Shown here: positions 1 through 48,377 of the stretch, piece after piece
How positions within the stretch are numbered: position 1 is the first letter of the stretch
How the letters are laid out: each line of letters starts with the position of its first letter
From: Flavobacteriales bacterium
GTDB taxonomy: Bacteria; Bacteroidota; Bacteroidia; Flavobacteriales_F; PHOS-HE28
Reading direction: 5' to 3'
NCBI GenBank assembly: GCA_019912395.1
Contig: JAIOIH010000068.1
Location: 1 to 48,377, forward strand
DNA: 48,377 nt
The notes under the pieces: model-generated
Database searches by the model: none
The model's input: only the letters and a program-made list of their open reading frames with translations
What the model was told of the DNA's origin: nothing
Position numbers and translations under genes: made by a program

Positions 1-60
1 ATCGTCGCGTTGCAGGGCTTCACGGGAAAGCCGGTCCAAGGTGCGCGCCGCGCCATCCGT

Positions 61-470
61 ATCCACGCCCCTTCATGTATTGGAATGTCCTTCTCGTCTG
101 GCGCTCGAAATGACATGAGCCTCTGGGGGCTCTGAGCGAGCACTTGAGCGTTGTCATGTCGAGCGCAGACGAGACAGGCAACGCTCCTGCTGCATCCATG
201 ACACTTCATGTAGCTGGAATGTCCTTCTCGACTGGCGCTCGAAGTGACAGGATTTCTTGAGCGGGCTTTCCAACCGGTTGTCATGTCGAGCGCAGTTGTC
301 GTGTGTCATGTCGAGCGTGTCACATCGAGCGAAGTCGAGATGCGAGACACGAGACACGACAACACTCCGTTCAATACAGGACCCTTCATCCACTGGAATG
401 TCCTTCTCGTCTGGCGCTGGAAGAGACATGAGTCTCCGGGGTCTCCCGACCGGTGCCCGAGATGACAGGA
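61..470 (-). repeat. Dispersed intergenic repeat, inverted relative to the right-end array
   Basis: Reading the minus strand gives the same family that forms the tandem array at 45015-45490. Recognisable blocks are the REP-like core (TTCGAGCGCCAGTCGAGAAG at 224-243), the 'aaccggtt' segment near 270-280, 'gagatgcgagacacgagac' near 336-356, and a second core near 400-425. About two units are present, the outer one degraded. The ORFs that can be drawn through this stretch are out of frame between copies and resemble no protein. It appears to be non-coding. Confidence 0.75.
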
Positions 471-600
471 CTTCTCATGTGCGGTCCTGGAAGCCGTTCC
501 GTCCAACTGCCCAGTTGGGAAATGGACGATCATGGATCGCGAAACGGGATCCATGCGCGTGCCGGTACTACCTTGGCGCGGCCGACCTAAAACCAAAACC

Positions 601-1350
601 ATGAAGAAGTCCACCAAGCCGAAAAGCCCCGTGAAAGCAGGGAAAGCCGCTACAAGCAGTGCTGGTGCCAAAAAAGGCATCGCGCGCACGACCGCAACCA
701 CAAAGGCGGCACCGAAGAAGAAAGCTGCTGTGAAAGCAAAAGCCGCATCCAGCAAAAAGGCGGTGACCAAAACAGCAGGCAAGGCGAAAAGTGCCGTGAA
801 AACGGCGAAGAAGGCTGTAACCAGGACCGGCACCCGGATAGCGGCCTCGAAGCCGACGAGCGCGGTCAGAACAGGGATCTCCGTTGCCAAGAGCGCGATC
901 AAAGGAACAGCCCTGAAGCTGAAGGCTGCCGCAAAGGCAGGGAAGGGCGCAGTGAGCAAGAAGGTGGCAACAAAAGCTGCAACCCGGAAGAAGGCCACCG
1001 GTAAGGCAGCCGTAAAGCCCAAGGGTCCCGCAAAAGCGGGGAAGGCTTCACCGAAGGCAACACCCAAGGCCCGCGGGAAGGCAAAGCCGATGACACCGGC
1101 CGCCCTGCGGAATGCACCGCGCACCCGAAACCCGGCTGTGCCGAAGCCACCGCATGCGCCGGGCGCCAAGAACCCGGATGCCACCTTCGACCCCACGCCG
1201 GATACCCACGTCCCCCCGTCCGGGCACACGGTCTCCTATGGGCGTAGAGCGCAGACCGAACGCGCGGCCGCGGGCAAGGGCAAGCGCGCTCGCAGGAAAA
1301 CGCAGAAAAAGACCACGGGCCGCCATCCCAGGGGCTCCCGGTCCGCCTGA
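601..1350 (+). CDS. Lysine/alanine-rich histone H1-like protein
   Basis: A 249-residue basic protein dominated by K, A, T and P, with many short 'KKA', 'AAKAGK' and 'TKAA' strings, as in bacterial histone H1-like DNA-compacting proteins. The last 90 residues are proline-rich and then end in a strongly basic tail (RARRKTQKKTTGRHPRGSRS). I chose the ATG at 601 because the lysine-rich pattern begins there; an in-frame ATG at 532 would add 23 residues that look like translated spacer. There is no signal peptide or membrane segment, so it should act in the cytoplasm, probably binding the nucleoid. It stands alone, with repeats upstream and a possible terminator hairpin downstream. Low complexity makes homology assignment weak: this is a composition-based call. 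Confidence 0.75.
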   Translation: MKKSTKPKSPVKAGKAATSSAGAKKGIARTTATTKAAPKKKAAVKAKAASSKKAVTKTAGKAKSAVKTAKKAVTRTGTRIAASKPTSAVRTGISVAKSAIKGTALKLKAAAKAGKGAVSKKVATKAATRKKATGKAAVKPKGPAKAGKASPKATPKARGKAKPMTPAALRNAPRTRNPAVPKPPHAPGAKNPDATFDPTPDTHVPPSGHTVSYGRRAQTERAAAGKGKRARRKTQKKTTGRHPRGSRSA

Positions 1351-1390
1351 GTCCCGAACACTCGGGTGCTCGATCATTCAGCCTTGCACA

Positions 1391-1443
1391 TTGCTCATCC
1401 TGTTCTTGGGAATGAGCAACGCCTAAGGCTCAATGAGCAACGC
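1391..1443. terminator. Possible terminator hairpin between convergent genes
   Basis: TTGCTCAT (1391-1398) pairs with ATGAGCAA (1412-1419). The 12-mer AATGAGCAACGC occurs at 1411-1422 and again at 1432-1443, separated by the small palindrome GCCTAAGGC. It lies between the histone-like gene and the converging toxin pseudogene. There is no T tract, so function as a terminator is only suggested by position. Confidence 0.3.
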
Positions 1444-1512
1444 GCAAGGATGCCCACCCCTGTATGGAACGTCTTCGCCAACATCCCGAACTGATGTCGA
1501 TGGCCGTAGAGG

Positions 1513-1850
1513 TCACCGGCCAAGGATGTGATCGGTAAGACGCTTCTTGATCAGCGCCAGTGTTGCGGGATCGATACGCCCCATGACGCCCTCGACCTGT
1601 TCTGCCGGAAGCACATGCACATGTGCCATACGCACCAGGCCGGGATAGGTGAGCCGCGATGGTGCGAAGCTGGGATGGGTTCGGTGGATGAGCACGTCCG
1701 GATCTTGGACCGCACGGCCAATGCTTCCGGTGATGCCGACCATCAACCAGTCACCGTCCGGGGGTAACGCTTGAGCAATATCGCCGGACGCGGCTTGTGT
1801 TCGCCATCCGCCTGCGGCATCGCCACGCGCACTACGTGCCCTTCTTCCAT
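1513..1850 (-). pseudogene. PemK/MazF-like toxin, frameshifted
   Basis: Two reading frames together give a 112-residue PemK/MazF-type endoribonuclease fold. The first frame starts at the ATG ending at 1850 (MEEGHVVRVAMPQADG, then KPRPAILLKRYP, matching the family's 'G.V....P....KRPALVL' opening). The rest lies in another frame (DGDWLMVGITGSIG, DVLIHRTHP, SRLTYPGLVRMAHVHVLP, then a C-terminal 'GRIDPATLALIKKRL'). They join exactly if one C is restored in the run of five at 1760-1764; the interval is 338 bases, one short of 113 codons. No antitoxin-like partner is evident: the upstream overlapping gene has a membrane segment. This is either a real null allele or a homopolymer consensus error. 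Confidence 0.7.
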
Positions 1851-2287
1851 GGCTTGTACAGCGGGTTGGGCTCCAGCAGCGTGATCCGGCTGATGTCCGG
1901 TTCGTCCTCGGCATAGCCGCTCGCCATGCCCAGCGCACCAACTTGGGACCAGAACGCCCTGTCGCCATCCCTGTCGGGCCCCGTCTCCACCTGCACGCCG
2001 AACTCGTTCTTCAGGTCCGCCTGCAGATCGGCCACGCCCTTGTCCGTAGCGGCCACGGCGGACATCAGGTCATCGGCCGCCGGTGGCTTCCCACCGGTGG
2101 GTTTCTTCCTCAGAAAATAGTTCGCGGCGATCATCACCAGAAGCACCAGCGCCACCCGGGCCTCCTGCGAGAGATCGGGCCGACGCACGATCCGCAGCGT
2201 GTCCCCGGGTTGAAAACCCTCCCGCTCGAAGAGGCCGAAGGCGGCCAAGCCCGAGGTATTGCCGGTGTCGATCACCATCTGTTTCAT
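1832..2287 (-). CDS. Hypothetical single-pass membrane protein
   Basis: A 151-residue product I do not recognise. Residues about 45-59 (VALVLLVMIAANYFL) form one likely transmembrane helix followed by a basic RKK, giving an N-terminal domain of about 42 residues and a soluble C-terminal half. The stop codon lies inside the start of the PemK/MazF-like gene (19-nt overlap), which implies co-translation and could mean it is a partner of that toxin, but antitoxins of that family are not normally membrane proteins. A second Met at residue 4 is an alternative start. Confidence 0.55.
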   Translation of the reverse strand: MKQMVIDTGNTSGLAAFGLFEREGFQPGDTLRIVRRPDLSQEARVALVLLVMIAANYFLRKKPTGGKPPAADDLMSAVAATDKGVADLQADLKNEFGVQVETGPDRDGDRAFWSQVGALGMASGYAEDEPDISRITLLEPNPLYKPWKKGT

Positions 2288-2314
2288 GGCCCCGCAAATT
2301 ACGCCGCCCCCGCC

Positions 2315-2712
2315 TCAGCGCTCCACCACCTCCCGCGTCCCCGGGTCCAAGCTGAACCACGCACCATCCTCGTTGCGGATGAGCAGCAGGCCGTTCTCCG
2401 CCCGCAGCGAATCGATGTACACGTCCTGCACGTCCCGTTCCAGGCCCGGCTCGAACGCAACAGTGTAGATCGCCTGCGTCCACAGCACGGAATCGGTGTC
2501 CGCATCCTCCGCCACGATGGTGCCCATGGCCGTGTGGGGTACACTGTAACGCACATTGCCCAGCACCACAGGCGGCACCGCCCGGGGCGCCGAACGCTTG
2601 GCCGAAACCTGTTCCCCGGCAACCGGTGGGGTCGCCGTATCCGGCCCGGGCCAGTGCAGGCCATAAGGCTGATCACAAGAGCGATGGATGGTATGGCGAG
2701 GAGGTTGTGCAT
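2315..2712 (-). pseudogene. Small lipoprotein, frameshifted after the lipobox
   Basis: The ATG ending at 2712 opens a classic lipoprotein signal (MHNLLAIPSIALVISLMAC, with the Cys as lipidation site). After 'CTGPG' the frame runs into arginine-rich nonsense, while an adjacent frame continues sensibly (PDTATPPVAGEQVSAKRS, PPVVLGNVRYSVP, ending FSLDPGTREVVER). Restoring one base in the GGCCCGGGCC stretch near 2645-2655 joins them; the interval is 398 bases, one short of 133 codons. The mature part would be a periplasmic or outer-membrane-attached domain of about 110 residues of unknown role. As with the neighbouring toxin gene, a sequencing indel is as likely as true decay. Confidence 0.6.
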
Positions 2713-3262
2713 GGTGGGGCAAAGATGAACGATGCAGGCTCGCCCGTTGGGCGCAGTATCCACGGTTGCATGGCTCCTTTCAGAAGAGCTTGAACGCCCT
2801 GCGGGCGTTTGAAATGGAGAGCTTGAACCACGGACCGTGCTTCGCACGCCGCCGCCAAAGCGCTATGGCGAAGGAACCCAAAGCGCTTCGCGACGGCGCG
2901 TGGACACGGATAAACACGGATAAGGCCTCGCGAGGGTGCGTAGGGAAAAGCATTCATATCCGTATTATTCAGTGGTTCCTATTGAAGGAGGCATGAGCGC
3001 CGCCGGGCGCGACCATCGTCTGCCGTGTGGCGAACCATTATGATGCGTCTGCCGTGCGATGGGCACGGGCCCACCGCGCCGCCCTTCCCCAAGCACAGGG
3101 CAGGACAAACGTGGCCGGAAGACGCGGTCCACGCCCCCTCCTTTCCACCCCACGCGGTGAATAACCACCGCCCCCTCCATTGCAAGCTTCCATTGGAATG
3201 GCCAGCTTTGCTCTTGGACATCCTGGTACCAACACCCCCCGGCCATGCGCAAACTGCCCCCC
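2713..3262. other. Non-coding spacer with dispersed-repeat fragments
   Basis: No convincing gene. It holds fragments of two repeat types seen elsewhere in the window: 'acacggataaacacggata' (2902-2920) and the 'aaagcgct...aagcgcttcgcgacggcg' block (about 2859-2898, compare 21140-21160). Long ORFs across 3025-3260 have proline/histidine-rich random composition and no recognisable motifs. Confidence 0.5.
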
Positions 3263-3682
3263 ATGAACGACTTTCAGCAGCTGCTGTACAGCGCGCTCGC
3301 CCTGGTGGACGAGGCCGACCTCGTGGCCATCCTGCGCGCAGCGGCCAAACACCCCGAGTGCAATCGCTGCATCGAACTGGTGAATGCCGAACTGGACAAG
3401 GGCGTCACCCTATGGGACGCCTTCGCAGCGCCCAGCCCCTTGCATGCCCTGTTCTCCGATACGTGGCCGGAGTTCCGGGTAAGGGTCAACGAGGAACGCC
3501 AGATCATCGAATTGGAATTCGGGACCAATGGGCCTGTCAGCGAACTCGTCTGTTGGGTGGCACGCATGGGCAACACCGGCGTGGTGCTGGACCTCACGGA
3601 TAGCTACCGCTACTGGCCGGAAGGCGCACCGGAGATCGGACCCGTGGGCTGGAATCTGCTCGACGGGATCTGCCTGCAGTAG
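3263..3682 (+). CDS. Hypothetical acidic protein (139 aa)
   Basis: I do not recognise the family. The ATG at 3263 (MNDFQQLLYSALALVDEADL) is preferred to the in-frame ATG at 3245, which adds only six residues. The protein is acidic, has no signal or membrane segment, and contains a conserved-looking 'AAAKHPECNRCIELVNAEL' helix with two Cys and a C-terminal aromatic patch (SYRYWPEG, GWNLLDG). It is the only plus-strand gene between the left repeats and the defence island, and its 3' end converges on the nuclease gene at 3695 with a 12-bp gap. Confidence 0.6.
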   Translation: MNDFQQLLYSALALVDEADLVAILRAAAKHPECNRCIELVNAELDKGVTLWDAFAAPSPLHALFSDTWPEFRVRVNEERQIIELEFGTNGPVSELVCWVARMGNTGVVLDLTDSYRYWPEGAPEIGPVGWNLLDGICLQ

Positions 3683-3694
3683 GGAGGGACGGCT

Positions 3695-4177
3695 TTACAC
3701 CCCCGTAAAGAACTTCTTCGCCAACTCTCCGAACTGCACGATCAATCCGCGGTCCAGGTCGAGGTCCTTGCGGACGATGAGCAGGTTGTTGCAGGTGGGC
3801 GTGATGGCCTTGCCCGCCGCGAGCTGCTTATAGGTGAGGCACTTGATGTGCTGCTTGCTCACCACAATGAAGAAGGCGTGCGGCCAAGGGTATTCGCCCT
3901 TGATGTCCTCGAGGCTGAAGGCGCCGCTTGCGCGGTATTTCACCTCCACCAGGTGCAGGCGACTGTTTCGCTCGTCCTGCACGATGAAGTCCGGCATGGT
4001 GGCGATCTGGTTCTTCACCGCGCCGAATGTCTTGCGCGTCAATTCCGCGATGCCCGGCACGCTGCGTTCCATGCCATAGTCGAAGACATTGAACTTGTGC
4101 GCCAGAAAAAGCTCGCGGATGATGGTCTCGGCCACGCGGCCTTTGATGGAGTTCTGGGAGAAGGTGGAGAGGGGCAT
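3695..4177 (-). CDS. PD-(D/E)XK nuclease-like protein, last gene of operon 1
   Basis: A 160-residue protein with a compact PD-(D/E)XK arrangement: PDFIVQDE near residues 63-70, then LHLVEVKYRASG around 74-85, where ExK would be the catalytic pair. The N-terminal helix (FSQNSIKGRVAETIIRELF) supplies a Glu expected in such folds. It probably acts on DNA in the cytoplasm, as a small restriction-like or repair nuclease. It follows hicA by 12 nt. Its first 24 codons recur, truncated, at 23937-24008, and its first 16 codons recur in diverged form at 4651-4698 and 24482-24529. That makes this 5' end the recurring junction sequence of the terminal module. The nuclease assignment rests on motifs only. 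Confidence 0.65.
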   Translation of the reverse strand: MPLSTFSQNSIKGRVAETIIRELFLAHKFNVFDYGMERSVPGIAELTRKTFGAVKNQIATMPDFIVQDERNSRLHLVEVKYRASGAFSLEDIKGEYPWPHAFFIVVSKQHIKCLTYKQLAAGKAITPTCNNLLIVRKDLDLDRGLIVQFGELAKKFFTGV

Positions 4178-4189
4178 CCCGCTGGCACA

Positions 4190-4399
4190 TTAAGCAAATA
4201 ACGACCGGTCCAATTGGCTTTGCCGGATGATCGACATCAAGGTACCGGTCCGCAGCTCCTTGTGGTCCGGGACCGGAACAGTGATCGTGGAGTCCGGTAC
4301 TTGCTTCTGCATGATGATGTGGCTGCCGCGCTGCCGGACCTGCTCAAAGCCGTGCTTCTTCAGGATGGCGCAAACCTCCTTGCCACTGAGTGTGCGCAT
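4190..4399 (-). CDS. HicA-family mRNA interferase toxin (copy 1)
   Basis: A 69-residue YcfA/HicA protein: 'LSGKEVCAILKKHGFEQVRQRGSHIIM' followed by 'TITVPVPDHKELRTGTLMSIIRQSQLD', the double-stranded-RNA-binding-like fold with the catalytic His of the GSH motif (residue 27). Family members cleave mRNA and are neutralised by HicB. Its ATG lies one base after the hicB stop, so the pair is translationally coupled with the antitoxin first, the reverse of the textbook hicAB order. A near-identical copy is at 24021-24230. Confidence 0.9.
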   Translation of the reverse strand: MRTLSGKEVCAILKKHGFEQVRQRGSHIIMQKQVPDSTITVPVPDHKELRTGTLMSIIRQSQLDRSLFA

Positions 4400-4400
4400 A

Positions 4401-4625
4401 TCACACCGCTATCCGGACACGGGTTACCAGCACCTCATCATGCAGTCGTTCGCGCTGCTCATTCGGCGATGCTGTCTCGAAGAACAGCTCCAGTGCCTCC
4501 ACCAGATTGGCGCGTGCTTCCTCAATGGTATCGCCTTGGCTGGCAACGTCCAATTCGGGGCATAGGCTAACGTAACCGTCGCCTTCCCGTTCGATAATGG
4601 CCGTTAACTCCCGTGTGGTCTTCAT
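4401..4625 (-). CDS. HicB-family antitoxin (copy 1)
   Basis: A 74-residue protein with the HicB partial RNase H-like fold: 'ELTAIIEREGDGYVSLCPELDVASQGDTIEEARANLVEALELFFE'. The start at 4625 (MKTTREL) is chosen over an in-frame ATG at 4658 because the family fold begins here and the TATCTTTG box lies between the two. The C-terminal extension (RLHDEVLVTRVRIAV) has no obvious DNA-binding domain. It binds and blocks HicA. It is probably expressed from its own promoter at 4643-4650 as well as by read-through. Confidence 0.9.
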   Translation of the reverse strand: MKTTRELTAIIEREGDGYVSLCPELDVASQGDTIEEARANLVEALELFFETASPNEQRERLHDEVLVTRVRIAV

Positions 4626-4642
4626 CCGTTGGTGGTGTTGTT

Positions 4643-4650
4643 CAAAGATA
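4643..4650 (-). promoter_or_regulatory. Candidate Bacteroidota -7 box for hicBA copy 1
   Basis: The minus strand reads TATCTTTG, an exact match to the Bacteroidota -7 consensus TAnnTTTG, 17 nt ahead of the hicB ATG. No clear TTTG -33 element is seen at the usual distance. The identical box is kept in front of copy 2 (24474-24481). Confidence 0.5.
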
Positions 4651-4698
4651 GGCCACACGGCCTTTGGTGGCGGTTTGGGAGAAGGTGGGGTTGGGCAT
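4651..4698 (-). pseudogene. 5' scar of the PD-(D/E)XK nuclease gene upstream of hicBA copy 1
   Basis: From the ATG ending at 4698 the minus strand encodes MPNPTFSQTATKGRVA, a diverged copy of the nuclease start MPLSTFSQNSIKGRVA (3695-4177). It then breaks off into TATCTTTGA, giving stop TGA at 4642. The hicBA pair is thus bounded on both sides by the same gene start. It lies 15 bp after the stop of the 345-residue gene. Confidence 0.75.
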
Positions 4699-4713
4699 GG
4701 GGAGTGTTCTTGC

Positions 4714-5751
4714 TCAGAAAAGCTTTCGTAGTTTCTTCAAAGCTTGGGCATCGCCCACAACCTTCACCTGTTGCATCAGGTCATGCCGGATGGAGAATCG
4801 ACCGATGAACATGCGAAGCCACTCACCTACCGGGAGTGATGCCGATGGCCCACTTGCGCTTATTCCAAGGCTGAAGGTTGGGCTGCTGCTCTTTCCGATC
4901 AGGCGGTCAACGTCTCGGGAAAGTAGATTCAGGTACTTGCGGTGCTTTGCCACAGTGATCGTATCCCCTTCTGCCAATGCAGCGCGGAATGTGGAAAGCC
5001 AATTTCGTAATTTCTTGTGCCGATCTCTTTCCGCAACAGCGATGGAGATCAGCTCCGAAGCTGTCTTCGCCTTCATGATCACCGCCACAGCGACAGCCGG
5101 GATCATGATCTTCGCATAGGTGAGGTCCAAGGCAGGTGTAGATGCGGAGTAGATGGATGCTCGCTTGTCCTTGACCAGTTCAACAACCTCTTGAACGACA
5201 TCCCGCTGACCAGTGAAGACCCCGGTACTGGCTAGGAACCGTTGCCGAAGTGGATGACCGACATATGGCGCATCGAACACATTGCTCCGGCTAAGCATGC
5301 CAGCAGAACCCCAGACCAGTTGACTTTGATAGGGGTATTTGGACTCTTGATGTTCTTCAAAGTGACGCTCATTTACCGATTGTATGCGTTTCAAGCTGGA
5401 GGTCACGCAGAGCTGCTTGACGATGAACGCCGTTCCATCGGCAATAGCAGAACCCTTTGTCGGTGGCTTTGTCAGCTTGAACATCCGAGCGTCATCTAAG
5501 GGTTGAAAGAGCTCCCGGAACGGCTGCCACGCATGAACGAATCCGGCATCGAGTGACAGCTTATCGCGAAGCAGGATGTTCGAGAGCATGTCAACAAGCG
5601 CCATCAATTGCAGATCACCGATCACTGCTGGCTCATACCCGTGTTGCTTGCCTTTGACAACAAGTGCTTGGGTCGATCGCTTGTCGTAACCGTGGTCGAA
5701 GAGCTCGCCTATGGTCTGCAACGTCCAGTTATCAAGGATGACCGCGTTCAT
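4714..5751 (-). CDS. Protein of unknown function paired with the Mrr-like nuclease
   Basis: A 345-residue protein I cannot assign. No Walker, HKD, DPPY or PD-(D/E)XK motif is visible. Residues about 210-226 (LTYAKIMIPAVAVAVIM) are hydrophobic and might be a buried or membrane helix, followed by a basic helical stretch (ERDRHKKLRNWLSTFRAAL). It starts 8 bp after the Mrr-like gene and shares its direction, so the two probably work together, for example as recognition or regulatory partner. In the other operon this position is taken by a SIR2 gene. Confidence 0.75.
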   Translation of the reverse strand: MNAVILDNWTLQTIGELFDHGYDKRSTQALVVKGKQHGYEPAVIGDLQLMALVDMLSNILLRDKLSLDAGFVHAWQPFRELFQPLDDARMFKLTKPPTKGSAIADGTAFIVKQLCVTSSLKRIQSVNERHFEEHQESKYPYQSQLVWGSAGMLSRSNVFDAPYVGHPLRQRFLASTGVFTGQRDVVQEVVELVKDKRASIYSASTPALDLTYAKIMIPAVAVAVIMKAKTASELISIAVAERDRHKKLRNWLSTFRAALAEGDTITVAKHRKYLNLLSRDVDRLIGKSSSPTFSLGISASGPSASLPVGEWLRMFIGRFSIRHDLMQQVKVVGDAQALKKLRKLF

Positions 5752-5759
5752 CCGGGGCT

Positions 5760-6755
5760 CTATTCTGGCAATAGAATTCGCTTGAATCCTAGCGACTGGA
5801 TCAAATCCTCGTTGTCGTCCTCAATGGCCGCATCCCGGATCCGCTCATAATACTCAAACAGCAGTTCGATAAAGCGTTCGCCGGAGATGAGGGTTACCGG
5901 CTTGTACCCGGGCTCATTGGCCAATTTCTTCGCCTTCTCTTGAAAGGAACTCAGCGTTATGAAGCAACCCTGTTGACCCTCTTTTAAAACACCGCGAAGG
6001 CCGGAGATCTCCCTGGGATGGATCCGATTATTCTCATATCTCTTGGCTTGGACCCGGAGCGCGATGGAGGCAATTCCCTGTACATTCAAATTACCCTCGA
6101 GGTCTACACCCCCATCACCCGGCTTCCCATGCCGTTGACTCAGTTCGAAGCCAAGAGCTTCAAGAACATATCCGACGAGATATTCGAAGTCATCTCCGTT
6201 CAGTCGATCTAGAAGTCGCGCGCGAGCTGCCTCGACCGGATCGACTGGTGCAGGCGACATTCGCATTTCCACATCTTCACTGACGATCCCGAGTTTCACA
6301 AGCACCTCATTGTTTCTCTTGATTTCATAACAGGAGAGCATGCTTCGAAGGGTGTTTTGAAGCGTCTGACTTAGTTCTTCGCGAGGCAAGGTTGGTAGTG
6401 ACCAGTCGATCTTGCGTTGATAGCGATAGCGTTCGTTATCCAACGAAACAGCCTTCCCAACAACCCGACCAACATGCATGGCCTTACCCTCTCCTGGGCT
6501 GAGCACGACATCACCAATTGAAATCCCGTTGATGAAGCGATTGACTTGGCCAACGTTTATCGCCCGTCGCATCTTGCTGTCTTTGGGATACACAGTTTCG
6601 TATTGCTTCTCGATGTCAGCGCGGGATGAAAGCTGTTTCACATCACCCAATTCCGACCACCCAATACCAACATATTCCCGCTTGAGGAAGTCCTGTGTGA
6701 AGGAGCCTCCGTCAGCCCGCACCACGAATGCTCGAATTGTCTTTTGGTCCATCAT
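5760..6755 (-). CDS. Mrr-like restriction endonuclease with N-terminal recognition-type domain
   Basis: A 331-residue protein. The C-terminal half has the Mrr/type IV fold: FEYLVGYVLEALGF (190-203), GKPGDGGVDLEG (210-221) and VQAKRY (235-240), the last two holding the catalytic D and QxK. The N-terminal 125 residues (FVVRADGGSFTQDFLKREYVGIGWSELGDV ... GDVVLSPGEG) resemble PUA/EVE-like modules that read modified bases in type IV enzymes; that is a resemblance, not a proof. It would cut modified foreign DNA. It begins 7 bp after Res1 and is followed by the unknown 345-residue gene. Met2 is an equally good start. Confidence 0.8.
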   Translation of the reverse strand: MMDQKTIRAFVVRADGGSFTQDFLKREYVGIGWSELGDVKQLSSRADIEKQYETVYPKDSKMRRAINVGQVNRFINGISIGDVVLSPGEGKAMHVGRVVGKAVSLDNERYRYQRKIDWSLPTLPREELSQTLQNTLRSMLSCYEIKRNNEVLVKLGIVSEDVEMRMSPAPVDPVEAARARLLDRLNGDDFEYLVGYVLEALGFELSQRHGKPGDGGVDLEGNLNVQGIASIALRVQAKRYENNRIHPREISGLRGVLKEGQQGCFITLSSFQEKAKKLANEPGYKPVTLISGERFIELLFEYYERIRDAAIEDDNEDLIQSLGFKRILLPE

Positions 6756-6762
6756 CTTTAAT

Positions 6763-9700
6763 TCACCCCTTCTCCCACCACCGAACCACCGTATCGTCCA
6801 CCGTACGGTAGTCGATCCCCAAGGCCGCGAAGTACTTCTTCGCCAACTTGATCTTGCGTTTCTCGTGGCCCCATTGCAGGTTCTCCACGATGGTGGTGCC
6901 TTTTGTTTCCCGCACGAGTTCCATCAGCACCTCCGGCTTCTTGTCGTCTTCCCGTAGCACGCCCCAGTCCGGATTGTAGTTGCCGATGATCTTGGGCATG
7001 CCGATCTCAAAGCCCGCAGGGAATTTCAAATAGCCCTTCACCTTGCCGTCCTCATTGAGGCGCAGCTCCACGAAGTGCTTCTCCACATCGCTGTCCACTT
7101 GCACCAGATCGTACATGCTGGCGCCGGAGCCATCTACCAGCTCCTTTTGCGCATATTTCTTCTCGGGCGGGAACAAGGTTTCCAGGTCGCTGTCCTGCTT
7201 CTCTTTTTGCAAGTGGTATTGCACGCGTTCCGCGATGTGGTCGGCGAGCAGTTCGCGGATGGTGCGGATGAACACGCCGCTGAAGCCTTCCGGGTTGCGG
7301 AAGATCCAGGGCTTCTTGTCCGCGCTCATCCGTTGGAAAATGGCAAGGATGGTGCTGCGCGTCAACTTGGTCTCTTGCGCGGCACGGTCGATCAGGTTGA
7401 AGACCGGATGGTCCGCTTGTGTTTCCAGGCGCGTGGTGGTGGGCTTGGTGTTCACTTCGCGATCGCTGAAGACCAACGGTCGCCCGATGCCCACTTCGGT
7501 CGAGTTGCCGAAATGCAGTACAGCGTCCTCTTCCTCTCCGTCGATCTCCACCACCTTGTAGCCTTTGAGGATGGGTTCCTTGAGCATCCGGGACAGGTCG
7601 TCGCCCTTGCGGTACCACTCCTTGGAGTAGGCACGGGCCACGCCGCCGGAGGGTGAGATGGTGATGTCCAACCGCGCAAGGCCGACCTGCACTTGCACCA
7701 GTTCGATGCGGACGCTCAGCATCGTGTAGCGCCCTTTGCTCACCACGATGTGCGGCTCCGGGAATTGCTCGGCGTTCAGTTTGTTCACGCAGGCTTCCAC
7801 GATGGCATCCGTGTCCGCATGGATCTCATATTCGGCCTGCTGCATCAGCTTGTCCCAGAAGGCCCGGAATGCCTTGCTCTTGTACAATTTGTCGTTGCGC
7901 TTCGCCGGTGAGCGGCGTGCGTTCGTCGGCTTGGGTGGTGCCAACTGGCCGGCCGCGGTGTATTCCTTCTGCAATGCATCCGCAAAGCGCTCGTAGCTCT
8001 CGTTGGCCACCACGGTGAGGATGTTCACCGGCTCCGACATCACCCGGTCGCCGCTCTGGTCCACGGCCAAGCGTAGGCCACGACCGATCTCCTGCCGCTT
8101 CTTGCTCTCGCTGGTGGTCTGGTTCAAGGTGCAGATCTGAAAGACGTTCGGGTTGTCCCACCCTTCTTTCAGGGCGCTGTGGGCGAAGATGAAGGCGACC
8201 TTCTCGTTCAAGTTGAGCAGGCGCTCCTTGCCTTTCATGATCAACTCGTACGCCCCCTTTTCCGCTTCCGTGTCCGCCTTCTTCTTGTCGGATTCCTCGA
8301 TCGCGGTGTCCACGAATTCATCCGGCTTTCCCTTCTTGCCTTTCTTCTTCGCGAAGTAGCCCTCACGCACCTCTTCGGCCTTCCATCCTTTCCAGTACGG
8401 CTTATCCTTCTTCAGTTTCACATACACCTCATCGAAGAGGCGTTTGATCAAGCCGTCCTCGTCCACGTAGTTCGCCACTCGGTCGATGAAGAAGAGCGAT
8501 AGGACCTTGATGCCCAAAGGCAACAGTTCCTTCTGCCGGGCCATGTGCTGCTTGACCGTCTCTTCGATCTGCGTGCGGAAGATGTCCTCTTTCTCTTGTG
8601 GGTTCCCGAAGTCCCGCACGTTCACTTGGTCGCCGTTGTCGAAGACCACGATGCCTTGCCGCTTGTCCACGTTCTCGATCTTCAGGCCGCGGAATTTCGG
8701 GTTCCGGGTCTTTTCGAAAAGGTCATCACCGCGCTTCAATTGCAGGCGCTCGCGCTTGGGTTCTCCCCTCACCAAGCAAGTGAGTTCCGCCTCAACCGCC
8801 AAGCCGTATCCCGCGCCTTTCCCGCTCACGAAATTGAAACTGAACTGCTCGTCGTTGTATTGGTACTGTTCCGTTACGCCGATCACGTCGATCTTCTTCA
8901 CCAGCCCTTGCTGGAAGGCTTCCAGAGGGCCGAGGCGGTAGAAGAGGTTGGGGCGCTCACCGGGCGTGGCGCTGTAGTTGATCGCCAGCAAGGGCTTCAA
9001 GGTGCGCAGCGCTTGCCGCGCCTTCTTCGTCTGGTAGTTCTGGCTCTCGTCCAGGATCAGCACCGGTCGCACGGCTTGGATGTATTCGTATGGCTTCCAT
9101 TCGCCTTGCAGCTTCTCCGTGCTCTTGTACAGGTTGTTGCTCGACTTGTTGAAGCTCGCCGCCGTCATCAACAACACCTCCACCTTGTCGCTCGTGGCGA
9201 AGTCGCGCAACTGGCTGATCTGCGCGCTGTCGTACTGGATCAGGTGCGTCACCTCGTTGCTGTACAAGCCTTTGAAGTGCTCGCGCATCGTCTCGAAGCT
9301 CTTCACAACACCTTCATAAATGGCCACGCTGGGCACCACGATGATGAATTTGCGCAGGCCGAACTGCTTGCGCAGTTCTTGGATGCTGCGCAGGTACACG
9401 TAGGTCTTGCCCGTGCCCGTCTCCATCTCCACGGTGAACACCGGGTAGCGGTGGCTCTCGGTGCTGATGCCATCCAGCAGCTCACCATCGTCCGCATCCA
9501 AGGCCATCGACTCTTGGATCATCTGGCCGGGTTCCAACCAAGCCTCTTGGCTTTGGCGCACGGCGTTCAAATTGTCCAGCAACCAATCCTCATCCAGTTG
9601 GTAGGCCGGTGGGATGTTGCCCACCACATCGCTGTTCATGCCGAGCTGGCCGCTCTCGCTCAGGGCCTTCTTGTACAAGGCGCTGTCAAATTGCGGCAGG

Positions 9701-9786
9701 CCCTCCAGCAATTGTGCGGTGCATTCGATGGCGCGCAACTGGTGCGGCTGGCTGGCATCGAACTTGAAGCGGATGGGTTTGCTCAT
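6763..9786 (-). CDS. Type III restriction endonuclease subunit Res (system 1)
   Basis: A 1007-residue SF2 translocase-nuclease. Motifs: METGTGKT (121-128, Walker A), LILDESQ (243-249, Walker B variant DESQ), YSATP (271-275), SALKEGWDNPNVFQICTL (537-554), QEIGRGLRL (565-573). The C-terminal PD-(D/E)XK nuclease shows NPDWGVL with PD at 939-940 and ELVRETKG with E960/K962. It should cleave DNA with Mod1 (15516-17396) after ATP-driven communication between inversely oriented sites. Unusually, Mod1 and Res1 are 5.7 kb apart, separated by TrlF, AlbA_2 and Pif1 genes. The start lies 3 bp after the Pif1 stop. Length and motif order fit the family. Confidence 0.92.
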   Translation of the reverse strand: MSKPIRFKFDASQPHQLRAIECTAQLLEGLPQFDSALYKKALSESGQLGMNSDVVGNIPPAYQLDEDWLLDNLNAVRQSQEAWLEPGQMIQESMALDADDGELLDGISTESHRYPVFTVEMETGTGKTYVYLRSIQELRKQFGLRKFIIVVPSVAIYEGVVKSFETMREHFKGLYSNEVTHLIQYDSAQISQLRDFATSDKVEVLLMTAASFNKSSNNLYKSTEKLQGEWKPYEYIQAVRPVLILDESQNYQTKKARQALRTLKPLLAINYSATPGERPNLFYRLGPLEAFQQGLVKKIDVIGVTEQYQYNDEQFSFNFVSGKGAGYGLAVEAELTCLVRGEPKRERLQLKRGDDLFEKTRNPKFRGLKIENVDKRQGIVVFDNGDQVNVRDFGNPQEKEDIFRTQIEETVKQHMARQKELLPLGIKVLSLFFIDRVANYVDEDGLIKRLFDEVYVKLKKDKPYWKGWKAEEVREGYFAKKKGKKGKPDEFVDTAIEESDKKKADTEAEKGAYELIMKGKERLLNLNEKVAFIFAHSALKEGWDNPNVFQICTLNQTTSESKKRQEIGRGLRLAVDQSGDRVMSEPVNILTVVANESYERFADALQKEYTAAGQLAPPKPTNARRSPAKRNDKLYKSKAFRAFWDKLMQQAEYEIHADTDAIVEACVNKLNAEQFPEPHIVVSKGRYTMLSVRIELVQVQVGLARLDITISPSGGVARAYSKEWYRKGDDLSRMLKEPILKGYKVVEIDGEEEDAVLHFGNSTEVGIGRPLVFSDREVNTKPTTTRLETQADHPVFNLIDRAAQETKLTRSTILAIFQRMSADKKPWIFRNPEGFSGVFIRTIRELLADHIAERVQYHLQKEKQDSDLETLFPPEKKYAQKELVDGSGASMYDLVQVDSDVEKHFVELRLNEDGKVKGYLKFPAGFEIGMPKIIGNYNPDWGVLREDDKKPEVLMELVRETKGTTIVENLQWGHEKRKIKLAKKYFAALGIDYRTVDDTVVRWWEKG

Positions 9787-9789
9787 CGG

Positions 9790-11304
9790 TCAATTCTCGG
9801 TATTGAAATAGGCGACCACCAAGGGGTCCACCTTCAGGTCACCCTGCCCAACGGGCTGGCGTAGCACAATGCCCTCCAAGGTGCGGCAGCGGCTCAAGGC
9901 CACGTAGGTCTGTCCATGCGCGAAGGCGCCGTTGCCCATGTCGATGTGCACGCGGTCGAAGGTGAGCCCTTGGCTCTTGTGGATGGTGATGGCCCAGGCC
10001 AACTTCATCGGATACTGCCGAAAAGTGCCTACCACCACTTGTTGCATCTTGCGTTTCTCGCGGTCGTATTCGTACTCAACCGTTTCCCATGCTTCTTGTT
10101 GCACGGGATAGATGCGGTCTTCAATGTCCACTTCGATCAGGTCATTGCTGACCGAGTGCACCTTGCCGATGGAGCCGTTCACCCACATCTTCTCGCCGTG
10201 GTTCTTCACCATCATCACCTGTGCGCCCTTCTTGAGCTCCAGAACTTCCGGTGCGGGGCAGTTGCTCTGCTTGAAGTCTCCACTGATCTGTCCGCGAAAG
10301 GTGAAGGTCTGTTCCCGTAGGGTGGCCAACCGTGTCGCGTTGGTCTCGTCCACACGGCGATTGGTCGGGGCCAAGGTGATGTACTCATCCTGCTGGTTCT
10401 CCACTTGAAAGAAATAGTCCACGCGGGTGTTCAACTTCTTCCAATGGTGGTCCTCCACCTCGCCGACGCGCACTGCGTTGAGCACCTCGATGAAGGCCGT
10501 GTCGCTTTGTCGGAAGATCTTGGTCAGTTGGATGCGCTTCACGCGGGCATCCTGCCATGCGGGGGTCTGGAAACAGAAGGGGCCTCCGAAGCGATCATAG
10601 AAGTATTGCGCTACATCCGAGGTGACCACGGGCGGTAGCTGGAAGAGGTCGCCGAAGAAGACCATCTGCACGCCCCCGAATGGCTCATCCCGCCTACGCG
10701 CCCTGCGCAGATGGATGTCCATCGCCTGCATCATATCCGCGCGCACCATCGACACCTCGTCGATGATGATCACATCCACGTTCTCGTACAGTGCACGGTA
10801 TCGGCCATCGGGTTGGATCGCCGCCGGTTCGAGCAACCGGGGCGCGAAACGAAAGAAGGAATGGATGGTGGCACCACTGATCTGTACTGCCGCAAGACCT
10901 GTTGGCGCCAAGACCACGCAGCGCTTTTCGGTGGTGGACATGAAATGGCGCAGCAAGGTGCTCTTGCCGGTACCGGCCTTGCCTGTGATGAACAGATTGG
11001 TCGCCGTGTTCTCCAGGAGTTCCAACGCGGCCTTGAATTCCGGGGTGAGTTCGATGTTCTCGGGTGGTGGGACAACACGGATCCGTTTTGGCGGTGGTGG
11101 CGGTGCTGGCCTAGGTGGCGGTGTGGCTTTCTGCGGTGGCGCTACGGGCTGCTTTTGGAAGCGTGTGTGATCAGCAGATGAAGCCTCTTTGGCTGTAGGC
11201 TTTTGAGCACTGCTATGGTTACCTCCATGCAGCTTGGCACCGCTGCGTTGACCCAACCAATAGACAAAGCCACCACCAATTAGTATTGCGATCAGGATTT
11301 CCAT
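9790..11304 (-). CDS. Pif1/RecD-like SF1B helicase with N-terminal membrane anchor
   Basis: A 504-residue protein. Residues 2-18 (EILIAILIGGGFVYWLG) form a likely transmembrane helix, followed by a proline-rich linker (about 54-82) and a Pif1 core: FITGKAGTGKST (105-116), PTGLAAVQ (134-141), IIIDEVSMVRADM (179-191), FGDLFQLPPV, TIHKSQGLTFD (440-450) and YVALSRCRT (467-475). Pif1 helicases unwind 5'-3' and disrupt G-quadruplexes or RNA:DNA hybrids. Membrane tethering of this core is not usual. It lies between AlbA_2 and Res1, 3 bp after a 24-residue ORF that looks like a res start. A defence role is inferred from position only. Confidence 0.88.
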   Translation of the reverse strand: MEILIAILIGGGFVYWLGQRSGAKLHGGNHSSAQKPTAKEASSADHTRFQKQPVAPPQKATPPPRPAPPPPPKRIRVVPPPENIELTPEFKAALELLENTATNLFITGKAGTGKSTLLRHFMSTTEKRCVVLAPTGLAAVQISGATIHSFFRFAPRLLEPAAIQPDGRYRALYENVDVIIIDEVSMVRADMMQAMDIHLRRARRRDEPFGGVQMVFFGDLFQLPPVVTSDVAQYFYDRFGGPFCFQTPAWQDARVKRIQLTKIFRQSDTAFIEVLNAVRVGEVEDHHWKKLNTRVDYFFQVENQQDEYITLAPTNRRVDETNATRLATLREQTFTFRGQISGDFKQSNCPAPEVLELKKGAQVMMVKNHGEKMWVNGSIGKVHSVSNDLIEVDIEDRIYPVQQEAWETVEYEYDREKRKMQQVVVGTFRQYPMKLAWAITIHKSQGLTFDRVHIDMGNGAFAHGQTYVALSRCRTLEGIVLRQPVGQGDLKVDPLVVAYFNTEN

Positions 11305-11307
11305 TGT

Positions 11308-11382
11308 TCAAACTAACAGTCGCCCCATCGCGTGCAGCAGGTGCAGCAGGCTCGGATCGAAGTGAAGATTGACCGTGCTCAT
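11308..11382 (-). CDS. 24-residue ORF resembling the start of a type III res gene
   Basis: The ATG overlaps the AlbA_2 stop (ATGA) and the TGA lies 3 bp before the Pif1 ATG, so it is fully coupled in the operon. Its N-terminus, MSTVNLHFDPSLLHLLHAMG, resembles the typical Res opening 'L.FDP.L..Q..A....LL' and, loosely, that of Res1 (FKFDASQPHQLRAI). I read it as a leftover res 5' end, left when the Pif1-Res1 segment was joined in. It could also be a small translated peptide in its own right. Confidence 0.4.
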   Translation of the reverse strand: MSTVNLHFDPSLLHLLHAMGRLLV

Positions 11383-12641
11383 GCCACGGCCTTGGGTATC
11401 GTCAGCATCAATTCATCATCACCCAAAAGCTGATAGGTGGCTGGCTGGCCGGCAAGTTGCAGTGTTCGTTTTACGATGATCTGAGCACCTTCACCGCGCC
11501 GGTCCATGTACGTGCTTCTCGTCGTGGCACCACCGATACGCTCATCCACGGGGACCTTGCTCAAGAGGCTCGCAAGTGTATCGTTCCGGGAGACTTGCCG
11601 GAACCCAATGGAATCCAGTTCGAGCGTGTTCACCAAGGTGCCGGGTACGAACAGTTCCAATCGGTTGCTGAACATGTGGAGACGGACCTTCGAGCCTTGG
11701 ATGGTGTAGTCCCGGTGGACCACCGCGTTCACCAGTGCCTCGAAAATGGCCGTGGTGTCATACTCCGGCTTGTCCGTGCGACCCGCCTCCTTTGTGGCGG
11801 CCACCTTGGAGTTGCGCCGAACGAATTGCATGGCCCCAACGACCTGATGGTCGAGCGGGCCTGTGATGTCCTCCGCATCCAACTGGTAGTCTCCTTCACC
11901 TTCAGCTGGAACCACATCTGCCCCAGCATATGCCACGGCTTGTATGAAAGCGCCTTTGTGCCAAGTCTCTGGTGACTTGGAGCACATGAGCACACCGGAA
12001 AGCGTGGGATGCCATTCTCCCTCTTCGTCCTGCCCCAAGATGCCCAGCTTGCGCAAGTAATCCTCCACCGAAGTATCCGAGCGCTCGGTCCGGAAGCGAT
12101 CGTACAGGTCCTTATCCAAGTCCTTTAGACCCGCTTCATGGACCAGGAATTCATCGAAGCGGATAACGCGGGATTGCGACCGTTGCATCTGCATGCGCAT
12201 CTTCAGTTCCTGGCTCATTTGCCGCTTGCTGCTTCCTACCCGTGTATAGGTACCTCCGGGGCTGTCATGCAGGAACAAGCTGCGGGTGATCTCCACTTGG
12301 ATGATGGCCCTTGATTGCCCTGTAGAATCCGGTAGCTCGCGCCGGTAGATGTCAACCGTCTCTAAAGCAGGCTTCAACTTGCTCTGGCAAATGTCTTTGA
12401 CGGTACGCTCAACTGCTTCCAGCTTGTCGTATGGAATACCTATCACCTCCTTGGTCTTGTCGTCCACGCCCAACAGGAGCACGCCTCCTCGCTTGTTCGC
12501 AAAGGCCGCGATCTCATCCGCCAGGTCATCAGGCCGGGGGCCGGTCAAGCGTTCTCCGCTCAGGCGGATTTCCTTGCACTCGATCCCGCTGTCTTCACCC
12601 AGACGGATCTTTTCCAGTAACTCAAGATCCAAATACCTCAT
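11379..12641 (-). CDS. AlbA_2 (Schlafen-type) domain protein with RecG-like ATPase fold (operon 1)
   Basis: A 420-residue protein. An N-terminal AlbA_2/Schlafen domain shows ECKEIRL (21-27) and EIAAFANKRGGVLLLGVDD (43-61). A C-terminal histidine-kinase-type ATP-binding module is recognised by IFEALVNAVVHRDY (299-312) and FSNRLELFVPG (324-334). This architecture is usually annotated as an ATP-binding transcriptional regulator; Schlafen-type domains can also be RNA nucleases. The ATG at 12641 overlaps the TrlF stop (ATGA); an in-frame ATG at 12710 would overlap TrlF by 70 nt and adds no family residues. An AlbA_2 gene also lies between Mod and Res in operon 2, although the two proteins are not close copies. 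Confidence 0.85.
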   Translation of the reverse strand: MRYLDLELLEKIRLGEDSGIECKEIRLSGERLTGPRPDDLADEIAAFANKRGGVLLLGVDDKTKEVIGIPYDKLEAVERTVKDICQSKLKPALETVDIYRRELPDSTGQSRAIIQVEITRSLFLHDSPGGTYTRVGSSKRQMSQELKMRMQMQRSQSRVIRFDEFLVHEAGLKDLDKDLYDRFRTERSDTSVEDYLRKLGILGQDEEGEWHPTLSGVLMCSKSPETWHKGAFIQAVAYAGADVVPAEGEGDYQLDAEDITGPLDHQVVGAMQFVRRNSKVAATKEAGRTDKPEYDTTAIFEALVNAVVHRDYTIQGSKVRLHMFSNRLELFVPGTLVNTLELDSIGFRQVSRNDTLASLLSKVPVDERIGGATTRSTYMDRRGEGAQIIVKRTLQLAGQPATYQLLGDDELMLTIPKAVA

Positions 12642-15499
12642 GCTGCTGATTCGATCAACCGTTGATAGCGCCGCTTGAATGCGTTCCGCCCTCCCTCCAT
12701 GATCCTGCACACCTCATCACGAAGGTTCGTGTTCTGCAAACTTTCCGTGTGCTTCAGCCAACATTGGCCGGAACGGTATTCCATTACATGCACAGCCTCG
12801 GCATCACCGTTCACCACCACGTTCGCATCGTGCGTGATGACGACGATCTGGCGACGCTGCTTGTTCAAACGCACACCCTGTACCACCAGATCGAAGACCA
12901 CTTGATTATCCAGGTCGTCCTCCGGTTGGTCCAGAATGATGGGTTCATTGCCATACGACAAGAGGAAGGCCAACAATGCGGCAGAACGCTGACCCGCCGA
13001 TGCCTCATTGACATCACGCCACTCGGCTGCACCGGCCTGGGAAGCATTGTACTCCACAGTGATGCTGTCCTCCGGGAACCACGCATCCAAGCGGTCCAAG
13101 TATTCAGGCCGGTCGCTTGCCGCCTTCTTCAGCCTGTTCGTAAGCCAACCGGTCCAAGGCGTGGCATCGCCGCCACCGTGCGCCAGTTCGGTCAGGTCCT
13201 GCTTGAGTTGGGCCAGCCGTTGGTTGAACTCCACTTGCCGCGCATCAACACCTTCCGGAAGGTCCTTGTAGAGCCTATCGGCCATCACTTTGAGGTCATC
13301 GGCGAACCCGTCGCCTCCCAGGTCAAGTGCGGCACGCAACTGGTCGATGAGCCGTTCCTTATCCTCGCCGAAAGCCAGCAGCTTCATGCGAACGAAGTTG
13401 TTGTCCTTGAGCACGGTGTTGAGGAAAGTGTTCCGATCGCGCGTGAGTTCCATGCGCTGATCCATCAGTTGTTGCAACAGCCCCTTCCGATGCGCAGCGG
13501 AACGGGACAGGGTTGCGCGCAATTCTTGCAGGCGTTTGAGTTGCTCATCCACAACATGTCGCTGCTGCACCAGTTGGCCATACTGCTCAGGATCCGTTAC
13601 GCCGGTGGCCCTGAGCCGTGCGATGAGTTCTTCATGAGCTTTCCGAGCACGCTCTGCCACCACCTTCCAGCCGGTGTTCGCAAGCATGGCCTCGAATTCC
13701 TGGTTCGCACGGCCGAGGAGCTGCTCCATTTCACCGAGGCGCTGCTTGGTGCTATGTACTATCTGCCGCAGCGTTCGGATCGCATTGAGAGCGGACTGCT
13801 CTTCCGCATTGGCCGGATCGAAGATGCCCTCGGCCACATCGCTCAGCCGCATGTGCTCCTGCAGCTCACGCAGCTCTCCACGCAAAGCTTCCACTTCGCC
13901 CGCCAAGGACCGCACCTCCCGCGTTTGACGGCTCTGCCGTTGGAAGTTCTTGAGCACATTGGCATGGTCGGAACCGTCAAACTGGGCCAACTTGCGGCCA
14001 ATGTCCTCCTGTTGGGCTTTCAGACGGTCCGCCTGCCCCAACTGTATGGCCAACTCACGCAACTGCGCGCTCGCGGTCATGAACGCGGTGAACTGCTGCC
14101 CGTGTTCGGCGGTCCATCGGGCCTTGCCGATCGCTTCGTCCACCAGACGCAGCAATCCTTCCCGGCCGTTCTGTATCAGGTCCGTCAATTGGTCCTGGCT
14201 CACGATGGTGACCTTGAACCGATCGCGCACGTCTTGGCTGTTCGCTGGGGCCAAGCTGCCATCGGCCTGCACCTCTTCCACTACATGGTCCTTGAGCGCA
14301 CCTTTCGTGGTGATCAAGAAACTGGTGCCATTCAATGCGTACCGGAGTTTGACGCTGCTATCCGGCTTCAATACCCCGCCTTTGCGCGGAGCAGATTGAC
14401 GCATGAAACTATTGAAGGTCTTCCACGGTTGGCTGTCTTCACCGCCAAGGTCTTGCGCGGTGTTGCGCCCCAAGGCCTGCCGGGCGAAGTGGACGAAGCT
14501 GCTTTTACCGGTACCCCGATCACCAATGATCGCGTTCAACCAAGGACTCAGTTTCAATTGCACAGGGTGTCCATTGCCCATCACCTTGGTGCCGTTGATC
14601 TCCAACTCTTCGATGAGCTGCTCAGGTGTGGTATTGAAGTGGTGGGCCGGGCCTGGTTCCACGCTGCGGCATACGCTCAGGGGGCCATCCAACAGTGCCA
14701 GGCGCAAGCCATCGATAGTGGGTTGTCCCATCTTGATCCATGTCCAACGGCTGCCCGGGTAGTTGCTCGCCGGGCCTCCTTGATCGTCGGGGTGGTGGGC
14801 ATCACTACCCACCACCATCGTCCAGTTTAACTTGGCCTGCTTGTAAGCCTCAGGGAGCGTCGGCACTGAAGCAAGGAACTCCATTCCAACGATCGAGTCT
14901 ATGCGGAGCGCGGGGTTCAATGCATTTCCCGTATACTCAGTGAACAAGCCCCGGGGGCCGTCCACATGGGCAGGAATGAAGAGCCCCCCCTTTCTCGCGA
15001 CTTCGTTGGCGATATCCGTGAGCGAAGCTTTGCAGACATCATCGCAGTTTCCGGGGGTACCATCGAACCGTGCAAAGCCAAGGACCTCATCAATGACCTT
15101 CCCTCCATGCTCCGGCCCGAACAGCACCAAGGCATGCAGGCGTTCGATGGACAGCTCCACACCGGGGAGCAGGGTGACCGGCCGATAGCCCTCGGGCTTT
15201 TCGTGATCAAGCTCGGCCAACGCCCGTTTCAATGGGTCGATCCATGCACCGGTATTGTGGTCCGTGATGGCCACACAGTCCAGCCCAGCCCGCATGTAGT
15301 CCAAAAGCCATTCCTTGTGGCTGCGAGCACGTAGCGCAGCTTGGTTCACGCCTTTTCCATAATCCAATGATGCCGGTGTGTGGTTGTGCAGGTCGCATTT
15401 CCACCACCGCGCGCCGGGGTATGGCCATTGGGTAGGTGTAATAACTGTGCTCATGGTGTGTTCCGTACGTTCTTCTCGATCCTCAAAGGTCGTTTCCAT
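12638..15499 (-). CDS. TrlF-like protein: PHP phosphoesterase fused to SMC-type ATPase
   Basis: A 953-residue protein. The PHP domain shows KCDLHNHTPASLDYGKG (34-50), AITDHNTG (77-84), PGVELS and VVGSDAHHPDD (229-239), a metal-dependent phosphoesterase site. Then come Walker A IGDRGTGKSS (325-334), a long helical coiled-coil region (about 450-790) rich in E, Q, R and L, the ABC signature SAGQRSA (834-840) and Walker B IILDQPEDDLDN (854-865). This is the TrlF-type architecture found in defence and toxin contexts; the substrate is unknown. It begins 16 bp after Mod1. A second start at residue 16 (15454, MSTVITP) brings the N-terminus closer to the PHP domain and may be the real one. Confidence 0.85.
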   Translation of the reverse strand: METTFEDREERTEHTMSTVITPTQWPYPGARWWKCDLHNHTPASLDYGKGVNQAALRARSHKEWLLDYMRAGLDCVAITDHNTGAWIDPLKRALAELDHEKPEGYRPVTLLPGVELSIERLHALVLFGPEHGGKVIDEVLGFARFDGTPGNCDDVCKASLTDIANEVARKGGLFIPAHVDGPRGLFTEYTGNALNPALRIDSIVGMEFLASVPTLPEAYKQAKLNWTMVVGSDAHHPDDQGGPASNYPGSRWTWIKMGQPTIDGLRLALLDGPLSVCRSVEPGPAHHFNTTPEQLIEELEINGTKVMGNGHPVQLKLSPWLNAIIGDRGTGKSSFVHFARQALGRNTAQDLGGEDSQPWKTFNSFMRQSAPRKGGVLKPDSSVKLRYALNGTSFLITTKGALKDHVVEEVQADGSLAPANSQDVRDRFKVTIVSQDQLTDLIQNGREGLLRLVDEAIGKARWTAEHGQQFTAFMTASAQLRELAIQLGQADRLKAQQEDIGRKLAQFDGSDHANVLKNFQRQSRQTREVRSLAGEVEALRGELRELQEHMRLSDVAEGIFDPANAEEQSALNAIRTLRQIVHSTKQRLGEMEQLLGRANQEFEAMLANTGWKVVAERARKAHEELIARLRATGVTDPEQYGQLVQQRHVVDEQLKRLQELRATLSRSAAHRKGLLQQLMDQRMELTRDRNTFLNTVLKDNNFVRMKLLAFGEDKERLIDQLRAALDLGGDGFADDLKVMADRLYKDLPEGVDARQVEFNQRLAQLKQDLTELAHGGGDATPWTGWLTNRLKKAASDRPEYLDRLDAWFPEDSITVEYNASQAGAAEWRDVNEASAGQRSAALLAFLLSYGNEPIILDQPEDDLDNQVVFDLVVQGVRLNKQRRQIVVITHDANVVVNGDAEAVHVMEYRSGQCWLKHTESLQNTNLRDEVCRIMEGGRNAFKRRYQRLIESAA

Positions 15500-15515
15500 C
15501 CCTTCATCTCCACCC

Positions 15516-17396
15516 TCAGATCGTCTTGATCATCCCTTTATCGCTCAGCCGCAACTTGCTCTGGTCATCGATCGCCGTGTCCAGGCAGATGAAGATGTCG
15601 CCATCGCCCAGCTCCAAGCCTTGGATGGTATCGGCGTGTACCTTCTTGTCCAAGCACACCAGCAGGTGGTGGCTGTGCCATTCGTGGCTGATCCGGTCCA
15701 CCACGTTCTTCTGCAACTGCTTCACCTGCTCCACCCGGCTATCGAGCGGAAAGCCTTCCAGCAGCATCACCTCGGTGCGCAGGCCCTCGCGTGTCCAGTC
15801 CTTCACCAAGGGGCTTTCGGCTTCGGCGAAGGCCTTCTCCAAGGCGGTGAGGTCGGCACCTTCCACATCGCTCCAGGCGCGGAAGTTGCTCTTCTCCAAA
15901 CCAAAGCTCAGAAAGCCCGCATCGCTCTTGTTCTTCGTGAAGGCCCGCTTCAGGCGCTCGCGGGTGATATCGGCAATTGTTTCAAATCCATGGTTCCTGC
16001 CTTTGTGGTCCTCTTCCAGTACTTCCGGAAGCTGCACGAGCAAGAACTTTCTGTTCCCGCCATCAGACGCGTTCAATTCTTCTACTGCCTGCGCAGTAGT
16101 ACCGGAGCCCGCGAAGAAGTCTAAAACAATAGCCTCTTTGTCAAATTCAGTGGCGGCCCCGATGAGGTGTTTAACATAGTTGACTGGCTTGGAGTAGTCG
16201 AAAACGCCTTCCTCCCCGAACAAGTCCCTTAGCTGTTCATAGGCATCTTCGTTCGTTCCCTCAATGTCAAGACCATTTATAAACGAAGGCAGGCCTTTAA
16301 AAGAATCTGCGGATTGAGGTTTGAACACGCGCAATTGGAAATTCTCTGTGTTGACAATGAGTTGGGCTCCTTTTGAGAGGTAGTCATCCAAGTACGATTG
16401 TGACCAGATGAACGGTCCTTTGATTCTGAATGCACTAGTGATTACACCGTCCTTAACCACAACATCATCAAGAAGGTCAATTCCACTTGAACCAGTCCCA
16501 TAGCGACCCTTGGGATAGGTCTTCGGTTTGAGCTTGGTTTGAACGAGCCCTGCTTCAATGCTCAACGTGCCGACACTATTCGTTCTTTTCACAAGTGGCT
16601 GTGACTCGGACTCATCTGCTCTACCCCCGTATAGCTTCTTCCCTTCAATCGTCTTTGAATGCACTACGCAATACTCCGTTGTGCTGATAATACCCTTCGT
16701 CAAGAAACTGCCCTTTCGCTTCTTTAGCCAAACTAGTTGTCCAAGAAAAGACTCGTCCCCATATACCTCAGACATGAGATTGCGCAGGTGATGCACCTCG
16801 TTGTCGTCGATGCTCACGAAGATCACCCCATCATCGCGCAGCAGCTGGCGGGCCAGTCGCAGGCGCGGGTACATCATGCTCAGCCACTTGCTGTGGAAGC
16901 GGCCATCGGCCCGGGTGTTGGTGGTGAGCTTGCGGCCCTCGTCATCCACCTGCCCGGTGCGGCGCAGGTATTCCTCCAAGGGTTCGGTGAAGTCGTCCTC
17001 GTACACGAAGTCGTTGCCGGTGTTGTACGGCGGGTCGATGTAGATCATCTTCACCTTGCCGGCATAGGCCTTCTGCAGCAGCTTCAGCACCTCCAGGTTC
17101 TCGCCTTCGATGAAGACGTTGCGGGTGGTGTCCTCATTCACGCCCTTGCCTGTTTGCGGCACCAAGGTGCCCTTGCTGGGTGTGCCGGCCATGCGGCGCG
17201 CTTCGCGCTTGCCGGGCCAGTTGAGGCCGAAGTGCTCGGCATCGGCATCGTCGTCCTCCAGGTGTTCACCCAGTGCGGCGCGCAAGGTTTCCCAATTCAC
17301 TTGGCCATCGGCAAAGGCTTCGGGGGCGATGCCTTTGAGGGCGGCGAGCTGGTCTTCGTTGAAGGTGAAGGAAGGGCGTAGTTTGGTGTGGGCCAT
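15516..17396 (-). CDS. Type III site-specific DNA methyltransferase Mod (system 1)
   Basis: A 626-residue beta-class N6-adenine methyltransferase: IYIDPPYNTGNDF (118-130, motif IV) precedes LDFFAGSGTTAQAV (425-438, motif I). The region between about 220 and 400 should contain the target-recognition domain. The N-terminal GKREARRMAGTPS and NVFIEGENLEVLKLLQ blocks are typical of Mod. It recognises and methylates the site and forms the restriction complex with Res1. It follows the RecB-like nuclease by 39 bp and precedes the TrlF-like gene. It is clearly homologous to Mod2 in the catalytic parts, while the recognition region differs. Confidence 0.92.
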   Translation of the reverse strand: MAHTKLRPSFTFNEDQLAALKGIAPEAFADGQVNWETLRAALGEHLEDDDADAEHFGLNWPGKREARRMAGTPSKGTLVPQTGKGVNEDTTRNVFIEGENLEVLKLLQKAYAGKVKMIYIDPPYNTGNDFVYEDDFTEPLEEYLRRTGQVDDEGRKLTTNTRADGRFHSKWLSMMYPRLRLARQLLRDDGVIFVSIDDNEVHHLRNLMSEVYGDESFLGQLVWLKKRKGSFLTKGIISTTEYCVVHSKTIEGKKLYGGRADESESQPLVKRTNSVGTLSIEAGLVQTKLKPKTYPKGRYGTGSSGIDLLDDVVVKDGVITSAFRIKGPFIWSQSYLDDYLSKGAQLIVNTENFQLRVFKPQSADSFKGLPSFINGLDIEGTNEDAYEQLRDLFGEEGVFDYSKPVNYVKHLIGAATEFDKEAIVLDFFAGSGTTAQAVEELNASDGGNRKFLLVQLPEVLEEDHKGRNHGFETIADITRERLKRAFTKNKSDAGFLSFGLEKSNFRAWSDVEGADLTALEKAFAEAESPLVKDWTREGLRTEVMLLEGFPLDSRVEQVKQLQKNVVDRISHEWHSHHLLVCLDKKVHADTIQGLELGDGDIFICLDTAIDDQSKLRLSDKGMIKTI

Positions 17397-17435
17397 GTGG
17401 GTAGGAACTCGGGCTGAAGGTCGGGTTCAGCGCGT

Positions 17436-18257
17436 TCATGCGGAAATATCGAGGTTTCCCTCGAGCCAATCGTTCTGTTCGGCATCGTTCGGCGGGTCGT
17501 TGAAGTACTTGGTGACCCCGCTGCTTTCCACGCCGCGCTTGCGGGCAAAGGCACGGTAGCTCTTGCAACTGAATCGGGCATCGCAGTTGCGGCACACGCG
17601 GGTTCCGAAGCGGCGCTTGCCCCCGCCCTCCAGGTCCTCCAAGCTGCGCGGCAGGAATTCCTTGCCTTCGATGCGATCCACCACTTCACCGAAGGATTGC
17701 ACGGTCTCCTCCAAGCGCTGCTGGTCGAAGGGCAGTTCGATCAGCGGGTCCCAGCGCTCGAACTCGAACAGGAAGGCGGCCATGTCGCCACTGCGCCACG
17801 CCTGCTTCATCGTCTTGGGGTACTGCGTGGCGATGATGGCCGTGTGGTGCAGCGGTTGGCGTTGCAGGTTCTGCCAGATGTGGGCGTACACGTTGAGCTG
17901 TTGTTCGTAGCGCTCCGGGTGCTGACGCACGCTCTCCGGGTCGTGGGTCTTGATGTCGTATAGCCAGGTCTCCTCGCCTTCCTGCACCACGTCCACCACC
18001 CCTTCGATGGTGAAGCGGCGGCCTCGGTCCGTGCGTTGTTCGGGCAATGCGAGGCGCACTTCGGTGCGGGTGACGTTCTCCGCCACGTGCTTCATCTTCT
18101 TGTAGTAGAAAAGTACTTGGTTCAGGGCTTCCTGCTTCAGGTCGTTGGTGAGCACCTGGCCACTCTCCATGCGCAGCAGCTCGTAGTTGCGCTCGAAGTA
18201 GTCGCGGATGCGCGCTTCCATCGGGTCGGGCTTCACCGGCTTCTTAGTTGCTGCCAT
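17436..18257 (-). CDS. RecB/AddB-like PD-(D/E)XK nuclease half, split from the UvrD protein
   Basis: A 273-residue protein with the RecB-family nuclease core: E66 (TEVRLAL), D89 (GVVDVV), D101-I-K103 (YDIKTHD) and QLNVY (120-124), then CRNCDARFSC (C222, C225, C231). Only three Cys are present in the whole chain; the fourth ligand of the family's 4Fe-4S cluster would be the Cys in 'LTCPRQY' at the C-terminus of the overlapping UvrD gene. The first 30 residues (MEARIRDYFERNYELL) fit the middle of a fused helicase-nuclease. The ATG lies 14 nt inside UvrD. So this is half of a split, or frameshifted, UvrD-nuclease. Confidence 0.82.
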   Translation of the reverse strand: MAATKKPVKPDPMEARIRDYFERNYELLRMESGQVLTNDLKQEALNQVLFYYKKMKHVAENVTRTEVRLALPEQRTDRGRRFTIEGVVDVVQEGEETWLYDIKTHDPESVRQHPERYEQQLNVYAHIWQNLQRQPLHHTAIIATQYPKTMKQAWRSGDMAAFLFEFERWDPLIELPFDQQRLEETVQSFGEVVDRIEGKEFLPRSLEDLEGGGKRRFGTRVCRNCDARFSCKSYRAFARKRGVESSGVTKYFNDPPNDAEQNDWLEGNLDISA

Positions 18258-20844
18258 TGCGCTGTGCGATCAGGAATTGGTGCAGGTCCTCCACGGTGCG
18301 GTGTACCAACTGGCCGAACATCCGGGTCTGTTGCCGGCTGGGCACGAAGCCGTACTTGTCAAACACCATGTACTGCCGCGGGCAGGTGAGGTAGCCGGTG
18401 TAGTCACCGGTGAAGCTGTATGCCTTGCCCATGTCCTCCACCTCGGTGGTGGCATCAGGCAAGGTGGCGATGTCCAAGGTGCTCAGCTCCGGCAGTTGCA
18501 GGTCACGGAAGCATTTGAGCGGCGGGAAGACGTGCCCGCCTTTCTTTTCCACGAACACCAGCAGGTCCTTCGCCCGGCTCAGCGCCACGTAGAAGAGGCG
18601 CATGGCGTCGAATTCCGCTTGGCGTTCCAGCGGCTCGCCTCCTTCTTTGGCCAGCATCCCGCGCACGGCCACGTCCAGCGGCGATGGGTCGCGCAACTTG
18701 CGGCCCATGTTGCCCAGGATGACCACCTTGAACTCGAGCCCTTTGCTCTGGTGGATGGTGAGGAAAGGAACACGGCCACGCGGGAACGGGTCGTCGTCGT
18801 TCTCGTATTCGCTCTCGCCCAGGCGCCAGATGGCATAGCAGAACTGCCGGAAGAAGCTGTTGGCGAAGCGCTCCTCTTGCACATAGTAGCCGGTGACGAT
18901 GGCCACAAACTCGTCCTGGTAGCGACCGAGGTATTGGCTGATGAGCGCGAGGTTGCAGATGGGGCCTTCGTCATGATCCTCGCCATTCCCGTCCTCCGCG
19001 CGTTGCATCCAATCGCGCAGGGGCTTGAAGCCGCAGAGCTGATGGAAGAGGTCGAGCACGTTCCAATCCAACGCGGTGGTGCGGTTGAGGACATAGCGCA
19101 GCGTGAGCGGTGTACCTGCCCGGAGCCGGTTCGCCACCATGTCCCGAAAGAATTTTCCGGAAAGCGTTTTGATGGCGCGCGTGCTGAGACCGTTGGCCTT
19201 GACGAGTGCGGCCACGTGCTCCAGCGTGCAGGCATCGCTGGGTGCCCACTTCTTCTTCTGGAGCACTTTCTGCAGCGCGTCCAGGTCGTCGCTCGCACGC
19301 TGCTTTTCGTCCTTGCGGTCCGCGATAAAAGCTTTGAGCTGCGGGTCCGCGTCCACAAAGACCAGGGCTTCCTTGCGGCAGCGACTGAGCCAACGGCGGA
19401 ACTCCTGGTAACCTGCACTGTTCCATTCCGGTTCATGCGGCGTCCCGATGATCATGCGGAGAAGACCCATCACGATGGTGGACTCCTCCGTCTCCAAGAA
19501 GCGCCCCGCACGCGGCGCATACACGGGGATACCGTGCTCCTGCAACGCATCGCGCATTCCGGTGACCGCCGCGTTCGGGTTGCCCATGTAGGGCTTCACG
19601 CTCGGGAAGAGCACGGCCACCTCATTGAAGTCGTTGATCTTGCCTTCATCCTTGAGCTGCCGGATGAACGCGGCGAGTTGGGCGTACACCGTGGCGCTGT
19701 CCGCCTTGTCGGTCACCACTACACTGGGCAACACGTCCTTGCGATGCGCAGTGATGTTCTTCTCCTGCACGCGATAGTGGCCCTTGCCATCGGGGCGCTT
19801 CCAATCGATCTGGTCGATGAAGTGCGAGTAGACATCGACCACCTTGCTGCGCGAGCGGTAGTTGATGTTGAGGTCGATGCGCTTGGGTTCCACACCGAAG
19901 CGCTCCAAACACCGCTGCGGGAATTCGACGAGGTTCTCCACCGTCGCGCCCCGAAAGCGGTAAAGCGCTTGGTCGTCATCGCCCACCACAGTGATATTCG
20001 TGCTCCCCTTTGCCAAGTGGAAGAAGAGTTCCTCTTGGATGCTGTTCGTGTCCTGGTACTCGTCCACGATCACATGGTCGAAGAGGGTTCCGCTCTCCGG
20101 GTTCGCCCGCAGTGCTTTCAGCGCTTGTTGTTGCAGGAGGGAGAGGTCCACTTTCTGCACTTCATCCTGAGCAAGCCATTGCAGGTAGGCGGCATGCACC
20201 TTCCGCACCTGTTCCCAATCCGGGTCGCACTTCACTTCACGCTCCGGAAGAATGCTCTCCTCGGCAAAGCGGTTGAAGGCCTTGATCGCGCTCAGCACGG
20301 CCAAGTGTTTGCTTCCGGCTTTACTATCCTCGATCGTCGTGTTTAGAAAGCGCTGTGCATCCTCTGCCTCCTCCATCCCCAAGGGTGCGATCAGGTGGTC
20401 CCAAGCCTTGCGGCTCACTTGAAAGTATTGTGAGAGCCCATCGAGCAGTACTACCGGGTCGGGTCGTTGTCCGGGTGCCGCAAACCGCCGGTCTGTGATC
20501 AACTTGCGACAGATACTGTGTACCGTGCCGATGGCCATGCCGCTGATATCGTAGTGTTCACCGGTCTTGCTCGTAGCGATGGCCAAGAGGTAGCGCAGGC
20601 CTTCCTTCAATTGGTGCGCGGCCTTTTCCGTGAACGTGCTCAGGAAGATGCGCTCCGGCGGAACACCCTTGCAAACAAGCAGGTTCACCGTGCGCCACAA
20701 CAACACGCGGGTCTTTCCGGAACCGGGGCCAGCGGTAAGGAACAACGGGCCGTCCAAGTATCCGATGGCAGCAAGCTGGCTGGCATTGGGCGTGAATTCA
20801 ACAGCTGCGAAAAGCTCGGTGAGGGGAATGTTCTTCTTGGCCAT
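18244..20844 (-). CDS. UvrD/PcrA-type SF1A helicase, first gene of operon 1
   Basis: An 867-residue helicase. Motifs: LTAGPGSGKT (36-45), STFTEKAA, VIVDEYQDT (258-266), VVGDDDQALYRFRG (286-299), LTIHQSKGLEFKVV and YVALSRAKDLLVF. The start at 20844 (MAKKNIPLTELF) is where homology begins; upstream in-frame codons are spacer. The C-terminus (YTGYLTCPRQY, then FGQLVHRTVEDLHQFL) is the opening of a RecB-type nuclease domain whose catalytic part lies in the next, overlapping gene. Together they should unwind and degrade DNA ends. It is preceded by the shared leader with the upstream ORF at 20846-20908. Confidence 0.92.
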   Translation of the reverse strand: MAKKNIPLTELFAAVEFTPNASQLAAIGYLDGPLFLTAGPGSGKTRVLLWRTVNLLVCKGVPPERIFLSTFTEKAAHQLKEGLRYLLAIATSKTGEHYDISGMAIGTVHSICRKLITDRRFAAPGQRPDPVVLLDGLSQYFQVSRKAWDHLIAPLGMEEAEDAQRFLNTTIEDSKAGSKHLAVLSAIKAFNRFAEESILPEREVKCDPDWEQVRKVHAAYLQWLAQDEVQKVDLSLLQQQALKALRANPESGTLFDHVIVDEYQDTNSIQEELFFHLAKGSTNITVVGDDDQALYRFRGATVENLVEFPQRCLERFGVEPKRIDLNINYRSRSKVVDVYSHFIDQIDWKRPDGKGHYRVQEKNITAHRKDVLPSVVVTDKADSATVYAQLAAFIRQLKDEGKINDFNEVAVLFPSVKPYMGNPNAAVTGMRDALQEHGIPVYAPRAGRFLETEESTIVMGLLRMIIGTPHEPEWNSAGYQEFRRWLSRCRKEALVFVDADPQLKAFIADRKDEKQRASDDLDALQKVLQKKKWAPSDACTLEHVAALVKANGLSTRAIKTLSGKFFRDMVANRLRAGTPLTLRYVLNRTTALDWNVLDLFHQLCGFKPLRDWMQRAEDGNGEDHDEGPICNLALISQYLGRYQDEFVAIVTGYYVQEERFANSFFRQFCYAIWRLGESEYENDDDPFPRGRVPFLTIHQSKGLEFKVVILGNMGRKLRDPSPLDVAVRGMLAKEGGEPLERQAEFDAMRLFYVALSRAKDLLVFVEKKGGHVFPPLKCFRDLQLPELSTLDIATLPDATTEVEDMGKAYSFTGDYTGYLTCPRQYMVFDKYGFVPSRQQTRMFGQLVHRTVEDLHQFLIAQRNGSN

Positions 20845-20845
20845 C

Positions 20846-20908
20846 TCACCTTCTGCGGCATTTTCGGTGAGTGGGTTCGAGAACGAAGATGAACATGCTG
20901 GTGGGCAT
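20846..20908 (-). promoter_or_regulatory. Upstream ORF 'MPTS...' in the operon 1 leader
   Basis: A 20-codon ORF, MPTSMFIFVLEPTHRKCRRR, whose TGA ends one base before the UvrD ATG. The first codons (ATGCCCACCAGC) are identical to an 10-codon upstream ORF at 40556-40588 that overlaps the SNF2 helicase start. Shared position and start suggest a leader peptide or translational coupling, but only four residues are conserved. Confidence 0.35.
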
Positions 20909-20980
20909 TGGGCCGCACAAAGTACCAATTGCCTGAATGCGCCGGAATGCCAAACCAACCAAAAGGCCTTGAGTGCCGCA
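20889..20980 (-). promoter_or_regulatory. Shared operon leader, copy 1, with candidate promoter
   Basis: About 75 bp here match 40570-40650 at roughly 80% identity by eye. The minus-strand core is GCGCATTCAGGCA, then TTGGTACTTTGT, then CAATGCCCACCAGC. TACTTTG (918-924 in the 20,000 block) resembles the TAnnTTTG -7 box but is one base short, and sits 74 nt before the UvrD ATG. The location ahead of both operons argues for a common promoter or regulatory leader. Confidence 0.45.
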
Positions 20981-21359
20981 TGTGCCGGAGGTCCCGCACA
21001 GCCTGAACCAAGGGCCAAGTGCCAAAGCCAAGGAACGCACGGCCTGCATGCGCCTGATGGCCGAATGCACCAAGAGGCCTAAAATGCCGGAAGGATCTTG
21101 AGCCAGTTGTCAGTTGTCCGCTGTCAGGTTCCCACGCCAAAGCGTTTCCGCGACGGCGGGTTGTCCGGCTTGAAAGCGATGGCTCCGCCTAGCCGAAGGC
21201 CTAGTGGCCAAATACCAAAACCTACCGAACACCTTTCCGCTTCGCGGCCTTTACCACTACCAGCCGCAAGCCGATAGCTTCAACCTTCGGAAATCATCAC
21301 CCAGCTACAAGCCGTGAGCCACAAGCCACAAGCTTGACCCTCACTTTAACCTTCGGAGA

Positions 21360-21560
21360 TCATCCCTTCGCCTCCAGCTCCACCGCCTCCAATTCCGGTT
21401 CCTCCACGGCTTGGCAGAAGCGCAACACATCGGCGTGCCCGGGATCGTCCGTGACCTCTCGTTGGTTCAACCACGGATCAATGCGGACGGACACAGATCC
21501 GGCCGCAGGTAGCGCTTGGTCATCATGATCTCCCGGGCGAGGGCGTTTCTCACCCGGGGG
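21360..21560 (-). pseudogene. Remnant of an unidentified gene interrupted by a dispersed repeat
   Basis: On the minus strand one frame from about 21570 reads SIDEGPRVRNALAREIMMTK then RYLRP; another, ending at the TGA at 21360, reads PWLNQREVTDDPGHADVLRF then CQAVEEPELEAVELEAKG. They would join if the 26 bp between CGGCCG and TGGTTG were removed, and those bases match the 'ccgtccgcattgatccgtgg' dispersed repeat. I do not recognise the protein. It is the C-terminal part only. Confidence 0.35.
21532..21558 (-). terminator. Hairpin downstream of the nuclease/T9SS fusion gene
   Basis: CCCGGGCGAG (21532-21541) pairs with CTCACCCGGG (21549-21558) around a 7-nt loop; one position is a G-U pair on the RNA. 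It starts 9 bp past the stop of the gene at 21567. No T tract follows. Confidence 0.45.
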
Positions 21561-21566
21561 CCTTCA

Positions 21567-23093
21567 TCAATGCTGCACCATCACCTTCAGATGGCTGATG
21601 GCTGCTCCCATTACGACGCGGATGGCGTAAAGGCCGTTCACTTCGTTGCTCAGGTCCAAGGTGTAGGCTTCCTGCACGGTTTGCAGGTCACGGATGACCT
21701 GGCCGTTGCTTGAATACACCAAGATACGCGCGTTGCCATGGATGCCGGACACCTGGAACTGCCCGGTGGTAGGGCTGGGATACAATGTGACCAGCTCGCC
21801 GCTCATCCTTTCCATGAAGCCCGTGGAAATATCGAGGAAAACGGTGTCGCTCTGCCCGCAGCCGTTCAGGGCATACACGCCGAGTTGGCTGCCGTTGTTC
21901 ACGTTGCCTACATCCACGGTAATGTTGTTGGTGCTGGAACTGCCTGTCCAGCCTGTGGGTAGGACCCATACGTACGCACCTGCGTCCGGACCGGCAGGGA
22001 CCGAATATTCCTGCGTGGAACCGAAGGGGGGTGCCAGCGGGCCAACGATGGCTCCGGGATCAGCCGGCGGCGCAATGACCGCATCGATGTCGAAATTGCC
22101 CTTGATCACCGAACTCGAATTCCCTCGCGCATCCTTGAACTGGAAGTACACGTCCGTATTGCCGGTGGTGCTCCAGTTGCAGAAGAGGACGTGCCGGATG
22201 ATGTCGAGGTATTGCACTCCGGGGTCGATGAAGATCACGGTCAGGTCGCTCGGGGCGGTCCCTGCGGGGTCGCTCCAATAGCGCAAGAGCACCAGTTCAT
22301 CCGGGCCACTCGTGTAGCGGAAGCCACCGTCAGTATCGGGGTCGATGAGACCGCCGTACCGGTTCACGGTATCGTGTACCATGTTCATCGCGTTGTCCAT
22401 CTCGGTGCGCAATACGGAGCTGGTGAAGCGCAGTACGTTCCATCCTGCGCTGGCCAATAAGTTGCTGCGCCGCTTGTCCTTTTCCACCGCTGCGGCCGAA
22501 CGCTGATGCGCATCCCCGTCGCACTCGATGTCCAGGTTGGCGGTCTTGCAGAACACGGCAAAATCCAGCTTGAACCACTTCCCACCTGCCCGGATGTCGA
22601 ATTGTCGTTCCGACGGGACATCCGCTTTCAGCATCTCGTTCCACAGCAGGGTTTCCAAGTGGCTGTCGTTGAAAAGGTGATTGATGTCCGTGGCCGTGAA
22701 GAGCTTTTTCAAAGTGGTGGGAAAGAAGATGGCGCGGCGGGGGATCTTGCTCGGTATCGGCTCGGCCAATTGTTGCATTCCCGCGCAACCCACTACGTAG
22801 TAGTCCTTCTGCGCATGCGGATGCAACGGCTCATCCGGTAATATCTCTGAACGTTTGAGGATCACCAGGCCGGTGATGGGTGCGTACCACCGCACCATGT
22901 AGCGGTCATCTCCAAATGCCTTGGGTTGATAGAACGCGATGAGCGTGGCCTTGCCTTCGCGGATGATCGGCGGGGCATGAAGGACCGGTATGCGGTACCA
23001 ACCATGCTCCAGCGCGATCGCTAGGTCCTTCCGTGTGGGCAGGTATGCCACCAGCACGTTGTTCTCTTCGGTATCGAGGATGACTTCGTGCAT
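21567..23093 (-). CDS. Chimera: DUF559/Vsr-like nuclease fused to a type IX secretion tail
   Basis: A 508-residue in-frame chimera. Residues 1-245 look cytoplasmic: a domain with WYRIPV, AFYQPKAFG and EILPDEPLHPHAQKDYYV, then a DUF559/Vsr-like PD-(D/E)XK core, KLDFAVF (175-181), LDIECDGDAH (187-196), KDKRRSNLLASAGWNVLRF (205-223). From about 262 the style changes to a secreted adhesin: YLDI...VYFQFKDARGNSSSV, a PKD/Ig-like stretch (VPAGPDAGAYVWVLPTGW), and a type IX sorting domain (LYPSPTTGQFQV 437-448 to the C-terminus). There is no signal peptide, so the tail cannot be exported by the usual route. It starts 2 bp after the UDG-like gene. I infer that a recombination joined a defence gene to the 3' end of a secreted-protein gene. 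Confidence 0.8.
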   Translation of the reverse strand: MHEVILDTEENNVLVAYLPTRKDLAIALEHGWYRIPVLHAPPIIREGKATLIAFYQPKAFGDDRYMVRWYAPITGLVILKRSEILPDEPLHPHAQKDYYVVGCAGMQQLAEPIPSKIPRRAIFFPTTLKKLFTATDINHLFNDSHLETLLWNEMLKADVPSERQFDIRAGGKWFKLDFAVFCKTANLDIECDGDAHQRSAAAVEKDKRRSNLLASAGWNVLRFTSSVLRTEMDNAMNMVHDTVNRYGGLIDPDTDGGFRYTSGPDELVLLRYWSDPAGTAPSDLTVIFIDPGVQYLDIIRHVLFCNWSTTGNTDVYFQFKDARGNSSSVIKGNFDIDAVIAPPADPGAIVGPLAPPFGSTQEYSVPAGPDAGAYVWVLPTGWTGSSSTNNITVDVGNVNNGSQLGVYALNGCGQSDTVFLDISTGFMERMSGELVTLYPSPTTGQFQVSGIHGNARILVYSSNGQVIRDLQTVQEAYTLDLSNEVNGLYAIRVVMGAAISHLKVMVQH

Positions 23094-23095
23094 GC

Positions 23096-23842
23096 TTACT
23101 TCACTTCGTTCCGCCAGACCTCCCGCATGGGTGCGAAGGCCTTTGCCAACAGATCAACTTCGTCCGCAATACCGTTGCTGAAGTGCCTGGCTCTTCCATT
23201 CTGCGGTTGGCAGGGATGGCATAGCGCTATCACCGTTGCGGTGGTGCGCTGCGCATTGTCGAAGACGACATCTTCATTGATGTGCATATTGCGCGCATCG
23301 ATTTCCTTGAACTCGGTGATGCCCAGTGCGCGATAGCTGAAGTCATCCGAGATGAGTGAAAGCAATTGGAACGGGATCATACCCAAGGTGATGATCACTT
23401 CAGGCCGCAGTAAGCTGAGTTGCTCCATGAAGAGCGCGGAGCACGCGCGCATGAAGTCCGGATGCGCCAAGGCTGGGGAGGGGCCCGTATTCCGCGTGTC
23501 GTCCTGTCTTACGCCCATGATGAAGTTGGTGAAGAAGCACGCCTCCATGGGCAGGCCCGCATCGGCGAACAAGGCTTCCATATTCCTCCAGGTCGAGGTG
23601 TGGAACTCATCACCTCGACGCAGGCTTTTGGCCAGGCCGCTCACCCGGTCCTGGTCCTGACCGAGCACCATTATCGCCCTACGGGAGATAGGTTGTGCAG
23701 CATCCAGAGAACCCCATGCGCAGGGGAAGAAGCCGGCCCCGGGGATCGTCCCGGTACCGTCCATCATGCCGGTACCTACATACGGCAGCTTGTGGCTGAG
23801 GTCATGGAGTTGCTTCAGCTCTTCCGCGATCGGGGCTTTCAT
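23096..23842 (-). CDS. Uracil-DNA-glycosylase-superfamily-like protein
   Basis: A 248-residue protein. IMVLGQDQD (57-65) corresponds to the GQDP-type motif A of uracil-DNA glycosylases, LRPEVIITLGM to the central strand, and ALCHPCQPQNGR near 206-217 to the HPS-type motif B. Catalytic activity cannot be assumed, since the Pro and Tyr of GQDPY are replaced. It could be a base-excision enzyme or a nucleic-acid binder; paired with the DUF559-like nuclease 2 bp downstream it may form a two-gene defence unit (base recognition plus cleavage). It lies just after the truncated nuclease that ends operon 2. Confidence 0.65.
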   Translation of the reverse strand: MKAPIAEELKQLHDLSHKLPYVGTGMMDGTGTIPGAGFFPCAWGSLDAAQPISRRAIMVLGQDQDRVSGLAKSLRRGDEFHTSTWRNMEALFADAGLPMEACFFTNFIMGVRQDDTRNTGPSPALAHPDFMRACSALFMEQLSLLRPEVIITLGMIPFQLLSLISDDFSYRALGITEFKEIDARNMHINEDVVFDNAQRTTATVIALCHPCQPQNGRARHFSNGIADEVDLLAKAFAPMREVWRNEVK

Positions 23843-23936
23843 TCGATTCCTGTTTACTGCTCAAACTGGTGCGACTATAGACTTGCGCCGATAGGGCACG
23901 GAAGAGCACGAGCATGGACGCTCTCGCCAATTTTGG

Positions 23937-24008
23937 GAAAAGCTCGCGGATGATGGTCTCGGCCACGCGGCCTTTGATGGAGTTCTGGGAGAAGGTGGAT
24001 AGGGGCAT
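23937..24008 (-). pseudogene. Truncated PD-(D/E)XK nuclease gene (24 codons), end of operon 2
   Basis: The first 24 codons are those of the intact nuclease at 3695-4177 (MPLSTFSQNSIKGRVAETII RELF), after which homology stops abruptly at 23937 and the frame runs on into unrelated residues to 23802. The catalytic PD...ExK part is gone. The break is also the left edge of the long direct repeat with copy 1. Confidence 0.8.
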
Positions 24009-24020
24009 GCTGCGTGTGCA

Positions 24021-24230
24021 TTAGGCAAATAACGACCGGTCCAATTGGCTTTGCCGGATGATCGACATCAAGGTACCGATGCGCAGTTCCTTGTGGTCCG
24101 GAACGGGAACAGTGATCGTGGAGTCCGGCACTTGCTTCTGCATGATGACGTGGCTCCCTCGCTGCCGCACCTGCACAAAGCCGTGCTTCTTCAGGATGGC
24201 GCAAACCTCTTTGCCACTGAGCGTGCGCAT
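24021..24230 (-). CDS. HicA-family mRNA interferase toxin (copy 2)
   Basis: A 69-residue HicA identical in layout to copy 1 (4190-4399), differing at a few residues (for example FVQVRQRGSHVIM and ELRIGTLM). The catalytic GSH His is kept. The ATG at 24230 lies one base after the hicB stop; an in-frame ATG at 24251 would overlap hicB and is not conserved in copy 1. Both copies look functional, so cross-neutralisation between the two pairs is likely. Confidence 0.9.
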   Translation of the reverse strand: MRTLSGKEVCAILKKHGFVQVRQRGSHVIMQKQVPDSTITVPVPDHKELRIGTLMSIIRQSQLDRSLFA

Positions 24231-24231
24231 G

Positions 24232-24456
24232 TCACACAGCGATCCGGACACGGGTTACCAGCACCTCATCATGCAGCCGTTCGCGCTGCTCAGTCGGTGA
24301 CGCCGTTTCGAAGAACAGCTCCAGTGCCTCCACCAGGTTGGCGCGTGCTTCCTCAATGGTATCGCCCTGGCTGGCAACGTCCAGTTCGGGGCATAGGCTC
24401 ACGTATCCGTTGCCTTCCCTTTCGATAATGGCCGTTAACTCCCGTGTGGTCTTCAT
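24232..24456 (-). CDS. HicB-family antitoxin (copy 2)
   Basis: A 74-residue HicB, nearly identical to copy 1 (differences at EGNGY and ASPTEQ). The start MKTTREL at 24456 is used, as in copy 1. It lies behind its own TATCTTTG box and a nuclease 5' scar. The high identity of the two pairs (about 90% at DNA level across the whole 590-bp block, with many third-position changes) points to a duplication that is not recent. Confidence 0.9.
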   Translation of the reverse strand: MKTTRELTAIIEREGNGYVSLCPELDVASQGDTIEEARANLVEALELFFETASPTEQRERLHDEVLVTRVRIAV

Positions 24457-24473
24457 CCGTTGGTGGTGTTGTT

Positions 24474-24481
24474 CAAAGATA
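24474..24481 (-). promoter_or_regulatory. Candidate -7 box for hicBA copy 2
   Basis: TATCTTTG on the minus strand, 17 nt before the hicB ATG, identical in sequence and spacing to the box at 4643-4650. An exact TAnnTTTG match. Confidence 0.5.
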
Positions 24482-24529
24482 GGCCACACGGCCTTTGATG
24501 GCGTTCTGGGAGAAGGTGGATAGGGGCAT
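24482..24529 (-). pseudogene. 5' scar of the nuclease gene upstream of hicBA copy 2
   Basis: Encodes MPLSTFSQNAIKGRVA then YL and stop, 16 codons matching the nuclease start at 4177 with one change, followed by the same TATCTTTGA junction as in copy 1. hicBA copy 2 is therefore flanked on both sides by this gene start. Confidence 0.8.
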
Positions 24530-24632
24530 GTGTCAGCGGTGAGGGTTGGTCTTCAGGTCGAGTTTCTTGATACGCGAGGCAATGGCACTATGACATGCAC
24601 GCAAAGTGAAGCTGCGCAGGTATAAACGACAT

Positions 24633-25556
24633 CTACAAGTTCGACGGCTCGCTCTCGTATCGATCCAGGAATTCCTTGAACGTCTTTGCGTATTCAACGA
24701 ACTTCAGGTCATGTTCCAAGGCCCATGCTCTTGCCTCTGTTACATCGGGACTTACCCAGCACAACTCACCTTTGAAGTTGGCTATCGGATCCCAGATGTG
24801 CGTGTCATGTGTGACGAGCCGTGTTCCAATGACGAACAGCTTTTCGGAGTTGTTCAGGGTTGTTGCCCAGAATTCCTGCATCTGCGTGAGTAAGGTGGGA
24901 CAATCGCGCACCGGCTTGTCCTTATGATACATGGCCATTAATGGCACTAGCGTTTGCCGATCATGCAAGAAGTGATGCGCATCGGCAACGGATAAGCTCC
25001 TTACCCGAGTCCCGCCTACCCCACCGACTATTACTCCGGGCTCTGATGAAGGCGGCACGACGAGGGTTATGTTCGTAATAGTAGCTTCTCCAAGATCGGG
25101 AACAATATTGCAGGACCCATGAAGCTTGAATACAGGCAGCGTGCCCCGCTCCTTCGGTTCCGGGGGATGTTGGTAGCGCAGACCTAGCATTTCAATGCTA
25201 TGCTCTATAAGCAAGTCATAGTTGAGCGTTGCGATGTTAACAGCTACCGGCTTCCTCAGCATTATGCGAAGGAATTGAACGTAGTAATTCGAACGGCGTG
25301 GCTTGAACTGGAGGAAGTACTTCGCCATATCCTGAAGAAAGGATTGAACCAATATGCCCTGCTTCTGACACAGTGCATCCATTCCCGTTTCAAAATCCTG
25401 CTCAAACAGAGTTTGAATTTCAGGTTGAATATGGTCCTTACATCGGAGTACTTCCCTCAGCTCCGCGAAGAGGGCATTTCCAAGTGGAGGCGACTTGGGG
25501 GCACACCCTCCGCTAAAGGCACTGGCCCCTGCTCCGAAAAGGAAATGATGCTTCAT
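24633..25556 (-). CDS. SIR2-like NAD-binding/NADase defence protein
   Basis: A 307-residue SIR2-type Rossmann protein: FLFGAGASAFSGG (5-17), IATLNYDLL (108-116), FKLHGSCN (143-150), then VIGTRLVTHDTHIWDPI in the C-terminal strand. Defence SIR2 proteins deplete NAD+ on infection and stop growth. There is no extra sensor domain, so activation probably comes from a partner. The ATG lies one base after the Res2 stop, the tightest link in the operon, which suggests that SIR2 acts as back-up when restriction fails or is blocked. Position matches the Mrr-unknown pair in operon 1. Confidence 0.85.
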   Translation of the reverse strand: MKHHFLFGAGASAFSGGCAPKSPPLGNALFAELREVLRCKDHIQPEIQTLFEQDFETGMDALCQKQGILVQSFLQDMAKYFLQFKPRRSNYYVQFLRIMLRKPVAVNIATLNYDLLIEHSIEMLGLRYQHPPEPKERGTLPVFKLHGSCNIVPDLGEATITNITLVVPPSSEPGVIVGGVGGTRVRSLSVADAHHFLHDRQTLVPLMAMYHKDKPVRDCPTLLTQMQEFWATTLNNSEKLFVIGTRLVTHDTHIWDPIANFKGELCWVSPDVTEARAWALEHDLKFVEYAKTFKEFLDRYESEPSNL

Positions 25557-25557
25557 C

Positions 25558-28500
25558 CTACGAAAAGCTCTTGCCCTCCTTCAAGCCGTATTCCTCCACC
25601 CCCGCCATTTCGCTCACCTCGATCAGTTCCGTGCCGATGGCCTTGAAGTGTTGCTTTCCGCAATCGATCTTCCCTCTCTCCTTAGGGCGCATATCGAACA
25701 GCCCCGTGCCACCCTTAGTCTCCACCACGAAGAAGAGCTTCTCTTCGTTGTTGTTCTTCCAGAGCACCGCCCAATCCGGATTGTAGGTGCCGAGGGGTGT
25801 GTCGATCTTGAACCAGTTCGGAAGCTTGGTGTACACCGAGATGTTGGCACTCTTCTCGAACTCCAGCGCTAACCGGGACTCAACAGCGGAATCATAGATG
25901 ACGTGCTCCAGTGGTGACTTCTTGCTCTCTTGCAGGTTGCTCTTCAGGTAGCCGAAGAGCTCTTCGTTCTTGAAGAGTTCCTGGCTGTAGTATTCCGCGT
26001 CGCCGATCTTCTTGTACTGGATGCCATCCACGATGTGCAAGCGCATCTGCTCGTTGATGATGTCGATGCAGCCCTCTATGAACTTCTGTGGATTGACCCT
26101 GAAGTAACCCAGCTTGTTCGTGCCGGTGAGGATCTTCACGATGGACCTTCGGGTGAGTTGGGTCTCGTTCTGGATGTAGGTCACGATGTCCGGCAGCGCT
26201 TCCACTTCTTCATCCAACGCGGCTACGTATGTGCCCTGCTCTTCGGCCACCAAGCCGCCGATGGTCATGCCGATGTCCACCTTGGTGTAGATCAACTTAC
26301 CGCGGCTGACGCGCAGGCGGTCATCCAGTGCACGGGTACACTCCTTCACGAGTTTATCCGAGTCGAAGGCTACGCTGAAGGTGGTCTTGTACTTCACGCG
26401 CTCCCACAACTCGCGGAACTCCGGGCTTGCCAATACCTGCTTGTTCAGCTGCACGCGCTTCCTATCGCCTTGGTCCTTGATCTCCAGCTTGCCCGCAGCA
26501 TCCTTCAGCTTGGAAAGCAATTGGTGGTACACGTGCAGGTCTTCGGTGAATTCCTCGGGCAAACTCAGTTGGTCCTCTTTCAGATCCGTGCGCAGAAGGT
26601 CTTGCACCTTTCCTTGTGCATTGATGTAGCCCTTCTGGATGAGGTAGCCGAACAAGGCTTCGGAGCGTGCTTGGCCCAAGTAGTTGATGTCGTCGCCATC
26701 GATGGCAAGGACCACATTGTTGAAGCTGTGCGACTCCAAGCGACCGAAGACGATACCCGTTTCCTTCTCGATCTCCTTTTGCAGGTTCTTCACGAAGTCC
26801 ACGTAGCTCTCAGTGGCCATCACCGTGAGGATGTTGGTCTCTTGTCCATGGACGCGATCCCCGTGCTGGTCCACGCACAAGCGCAAGCCACGACCGATTT
26901 CCTGCCTGCGTCCCACATCGGAATTGCCCGCATCCTTCAGCGTGCATATCTGGAACACGTTCGGGTTGTCCCAGCCTTCGCGCAAGGCGCTGTGCGAAAA
27001 AATGAAGCGCAGCTTGCTGTCGAAGCTCAGCAGCTTCTCCTTGTCGCGCATGATCAGGCTGTAGGTGTCCTCATCCACTGCCGTGGAACCGCTGGTGTCC
27101 CTGTAAGCCTCGAACTTGTCTTTCTTGTTGCTTGCCTTGCTCACCTTGTCGATGGAGAAGTAGCCATCGTGTACTTCGTGCGCCGCGACATCGGCATCCT
27201 TGATCTCGCCGAAGAGGCTCACGTATTTCGGTAAGCGCATAAAACGCTTGTACTCCCTCTCGAAGATGTCGGCATAAGGCCCGTTTGCCTTGTTGCCCTC
27301 TTCGTCGTACTGCCGGTAGTTGGCCACCTTGTCGATGAAGAACAGGCTGAGGACCTTGATGCCTTGCGGGTTGTAAACCAGTTCCTTGTCCAAATGCTCT
27401 TCGATGGTCTTGCGGATCAGCGCAGTGCGCACTTGGCTATCGTCCACATCGCCGATGGCCGCGCCCAACTTGATCACTTCATCCCGACCGGTGAAGCTGA
27501 TGTACTCTTCGCCGGGTACCGCATGGATATCCTCGATGATGAAGCCCTTGTATTCATGCCGATCGGTGCGCTCTTCCAAGTCACCGTTGATGCCCTTGCT
27601 CACGGTGATCTTCTTGCGCTTCACTTCGCCGTTCTCGAAGACGGCCAGTTCCAGCTGCGCGGTGGGCATACCCTGCCTCAGGTTCACCTTGAGCAACTTG
27701 ATGTAGGCCTGGTTGTTCACGCCTTGCGCAGTGACCGAGCCCACCTCGATCTGCTTCACCAGCTTCTGCTCGTAGGCATCCACGGCGTTCAGCTTGTACA
27801 TCAGGTTCACGATCTCCTTGTGTGTGGCCGAATAGCGGATCACGGCCATGGGGTTCAGGCCCTTCACGGCTTTCTTGGCAAGTTCCGTGTTCATGGCCCG
27901 CTGGGGTTCGTCCACGAAGACGATCGGCGAGGTGTTGGCGATCAGGTCCAAGGGCTTGTAGCCCAAGCTGTCGTTGTAGCGGTGGATGATGTTGGCCTTC
28001 TTCTTTTCATCCAAGGGGTTCTCAAAGCTCTTGCGGAAGGCATCGATGTTGATCACCATGATCTCCAAGCCCGCGTTGGTGGCGAAATTGCTGACGTCCG
28101 ACAAGTTGGAACTGTCGTACACGAAGTAGTGGTAGTTGATGTTGTCGTACAGTTCCTTGAAGTGCGACTCCGTGATCTGCAAGGATTTGTACACGCCTTC
28201 CTTGATGGGAATGGACGGCACTACGATGATGTGCTTGCTGAAGCCGTAGCGCGTGTACAGTTCCATGATGGTGCGCAGGTAGACGTAGGTCTTGCCCGTG
28301 CCGGTCTCCATCTCCACCGTAAAGTCCAGCGCCTTACGGTCCACCTCATTGCTGGCCGACGGCTTCAGCCCATTGGCCAATTGAATGTGCTGCACGCTCT
28401 CCAACAACTTGCGTTCACCAAGCAGCAGGCGGTTGCCATAACCCGTTTCGGTGAATTCCATGGCGCGTGACTTCGCCAGGAACTCCGGTGAGTACACCGT

Positions 28501-28599
28501 GAAGTTGCTCTCGCACTTCTCCTGCCCTTGGAAGATGTCCACAATGCTGCGGATGGCCGCGGCCTGGTGCGGAAGGGCGCTTTCGAATTGGATCTTCAT
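25558..28599 (-). CDS. Type III restriction endonuclease subunit Res (system 2)
   Basis: A 1013-residue Res: METGTGKT (97-104), VFVDEPQ (227-233, DEPQ in Walker B), RYSATH (255-260), SALREGWDNPNVFQICTL (537-554), QEIGRGLRL (566-574), and a C-terminal nuclease with NPDWAVL (PD 941-942) and VVETKG (E960/K962). It is homologous to Res1 over its length but clearly diverged. Its first 15 codons have a diverged duplicate at 30588-30632, on the far side of the AlbA_2 gene. It is separated from AlbA_2 by 249 bp, the largest gap inside operon 2, and may have its own promoter there. It works with Mod2. Confidence 0.92.
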   Translation of the reverse strand: MKIQFESALPHQAAAIRSIVDIFQGQEKCESNFTVYSPEFLAKSRAMEFTETGYGNRLLLGERKLLESVQHIQLANGLKPSASNEVDRKALDFTVEMETGTGKTYVYLRTIMELYTRYGFSKHIIVVPSIPIKEGVYKSLQITESHFKELYDNINYHYFVYDSSNLSDVSNFATNAGLEIMVINIDAFRKSFENPLDEKKKANIIHRYNDSLGYKPLDLIANTSPIVFVDEPQRAMNTELAKKAVKGLNPMAVIRYSATHKEIVNLMYKLNAVDAYEQKLVKQIEVGSVTAQGVNNQAYIKLLKVNLRQGMPTAQLELAVFENGEVKRKKITVSKGINGDLEERTDRHEYKGFIIEDIHAVPGEEYISFTGRDEVIKLGAAIGDVDDSQVRTALIRKTIEEHLDKELVYNPQGIKVLSLFFIDKVANYRQYDEEGNKANGPYADIFEREYKRFMRLPKYVSLFGEIKDADVAAHEVHDGYFSIDKVSKASNKKDKFEAYRDTSGSTAVDEDTYSLIMRDKEKLLSFDSKLRFIFSHSALREGWDNPNVFQICTLKDAGNSDVGRRQEIGRGLRLCVDQHGDRVHGQETNILTVMATESYVDFVKNLQKEIEKETGIVFGRLESHSFNNVVLAIDGDDINYLGQARSEALFGYLIQKGYINAQGKVQDLLRTDLKEDQLSLPEEFTEDLHVYHQLLSKLKDAAGKLEIKDQGDRKRVQLNKQVLASPEFRELWERVKYKTTFSVAFDSDKLVKECTRALDDRLRVSRGKLIYTKVDIGMTIGGLVAEEQGTYVAALDEEVEALPDIVTYIQNETQLTRRSIVKILTGTNKLGYFRVNPQKFIEGCIDIINEQMRLHIVDGIQYKKIGDAEYYSQELFKNEELFGYLKSNLQESKKSPLEHVIYDSAVESRLALEFEKSANISVYTKLPNWFKIDTPLGTYNPDWAVLWKNNNEEKLFFVVETKGGTGLFDMRPKERGKIDCGKQHFKAIGTELIEVSEMAGVEEYGLKEGKSFS

Positions 28600-28848
28600 G
28601 GCTCAACTACGGGTCTGGTTGCGAACGGTTCACCGAGACCGCCCCGAGCGGTTGTTCGAGGTAACCGCAAGGAAGGCAAGCGGTGAACGATCGTGGCATT
28701 ATCCTCTATTCCGGTTGTCATTATCGGCAGGTGTCCGGCCCTACGGACAGAGGTCGCAATGCCTTGATGATCAAGTGATCGAGCCTTTCTTATACGATCT
28801 CGGTTTATGACCTTCTGAGTTATGACCATGTCATTATTCCGTTCATAA
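28600..28848 (-). promoter_or_regulatory. Intercistronic region before res2, possible internal promoter
   Basis: This is the only gap over 200 bp inside operon 2. It is more AT-rich than its surroundings and holds the near-perfect palindrome CTTGATGATCAAG (28763-28775), followed by GTGATCGAGCC. No exact TAnnTTTG box was found. ORFs across it are arginine-rich and unconvincing. A repressor site or internal promoter for res2-SIR2 is possible. Confidence 0.3.
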
Positions 28849-30552
28849 CTATGACTTAACCGACTGACTGCCAGGCAAATGATAATACCGCCCCCGTTTT
28901 TCGCCTTTGGGAACAAGTTTGCCCTTGGAAACCAAGGACCTAAGTAATGCAGTGGCATTTCTGGCGGCAAGGCCAGTAAGCTCCATGGCCTTTTCGCGCC
29001 GAACACGGCCATGCTTGGCCACATGGTCCATAACGGCCTTTTCCTGCGCCTTTGTGTCCAAGCCCTTCAGGCGGGCATGGGCCAGGGGCTTGCCCAGTTG
29101 GCGGTAAACCGCGGCCGTGAATTGGAACACCCGGCCTTGTTTATCTTCTCGCGGCTCTACAAGCCCTTCTTCCACCAGGCGTTCCAAAATGGCACTTGCT
29201 TCCGGGGTTCCTGCGTGCATGTCCTCCGCCAAGCTCGCCGCCGAAAGTTGCCGTTGATGAAAGAGCCGGTTCAGCCCGATCATTTCACCGATCGTGAGCG
29301 GCTTCCCTGTGCTCCGCTCGCGCTGAAAGATGAAGGATGCGAATTCTTGACTTTCACTGCCACCTTGGATGATCAGCCGGACCGCCGTGTCATCGCTGCG
29401 TGAATAGTCCGGAACGGGGCGGCCATAGCGCACTTGTCCGTCATAGACCTTGTCCACTCCACGGCCGGTCTGTTCCACAAGGCCAAGCCGTTTACCGGCT
29501 TCGTACAGTCGCCGGTTGCGGGGCTTGGGCTCATGGGTGAGCAGGTTGCGCACATTCACACCTTCGGGGAAACCGCCCGGGCTGGTGATGAACAAATGAT
29601 CAGGATGCCATTGTACATAAACGCATTCATTCCGGCGGTAATCGCGGTGAAAGAGCGCATTCAATAGCGCCTCGCGGAAGGCGGGGAACGAATAGTCCGG
29701 TATCGGCATCCGCACCATGCCCACCTGTACTTCCTTCTCTTGGCTCCGAGCTTTGAAGCGTTGCTCGAAAAGGTCCGCAAGCTCCACCAAGGGCTTACGG
29801 AAGAAGTCGTTCATGCGGACCTCTCCTCCCGGGTCCAACACTTGGAAGGCCGCTTCGTGCGTTGGGATGTGTTTCCGCAGGGCTTCTTCGCGCCCCAACA
29901 ACAATAGCCCGGTAAGCGTGGGCACCAGTTGGTCGTCCACGGTTTCCAGTGCACCTATGGCCTTGGCCAATTCCTCGTCGCCGAGGGAAAGCAGCGTCTT
30001 GTCGCCGGTGCGTGCCGAAATGGTATTGCGTGCACGTTCGAATTGCAGGGGATCCAAGTCAATGAACTTGGCTTGCGTACATGGCATTGCACTCATGTCC
30101 TCCGCGCCCAAGCGCAAGCCGCTGCCACCATGTTCATGAGGGTAAAAGGGGACGCATGCCGGGCCGTGGTTCTCCATGACGCGCCGTTGGCAAGTGCCAT
30201 CCGTGTGGCTCGTGGTGCTCTGCCCTTTAGGGACACGCACCTCCAACACCGCCCCGTTCGCCGTGGAATGCTCCAACACCACTACATCCAAGGGTGGCAC
30301 GGTGCTGTTGCGCACCAAGGCGCTCAGCTTAGCCGGGTCCGTAATGGTTCCATGCCGTGGCTTCGCACCGGTGATCGTGCCATCATCCTCCACACCGATC
30401 AACAGGCTGCCCGCTGTGGTATTCGCCATGCACATACATGCCAAAGCCAGTTCGCGGTCGCTCAGCGGCTTCTTGGACTCTCCCTTGAATTCCAAGGTCA
30501 AGGTCTCGCCACCGGCGATCAAGGCCATTAGTTCCAGTTCGTTCATTCCCAT
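28849..30552 (-). CDS. AlbA_2 (Schlafen-type) protein with RecG-like C-terminal region (operon 2)
   Basis: A 567-residue protein. AlbA_2 domain: LTLEFKGES (18-26) and ACMCMANTTAGSLLIGVEDDG (38-58). ATP-binding module: FREALLNALFHRDY (292-305) and VEQTGRGVDKVY (359-370). The C-terminal 150 residues carry two winged-helix-like segments (LERLVEEGLVEPREDKQGR and LLRSLVSKGKLVPKGEKRG). It is longer than, and only distantly similar to, the operon 1 AlbA_2 protein, yet has the same slot between Mod and Res. Its start ATG overlaps the end of a res 5' fragment, a sign that it was spliced in at the res start. Confidence 0.85.
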   Translation of the reverse strand: MGMNELELMALIAGGETLTLEFKGESKKPLSDRELALACMCMANTTAGSLLIGVEDDGTITGAKPRHGTITDPAKLSALVRNSTVPPLDVVVLEHSTANGAVLEVRVPKGQSTTSHTDGTCQRRVMENHGPACVPFYPHEHGGSGLRLGAEDMSAMPCTQAKFIDLDPLQFERARNTISARTGDKTLLSLGDEELAKAIGALETVDDQLVPTLTGLLLLGREEALRKHIPTHEAAFQVLDPGGEVRMNDFFRKPLVELADLFEQRFKARSQEKEVQVGMVRMPIPDYSFPAFREALLNALFHRDYRRNECVYVQWHPDHLFITSPGGFPEGVNVRNLLTHEPKPRNRRLYEAGKRLGLVEQTGRGVDKVYDGQVRYGRPVPDYSRSDDTAVRLIIQGGSESQEFASFIFQRERSTGKPLTIGEMIGLNRLFHQRQLSAASLAEDMHAGTPEASAILERLVEEGLVEPREDKQGRVFQFTAAVYRQLGKPLAHARLKGLDTKAQEKAVMDHVAKHGRVRREKAMELTGLAARNATALLRSLVSKGKLVPKGEKRGRYYHLPGSQSVKS

Positions 30553-30632
30553 GCCAAAGTATAGCTGTCTTGCAATTTCCAGCTGTTGGCCGCAGCTTGG
30601 TGGGGTAGAGAGCTTTCAAATTGGATCTTCAT
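30543..30632 (-). pseudogene. 5' scar of a res gene upstream of the AlbA_2 gene
   Basis: The minus-strand ORF begins MKIQFESSLPHQAAA (30588-30632), matching the Res2 start MKIQFESALPHQAAA at 28599 with one residue change and several silent changes, then diverges and stops at 30543 inside the AlbA_2 start. The PLD gene ends 21 bp upstream. Originally a res gene must have followed PLD directly here. Confidence 0.8.
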
Positions 30633-30653
30633 TATTTATTGCTTCTCGATGTT

Positions 30654-31928
30654 CTACTTCGGCAGCCTATGTAGCATCATGTCATAGATCGGATACACCC
30701 CCTCGAACTCGTTCATTACGGTGTTCACGATGCTGGAATCTGAAAGCCGAGGGTCACCCGGTTGCATCTCCATGCCTATAATGAAGTAGTACTTGTTGTC
30801 CGCTGTCAACAGATGGTCCCGTAGTGCAGTCTCAGTGTTGAATTCCCGGATATCCTTGTACGTGTTGTTAAGGCCGATGAAATAGTGCTCTGGCAACGCT
30901 TGGACCAATGTGAACAAGCGACTCACGTATTGCGGGTCATTCGTGAGCTTGTCTTTGATGTGCTGCCGGTCGTAGGGACTTCCATTGTCCTTACTGACGC
31001 GCAGCCAGATGCCTACGTTCGTTCCATGCACGATCACTTGCAGCCTCATGAAGTCCAATGGTGTGGAGTCCGCACCATACCTCTTCAAGACTGCCTTACC
31101 ACGCCCGTAGTGCAGCCAGATCCCATCGAGTCGGTTGGATGTGTACTGCCCATGGACTGCGGATGACACGATATCATCTGGGACATAATGGTCATGGAGG
31201 TCCCAGCCTTTTCGCTTGATCTGCGGTAACAGCAGGTCGTTCAGTCGGTACAACTGGTTCCGAACAGCAACACGTTCGGCATTGACTGCCGGTGTTTCCA
31301 TCCATGGTTTGCGACCCGTAAAGGCCTCAAAATGTTCCCGCTTGAAGTACTGCCCAGTGAAGTCGATCCTATTGAGGTCAATTCCACCCGCTCCCTCTTC
31401 AACTAGTAGGCTCTCAGTCTCCTCGCGCTCTTCCTGCCGCCGTTTATTGCGAGCGCGAACCAATTGTTCGTACGCCTCTAGAAACTCTTCATCCACAGCC
31501 TTGCCGTGCTTGTGCCATGTTTCAATTGTTGCCACCAACTTATTGCACAACTCCAGTTCTTCGGTGCGCAAAGCGATCTCTACGTTATTCTCAAACCCGC
31601 CATTCGTGCAATTGCCGGAGCCTACATAACCCACGTACTTCTCGCCTGTGCGGATCACATACACTTTGGGATGGAAAGTCCTGCCTTGCTTGTAGTTGTA
31701 CCTGCCCGCTATCCGGTTTCCATCCTCTTCCATGAATGTCCGCAATACATTCGGTGAAGTGGCGAGATCCACGCCAACAACCCAATGCTGCTTTGCACTT
31801 GGGTCGATGTGCCTCTGCACCAACTGAAAGCCCGCATCCGAGGCCAATGCCACAGCGACCCACAGTTCATCGCAACCGCGCAGATCGTTCGGCAGGCTAT
31901 TCGCCAATTTGAGTTGGTGACGTTCCAT
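30654..31928 (-). CDS. Phospholipase-D-like (HKD) nuclease
   Basis: A 424-residue protein with one HKD-type half: TFHPKVYVI (84-92) and VGSGNCTNGGFENNVEIAL (102-120), giving H86, K88 and the downstream N/E set. Single-HKD proteins such as Nuc or BfiI dimerise to form one active site, so nuclease activity on DNA is plausible. The C-terminal 280 residues are unassigned. The ATG at 31928 is preferred to an upstream TTG at 31934; the Mod2 stop overlaps within three bases. A PLD nuclease between Mod and Res is unusual for type III systems. Confidence 0.8.
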   Translation of the reverse strand: MERHQLKLANSLPNDLRGCDELWVAVALASDAGFQLVQRHIDPSAKQHWVVGVDLATSPNVLRTFMEEDGNRIAGRYNYKQGRTFHPKVYVIRTGEKYVGYVGSGNCTNGGFENNVEIALRTEELELCNKLVATIETWHKHGKAVDEEFLEAYEQLVRARNKRRQEEREETESLLVEEGAGGIDLNRIDFTGQYFKREHFEAFTGRKPWMETPAVNAERVAVRNQLYRLNDLLLPQIKRKGWDLHDHYVPDDIVSSAVHGQYTSNRLDGIWLHYGRGKAVLKRYGADSTPLDFMRLQVIVHGTNVGIWLRVSKDNGSPYDRQHIKDKLTNDPQYVSRLFTLVQALPEHYFIGLNNTYKDIREFNTETALRDHLLTADNKYYFIIGMEMQPGDPRLSDSSIVNTVMNEFEGVYPIYDMMLHRLPK

Positions 31929-31930
31929 CC

Positions 31931-33880
31931 TCAAACACTCCTAACCTCCTCCACCCCGAACCGCTTCAACGTCTGCGCGGCATTGGTCTTTTCCACATCG
32001 GTAAAGCCGTTGTCGCGGAAGATCACGCGGCAGGTCTCGGGGTTCAGTTCCTGTTTCCAGGCGCCGATGCCTTCGGCCACTTGGTTGGTGATGCCCTCGG
32101 CCAAGCAGAGGAACAAGGCACCCATGCCCACGTTGTAAACCTTCTTGCCTGCTATGCTGCGCTCCTCGATGGGCAGCGTAAGGTCCAAGCCGTATTTGAG
32201 CAGCACCTCGTAGAGCACATCGGCCTCCGTGCGGTCGGGCTTGATGTTCTCGGCGGCGCTCAGTAGGTTCTCTTGCATGCGCTCGGGGTCGCCATCCCAG
32301 GCGTTGATGTTGCTGCTATCCAGCTTGAAGGCCTTGAAGCCGGTATCCAACTTGGCCAAGCGCGCTTGCTTGTCTTGGAGTTCCTGCTCTTCCTCTTCGC
32401 TGCGCACCAACTTGGCCTGCAAGCTTTTGATCTCCGCCTCCAACTCGCCCACGATCTTTTTGCCTGCACGGCGTATGCGCTCCTTGCCGATCTCCGCTAT
32501 GGTCTTGTACCCTGCTTTGTAGGCTTCGCTCTTCTCATTCGTAGGCTCGGGCAATTGCACCTGTATGTGCCGCCGCTGCCCGCCATCCTCGGCGTTCAGC
32601 TGCATCACGGCGTGGGCGGTGGTGGCTGAGCCGGAGAAGAAGTCGAGGATGATTGTATTGTCTTCTATAAGACCCGCAATGCGAGTCATCTTTTCAATAA
32701 GCCGAACCGGCTTGGGTCCGTCGAAGAAACCATTGCCATCAAACAGTGCCTTGAACTCTTGTTTGCCTTCTTGGTTGTGGCCGACATCCTTGTACTTCCA
32801 TATTGTAGTGGGCACTACGCCACCTTCCATTTCTGCAAGAAAGCTCTTGTACCGCGGGACCGATTCGCCATTTTGACCAAACCAAATCCTATTATCCTTT
32901 CGAAGTTCTTCCAGCTTTTCCATTGAGACTGACCAACACCGACCACCAGTTGGTTCGATAATACTTCCCGAGGGAGTTGTAACAGGGTAATCGTAGGTTG
33001 CATTATAGGACTTCACTGTAAGATCGGATGAAGCCCATACACCCCGCGGGTCATTGTCCGGGTTCCCAAACCGCGCATTGTGTTGATCAGTTCTAGGCAA
33101 CTTCGTTGGACGCCATACATCCTTCTTCAATGCAACGCAAAGTAGGAAATCGTGTGTATCGGACAGCCATTTCGCATCGTTCTGCGGCGAGAACTTCTTT
33201 TCCCAAATGATAGTGCTGACATAATTGGCTCCGCCGAAAATGTTGTTCAGTAACTGAATGCAATTGTATGCTTCACTATCGTCCAAGCTGATGAACATCA
33301 CCCCATCCTCCCGCAACAAATTCCTTGCAAGCCGCAGTCGCGGGTACATCATGTTCAGCCAATTGCTGTGGTAGCGGCCATCGGTATCGCTGTTGGTGCT
33401 TAGGGTGTTGCCCTCGCTGTCCACCTGGCCGGTCTGCTCCTTGTAGTTGCGCAGGTTGTCGCGGTAGTTGTCCTTGTATACAAAGTCCTTCCCGGTGTTG
33501 TAGGGCGGGTCTATGTAGATCATCTTCACCTTGCCGGTGTAGCTCTTTTGCAGCAGCTTCAGCACCTCCAGGTTGTCGCCTTCTATGTAGAGATTCTTGG
33601 TGCTGTCCCAGTCCACGCTTTCTTCCGGGCAGGGGCGCAAGGTGCCGGTGCTGGGCTTGTGCGCTTCGCGGCGGGCCTGTGCCTTACCCGCCCACGTAAA
33701 GCGGTAGAACTCCTCGCCGCTCTCTACTTCCTCACCCAGTATTTCCTGCAAGGCGTTAAAATCCACCTTGCCTTCGGTAACCACTTCGGGGAAGAGTTCC
33801 TTGAGCCGGGCAATGTTCTCGGCCAGCAGGTCCTTGCTTTGGCTTTCGGGGTCGGTTGGGGTGATCTTGGAGATGGACAT
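31931..33880 (-). CDS. Type III site-specific DNA methyltransferase Mod (system 2)
   Basis: A 649-residue beta-class N6-adenine methyltransferase: IYIDPPYNTGKDF (121-133) precedes ILDFFSGSATTAHAV (410-424). The motif I loop reads SGSATT instead of AGSGTT in Mod1. The recognition region (about 225-395) is unrelated in detail to that of Mod1, so the two systems should see different sites. The helical segment 455-520 (EIKSLQAKLVRSEEEEQELQ) may be a dimerisation coiled coil. It follows the Dam-type gene by 38 bp. Confidence 0.92.
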   Translation of the reverse strand: MSISKITPTDPESQSKDLLAENIARLKELFPEVVTEGKVDFNALQEILGEEVESGEEFYRFTWAGKAQARREAHKPSTGTLRPCPEESVDWDSTKNLYIEGDNLEVLKLLQKSYTGKVKMIYIDPPYNTGKDFVYKDNYRDNLRNYKEQTGQVDSEGNTLSTNSDTDGRYHSNWLNMMYPRLRLARNLLREDGVMFISLDDSEAYNCIQLLNNIFGGANYVSTIIWEKKFSPQNDAKWLSDTHDFLLCVALKKDVWRPTKLPRTDQHNARFGNPDNDPRGVWASSDLTVKSYNATYDYPVTTPSGSIIEPTGGRCWSVSMEKLEELRKDNRIWFGQNGESVPRYKSFLAEMEGGVVPTTIWKYKDVGHNQEGKQEFKALFDGNGFFDGPKPVRLIEKMTRIAGLIEDNTIILDFFSGSATTAHAVMQLNAEDGGQRRHIQVQLPEPTNEKSEAYKAGYKTIAEIGKERIRRAGKKIVGELEAEIKSLQAKLVRSEEEEQELQDKQARLAKLDTGFKAFKLDSSNINAWDGDPERMQENLLSAAENIKPDRTEADVLYEVLLKYGLDLTLPIEERSIAGKKVYNVGMGALFLCLAEGITNQVAEGIGAWKQELNPETCRVIFRDNGFTDVEKTNAAQTLKRFGVEEVRSV

Positions 33881-33918
33881 ACTGCACTCTCTATTTGAAC
33901 GATTGTTTTCTATTCGCT

Positions 33919-34794
33919 TTAGCCTACCGCCTTCGTCTGTGGGATGGCCTCGTTGGGTACAACAAGATTCTGGCTGAAGAACATCACCTCGCTCCCTACG
34001 TACCGCCGTTGGGCCGTGTAATTCAGGCCATAGCTAAGCGCTTGGCTCATCTGGTACATTTCGCAGATCTCCTCCGCGTTGTCATAGGACACAACCCATG
34101 GCCACGTGAACGTTTCCTGCTGGAGCACCCTCGCGATCCGAACATGATCGTCGTGCTTGTAGTAGTTGCGGTAGAGCCCCTTCCCCTTCACATAGTAAGG
34201 TGGGTCGAGGTAGATCAACGAGCGCTCCGGCAAGAACTCCGCACAGCGGTTCAATAGTTGCTCCGAATCCACGCAGTACACGGATATGTCGTTCGCTCTA
34301 TTCGCGATCGCCTCGATGCGTGCAGCGATCATGTCCTTCCTGAAGCGGGCATCCAGCTTGTATTCCCCGCTCTGCTCCTTTCCGCCGATCACCCCGGCCT
34401 TCAGAATGCCGGAGCGGTTCGTTCTATTCATGAACAGGGTAGCAAAGCCTTTCTCCACCAAGGTCGCTTCAGTCTCCCCGCGCAGCACCGACCTCCATTG
34501 GAACCACTGATCCATGGTAATGGGGGTTGAGTCAAGCAGATCCAACAGTGCACCGGAATGCTCTGTTATGGACAGCCAAAAGGCGTGTACTGCCGGATCC
34601 AAATCGTTGATGTGGATGTGGCTGGCATGGTCGTGGAACAGCAGCTCCAAGGCCACCCCTGCGCCACCGGCATAAGGCTCCAGATAGTGGCCACCTTCCA
34701 CGCCGTTCACCTCCATCACCTTCGCGATGAAAGGAGCGAAGGGGGCCTTGCCACCGGGGTAGCGTAAGGGGCTATAGAGTCGGTTGGAGTACAT
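33919..34794 (-). CDS. Dam-family (D12 class) N6-adenine methyltransferase
   Basis: A 291-residue alpha-class MTase: SPLRYPGGKAPF (8-19), YLEPYAGGAGVALEL (37-51, motif I), FMNRTNRSGI (121-130) and LIYLDPPYYVKGKGLY (193-208, motif IV). It methylates adenine in a short sequence. It starts 2 bp after the OLD-like ATPase gene, so the two may form a unit of their own in which methylation marks self DNA and the ATPase-nuclease attacks unmarked DNA. It is one of two methyltransferases in operon 2; operon 1 has only one. Confidence 0.9.
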   Translation of the reverse strand: MYSNRLYSPLRYPGGKAPFAPFIAKVMEVNGVEGGHYLEPYAGGAGVALELLFHDHASHIHINDLDPAVHAFWLSITEHSGALLDLLDSTPITMDQWFQWRSVLRGETEATLVEKGFATLFMNRTNRSGILKAGVIGGKEQSGEYKLDARFRKDMIAARIEAIANRANDISVYCVDSEQLLNRCAEFLPERSLIYLDPPYYVKGKGLYRNYYKHDDHVRIARVLQQETFTWPWVVSYDNAEEICEMYQMSQALSYGLNYTAQRRYVGSEVMFFSQNLVVPNEAIPQTKAVG

Positions 34795-34796
34795 GG

Positions 34797-36503
34797 CTAG
34801 GCCTTCTTGAGCTTCACTTGGATCGCGGAAAGCTTCTCTGCGGGCACATTAAAACCCTTTTTCATTACGCCACGGAGCGCGGCCTCGAATTGGGACAGGA
34901 ATTGGTTGGTCGCCTCTGGATTGTTATCGACCCAGTGCTTCCAAGGATTGTATGGCTTGGTGGCGTGGCCTACGAGCTTTTGAAACTCTGGATCTTTATA
35001 GAACCGCTTGAAGATCTCACGCAATTTTTCGGCGCGTACCTTCTTGCTTTCATTCGGTTCTGATGTATACGCCAATTCGCGCTCTGTAATGTCCACTGTA
35101 TTCCCAGTGATGCGCAACTTGCTGATCACCTCAGCTGCGGACTGCTTGAAGTTCTCCCTTGAATACTGCAACTCGTTCCTCCAAAACTCGTGTCCTGCAG
35201 GCAGGTTGTACAAGTACTGGAATATCAGTCGATCAGGTGCGAGCCCGCCTGGTAGAAGGACCACTGTTTTGGGATGCTTCTTAGTGAGCAAGTGGGCCGT
35301 ATCGCCATCCAGGCAAACCACACCTCTTTCTGAAAAATCACGCACACCCGCGTTGATCAAGTTTAGATAGTTGGAGCATCCAAGGCTCACATCCCGCAGC
35401 GGAGCAATAAACTTCTTGAGCGGCTGCCGGACCATCAGGGCTGCAAAAAGATCCGCCGCTTCCTTGTCCTCAAAGTAGACGTTCACCTTGGGGAGCAACG
35501 TGTTGGTTGCAGTTGCAATGGTTTTAATGCTGATGTCCGCACTGATCTGCGCCCAGGACCAATCCTGCATTACCTGTACATCGCCGTAAGTGTTGCACAG
35601 GTAAATCGTCTTGTAGTTCTTTCTATAGACCTGACTTTGCTCGAAGGCGTATTCGATCAACGTTGGCGAATGCGAGGTCATGATAACTTGCAGGTTCATG
35701 CTCCGGCACTCGCGATCAAGGATCTTGAGGAGGTTGATCTGTGCCGCCGGGAACAGCCCGGCATCCGCCTCGTCGATCAGCAATAAGCCGCCTTTGTAGT
35801 CCGGGTATTCCTTCCTCAACTTCCTGAAGGACATCAAAGCCAGTATGATCTGCCCTGCATTGTCCTCTCCTGCGGAGACAGACTCATGATCATAGTTAGC
35901 ACCATGTGCGACAGCGGAGTTGATGGTGCCTCCCGTTCCCGTGGCAAGTGATGAACTCCGGCTCAGCAATTCATTGTTGAGCGCAATAAATTCCTCCTTG
36001 TCGTCCATGCGGTCAAGCTCAATGACCTTGTAGGTTCTATCGGCGATTGGATAAAGGCGCTTCAGGCTAAGGAAGATTACCGGATGGGTGAAGTTCCGGC
36101 TCGATTGTTCAGGGGCTGTGCTGTTGTTCCTGACCACCGGCCTTGAGTGGTTGGCCCTCTTCATCAGCTCAAGTTTTGCTGTGGCCGCCTGCCCGGAATA
36201 ACCATCGAGCAATTCAATGTTGACCTTCATGGAACCGGGCACGTCAAACTTCTTGGAGATCCGGAAGTGCTCACTGTATTGCGACTTGAAGGAGCCGCCG
36301 GCAATTTGCACAAAGGACAGTTCCTTGTCCCTTGCATAGTCCTTTTCAAAACTGAATATCTGTGCGGCGATGCCTAGTATTGAGGACTTGGAAGTGCCAT
36401 TCTTACCACACACCACCGTGATGTGGTTACCGAACTCGATATCCACATTCTCCAAGGCACGAAAATGCTCAATATGGAGCTTGTTAAGCTGGGTCTTTCC
36501 CAT
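34797..36503 (-). CDS. OLD-like AAA ATPase with TOPRIM-type C-terminus
   Basis: About 568 residues (motif numbers from the TTG two codons upstream): Walker A VVCGKNGTSKSS (32-43), signature-like SAGEDNAGQ (212-220), Walker B LLLIDEADAGLFP (242-254), switch MTSHSP (277-282). The C-terminal part has YFEDKEAADLF (345-355) and GVVCLDGDTAH (396-406), fitting the E and DxD of a TOPRIM nuclease, as in overcoming-lysogenization-defect proteins. It would couple ATP-dependent sensing of DNA to nicking. The ATG at 36503 is favoured over the TTG at 36509. A 127-bp gap without a gene separates it from DUF4391. Confidence 0.83.
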   Translation of the reverse strand: MGKTQLNKLHIEHFRALENVDIEFGNHITVVCGKNGTSKSSILGIAAQIFSFEKDYARDKELSFVQIAGGSFKSQYSEHFRISKKFDVPGSMKVNIELLDGYSGQAATAKLELMKRANHSRPVVRNNSTAPEQSSRNFTHPVIFLSLKRLYPIADRTYKVIELDRMDDKEEFIALNNELLSRSSSLATGTGGTINSAVAHGANYDHESVSAGEDNAGQIILALMSFRKLRKEYPDYKGGLLLIDEADAGLFPAAQINLLKILDRECRSMNLQVIMTSHSPTLIEYAFEQSQVYRKNYKTIYLCNTYGDVQVMQDWSWAQISADISIKTIATATNTLLPKVNVYFEDKEAADLFAALMVRQPLKKFIAPLRDVSLGCSNYLNLINAGVRDFSERGVVCLDGDTAHLLTKKHPKTVVLLPGGLAPDRLIFQYLYNLPAGHEFWRNELQYSRENFKQSAAEVISKLRITGNTVDITERELAYTSEPNESKKVRAEKLREIFKRFYKDPEFQKLVGHATKPYNPWKHWVDNNPEATNQFLSQFEAALRGVMKKGFNVPAEKLSAIQVKLKKA

Positions 36504-36630
36504 GGCCAAGGGCGTGATGTTACTACAGGTGCTGTAAAACCTTGGGCAAGGTAGCTTTCCGGAACGAACGCAGAAATAATTCGGATGGATCTGGATGCCA
36601 CTTAATGATGCAACTGGTCCGGCCGTCGTT

Positions 36631-37404
36631 TTATCCAGCTAACTTCTGCTTCAAATTCTCAACAACAGCACGCTTTTCCTGTATGGCCATATTCAGGTCC
36701 ACTTGTTCGCGCAGCGCTTGGCCCTTTTTCACTTTGGCCTTCAGCGCATGTATCTCGGCCTCCAAGGCATCGATGCGTTGTAACGCTTCGAGGTCGCTTG
36801 TACTGCGCGCACGGGTGCGCTTGCCGAAGGTGCCAGTAAGTGCGGCAGCGCGGCACTGCACAATGGCCTGCATGTAGCTGCCGTATAGCGTCCGCAGATC
36901 GGTCTTGTCCAGTTGTGCGAAGGCTAGCGCATTGAAGAAGCCTTTGGCATTGGCATCGGCATAGAGTAATGACAGTACGGGCGTTCTGAGGCTCGCCTCG
37001 ATGGTCCGCTTGCTGGCATCGTTCAGGTTGATCCGTTTAATGCTGGCGTTCACCAAGTAGTTCTCGCTATCCTGTACGAAAAGTAGCAAGGGGTACGGCA
37101 CATACTTCTGCACCATGGCCACTACCTTTTCCCCAACTTGATCCAAGCGCTCTGAGGTGCTCGTAGTGCGCAGTTCCACCGCGAACACCTGCACCTCCTC
37201 ATAGCTGTGCGTATCCGTTACATAGGCCGGAATGCTGGCCGCCTTGATGCTGGCAAGCCATTCCATGTGTTCGATGCCCTCGTTCAGCAGTTTCTTTTCG
37301 GCGACACTCAAGGTGAAGTGCTTCAGGAAGAATGCCTTGGTGAGCCGCTTCTGAAGGATGCAGTGCTCCGGCAACTGCAGTATGTCCAAGAAGTGCGGAC
37401 TCAC
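36631..37404 (-). CDS. DUF4391-family protein
   Basis: A 257-residue protein matching in style the DUF4391 family, which from general knowledge tends to lie beside helicase and methyltransferase genes of restriction-like loci; its biochemistry is unknown. The body (LPEHCILQKRLTKAFF, VQVFAVELRTTSTSERLDQV, NLNDASKRTIEASL) is alpha/beta; the last 50 residues (DALEAEIHALKAKVKKGQAL) form a coiled coil, suitable for holding a complex together. The GTG start overlaps the SNF2 helicase stop (GTGA), so the two are made together and probably interact. Confidence 0.75.
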   Translation of the reverse strand: MSPHFLDILQLPEHCILQKRLTKAFFLKHFTLSVAEKKLLNEGIEHMEWLASIKAASIPAYVTDTHSYEEVQVFAVELRTTSTSERLDQVGEKVVAMVQKYVPYPLLLFVQDSENYLVNASIKRINLNDASKRTIEASLRTPVLSLLYADANAKGFFNALAFAQLDKTDLRTLYGSYMQAIVQCRAAALTGTFGKRTRARSTSDLEALQRIDALEAEIHALKAKVKKGQALREQVDLNMAIQEKRAVVENLKQKLAG

Positions 37405-40400
37405 TTGACCATCAGATATGCGACCAGTTCCAACGAACCCTCCTCGGCCAAGCTCTTGCTGAACAGAGTGGTACCGCCGGGTGTGGCGAGGCTGTCCAGC
37501 CCTACCTCCTCCTGCACCTCCACTACTTCGGCCATGGCTTGCTTCAGCAGCGCCCGGTACTTCTCCATCTTCTTTCCGGAGCCGGTCTCCTTGTCGAATG
37601 CCGCTACGAGCTTTGGCAGCACCTTGTCATTTCCCATGCACAGCTTTCGGAAATAATCCAGCGCTGTACGGGTCTGCCGCGCGGTGAGCATTTCACTGCC
37701 GTCGGCACTCAGGTACACAAGAAAATAAGGATAGAGGATGTTGTTCCGCAGCCGCTCGGTAAAGGCGTTGCTCACATCTTTCAAGCAGAAGATCACGCCC
37801 GGCTTGATGGAGGCCAAGTTGCTCGGCACCACGGCGAAGGATGCCGGCGGCACGTTGTTCAGCGCCTCCAGTTCGGCATCGGTGCTTTTCTCCAGATCGA
37901 TCTTGAAATCGTTGAAGGTGAGGTCGGTGATGGAGATGTTCCCATGCACATCCTCCATGTCCATCACTTGGTCTTGTAGTTGCTTCAGCTGGCGCTTGCG
38001 GTACTCCAGGTCCTGCATTTCGCGGCTGTTCTGGCTGATGATGTTGTCCTCGCCGGTAGCGGATACATCCAGCATCACCATGCGGCCTTGCACGCGGGCC
38101 ACCAGATCGATGAAGCTGTCCAGCTCCATGCTGGGAAAAAAGTTCACCAATTGGATCTTCTCGTTCACCGAGCCGATGCGGTCGATGCGCCCGAAGCGCT
38201 GGATGATGCGCACCGGGTTCCAGTGGATGTCGTAGTTCACCAAGTAGTCGCAGTCCTGCAGGTTCTGCCCTTCGCTGATGCAATCGGTGCAGATGAGCAC
38301 GTCGATGGCATTGGTCTCGTCCGGGAATATCTCATTGCGCTTTTTGCTGAGCGGACTGAAGTGCGTGAGGATGCTATTGAGGTCTGCACGGCAGCCGGGC
38401 ATGTTGGTCTTGTTCACCCCCCCTCCGGTGACCAATGCGCTATAAAGACCGAACTCTTCGGTGAGCCATTGCTCCAGTTCGCGGTGCAGATAGGTGGCCG
38501 TGTCCGCGAAAGCGGTGAACACGATCACCTTCTTGTTGCCTGCGTTGATGGGGTCAGCGATCTTCTCCGTGATCAGCTCCTTCAGCTTGCGCAGTTTCGC
38601 ATCTCGCGATACGTCGATCAGCTTGATGCTACTCATCAGCTTGGTGAGCTTGTCGCGGTCCAGCTTCAGGTCCTGCTTCCAGCGGATCAGGTCCAAGTCC
38701 GGGATCAGCACCTTGGTCTTGCCGCCCACCAGCAGATCGCTCAGCTCGGTATCGTCCGGATCGATGTCGGCAATGTCGAGGTCCTGTTCCACCTCGCCGG
38801 TCTGGTGCGCCTCTAATTGTATCAGGTTCCTGTCGATCAGGTCCAACAGGTTCTGGATGGTGAGCTTGAAGGCGTGGATGGAACTCTCCAAGCGCTTCAA
38901 CAAGTTCACGCGCATCAGGTAGATCAGGCTTTCCTCCCGGTCGGCCTGCTTGAACACGGTGCCGCGTTCGGTCTCGATCGCATACTTGGCCTCGTATGCA
39001 TCCTTACGATCGGCCCGCACATATTCCAGCGGCGTATAGTAGGCTAGGGTCAACGTGCTGATCTCATCGTAGATCTCGCCGATATCCTTGAACTTCATCT
39101 GCGTGTCGATCTCCGGTTTCACGGTGATCGGCAGTAGCCGTTCCGGGAACTTCCCGATGTCGGCCATGTCGTAATACTTCTCGATATGCTTGCGGGAACG
39201 CGCGATGGTGAGCATGTCGAGGATCCGGAAGTAGGCCCCGTCCAAATTGTCCAGCAGTTCCTGCACCTGCAGCTTGTCCGGATCGGTATCGCGATACCAC
39301 TTGGTGAACTTGCGCTGGGCCTCGCGCATGATCTGGGTCACACTGTCCAAGCCGTGTACATTGAACGCGCGATCATCCCCCTCGGTGATGAAGGCGACCT
39401 GGTTCTTCAGGTCGTTCATCTTGTTGTTCACCGGGGTGGCTGAAAGCATAAGCACCTTCGTGCGCACGTTGGAGCGGATGACGTCGTTCATGAGGCGCTT
39501 ATACCGCGTCATGACATCGCGTTTCTGCGGGTTGTTCCGGAAATTGTGGCTCTCATCGATCACCACCAGATCGTAGTTGCCCCAGTTGATCATCTCCAGA
39601 TCGATGTCACCGCTCTTTCCCTTTTCACGGCTCAGGTCGGTGTGGTTCAGCACATCGTAGTTGAAGCGATCCTGCGCCAGAATGTTGCGCTTGTCATTGA
39701 GCTGGTAGATGGTCCAGTTCTCCCGCAGCTTCTTCGGCGCCAGCACGAGGATGCGGTCGTTGCGAAGCTGGTAATACTTCATGATGGCCAGCGCCTCGAA
39801 GGTCTTCCCAAGACCCACGCTGTCCGCAATGATGCAGCCGTTGTAGGTCTCTATCTTTTGGATGGCGCCGATCACGGCGTCCTTCTGGAAGTTGTAGAGC
39901 ATGTTCCAGATCTTCGAGTCCTTCAAGCCAACGCGCATCAGCTTCTCGTCGGCACGCTCGCTTACGGTGGAGTACTGGAAGATCTCGCGGACGCAGTACT
40001 TGTAGATCGATTCGCCGGTGTTGGGCCGGACCCCTTTCTGGAGTTCTTCGATGATCTGATCGTTCAGCACCTCCCTGCTGTTCTCCCACGCATTATTGAA
40101 AAGCGCCAAATACTGTTCGCTGCCGGAAGTGAAGGCATTGATCAAGATCGGTTGCGTGGATGGCAATTCCCCCAGTGTCACGCTGTTCAGTTCAAGCGGC
40201 GTCAATGAAAAGGACTCCAGTTTGCCGCCAGTTTCAAGAATGAGCACATGCTGATTGGCCACCGCACCCCTGCGGATGTCGAACTTGTCCTCGAGTAGAC
40301 CGATGACCTGTCGAATGCGGTAGGGCCTATCGAGTTCCAAGTTCAAAGACGCTTCGGCATCGCTCTGGATAAATTGGAACGGCTGCTCATCCGCCTTTCG

Positions 40401-40565
40401 GTTTAGCAACACCTTCACGCGCTTCGCCTTCTTCAGCACATCCAGCAGACCATACAGTGCAAATGCCGTGAAGTAGGAACAGCTAAGGTGTACCACCGTG
40501 TTCTCCGTGACCGCTGCGCGGATCTCTTCAATAAGCCGGGTGGTCTGGTTGTCAACTATGCGCAT
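37401..40565 (-). CDS. SNF2/SF2 helicase with degenerate N-terminal PLD domain, first gene of operon 2
   Basis: A 1054-residue protein. N-terminal 170 residues resemble a PLD half (VVHLSCSYFTAFALYGLLD, KVLLNR, then HVLILETGG where HxK has become HVL), so it is probably a catalytically dead PLD used for binding. SNF2 motor: CIIADSVGLGKTFEA (244-258), LVVIDESHNFRNN (333-345), LMLSATPVNNK, then VIVFTAFADT, LICTDCISEGQNL and IIQRFGRIDRIGS in the second RecA domain. It should translocate on duplex DNA. The start at 40565 (MRIVDNQTTRLIEE) overlaps the leader ORF. Operon 1 has a UvrD helicase in the same lead position. Confidence 0.9.
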   Translation of the reverse strand: MRIVDNQTTRLIEEIRAAVTENTVVHLSCSYFTAFALYGLLDVLKKAKRVKVLLNRKADEQPFQFIQSDAEASLNLELDRPYRIRQVIGLLEDKFDIRRGAVANQHVLILETGGKLESFSLTPLELNSVTLGELPSTQPILINAFTSGSEQYLALFNNAWENSREVLNDQIIEELQKGVRPNTGESIYKYCVREIFQYSTVSERADEKLMRVGLKDSKIWNMLYNFQKDAVIGAIQKIETYNGCIIADSVGLGKTFEALAIMKYYQLRNDRILVLAPKKLRENWTIYQLNDKRNILAQDRFNYDVLNHTDLSREKGKSGDIDLEMINWGNYDLVVIDESHNFRNNPQKRDVMTRYKRLMNDVIRSNVRTKVLMLSATPVNNKMNDLKNQVAFITEGDDRAFNVHGLDSVTQIMREAQRKFTKWYRDTDPDKLQVQELLDNLDGAYFRILDMLTIARSRKHIEKYYDMADIGKFPERLLPITVKPEIDTQMKFKDIGEIYDEISTLTLAYYTPLEYVRADRKDAYEAKYAIETERGTVFKQADREESLIYLMRVNLLKRLESSIHAFKLTIQNLLDLIDRNLIQLEAHQTGEVEQDLDIADIDPDDTELSDLLVGGKTKVLIPDLDLIRWKQDLKLDRDKLTKLMSSIKLIDVSRDAKLRKLKELITEKIADPINAGNKKVIVFTAFADTATYLHRELEQWLTEEFGLYSALVTGGGVNKTNMPGCRADLNSILTHFSPLSKKRNEIFPDETNAIDVLICTDCISEGQNLQDCDYLVNYDIHWNPVRIIQRFGRIDRIGSVNEKIQLVNFFPSMELDSFIDLVARVQGRMVMLDVSATGEDNIISQNSREMQDLEYRKRQLKQLQDQVMDMEDVHGNISITDLTFNDFKIDLEKSTDAELEALNNVPPASFAVVPSNLASIKPGVIFCLKDVSNAFTERLRNNILYPYFLVYLSADGSEMLTARQTRTALDYFRKLCMGNDKVLPKLVAAFDKETGSGKKMEKYRALLKQAMAEVVEVQEEVGLDSLATPGGTTLFSKSLAEEGSLELVAYLMVK

Positions 40566-40588
40566 GGGAGGATGTTGCTGGTGGGCAT
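40556..40588 (-). promoter_or_regulatory. Upstream ORF 'MPTS...' in the operon 2 leader
   Basis: A 10-codon ORF, MPTSNILPCA, whose stop lies just inside the SNF2 helicase gene, so the helicase ATG (40563-40565) falls within it. The first four codons equal those of the upstream ORF before UvrD. Termination-reinitiation coupling is plausible. Confidence 0.35.
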
Positions 40589-40650
40589 TGCGGTGACAAA
40601 GTACCAAATGCCTGAATGCGCCTGGATGCCAACACCACCAAATGGCCTAA
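40570..40650 (-). promoter_or_regulatory. Shared operon leader, copy 2, with candidate promoter
   Basis: Matches 20889-20980. The minus strand reads GCGCATTCAGGCA, TTTGGTACTTTGT, then CAATGCCCACCAGC. The TACTTTG box (40597-40603) is 32 nt before the SNF2 helicase ATG. Confidence 0.45.
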
Positions 40651-41167
40651 AAACCAGCCCCACCGCAAGCCCAACCCGGCCAAAAGCCAAGGAGCCGAGG
40701 CCGGGAACCAAGGGCCTGCACCCGCCTGAATGCCGGAATGCCAAAAGGCCTGGACCGAACGCGCCGAACGCCTTTCCGCTCTGCGGCCTTGAGCCCGGGG
40801 CCGATAGCCGACCCCCGCCCCGCCGGTCGGGGATCATTCTTCACCCCTGGGAAGCTCCACCTAAATGGATATTGTGGGAGCCGCGGGCCGCATGGATCTG
40901 GGGGTTTTGGGGAACGACCGGGTGCCTTCCAGGTGCCGCGGATCGTTGAAAACGGTAATTCGTGGTGCGCGCGCACCCTCAGCGCTGCGTTGCATCCCTA
41001 CGGGGGCGGGCTTTTGCGGGTTTTTCATCGCCGGTCGCCCCGGCGGCGTGGATCGTGGATAAGTAGGCTGGGCCCAAGTAGGAGGCCCTTCGACAAAGCG
41101 ATGGAAATTTACACATGCTGAATACCGCAGTGCCACATGTGGCGCCGGCAAGCGGGAACGCCGACGA
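40651..41167. other. Spacer between the island and the LuxR-type gene
   Basis: No gene seen. The left part repeats the 'cctgaatgccggaatgcc' motif of the operon leader (40728-40745). The right part is GC-rich with no clear promoter box ahead of the plus-strand regulator gene. It marks the right edge of the defence island and the switch of coding strand. Confidence 0.45.
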
Positions 41168-41836
41168 ATGCCGGCCAACCCCCTTGCGGTGAAAACCGGA
41201 ACACCCCTGACCGTGGCGGTGATCCATGGCCATGAAGTGGTCCGTAAGGGCCTGCGGGCCATGGTGGAGCAGGAGGGCACGGCGAAGGTGGTGCTGGAGG
41301 TGGGTGAGCTTTCAGGCTTGGCGGCGGCGATGCCGAAGGAGGGCGTGCAGGTGGCGCTGTTCCATACGGGCGGGTCGGCCTCGCAGCTGCAGGATGCGGT
41401 GAAATGGATGCGGAAGCGGCACCCGGCCACGGGGGTGCTGGTGATGGGGGAGCTGACGCCCGCGCTGGCGGAGCGGTTCGTGCAGGCCGAGGCGCATGCG
41501 CTGCTCCATGGCAGCGCGCCCGGTGCCGAGCTGCGGAAGGCGATGGCCATATCGGCGAAGGGCGGCCTGTACGGGAACTCCTGGATGCGGGACCCGCTGC
41601 GCAAGGGGGTGCGCGGCAGGCAGGAGGACCGGCCCAAGGTGAAGCTTCCCCGCATGCAGCGGAAGGTGGCGGTGATGCTCCGGAACAAACGGTGCTTCAC
41701 CCGGAAGATGATCGCGGAGCGGCTCGGCATCGGCAAGCGCACGGTGGATTCCTACATCGAAGCGCTCTTCCGGAAGTTCAAGGTGCGGTCCCGCCAGGCC
41801 CTGTTGGTGAAGCTGGACGAGGGCGGTTGGTCCTGA
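41168..41836 (+). CDS. NarL/LuxR-type response regulator with degenerate receiver
   Basis: A 222-residue protein: an N-terminal receiver-like domain (LTVAVIHGHEVVRKGLRAMVE ... GVQVALFHTGG) and a C-terminal LuxR helix-turn-helix (FTRKMIAERLGIGKRTVDSY, then EALFRKFKVRSRQALLV). The acidic pair of the receiver is replaced by HGH and the phospho-acceptor Asp by His/Thr (LFHTG), so phosphorylation is unlikely; it may be controlled by expression or by protein contact. Residue spacing and length are otherwise standard. It is not adjacent to a kinase; a NarL-type kinase starts at 47957. The gene is followed directly by the 21-bp repeat array. Confidence 0.8.
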   Translation: MPANPLAVKTGTPLTVAVIHGHEVVRKGLRAMVEQEGTAKVVLEVGELSGLAAAMPKEGVQVALFHTGGSASQLQDAVKWMRKRHPATGVLVMGELTPALAERFVQAEAHALLHGSAPGAELRKAMAISAKGGLYGNSWMRDPLRKGVRGRQEDRPKVKLPRMQRKVAVMLRNKRCFTRKMIAERLGIGKRTVDSYIEALFRKFKVRSRQALLVKLDEGGWS

Positions 41837-41919
41837 GCGTTTCGGCGCGGATGCTGCCCCGGCCGCTGGTCCCGGTGGGTTGGGAGCCGGGCCGGTCCGG
41901 GCGGTCCTCACCGATGCCT

Positions 41920-42290
41920 GCACGATCGTCCTGTATGCCGGCGCGGTCGTCCTGGATGACGGCGCGGCTGTCCTTTATCCCTGCACGGTCGTCCTGCATG
42001 ACCGCACGGTCGTCCTGTATACCTGTACGGTCGTCCTTTAACCCTGCACGGTCGTCCTACTTGCCTGCACGGTCGTCCTTTATCCCTGCACGGTCGGCCT
42101 GTATGACGGCTCGGCTGTCCTTTATCCCTGCACGGTCGTCCTGTATGACCGCACGGTCGTCCTATATGCCTGCACGGCCGTCCTGTATGACGGCGCGGCT
42201 GTCCTGTATGACCGCACGGTCGTCCTGCATGACGGCCCGGCTGTTCTTTATCCCAGCACGGCGGTCGGCGATGACGGCGCGGTCATCGTC
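41920..42290. repeat. 21-bp tandem minisatellite, about 18 units
   Basis: Units start every 21 bp from 41920 (41941, 41962, 41983 and so on to 42277) with consensus GCACGGTCGTCC followed by a variable 9-mer (TGTATGACC, TTTATCCCT, TGCATGACG, TATATGCCT). The first 12 bases are strongly kept, the last nine fall into a few classes. The plus strand is open throughout in one frame (heptads like ARSSCMT) and the minus strand gives QDDRAVI heptads interrupted by a TAG in the unit at 42151-42171. Neither looks like a maintained gene. Confidence 0.9.
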
Positions 42291-42521
42291 GCCACCCGGG
42301 CGGCCATCCTGCCGCAAGGCCACCGTATCGGCACGGATAGCGTGCTTGAACGGCCGCCCGCCGCAACCTCTTGCCTGTTGCGGGATGCCGGAGGTGGGCC
42401 CCGTCATGTGACGGAGTTATTGTCCCCGTCTTTTCCGGATCCATGGACAACGCGGGGTGCCTCGATCGCGAATAACGGCCCCTAACCAACGCCTGGGCAC
42501 GGCATTGTAGGCCCGAAAAGA

Positions 42522-43154
42522 ATGAAGAAGGTGTATTACACGGTGAATTTGGGCATGACGCGGATCACCCCCGGGGATCTGCTGGTGAAGGCCCGCAACA
42601 TGGTGGCGATGATGACCGGCAACGCGACCTATGCCACACCGACGCCCGCGCTGGCCGACGTGAGCGCGGCGAGCGTAGTGTTGGAGGAGGCCATCAGTGC
42701 ATACCAACTGAACCCGGGCCCGGGGGAGGTGGTGGACCGCGATGTCGCGTTCGATGCGCTGAAGAGCCTGGTGACGGACCTGGGCGGCTACGTGCAGTCG
42801 GCCAGCAACGGCGACATCACGCTGATCAAGAGCGCCGGTTGCGTGGTGCGGAAATCCCCGGAGCCGGTGGGGATGATGCCCAAGCCGAAGAACGTGACCG
42901 CGCAGAACAGTCCCTTGCGCGGCCGGATCGAGGTGCGCTGGGGCGGGGTGCGCGGCCGCAGCGTGTACGAGCTGGAGTTCTGCCTGGGGGACCCGACGGT
43001 GGAGGCGAACTGGAAGCTGCTGGCGCTGACCAGCAAGAACTGGTACAACGCCGACGGCCTGGAGAGCGATAGCGAGTACTACTTCCGGGTGAAGGCGATC
43101 GGCGCCGCCGGAGCAGGCCCGCTCAGCGACTCGGCCCACGCCAAGGCGGCCTAA
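42522..43154 (+). CDS. Fibronectin type III domain protein
   Basis: A 210-residue protein without a signal peptide. Residues about 118-210 form an FN3 domain (PKNVTAQNSPLRGRIEVRWG, then YELEFCLGDP, NWYNADGLESDSEYYFRVKAIG, GPLSDSAHAKA). The N-terminal 110 residues are helical (LLVKARNMVAMMTGN, VLEEAISAYQLN, VAFDALKSLVTDLGGYVQ) and have no function I can name. Such genes are common and solitary in Bacteroidota. The start (MKKVYYTVNLG) is clear. A hairpin follows at 43212. Confidence 0.75.
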   Translation: MKKVYYTVNLGMTRITPGDLLVKARNMVAMMTGNATYATPTPALADVSAASVVLEEAISAYQLNPGPGEVVDRDVAFDALKSLVTDLGGYVQSASNGDITLIKSAGCVVRKSPEPVGMMPKPKNVTAQNSPLRGRIEVRWGGVRGRSVYELEFCLGDPTVEANWKLLALTSKNWYNADGLESDSEYYFRVKAIGAAGAGPLSDSAHAKAA

Positions 43155-43211
43155 GGCGAACGCCTCCGGGAAGCGATACCCGGAACGGATGTCCTTCGCT
43201 TGATGCCCTTG

Positions 43212-43236
43212 CCCCGCCACCGAAAGGTGTGCGGGG
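43212..43236 (+). terminator. Hairpin after the FN3 gene
   Basis: CCCCGC + CACC (43212-43221), loop GAAA, GGTG + GCGGGG (43226-43229, 43231-43236) with one bulged T. A stable GC stem about 58 bp after the stop. No T tract. Confidence 0.45.
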
Positions 43237-43405
43237 TCGGGGCATTGAGAGAGAGTCGGGTTTTGGGGACGAGTCCGTTAGTCGGGAGACGTAAGTCTTG
43301 AGTCCGAGTTCTCCGGTCACCGATCACCAACCACCAAAAGCATTCTCCGCGCCTCAGCGCCTCTGCGTCGGATCACGAACACGAACCACCAAAAAACCAC
43401 GAACA

Positions 43406-43918
43406 ATGAGCAAGGAAGAACGGATCGCTTATTTCCAAACCGACTATGCGAACATGGCCCCCGCCACGCGGGCCCGCCTGGAGGTGGACCTGATGCGGCA
43501 CTATTTCACCCCGCGCTACCAGTGCGTGCCCTTCGACCCCACGGAGCTGGTGGAACTGGCGAAGCAACAATGGCCGCAGCATCCGCAACGTGCCGAGGCC
43601 CTGGCCCGCTGCACGGAGCAATGGCGGGAGAGCACGGGGTACGGCTATTTCCAGGACCCGAAGGCCCGGGACGGCAAGCCGTGCAAGGGCGGTTTCTTAC
43701 TGCACTGCCCCCGCCAAGGCGAGCTGCTCTTCGATACGGACAAGGACGGCGGGATCATCGGCGTGGAGTACCTGGCCATCGTGCTGCGCGGGGAAGAGGA
43801 GGAGGTTGAACCGGTGCCCGTGATGCGGATCGTGCATTGGATCCCGGGTCAGGCCCGGGATGACGGGCGACCACGGCTGGGGAGAGAACCACGGATGCAC
43901 ACGGATGAACACCGATGA
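43406..43918 (+). CDS. Hypothetical protein, C-terminus read through a dispersed repeat
   Basis: A 170-residue product I do not recognise. The ATG at 43406 (MSKEERIAYFQTDYANM) is chosen because upstream codons from 43298 are spacer-like. The body has FTPRYQCVPFDPTELVELAK, TEQWRESTGYGYFQDP and GGFLLHCPRQGELLFDTDKD. From about residue 145 (WIPGQARDDG, then a 'HTDEHR' end) it reads through two dispersed repeat elements, so the original stop has probably been lost or replaced. Cytoplasmic by appearance. Confidence 0.55.
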   Translation: MSKEERIAYFQTDYANMAPATRARLEVDLMRHYFTPRYQCVPFDPTELVELAKQQWPQHPQRAEALARCTEQWRESTGYGYFQDPKARDGKPCKGGFLLHCPRQGELLFDTDKDGGIIGVEYLAIVLRGEEEEVEPVPVMRIVHWIPGQARDDGRPRLGREPRMHTDEHR

Positions 43919-44122
43919 ATGCCTTGGCCGCGACAAATGCCTACTGCCGATGTTGAACCGCAACGGCATGCCTACGGCAGGCAGGCCCGCCACCGGGATC
44001 GCCACGTCGTCCCTCCCTGCGGTCGGCACTCCCATGCCTCCGGCAGGTAAACTCGCAATGACGACAAGAGTATTGGGCCCGTTCGCGAGCGATCCGTGTT
44101 CATCCGTGTCGATCCGTGGTTC
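43886..44122. repeat. Inverted pair of 'accacggatg' dispersed repeats
   Basis: GAACCACGGATGCACACGGA at 43886-43905 and its near reverse complement (ATCCGTGTTCATCCGTGTCG, then ATCCGTGGTTC) at 44092-44122 face each other across a 180-bp segment that holds a further tandem pair ('catgcctacggcaggcagg' and 'catgcctccggcaggtaaa'). Related fragments occur at 2902 and 21465. Non-coding. Confidence 0.65.
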
Positions 44123-44217
44123 AAAATGGAGCGCAGCGACGGAAGTATTCAAATGAGCTCCCAATGATAAAAACCTCCACCCCTCCACTCCCGTAAAAAC
44201 CCCGATCTTCCGCAACC

Positions 44218-45015
44218 ATGTTCACCGCCCCCTTCACCCTTGCCGACCTCGACGAGCTCGCCGAGCTGGAGCCCGCCGACTGGGACGCCATGATGGCACG
44301 CCTGCGCTGGCACCTGAGCACGCCCTACGCCACGGTGATCAAGAGCGTCTTCGGCGAGGCGCTCACCAGCGGCCTGGCCACGGGCATCGCCCACGAGGGC
44401 AGCGGCTGGGTGGGCGACCGCCTGCTGATGCCGCGCTTCCAAGGCCCCGAACTGGAAGGCCAACTGGTGGACGCCGTGCTGAAAGAGCTGAAGGAATACG
44501 ACTGCGCCACGGTGAGCGCACTGGTGGAAGAGGCCTCCGTGCCGGTGTTCCTGGAACGCGGTTTCGAACACGACGGCGCCTACCTGCGCTATGCCGGCGG
44601 CAAGAGCGAGCCCCCCACGCTGGACGAGGTGGAGCTCTGCGAACCGCACCACAGCATGGGCATCCTGCACCTGGACCGCACCGCCAGCGGCGAGCAGCGC
44701 CGGGTGCTGATCAGCGAGCATTTCTACGCGAGCCGCATCTATGTGGAGAAGGGCCGCGTGCGCGGCAACTACATGCCCCTGCTGGGCGACGGCCTCCTCC
44801 TGGCGGACCGCCCCGATGTGGGCGAGGAGCTGCTGCGCTGGCACATGCCGCACGTGCAGGAGGTGTGGGTGCCCGAGGCGAACCCCGTGGCCCGCGAGTT
44901 CCTGGCGATCCGCGGCTATACCGAGCAGGGCCGCCGGTTCCGCATGCACCAAGGCCCCGCCCTGCCGTGGAGGCCGGAGATGGTGTACGGGTGGATCAGT
45001 GAGCGGCTGGGGTAG
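44218..45015 (+). CDS. GNAT-like acetyltransferase (Acetyltransf_18-type C-terminus)
   Basis: A 265-residue protein with two GNAT-like halves. In the first, 'TVSALVEEASVPVFLERGFEHDG' is the classic end of a GNAT fold (position in line, then ..F...G F). The second ends 'PVAREFLAIRGYTEQGRRFRM', then '...PEMVYGWISERLG', a pattern typical of the Acetyltransf_18 domain in tandem-GNAT proteins. It should transfer an acetyl group from acetyl-CoA to an unknown amine. It is a solitary gene; the stop codon is the foot of a hairpin. Confidence 0.6.
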   Translation: MFTAPFTLADLDELAELEPADWDAMMARLRWHLSTPYATVIKSVFGEALTSGLATGIAHEGSGWVGDRLLMPRFQGPELEGQLVDAVLKELKEYDCATVSALVEEASVPVFLERGFEHDGAYLRYAGGKSEPPTLDEVELCEPHHSMGILHLDRTASGEQRRVLISEHFYASRIYVEKGRVRGNYMPLLGDGLLLADRPDVGEELLRWHMPHVQEVWVPEANPVAREFLAIRGYTEQGRRFRMHQGPALPWRPEMVYGWISERLG

Positions 45016-45064
45016 TTGTCGTGTGTCGTGTCTCGACTAGCGCTCGACATGACACACGACAACT
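45014..45064 (+). terminator. Hairpin with conserved REP core at the end of the GNAT gene
   Basis: AGTTGTCGTGTGTC (45014-45027) pairs perfectly with GACACACGACAACT (45051-45064). The loop contains CTCGACTAGCGCTCGA, the same core seen in the loop at 46184-46229. It begins in the TAG stop. It could act as terminator or mRNA 3' protector, or be a REP-type element. Confidence 0.5.
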
Positions 45065-45490
45065 GCGCTCGACAGGACAACCGGTTATGGACCGCGCTTA
45101 AAAAGTCCTGTCACTTCGAGCGCCAGACGAGAAGGACATTCCAGCTACATGAAAGGTCCTGCATTCAACGGGAGTGTTGTCGTGTCTCGCATCTCGCATC
45201 TCGACTTCGCTCGATGTGACACACTCGACATGACACACGACAACTGCGCTCGACAGGACAACCGGTTGGAAAGCCCGCTCAAGAAATCCTGTCACTTCGA
45301 GCGCCAGACGGGAAGGACATTCCAGCTACATGAGAGGTCCTGCATTCAACGGGAGTGTTGTCGTGTCTCGTGTCTCGCATCTCGACTTCTCACGCGCTGT
45401 GCGCGTTGCAAAGTGCCGCTCCGCTACTGCTCGATGTGACACACTCGACATGACACACGACAACTGCGCTCGACAGGACAACGCTCCTGC
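45015..45490 (+). repeat. Tandem 181-bp dispersed-repeat array
   Basis: The phrase AACTGCGCTCGACAGGACAA recurs at 45062, 45242 and 45462, giving units of about 181 and 220 bp; the longer one has an extra 40 bp near 45390-45430. Each unit also carries CACTTCGAGCGCCAGACGAG and 'cattccagctacatga'. The family occurs in the opposite orientation at 61-470. The ORFs across it are repeat artefacts. Confidence 0.85.
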
Positions 45491-45598
45491 CAGTTGCTCA
45501 TTAACCCCCGCCACTTGCTCGGTGGCGCATGAAGAACGCCGTGGCCCAGGGGACATTTGACCCGTCAACAACGGCAAACACCCCTGAACCACGCACCG

Positions 45599-46039
45599 AT
45601 GAACACCGCCAAACGCACCCTCGTCTCCGCCGCCCTCTTCGCCGCCGCCATCACCCTCTGCTCCACCCTGCGCGCCAACACGCTGGACGGAGGGCCCGCT
45701 GGTGCGCAGGGCGCACCGAACGTCCTTCGCATCGAGCCGGTGGACCAGCTCTTCAGGCCCACCACCGGTTCGGTCAACGTACTGCAACGCGTGGTCTACG
45801 CCGGCGTCAATGGCCAGTACCTGGCACAGGTGACCGCACCCGACGGCACAGTGCTGATGGAAGGCATGTACAACGACCCGCAGTGCCTGGTCCCCAACGG
45901 TCCGTTCACCTACTACCACGCCAATGGCCGGGTAAGTGCCCGGGGTTGCTACGCGATGGGCGTCAAGACCGGGGTTTGGCAGCGCTTCGACGCACGCGGG
46001 AGCGCGCTGGCCGAACGCGTCTATAACGGGTTGAGCTGA
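45599..46039 (+). CDS. Exported MORN-repeat protein (YwqK-like)
   Basis: A 146-residue protein. The N-terminus (MNTAKRTLVSAALFAAAITL, then CSTLRANT) is a Sec signal peptide, so I start at 45599 rather than at the ATG at 45557. The mature part ends with MORN-2-like units: DGTVLMEGMYNDPQ, GPFTYYHANGRVSARGCYAMG, VKTGVWQRFDARG. Such repeats occur in Bacteroidota cell-surface proteins of unknown function. A strong terminator hairpin lies 79 bp downstream, so it is monocistronic. Confidence 0.75.
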   Translation: MNTAKRTLVSAALFAAAITLCSTLRANTLDGGPAGAQGAPNVLRIEPVDQLFRPTTGSVNVLQRVVYAGVNGQYLAQVTAPDGTVLMEGMYNDPQCLVPNGPFTYYHANGRVSARGCYAMGVKTGVWQRFDARGSALAERVYNGLS

Positions 46040-46117
46040 GAGCAGGCAAGGGGCCAGCTGGAAGAGGTCTCCATGGACGCCACGCGGCGTTAGGACCGGC
46101 ACGCCGATAGCGCTTGT

Positions 46118-46147
46118 GCAAAAGGCCGTCCATCGACGGCCTTTTGC
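46118..46147 (+). terminator. Rho-independent-type terminator hairpin
   Basis: GCAAAAGGCCGTC (46118-46130), loop CATC, GACGGCCTTTTGC (46135-46147): a perfect 13-bp stem, with an A run on one arm and a T run on the other, so it could serve either strand. Confidence 0.75.
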
Positions 46148-46183
46148 GTTGTTGAGGATGCACGCGGGCCGGAGACTGAGGCT

Positions 46184-46229
46184 CCCCTCCTTGTCTTTCT
46201 CGACTAGCGCTCGAACTGACAAGGAGGGG
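46184..46229. repeat. REP-like hairpin with shared core
   Basis: CCCCTCCTTGTC (46184-46195) pairs perfectly with GACAAGGAGGGG (46218-46229). The loop holds CTCGACTAGCGCTCGA, identical to the loop core at 45014-45064, while the arms are different sequences. Confidence 0.55.
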
Positions 46230-46310
46230 CTGGGGGTGGTCCGCTGAGGCTCCGGGTCCCTGCCCCACGGCAGAGGACCACTGAGCGAGCGAATGCACCA
46301 CCCTCGAAAA

Positions 46311-46330
46311 AATACCCATTTCGGGGTATT
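46311..46330 (+). promoter_or_regulatory. Short inverted repeat upstream of the lipoprotein gene
   Basis: AATACCC (46311-46317) and GGGTATT (46324-46330) with a 6-nt spacer, 66 bp before the ATG at 46397. It could be an operator or an mRNA hairpin; nothing else supports a function. Confidence 0.3.
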
Positions 46331-46396
46331 GTGCGCTGGGCGCTGCCCGCCGACCTTCACCGTGCCGGAGAACCTGTTCACCTTAACCCTTTCCCC

Positions 46397-47275
46397 ATGG
46401 ACCGTCATTCATTGATCCGGAGCAGCCCGCTCCCGCGTATGCTGCCTGCGGCTTGCGCGGGCCTGCTCATCACCTCCTGCGTGTACGGGAACCAGACCGG
46501 GAACGGCCCGGCACACAACCCGATGGTGGCGAGCGCCGCCTCCTCGGCGAGCCCGGTTCCGGCGAATGGTCGGCACAAGTACTACACACAGGACGAGTTC
46601 ACTGCGGCGGCCTCGGAATTCACGCGGCACATCAAGGTACTGGTGGGTACGAGCCGCGTGGACGTCGATTCCCCCGTGCTCCGTATCCCTTGGTCCGGCA
46701 TCACGCACGTGCAGGACTCGATCGGCAAGGAAAAGCCCGTTCAGGGGATCCATATCAACCACGGCCTGGACGGGACCCGCTACCATCCCGTCATCCAGTT
46801 CATGTTCGCCGCCAATGCCATGGGCGACCTCGAGCTGTTCCCGGATACCTGGTTCAGTTTCGACCCCGCCACCGGGCATTTGGTGCCTGAGAAGGATCCC
46901 GGTAAATTCATGGACGCCTATTTGGAGAATATCCGCGTGGACCGCACCGGTTCCGGCTTCAGTGAGCTGAGGCCCGCTGGGGAGGACCCCGATCCATTGG
47001 CCATCTGGTTCCCGTATGCGGACAATGTGAGCCAATTGCTGGCGCAGAACCCGTGCGAGGACCCCTACTTGGTGGTGAGCAGCATCAGTGAGGCACTGGG
47101 TATCCGAGCTGTTCACGATCCCACGTCCAGTGCCCAGTTCCGCCACCTGCTTACCCTTCATATTGCGGACGGGAGCAAGGACCTGTTATCCAATACCTTC
47201 GATCCGTACAAGCCGTTCCGCGAAATGGCCCTGGACCTTGGAAATCCGTGCCCGCCCATGTGCAAACAACCCTGA
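46397..47275 (+). CDS. Putative lipoprotein of unknown function
   Basis: A 292-residue protein starting MDRHSLIRSSPLPRML, with a signal ending LLITSC (the Cys is a likely lipidation site, followed by VYGNQTGNG, with Asn after a few residues). The start at 46397 places this signal correctly; the ATG at 46331 does not. The mature domain (KYYTQDEFTAAASEFTRHIKV, then DSIGKEKPVQGIHINHG and HPVIQFMFAANAMGDLELFP) resembles no family I can name. Probably envelope-located. Confidence 0.7.
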   Translation: MDRHSLIRSSPLPRMLPAACAGLLITSCVYGNQTGNGPAHNPMVASAASSASPVPANGRHKYYTQDEFTAAASEFTRHIKVLVGTSRVDVDSPVLRIPWSGITHVQDSIGKEKPVQGIHINHGLDGTRYHPVIQFMFAANAMGDLELFPDTWFSFDPATGHLVPEKDPGKFMDAYLENIRVDRTGSGFSELRPAGEDPDPLAIWFPYADNVSQLLAQNPCEDPYLVVSSISEALGIRAVHDPTSSAQFRHLLTLHIADGSKDLLSNTFDPYKPFREMALDLGNPCPPMCKQP

Positions 47276-47304
47276 ATACGGGGGTGGATGGACCTTGCTG
47301 AACT

Positions 47305-47964
47305 GTGACCTCCCGCTGGATGAACCCCTATGGGATCGTGATGTACTTGGCCATGCTGGCGGCCTTGATCGCCTGCTTGCGCGTGCCTTCGGGCGGGTGG
47401 CGCATGCGCAATGTGCTGCTGGCCTCGATCGCCTGGGGCCTGGCCACCGAGGCCATTGCCGTTCTGGTGAACCACTTTGCCAGGCTGAACAGCATCGTGT
47501 ACAACCTGTGCGTGCCGCTGGAGTTCCTGCTGCTGCTGTGGCTGGTCCACCGGTTCCGGCCGCAATGGCGTGGCCCATTGATAGCGGCGGCCGTGCTCGG
47601 CTGCCTGGCCATGCTGGTGGCGGGCTTCCTGCAGGACCCCATGCAATTCATCCTGGTGGAGCCCATCCTGTTGATCTCCGGGATCATGACCATCCTGCTG
47701 CTGGCCGCCCTGTGGAGCTTGGCCACTACCAGTGAGGTACCGCTCCAGAAGGTGCCGGAGTTTTGGCTCTTCATGGGGCTGTTGATCTACTTTGGTGGCA
47801 TGGTGCCCTTTATTGGAATGGTCCGCTTCGTGTTCCATCAGGATGCGGTCCTGGCGGCGAAATTGACCATTGTGATGCCCTTGCTGGGCATCAGCCGCTA
47901 TGGGTTCATCACTGCGGCCTGCCTGATGCAGGCACGTCGCGCCCGATCCCTCCGGCATGGATGA
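47305..47964 (+). CDS. Polytopic membrane protein next to the sensor kinase
   Basis: A 219-residue protein with about seven hydrophobic segments (for example GIVMYLAMLAALIACL, FLLLLWLVHRF, LIAAAVLGCLAMLVAGF, ILVEPILLISGIMTILLLAAL, FWLFMGLLIYFGGMVPFIGM). A GTG start at 47305 is the longest reading; the ATG at 47320 (MNPYGIVMYL) is probably the real one. The stop overlaps the kinase gene by 8 bp, so the two are co-translated and this protein may be the membrane sensor for the kinase. Confidence 0.75.
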   Translation: MTSRWMNPYGIVMYLAMLAALIACLRVPSGGWRMRNVLLASIAWGLATEAIAVLVNHFARLNSIVYNLCVPLEFLLLLWLVHRFRPQWRGPLIAAAVLGCLAMLVAGFLQDPMQFILVEPILLISGIMTILLLAALWSLATTSEVPLQKVPEFWLFMGLLIYFGGMVPFIGMVRFVFHQDAVLAAKLTIVMPLLGISRYGFITAACLMQARRARSLRHG

Positions 47965-48377
47965 GCGGGGCTTCATCTTCGTGGTGGTGGTGGGAACGGC
48001 CTTCGTGCTGGGCCTCATCGCCATCGTGGGCCTGTTGATGATCGCGAACAGCAGCCGCCGCCAGCGCCACCGCGCCGAACTGGCCGAGCTGGGCCTGCGC
48101 CATGCCCGCGAGGTGATGGGTGCCGAACGGGAGGCCGTGCGCCAGACCCTGCAGGAGGTGGGCGCGGAGCTGCACGACAACGTGTCGCAATTGCTGATGG
48201 TGATCCACATGGGCCTGAACTGGCTTCCCGAAGGGCAGAAGCCGCTCCCGCGCCTGGACGCCTCACGCGAGGCGCTGGCGGAGTGCATCAAGGAGGTGCG
48301 CCGCCTGGGGCATACCCTGAACACGGACCTCTGGGAGGACCGCACCTTGGAAACGGCCCTGAAGGACCTGGCGGACC
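47957..48377 (+). CDS. NarL-type sensor histidine kinase, 3' end beyond the window
   Basis: 140 codons are visible. Residues about 6-30 (FIFVVVVGTAFVLGLIAIVG, then LLMIAN) form one transmembrane helix, followed by a charged linker and the HisKA_3 dimerisation box with the phospho-accepting His at residue 73 (VGAELHDNVSQLLMVIHMGL). Conserved 'CIKEVRRLGHTLNTDLWED' follows. The ATPase domain lies outside the window. The likely partner is a NarL/LuxR-type regulator, but the one at 41168 lacks a phospho-acceptor, so a different regulator probably follows. Confidence 0.85.
   Translation, partial: MDERGFIFVVVVGTAFVLGLIAIVGLLMIANSSRRQRHRAELAELGLRHAREVMGAEREAVRQTLQEVGAELHDNVSQLLMVIHMGLNWLPEGQKPLPRLDASREALAECIKEVRRLGHTLNTDLWEDRTLETALKDLAD

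Follow-up and report, generated by a model that had tools for sequence, protein, structure and literature searches.

Remnant of a res gene between two cargo genes of a type III restriction locus as the probable trace of a displaced gene

Defence genes are known to reside inside restriction operons, but how they enter and pile up there is rarely visible. This question is raised by a locus in the window, i.e. the whole 48,377-nt stretch of Flavobacteriales DNA analyzed here, in which the beginning of the restriction gene res2 occurs twice. All genes of the locus are encoded on the minus strand. Genes for DUF4391 and an SNF2-type helicase (36631..40607; PADLOC 'HKD+Snf2') represent the upstream part of an SNF2-DUF4391-mod-res operon. 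Between DUF4391 and mod2, an insert (33919..36509) carries a D12 methylase (PADLOC PD-Lambda-5_B) and an AAA_15 ATPase, which are 83% and 68% identical to the respective pair in genome G033. The methyltransferase gene mod2 (31931..33880; N6_N4_Mtase; PADLOC MTase_III, E 4e-223) is followed, 2 nt past its stop codon, by a PLD-like gene as first cargo (30654..31928; PLDc_2 slightly under the Pfam cut-off). An insert comprising the AlbA_2 gene (28849..30546; SLFN_AlbA_2 and HATPase_c_4) and a 249-nt spacer (28600..28848) precedes res2 (25558..28599; ResIII and RE_endonuc; PADLOC REase_III, E 4e-302). Type III restriction-modification (R-M) systems, with EcoP15I as type example, cleave DNA in an ATP-dependent manner at head-to-head sites. 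The PADLOC matches of Mod2 and Res2 agree with this type, as do the methyltransferase in Mod and the ATPase and endonuclease domains in Res, while the SNF2 and DUF4391 genes and the cargo between mod and res distinguish the locus from it.

A sequence-only reading had proposed that the 5′ end of res is repeated on both sides of AlbA_2, and both the repeat and the position of AlbA_2 between its copies were confirmed. In a repeat search of positions 25000-34000, which also listed the 25 longest of 48 inverted pairs, the top direct-repeat family consisted of the Res2 start (28549..28599, minus strand) and a copy at 30582..30632 (minus strand; hereafter called the scar), with 82% identity over 51 nt. 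The 45-nt core of the scar translates from 30632 to 30588 to MKIQFESSLPHQAAA, and Res2 begins with MKIQFESALPHQAAA at 28599. A chance repeat was excluded by the rank of the repeat, by a genome search and by control segments. In the own genome (4.13 Mb, 87 contigs), 300 nt over the Res2 start matched only themselves and the scar (E 1.7e-7). Within the mod-res interval, the res start scored 57, a score reached by none of 30 other segments of the same res. When the whole window was searched with 185 consecutive 45-nt segments from Mod2 to Res2, four exceeded the res start (55) and one tied, all five matching Mod1 or Res1 of the other type III system at homologous positions. Res1 itself was rejected as source of the scar; it starts with MSKPIRFKFDASQPHQ, and the mod1-res1 interval holds no notable stub (scores of 31 for the res1 5′ end, 28 for the mod1 3′ end and 21 for the Res2 5′ end). 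An assembly artefact is unlikely, because a collapsed or doubled read cannot yield an 82% copy. The spacer does not appear to be a structured or repeated element: its fold is not more stable than that of shuffled versions (z −1.13), and neither the own genome nor the 43 congeners searched contain another copy of the full spacer, about 20 nt past the AlbA_2 stop being alignable with G033.

The differences between both copies had been described as silent, which holds for five of the six changed codons; one codon is a replacement (Ala8 to Ser), and 7 of 45 nt differ in total. For seven random changes, the probability of obtaining at most one replacement codon is 0.0004-0.0015. This bears on an alternative in which the res start was duplicated locally, by replication slippage or as target duplication of an element, and AlbA_2 was inserted between the copies. 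Random decay of a res start copied in this way would fit the silent bias poorly (P about 0.001). Furthermore, no transposase or integrase Pfam family was found among the 28 window proteins scanned (E 0.001), and the identical, fixed-length flanks of a transposon target duplication are absent, with 82% identity in the window and lengths of 28 to 57 nt across the loci described below. The earlier statement that the repeat does not stem from a fresh duplication is supported by this divergence. Its second part, that the incoming res came from another lineage, is only weakly indicated, because Res2 turned out to be the closest match of the scar among 135 res starts, by 2 nt (38 of 45 identical positions vs 36 and 35 for the next ones). 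This ranking would formally speak against the sequence-only reading only in combination with AlbA_2 being present in all relatives, which is not the case (see below), and it counts in favour of local duplication. At codons 13-15, the scar agrees with Res2 and differs from both close relatives, a pattern suggestive of gene conversion or of a recent common ancestor. Judged from these comparisons, the res behind the scar looks like a same-genus variant.

Cargo at this position has been exchanged among relatives. AlbA_2 is not always present: G023 and G032, which are the closest relatives, lack any match to AlbA_2 or PLD in their whole genomes. Between mod and res, G023 instead carries an HNH gene, a gene for a 357-aa protein (without Pfam or NCBIfam match), a Doc toxin gene, a TIGR04255 gene and two unknowns, and G032 carries HipB/HipA. 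Loci with PLD and without AlbA_2 had been suggested as a check, and PLD alone was found between mod and res in three loci (L043, L067, L073). AlbA_2 without PLD occurs in L036 and L288 and, together with a DUF4062 gene, in L014, so that simple precursor-like states exist. DNA homology of AlbA_2 to genomes G033 and G018 begins exactly at its ATG (30546). In both genomes, the AlbA_2 homologue is located behind a truncated ORF of 91 aa, which corresponds to the first quarter of a DinD-like protein, and G018 and G033 are identical in the 60 nt 5′ of AlbA_2.

For an overview of such remnants, 63 mod-res intervals with a minimum length of 150 nt were surveyed, 61 of which were covered by a protein-level scan. 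A res 5′ stub was present in three of the 63, namely in the window, in the congener G023 (locus L091) and in a Hydrogenedentota bin (L048). The mirror image, a mod 3′ stub, was clear in one further interval (L170), with the order mod, small ORF, 54-nt mod 3′ stub (83%), AbiV and res. In L091, the stub of the own res (28/28 nt) lies amid other cargo. In L048, a stub of 54-57 nt lies between RhuM and AbiEi/AbiEii-type genes, and its three changes hit the start codon, cause one replacement and create one stop. At the protein level, the res stubs (78, 71 and 43) and the mod stub (74) were the sole scores above the highest control of the scan (39), and each of the four outscored all of its own 19-20 control segments. 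The three intervals with res stubs are all at least 2 kb long, a length reached by 13 intervals. Since clear stubs were found in four of 63 intervals, either the process takes place rarely or its traces are lost with time. In addition, several weaker candidates were left uncounted. Among mod 3′ candidates, L287 (25 nt, DNA score 35) was reached by 4 of 19 protein-level controls and L025 (33) by 1 of 19; L155 (33) was reached by none of 19, yet it lies under the highest control of the scan. Among res 5′ candidates, L145 and L022 (DNA scores 27 and 22; 0 of 30 controls each) were far under the counted stubs (56-99), and the protein-level score of L036 (30) was reached by 1 of 20 controls. At the DUF4391-mod joint, no convincing stub was detected in 32 intervals, the best scores being 36 for a mod 5′ match beginning 33 nt inside mod and 28 for a DUF4391 3′ match.

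The survey also bears on local duplication. The stubs in L091 and L048 are near-identical to their own res, and these two loci could be explained equally well by a local copy and by a displaced gene. Of the three res stubs, two start with the start codon and one starts 2 nt upstream of it, and their end points vary (28, 46-51 and 55-57 nt), unlike a fixed target duplication. Together with the divergence in the window, this makes local duplication a quite improbable origin of the scar.

A different question is whether the scar serves a function today. Read by eye, it opens an ORF of 29 codons (30543..30632, minus strand; MKIQFESSLPHQAAANSWKLQDSYTLAWE), the TGA of which forms an ATGA overlap with the AlbA_2 start codon. 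The stump thus places a start codon and a short ORF ahead of AlbA_2, which may therefore use re-initiation. The scar could accordingly have been kept by selection as a translational leader providing the res start codon, the 29-codon ORF and ATGA re-initiation, which would be compatible with displacement. The silent bias would suit a selected reading frame, the truncated ORF before AlbA_2 in G033 and G018 forms a comparable arrangement, in G033 with the same kind of stop overlap, and the mod 3′ stub of L170 has an AGGAGG-type sequence right before the next gene. However, the stub frame in L048 ends after 11 codons, about 200 nt short of the next annotated ORF, the one in L091 stops short of the next intact gene, and an overlap in frame arises by chance in about one third of cases. 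Retention as a leader is therefore conceivable, but we consider it rather unlikely.

We consider it likely that the scar is what remains of a displaced res and thereby the fossil joint of two spliced versions of a defence cluster. This retains the core of the sequence-only reading, in which PLD was once followed by a res gene, and AlbA_2 was attached close to the start of that gene together with a complete res. The ancestor would have been an SNF2-DUF4391-mod-PLD-res operon and the incoming partner an operon of the same kind with AlbA_2 before res. One side was presumably joined via homology, in the res body or its flank, and the other by an illegitimate joint about 46-51 nt into the old res, where the repeat stops and DNA unrelated to res follows. 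Besides PLD and AlbA_2, the product would contain one complete res and, from the old one, the first 15-17 codons; the res stub before unrelated DNA would be what is left of the displaced gene. The recombination route was not observed, because neither a donor locus nor a parental joint was detected; we infer both route and donor. Res2 is homologous to its relatives along the full length (94% and 82% protein identity), and no exchange point or donor was located. Compared with G023, identity is 93.5% over 588 nt at the start of Mod2, 89.3% over 722 nt at the Mod2 end and 89.0% over 3961 nt for Res2 together with the gene after it; both genes are about equally distant, and therefore Res2 does not stand out as the foreign half by any discordance. 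This similar distance would also suit the reversed direction, in which mod-AlbA_2-res was resident and PLD entered between mod and AlbA_2, accompanied by the initial codons of a foreign res. The GC3 values of the scar (0.50) and PLD (0.64) are both below that of Res2 (0.82) and point the same way. On the other hand, AlbA_2 (0.67) has the next-lowest value of the four genes, the 14 codons counted in the scar carry little information, and the end product is identical under either direction. The reversed direction is thus a possibility to be kept in mind, though a somewhat doubtful one.

Comparable processes have been proposed for the immunity-gene arrays of type VI secretion in Vibrio cholerae, where, according to PMC5361080, displacement by homology-facilitated illegitimate recombination (HFIR) was suggested and orphan Rhs tips are mentioned alongside. 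There, and in the account favoured here, a module enters by a conserved anchor, an old gene is displaced, a remnant is possible and cargo is arranged in tandem. In the type VI arrays, the upstream region of the effector module serves as anchor and old immunity genes are retained (PMC5361080), whereas in the locus described here mod and res would be the anchors, both cargo genes are retained and only a res or mod stub of 28-57 nt remains. Toxin and abortive-infection genes embedded in R-M operons, such as PrrC/RloC, RhuM, Fic/Doc and Abi2, are treated in PMC3710099, and RhuM, Fic/Doc and Abi_2 cargo was likewise encountered within R-M operons here. The idea put forward in the passages of that paper considered here is functional coupling, not cargo entry, and these passages do not describe stubs of host R-M genes. 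Among the matches listed in a literature search of titles and abstract openings, none dealt with res/mod stubs or with stacking of cargo between mod and res; DUF4391 was mentioned by a single paper of the collection searched.

By this analogy, we read the stubs across loci as footprints of one-sided recombination, i.e. homology-facilitated and illegitimate, which stacks cargo between mod and res of SNF2-DUF4391-mod-res operons. Stubs are likely short because a longer second res copy would recombine with the real res and thereby delete the cargo. A bolder view would make the mod-res joint of these operons a dedicated gene-capture port. A common mechanism would repeatedly insert cargo where res starts or mod ends, and the retained stub would act as a translation adapter that brings every new defence gene under the start signals of the operon; this we regard as improbable. 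What is new is that the scar is not unique and that mod/res stubs recur in unrelated bacteria. Such stubs provide a countable footprint, which marks joints, hints at the order of arrival and allows testing whether these operons grow by one-sided recombination, and they offer a cheap route to layered defence cargo in genomes.

A repeat search of positions 25000–34000 revealed as the largest direct-repeat family a pair of 51 nt with 82% identity (28549–28599 and 30582–30632), thereby confirming the copy of the res start noticed by the sequence-only reading. The upstream copy, here called the scar, reads MKIQFESSLPHQAAA, and the start of the type III restriction gene res2 reads MKIQFESALPHQAAA; they differ at 7 nt in 6 codons, with 5 silent changes and 1 replacement. 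On the minus strand, the order is SNF2, DUF4391, AAA_15, D12, Mod2 (the cognate methyltransferase), PLD, scar, AlbA_2, and Res2. No third copy was found in the window's own genome. As control, 185 consecutive 45-nt segments from Mod2 to Res2 were each aligned against all other parts of the window. The res start scored 55, four segments scored higher and one equally, and all five match homologous places in Mod1 or Res1 of the other type III system. In the spacer upstream of Res2 (28600–28848), an inverted repeat (GTTCACCG...CGGTGAAC) was spotted by eye; a second copy of the spacer was not found in the genome.

When a decaying Res2 copy was simulated, at most one replacement codon after 7 random changes was obtained in 0.04–0.15% of trials; therefore, the scar diverged mostly while coding, be it as part of a different res gene or as a leader under selection. 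Of 135 res starts compared, that of Res2 fits the scar best (38/45), followed by those of the closest congeners G032 (36) and G023 (35), which makes the old res a variant within the same genus-level type. Codons 13–15 group the scar with Res2 and codons 1–12 do not, 45 nt being too short to decide. Mod2 shares 93.5% identity with G023 over 588 nt and 89.3% over 722 nt, and for Res2 together with the gene after it the figure is 89.0% over 3961 nt; being about equally far from G023, they give no sign of Res2 as the foreign half. The earlier interpretation, that an old res once stood behind PLD and that AlbA_2 and the present res were joined at its start, holds in its core, while an origin of the present res in another lineage is possible at most, given this similar distance and the closeness of the scar to Res2.

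Res2 matches were found in 5 of 45 genomes (the own and 44 congeners). Outside the own genome, only G023 (94% protein identity) and G032 (82%) carry a full-length relative; G002 and G004 match only in part (≤41%). Both G023 and G032 keep the order SNF2, DUF4391, Mod, Res, and neither genome contains AlbA_2 or PLD matches at E 0.001. The cargo, i.e. the accessory genes between mod and res, starts in G023 (locus L091) with an HNH gene, a gene of 357 aa that hits no family, and a Doc gene, followed by a perfect 28-nt copy of the G023 res start; behind this stub, a fragment of the 357-aa gene (10851–11002), a TIGR04255 gene, and two unknown genes precede res. The HNH gene (12774–14396, minus strand) has a weak NCBIfam likeness to the HNH part of Cas9 models, far under their cut-offs. 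G032 carries a HipB/HipA set and another fragment of the 357-aa gene (L092, 9886–10020; both fragment positions were converted from the reverse complement). The fragments, with 75% (L091) and 86% (L092) DNA identity to the intact L091 copy, are remnants of cargo that the two relatives have lost. These differences in cargo and the gene fragments indicate that mod-res cargo turns over within the genus and that debris remains.

Res2 relatives were further taken from genome_contigs (best 80 of >586), viral_contigs (60 loci), 12 regions from other genomes, and a plasmid set of 12 regions chosen by us from 60 hits among the matches listed. The window, two congeners, genome_contigs, and viral_contigs formed a base set of 143 loci; L063 and L087 are near-duplicates within the sample. 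DUF4391 was detected in 48 of the best 80 genome_contigs loci and SNF2 in 50, many of these loci being truncated. Positions for both mod and res were obtained in 127 of the 143 loci; the two genes are 0–60 nt apart in 72, 61–149 nt in 3, and at least 150 nt in 51; one placement was wrong (negative distance). In a Monoglobus plasmid (L295, 5345–9709), two tandem methyltransferase genes with a transposase gene between them precede res, which may be another recombination product.

A cargo census covered 48 of 53 ORFs from 32 genome_contigs loci, with 25 of 45 matched Pfam families listed. Among the matches listed were RhuM (6), Macro (4), PLDc_2, Abi_2, and DUF2130 (3 each), SLFN_AlbA_2, DarT, Fic, and YhcG (2 each), and AbiEii (1). 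One locus (L025) encodes an OLD-like ATPase with TOPRIM and a UvrD-type helicase, the layout of Gabija. Mod-PLD-res loci without AlbA_2, as in the proposed older arrangement, do exist: PLD is the sole ORF between mod and res in L043, L067, and L073. AlbA_2 without PLD was found in L036, L014 (with DUF4062), and L288 (later set). Kinship to the window's PLD and AlbA_2 is distant (phmmer E 1e-13 to 2e-5 for five genes compared from these loci). The window unites both kinds of cargo, with the stub in between. Within the genus, the closest relative of the window's PLD (G039, 58%) has an Eco57I-type methylase and a further ResIII gene as neighbours; PLD thus also travels with other restriction-modification systems.

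Homologues of AlbA_2 (75–76%) occur in the congeners G033 and G018, and DNA homology to both begins exactly at the AlbA_2 ATG (30546). Upstream lies a truncated DinD-like ORF of 91 aa (L134 9549–9824, minus strand; G018:C262:371-643), which matches NCBIfam PRK11525.1 at profile positions 9–79 of 288 with 83 bits (whole-protein cut-off 242). Its other neighbour in G033 is a methyltransferase gene. Downstream of AlbA_2, an 889-aa ORF follows in both genomes, in G033 a ResIII gene. AlbA_2 stands behind a gene stub elsewhere too, a similar habit. A D12 methylase (PADLOC PD-Lambda-5_B) and an AAA_15 ATPase form a pair between DUF4391 and Mod2 (33919–36509, minus strand); as the G033 AlbA_2 locus has a homologous pair upstream, both window inserts have relatives in one G033 locus. 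The window's second type III-like system (5760–17396, minus strand) comprises Mod1, an SMC-like ATPase, an AlbA_2/HATPase_c_4 protein (11379–12710, minus strand), a PIF1-like helicase, Res1, and an Mrr nuclease. In both systems, therefore, AlbA_2 separates mod from res; the two AlbA_2 proteins resemble each other only in short stretches, and scanning of the mod1-res1 interval yielded no convincing stub. In a further protein (21567–23093, minus strand), a DUF559/MTES_1575 nuclease-type domain occurs alongside a PKD-like domain and a Por secretion sorting tail; a DNA-nuclease fold is an odd partner for secretion signals.

For stubs, 61 mod-res intervals (the 51 and 10 later loci) were scanned at DNA and protein level, and two further intervals at DNA level only. 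A res-start stub was detected in three: the window, L091, and L048 (Candidatus Hydrogenedentota bin; mod, RhuM, stub, DUF6088/AbiEi and AbiEii genes, res). The mirror image was found in a viral contig (L170), where a small ORF and an AbiV gene flank 54 nt that repeat the mod end at 83%. In the protein-level scan of the 61 intervals, the res stubs scored 78, 71, and 43 and the mod stub 74, with a top control of 39. Of the intervals, 13 measure 2 kb or more, and all three res stubs belong to this group. No convincing stub was found on the res side of viral loci or in 32 intervals at the DUF4391-mod joint; weak candidates were not counted. The scar frame is 29 codons long, its end overlapping the AlbA_2 start as ATGA, and the DinD-like stub in G033 terminates likewise. 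In the window, a role as leader is plausible; it cannot be the general reason for stubs, since those of L048 and L091 end before the next intact gene.

We read the joint as one-sided recombination. Incoming DNA with cargo and res would pair with the resident locus through res or flanking sequence, and its opposite end would be ligated, with no homology involved, within the opening codons of the resident res; in the mirror case, incoming mod and cargo would leave a mod end. The shortness of the stubs may reflect recombinational loss of longer repeats. Homology-facilitated illegitimate recombination is a route known experimentally (PMC3240628) and has been proposed for immunity-gene arrays of Vibrio type VI clusters (PMC5361080). 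A description of recurring res or mod stubs was not found in the literature searched, subscription papers being mostly outside its reach. Res and mod stubs recur in unrelated bacteria, and this is a more interesting result than the window's own scar.
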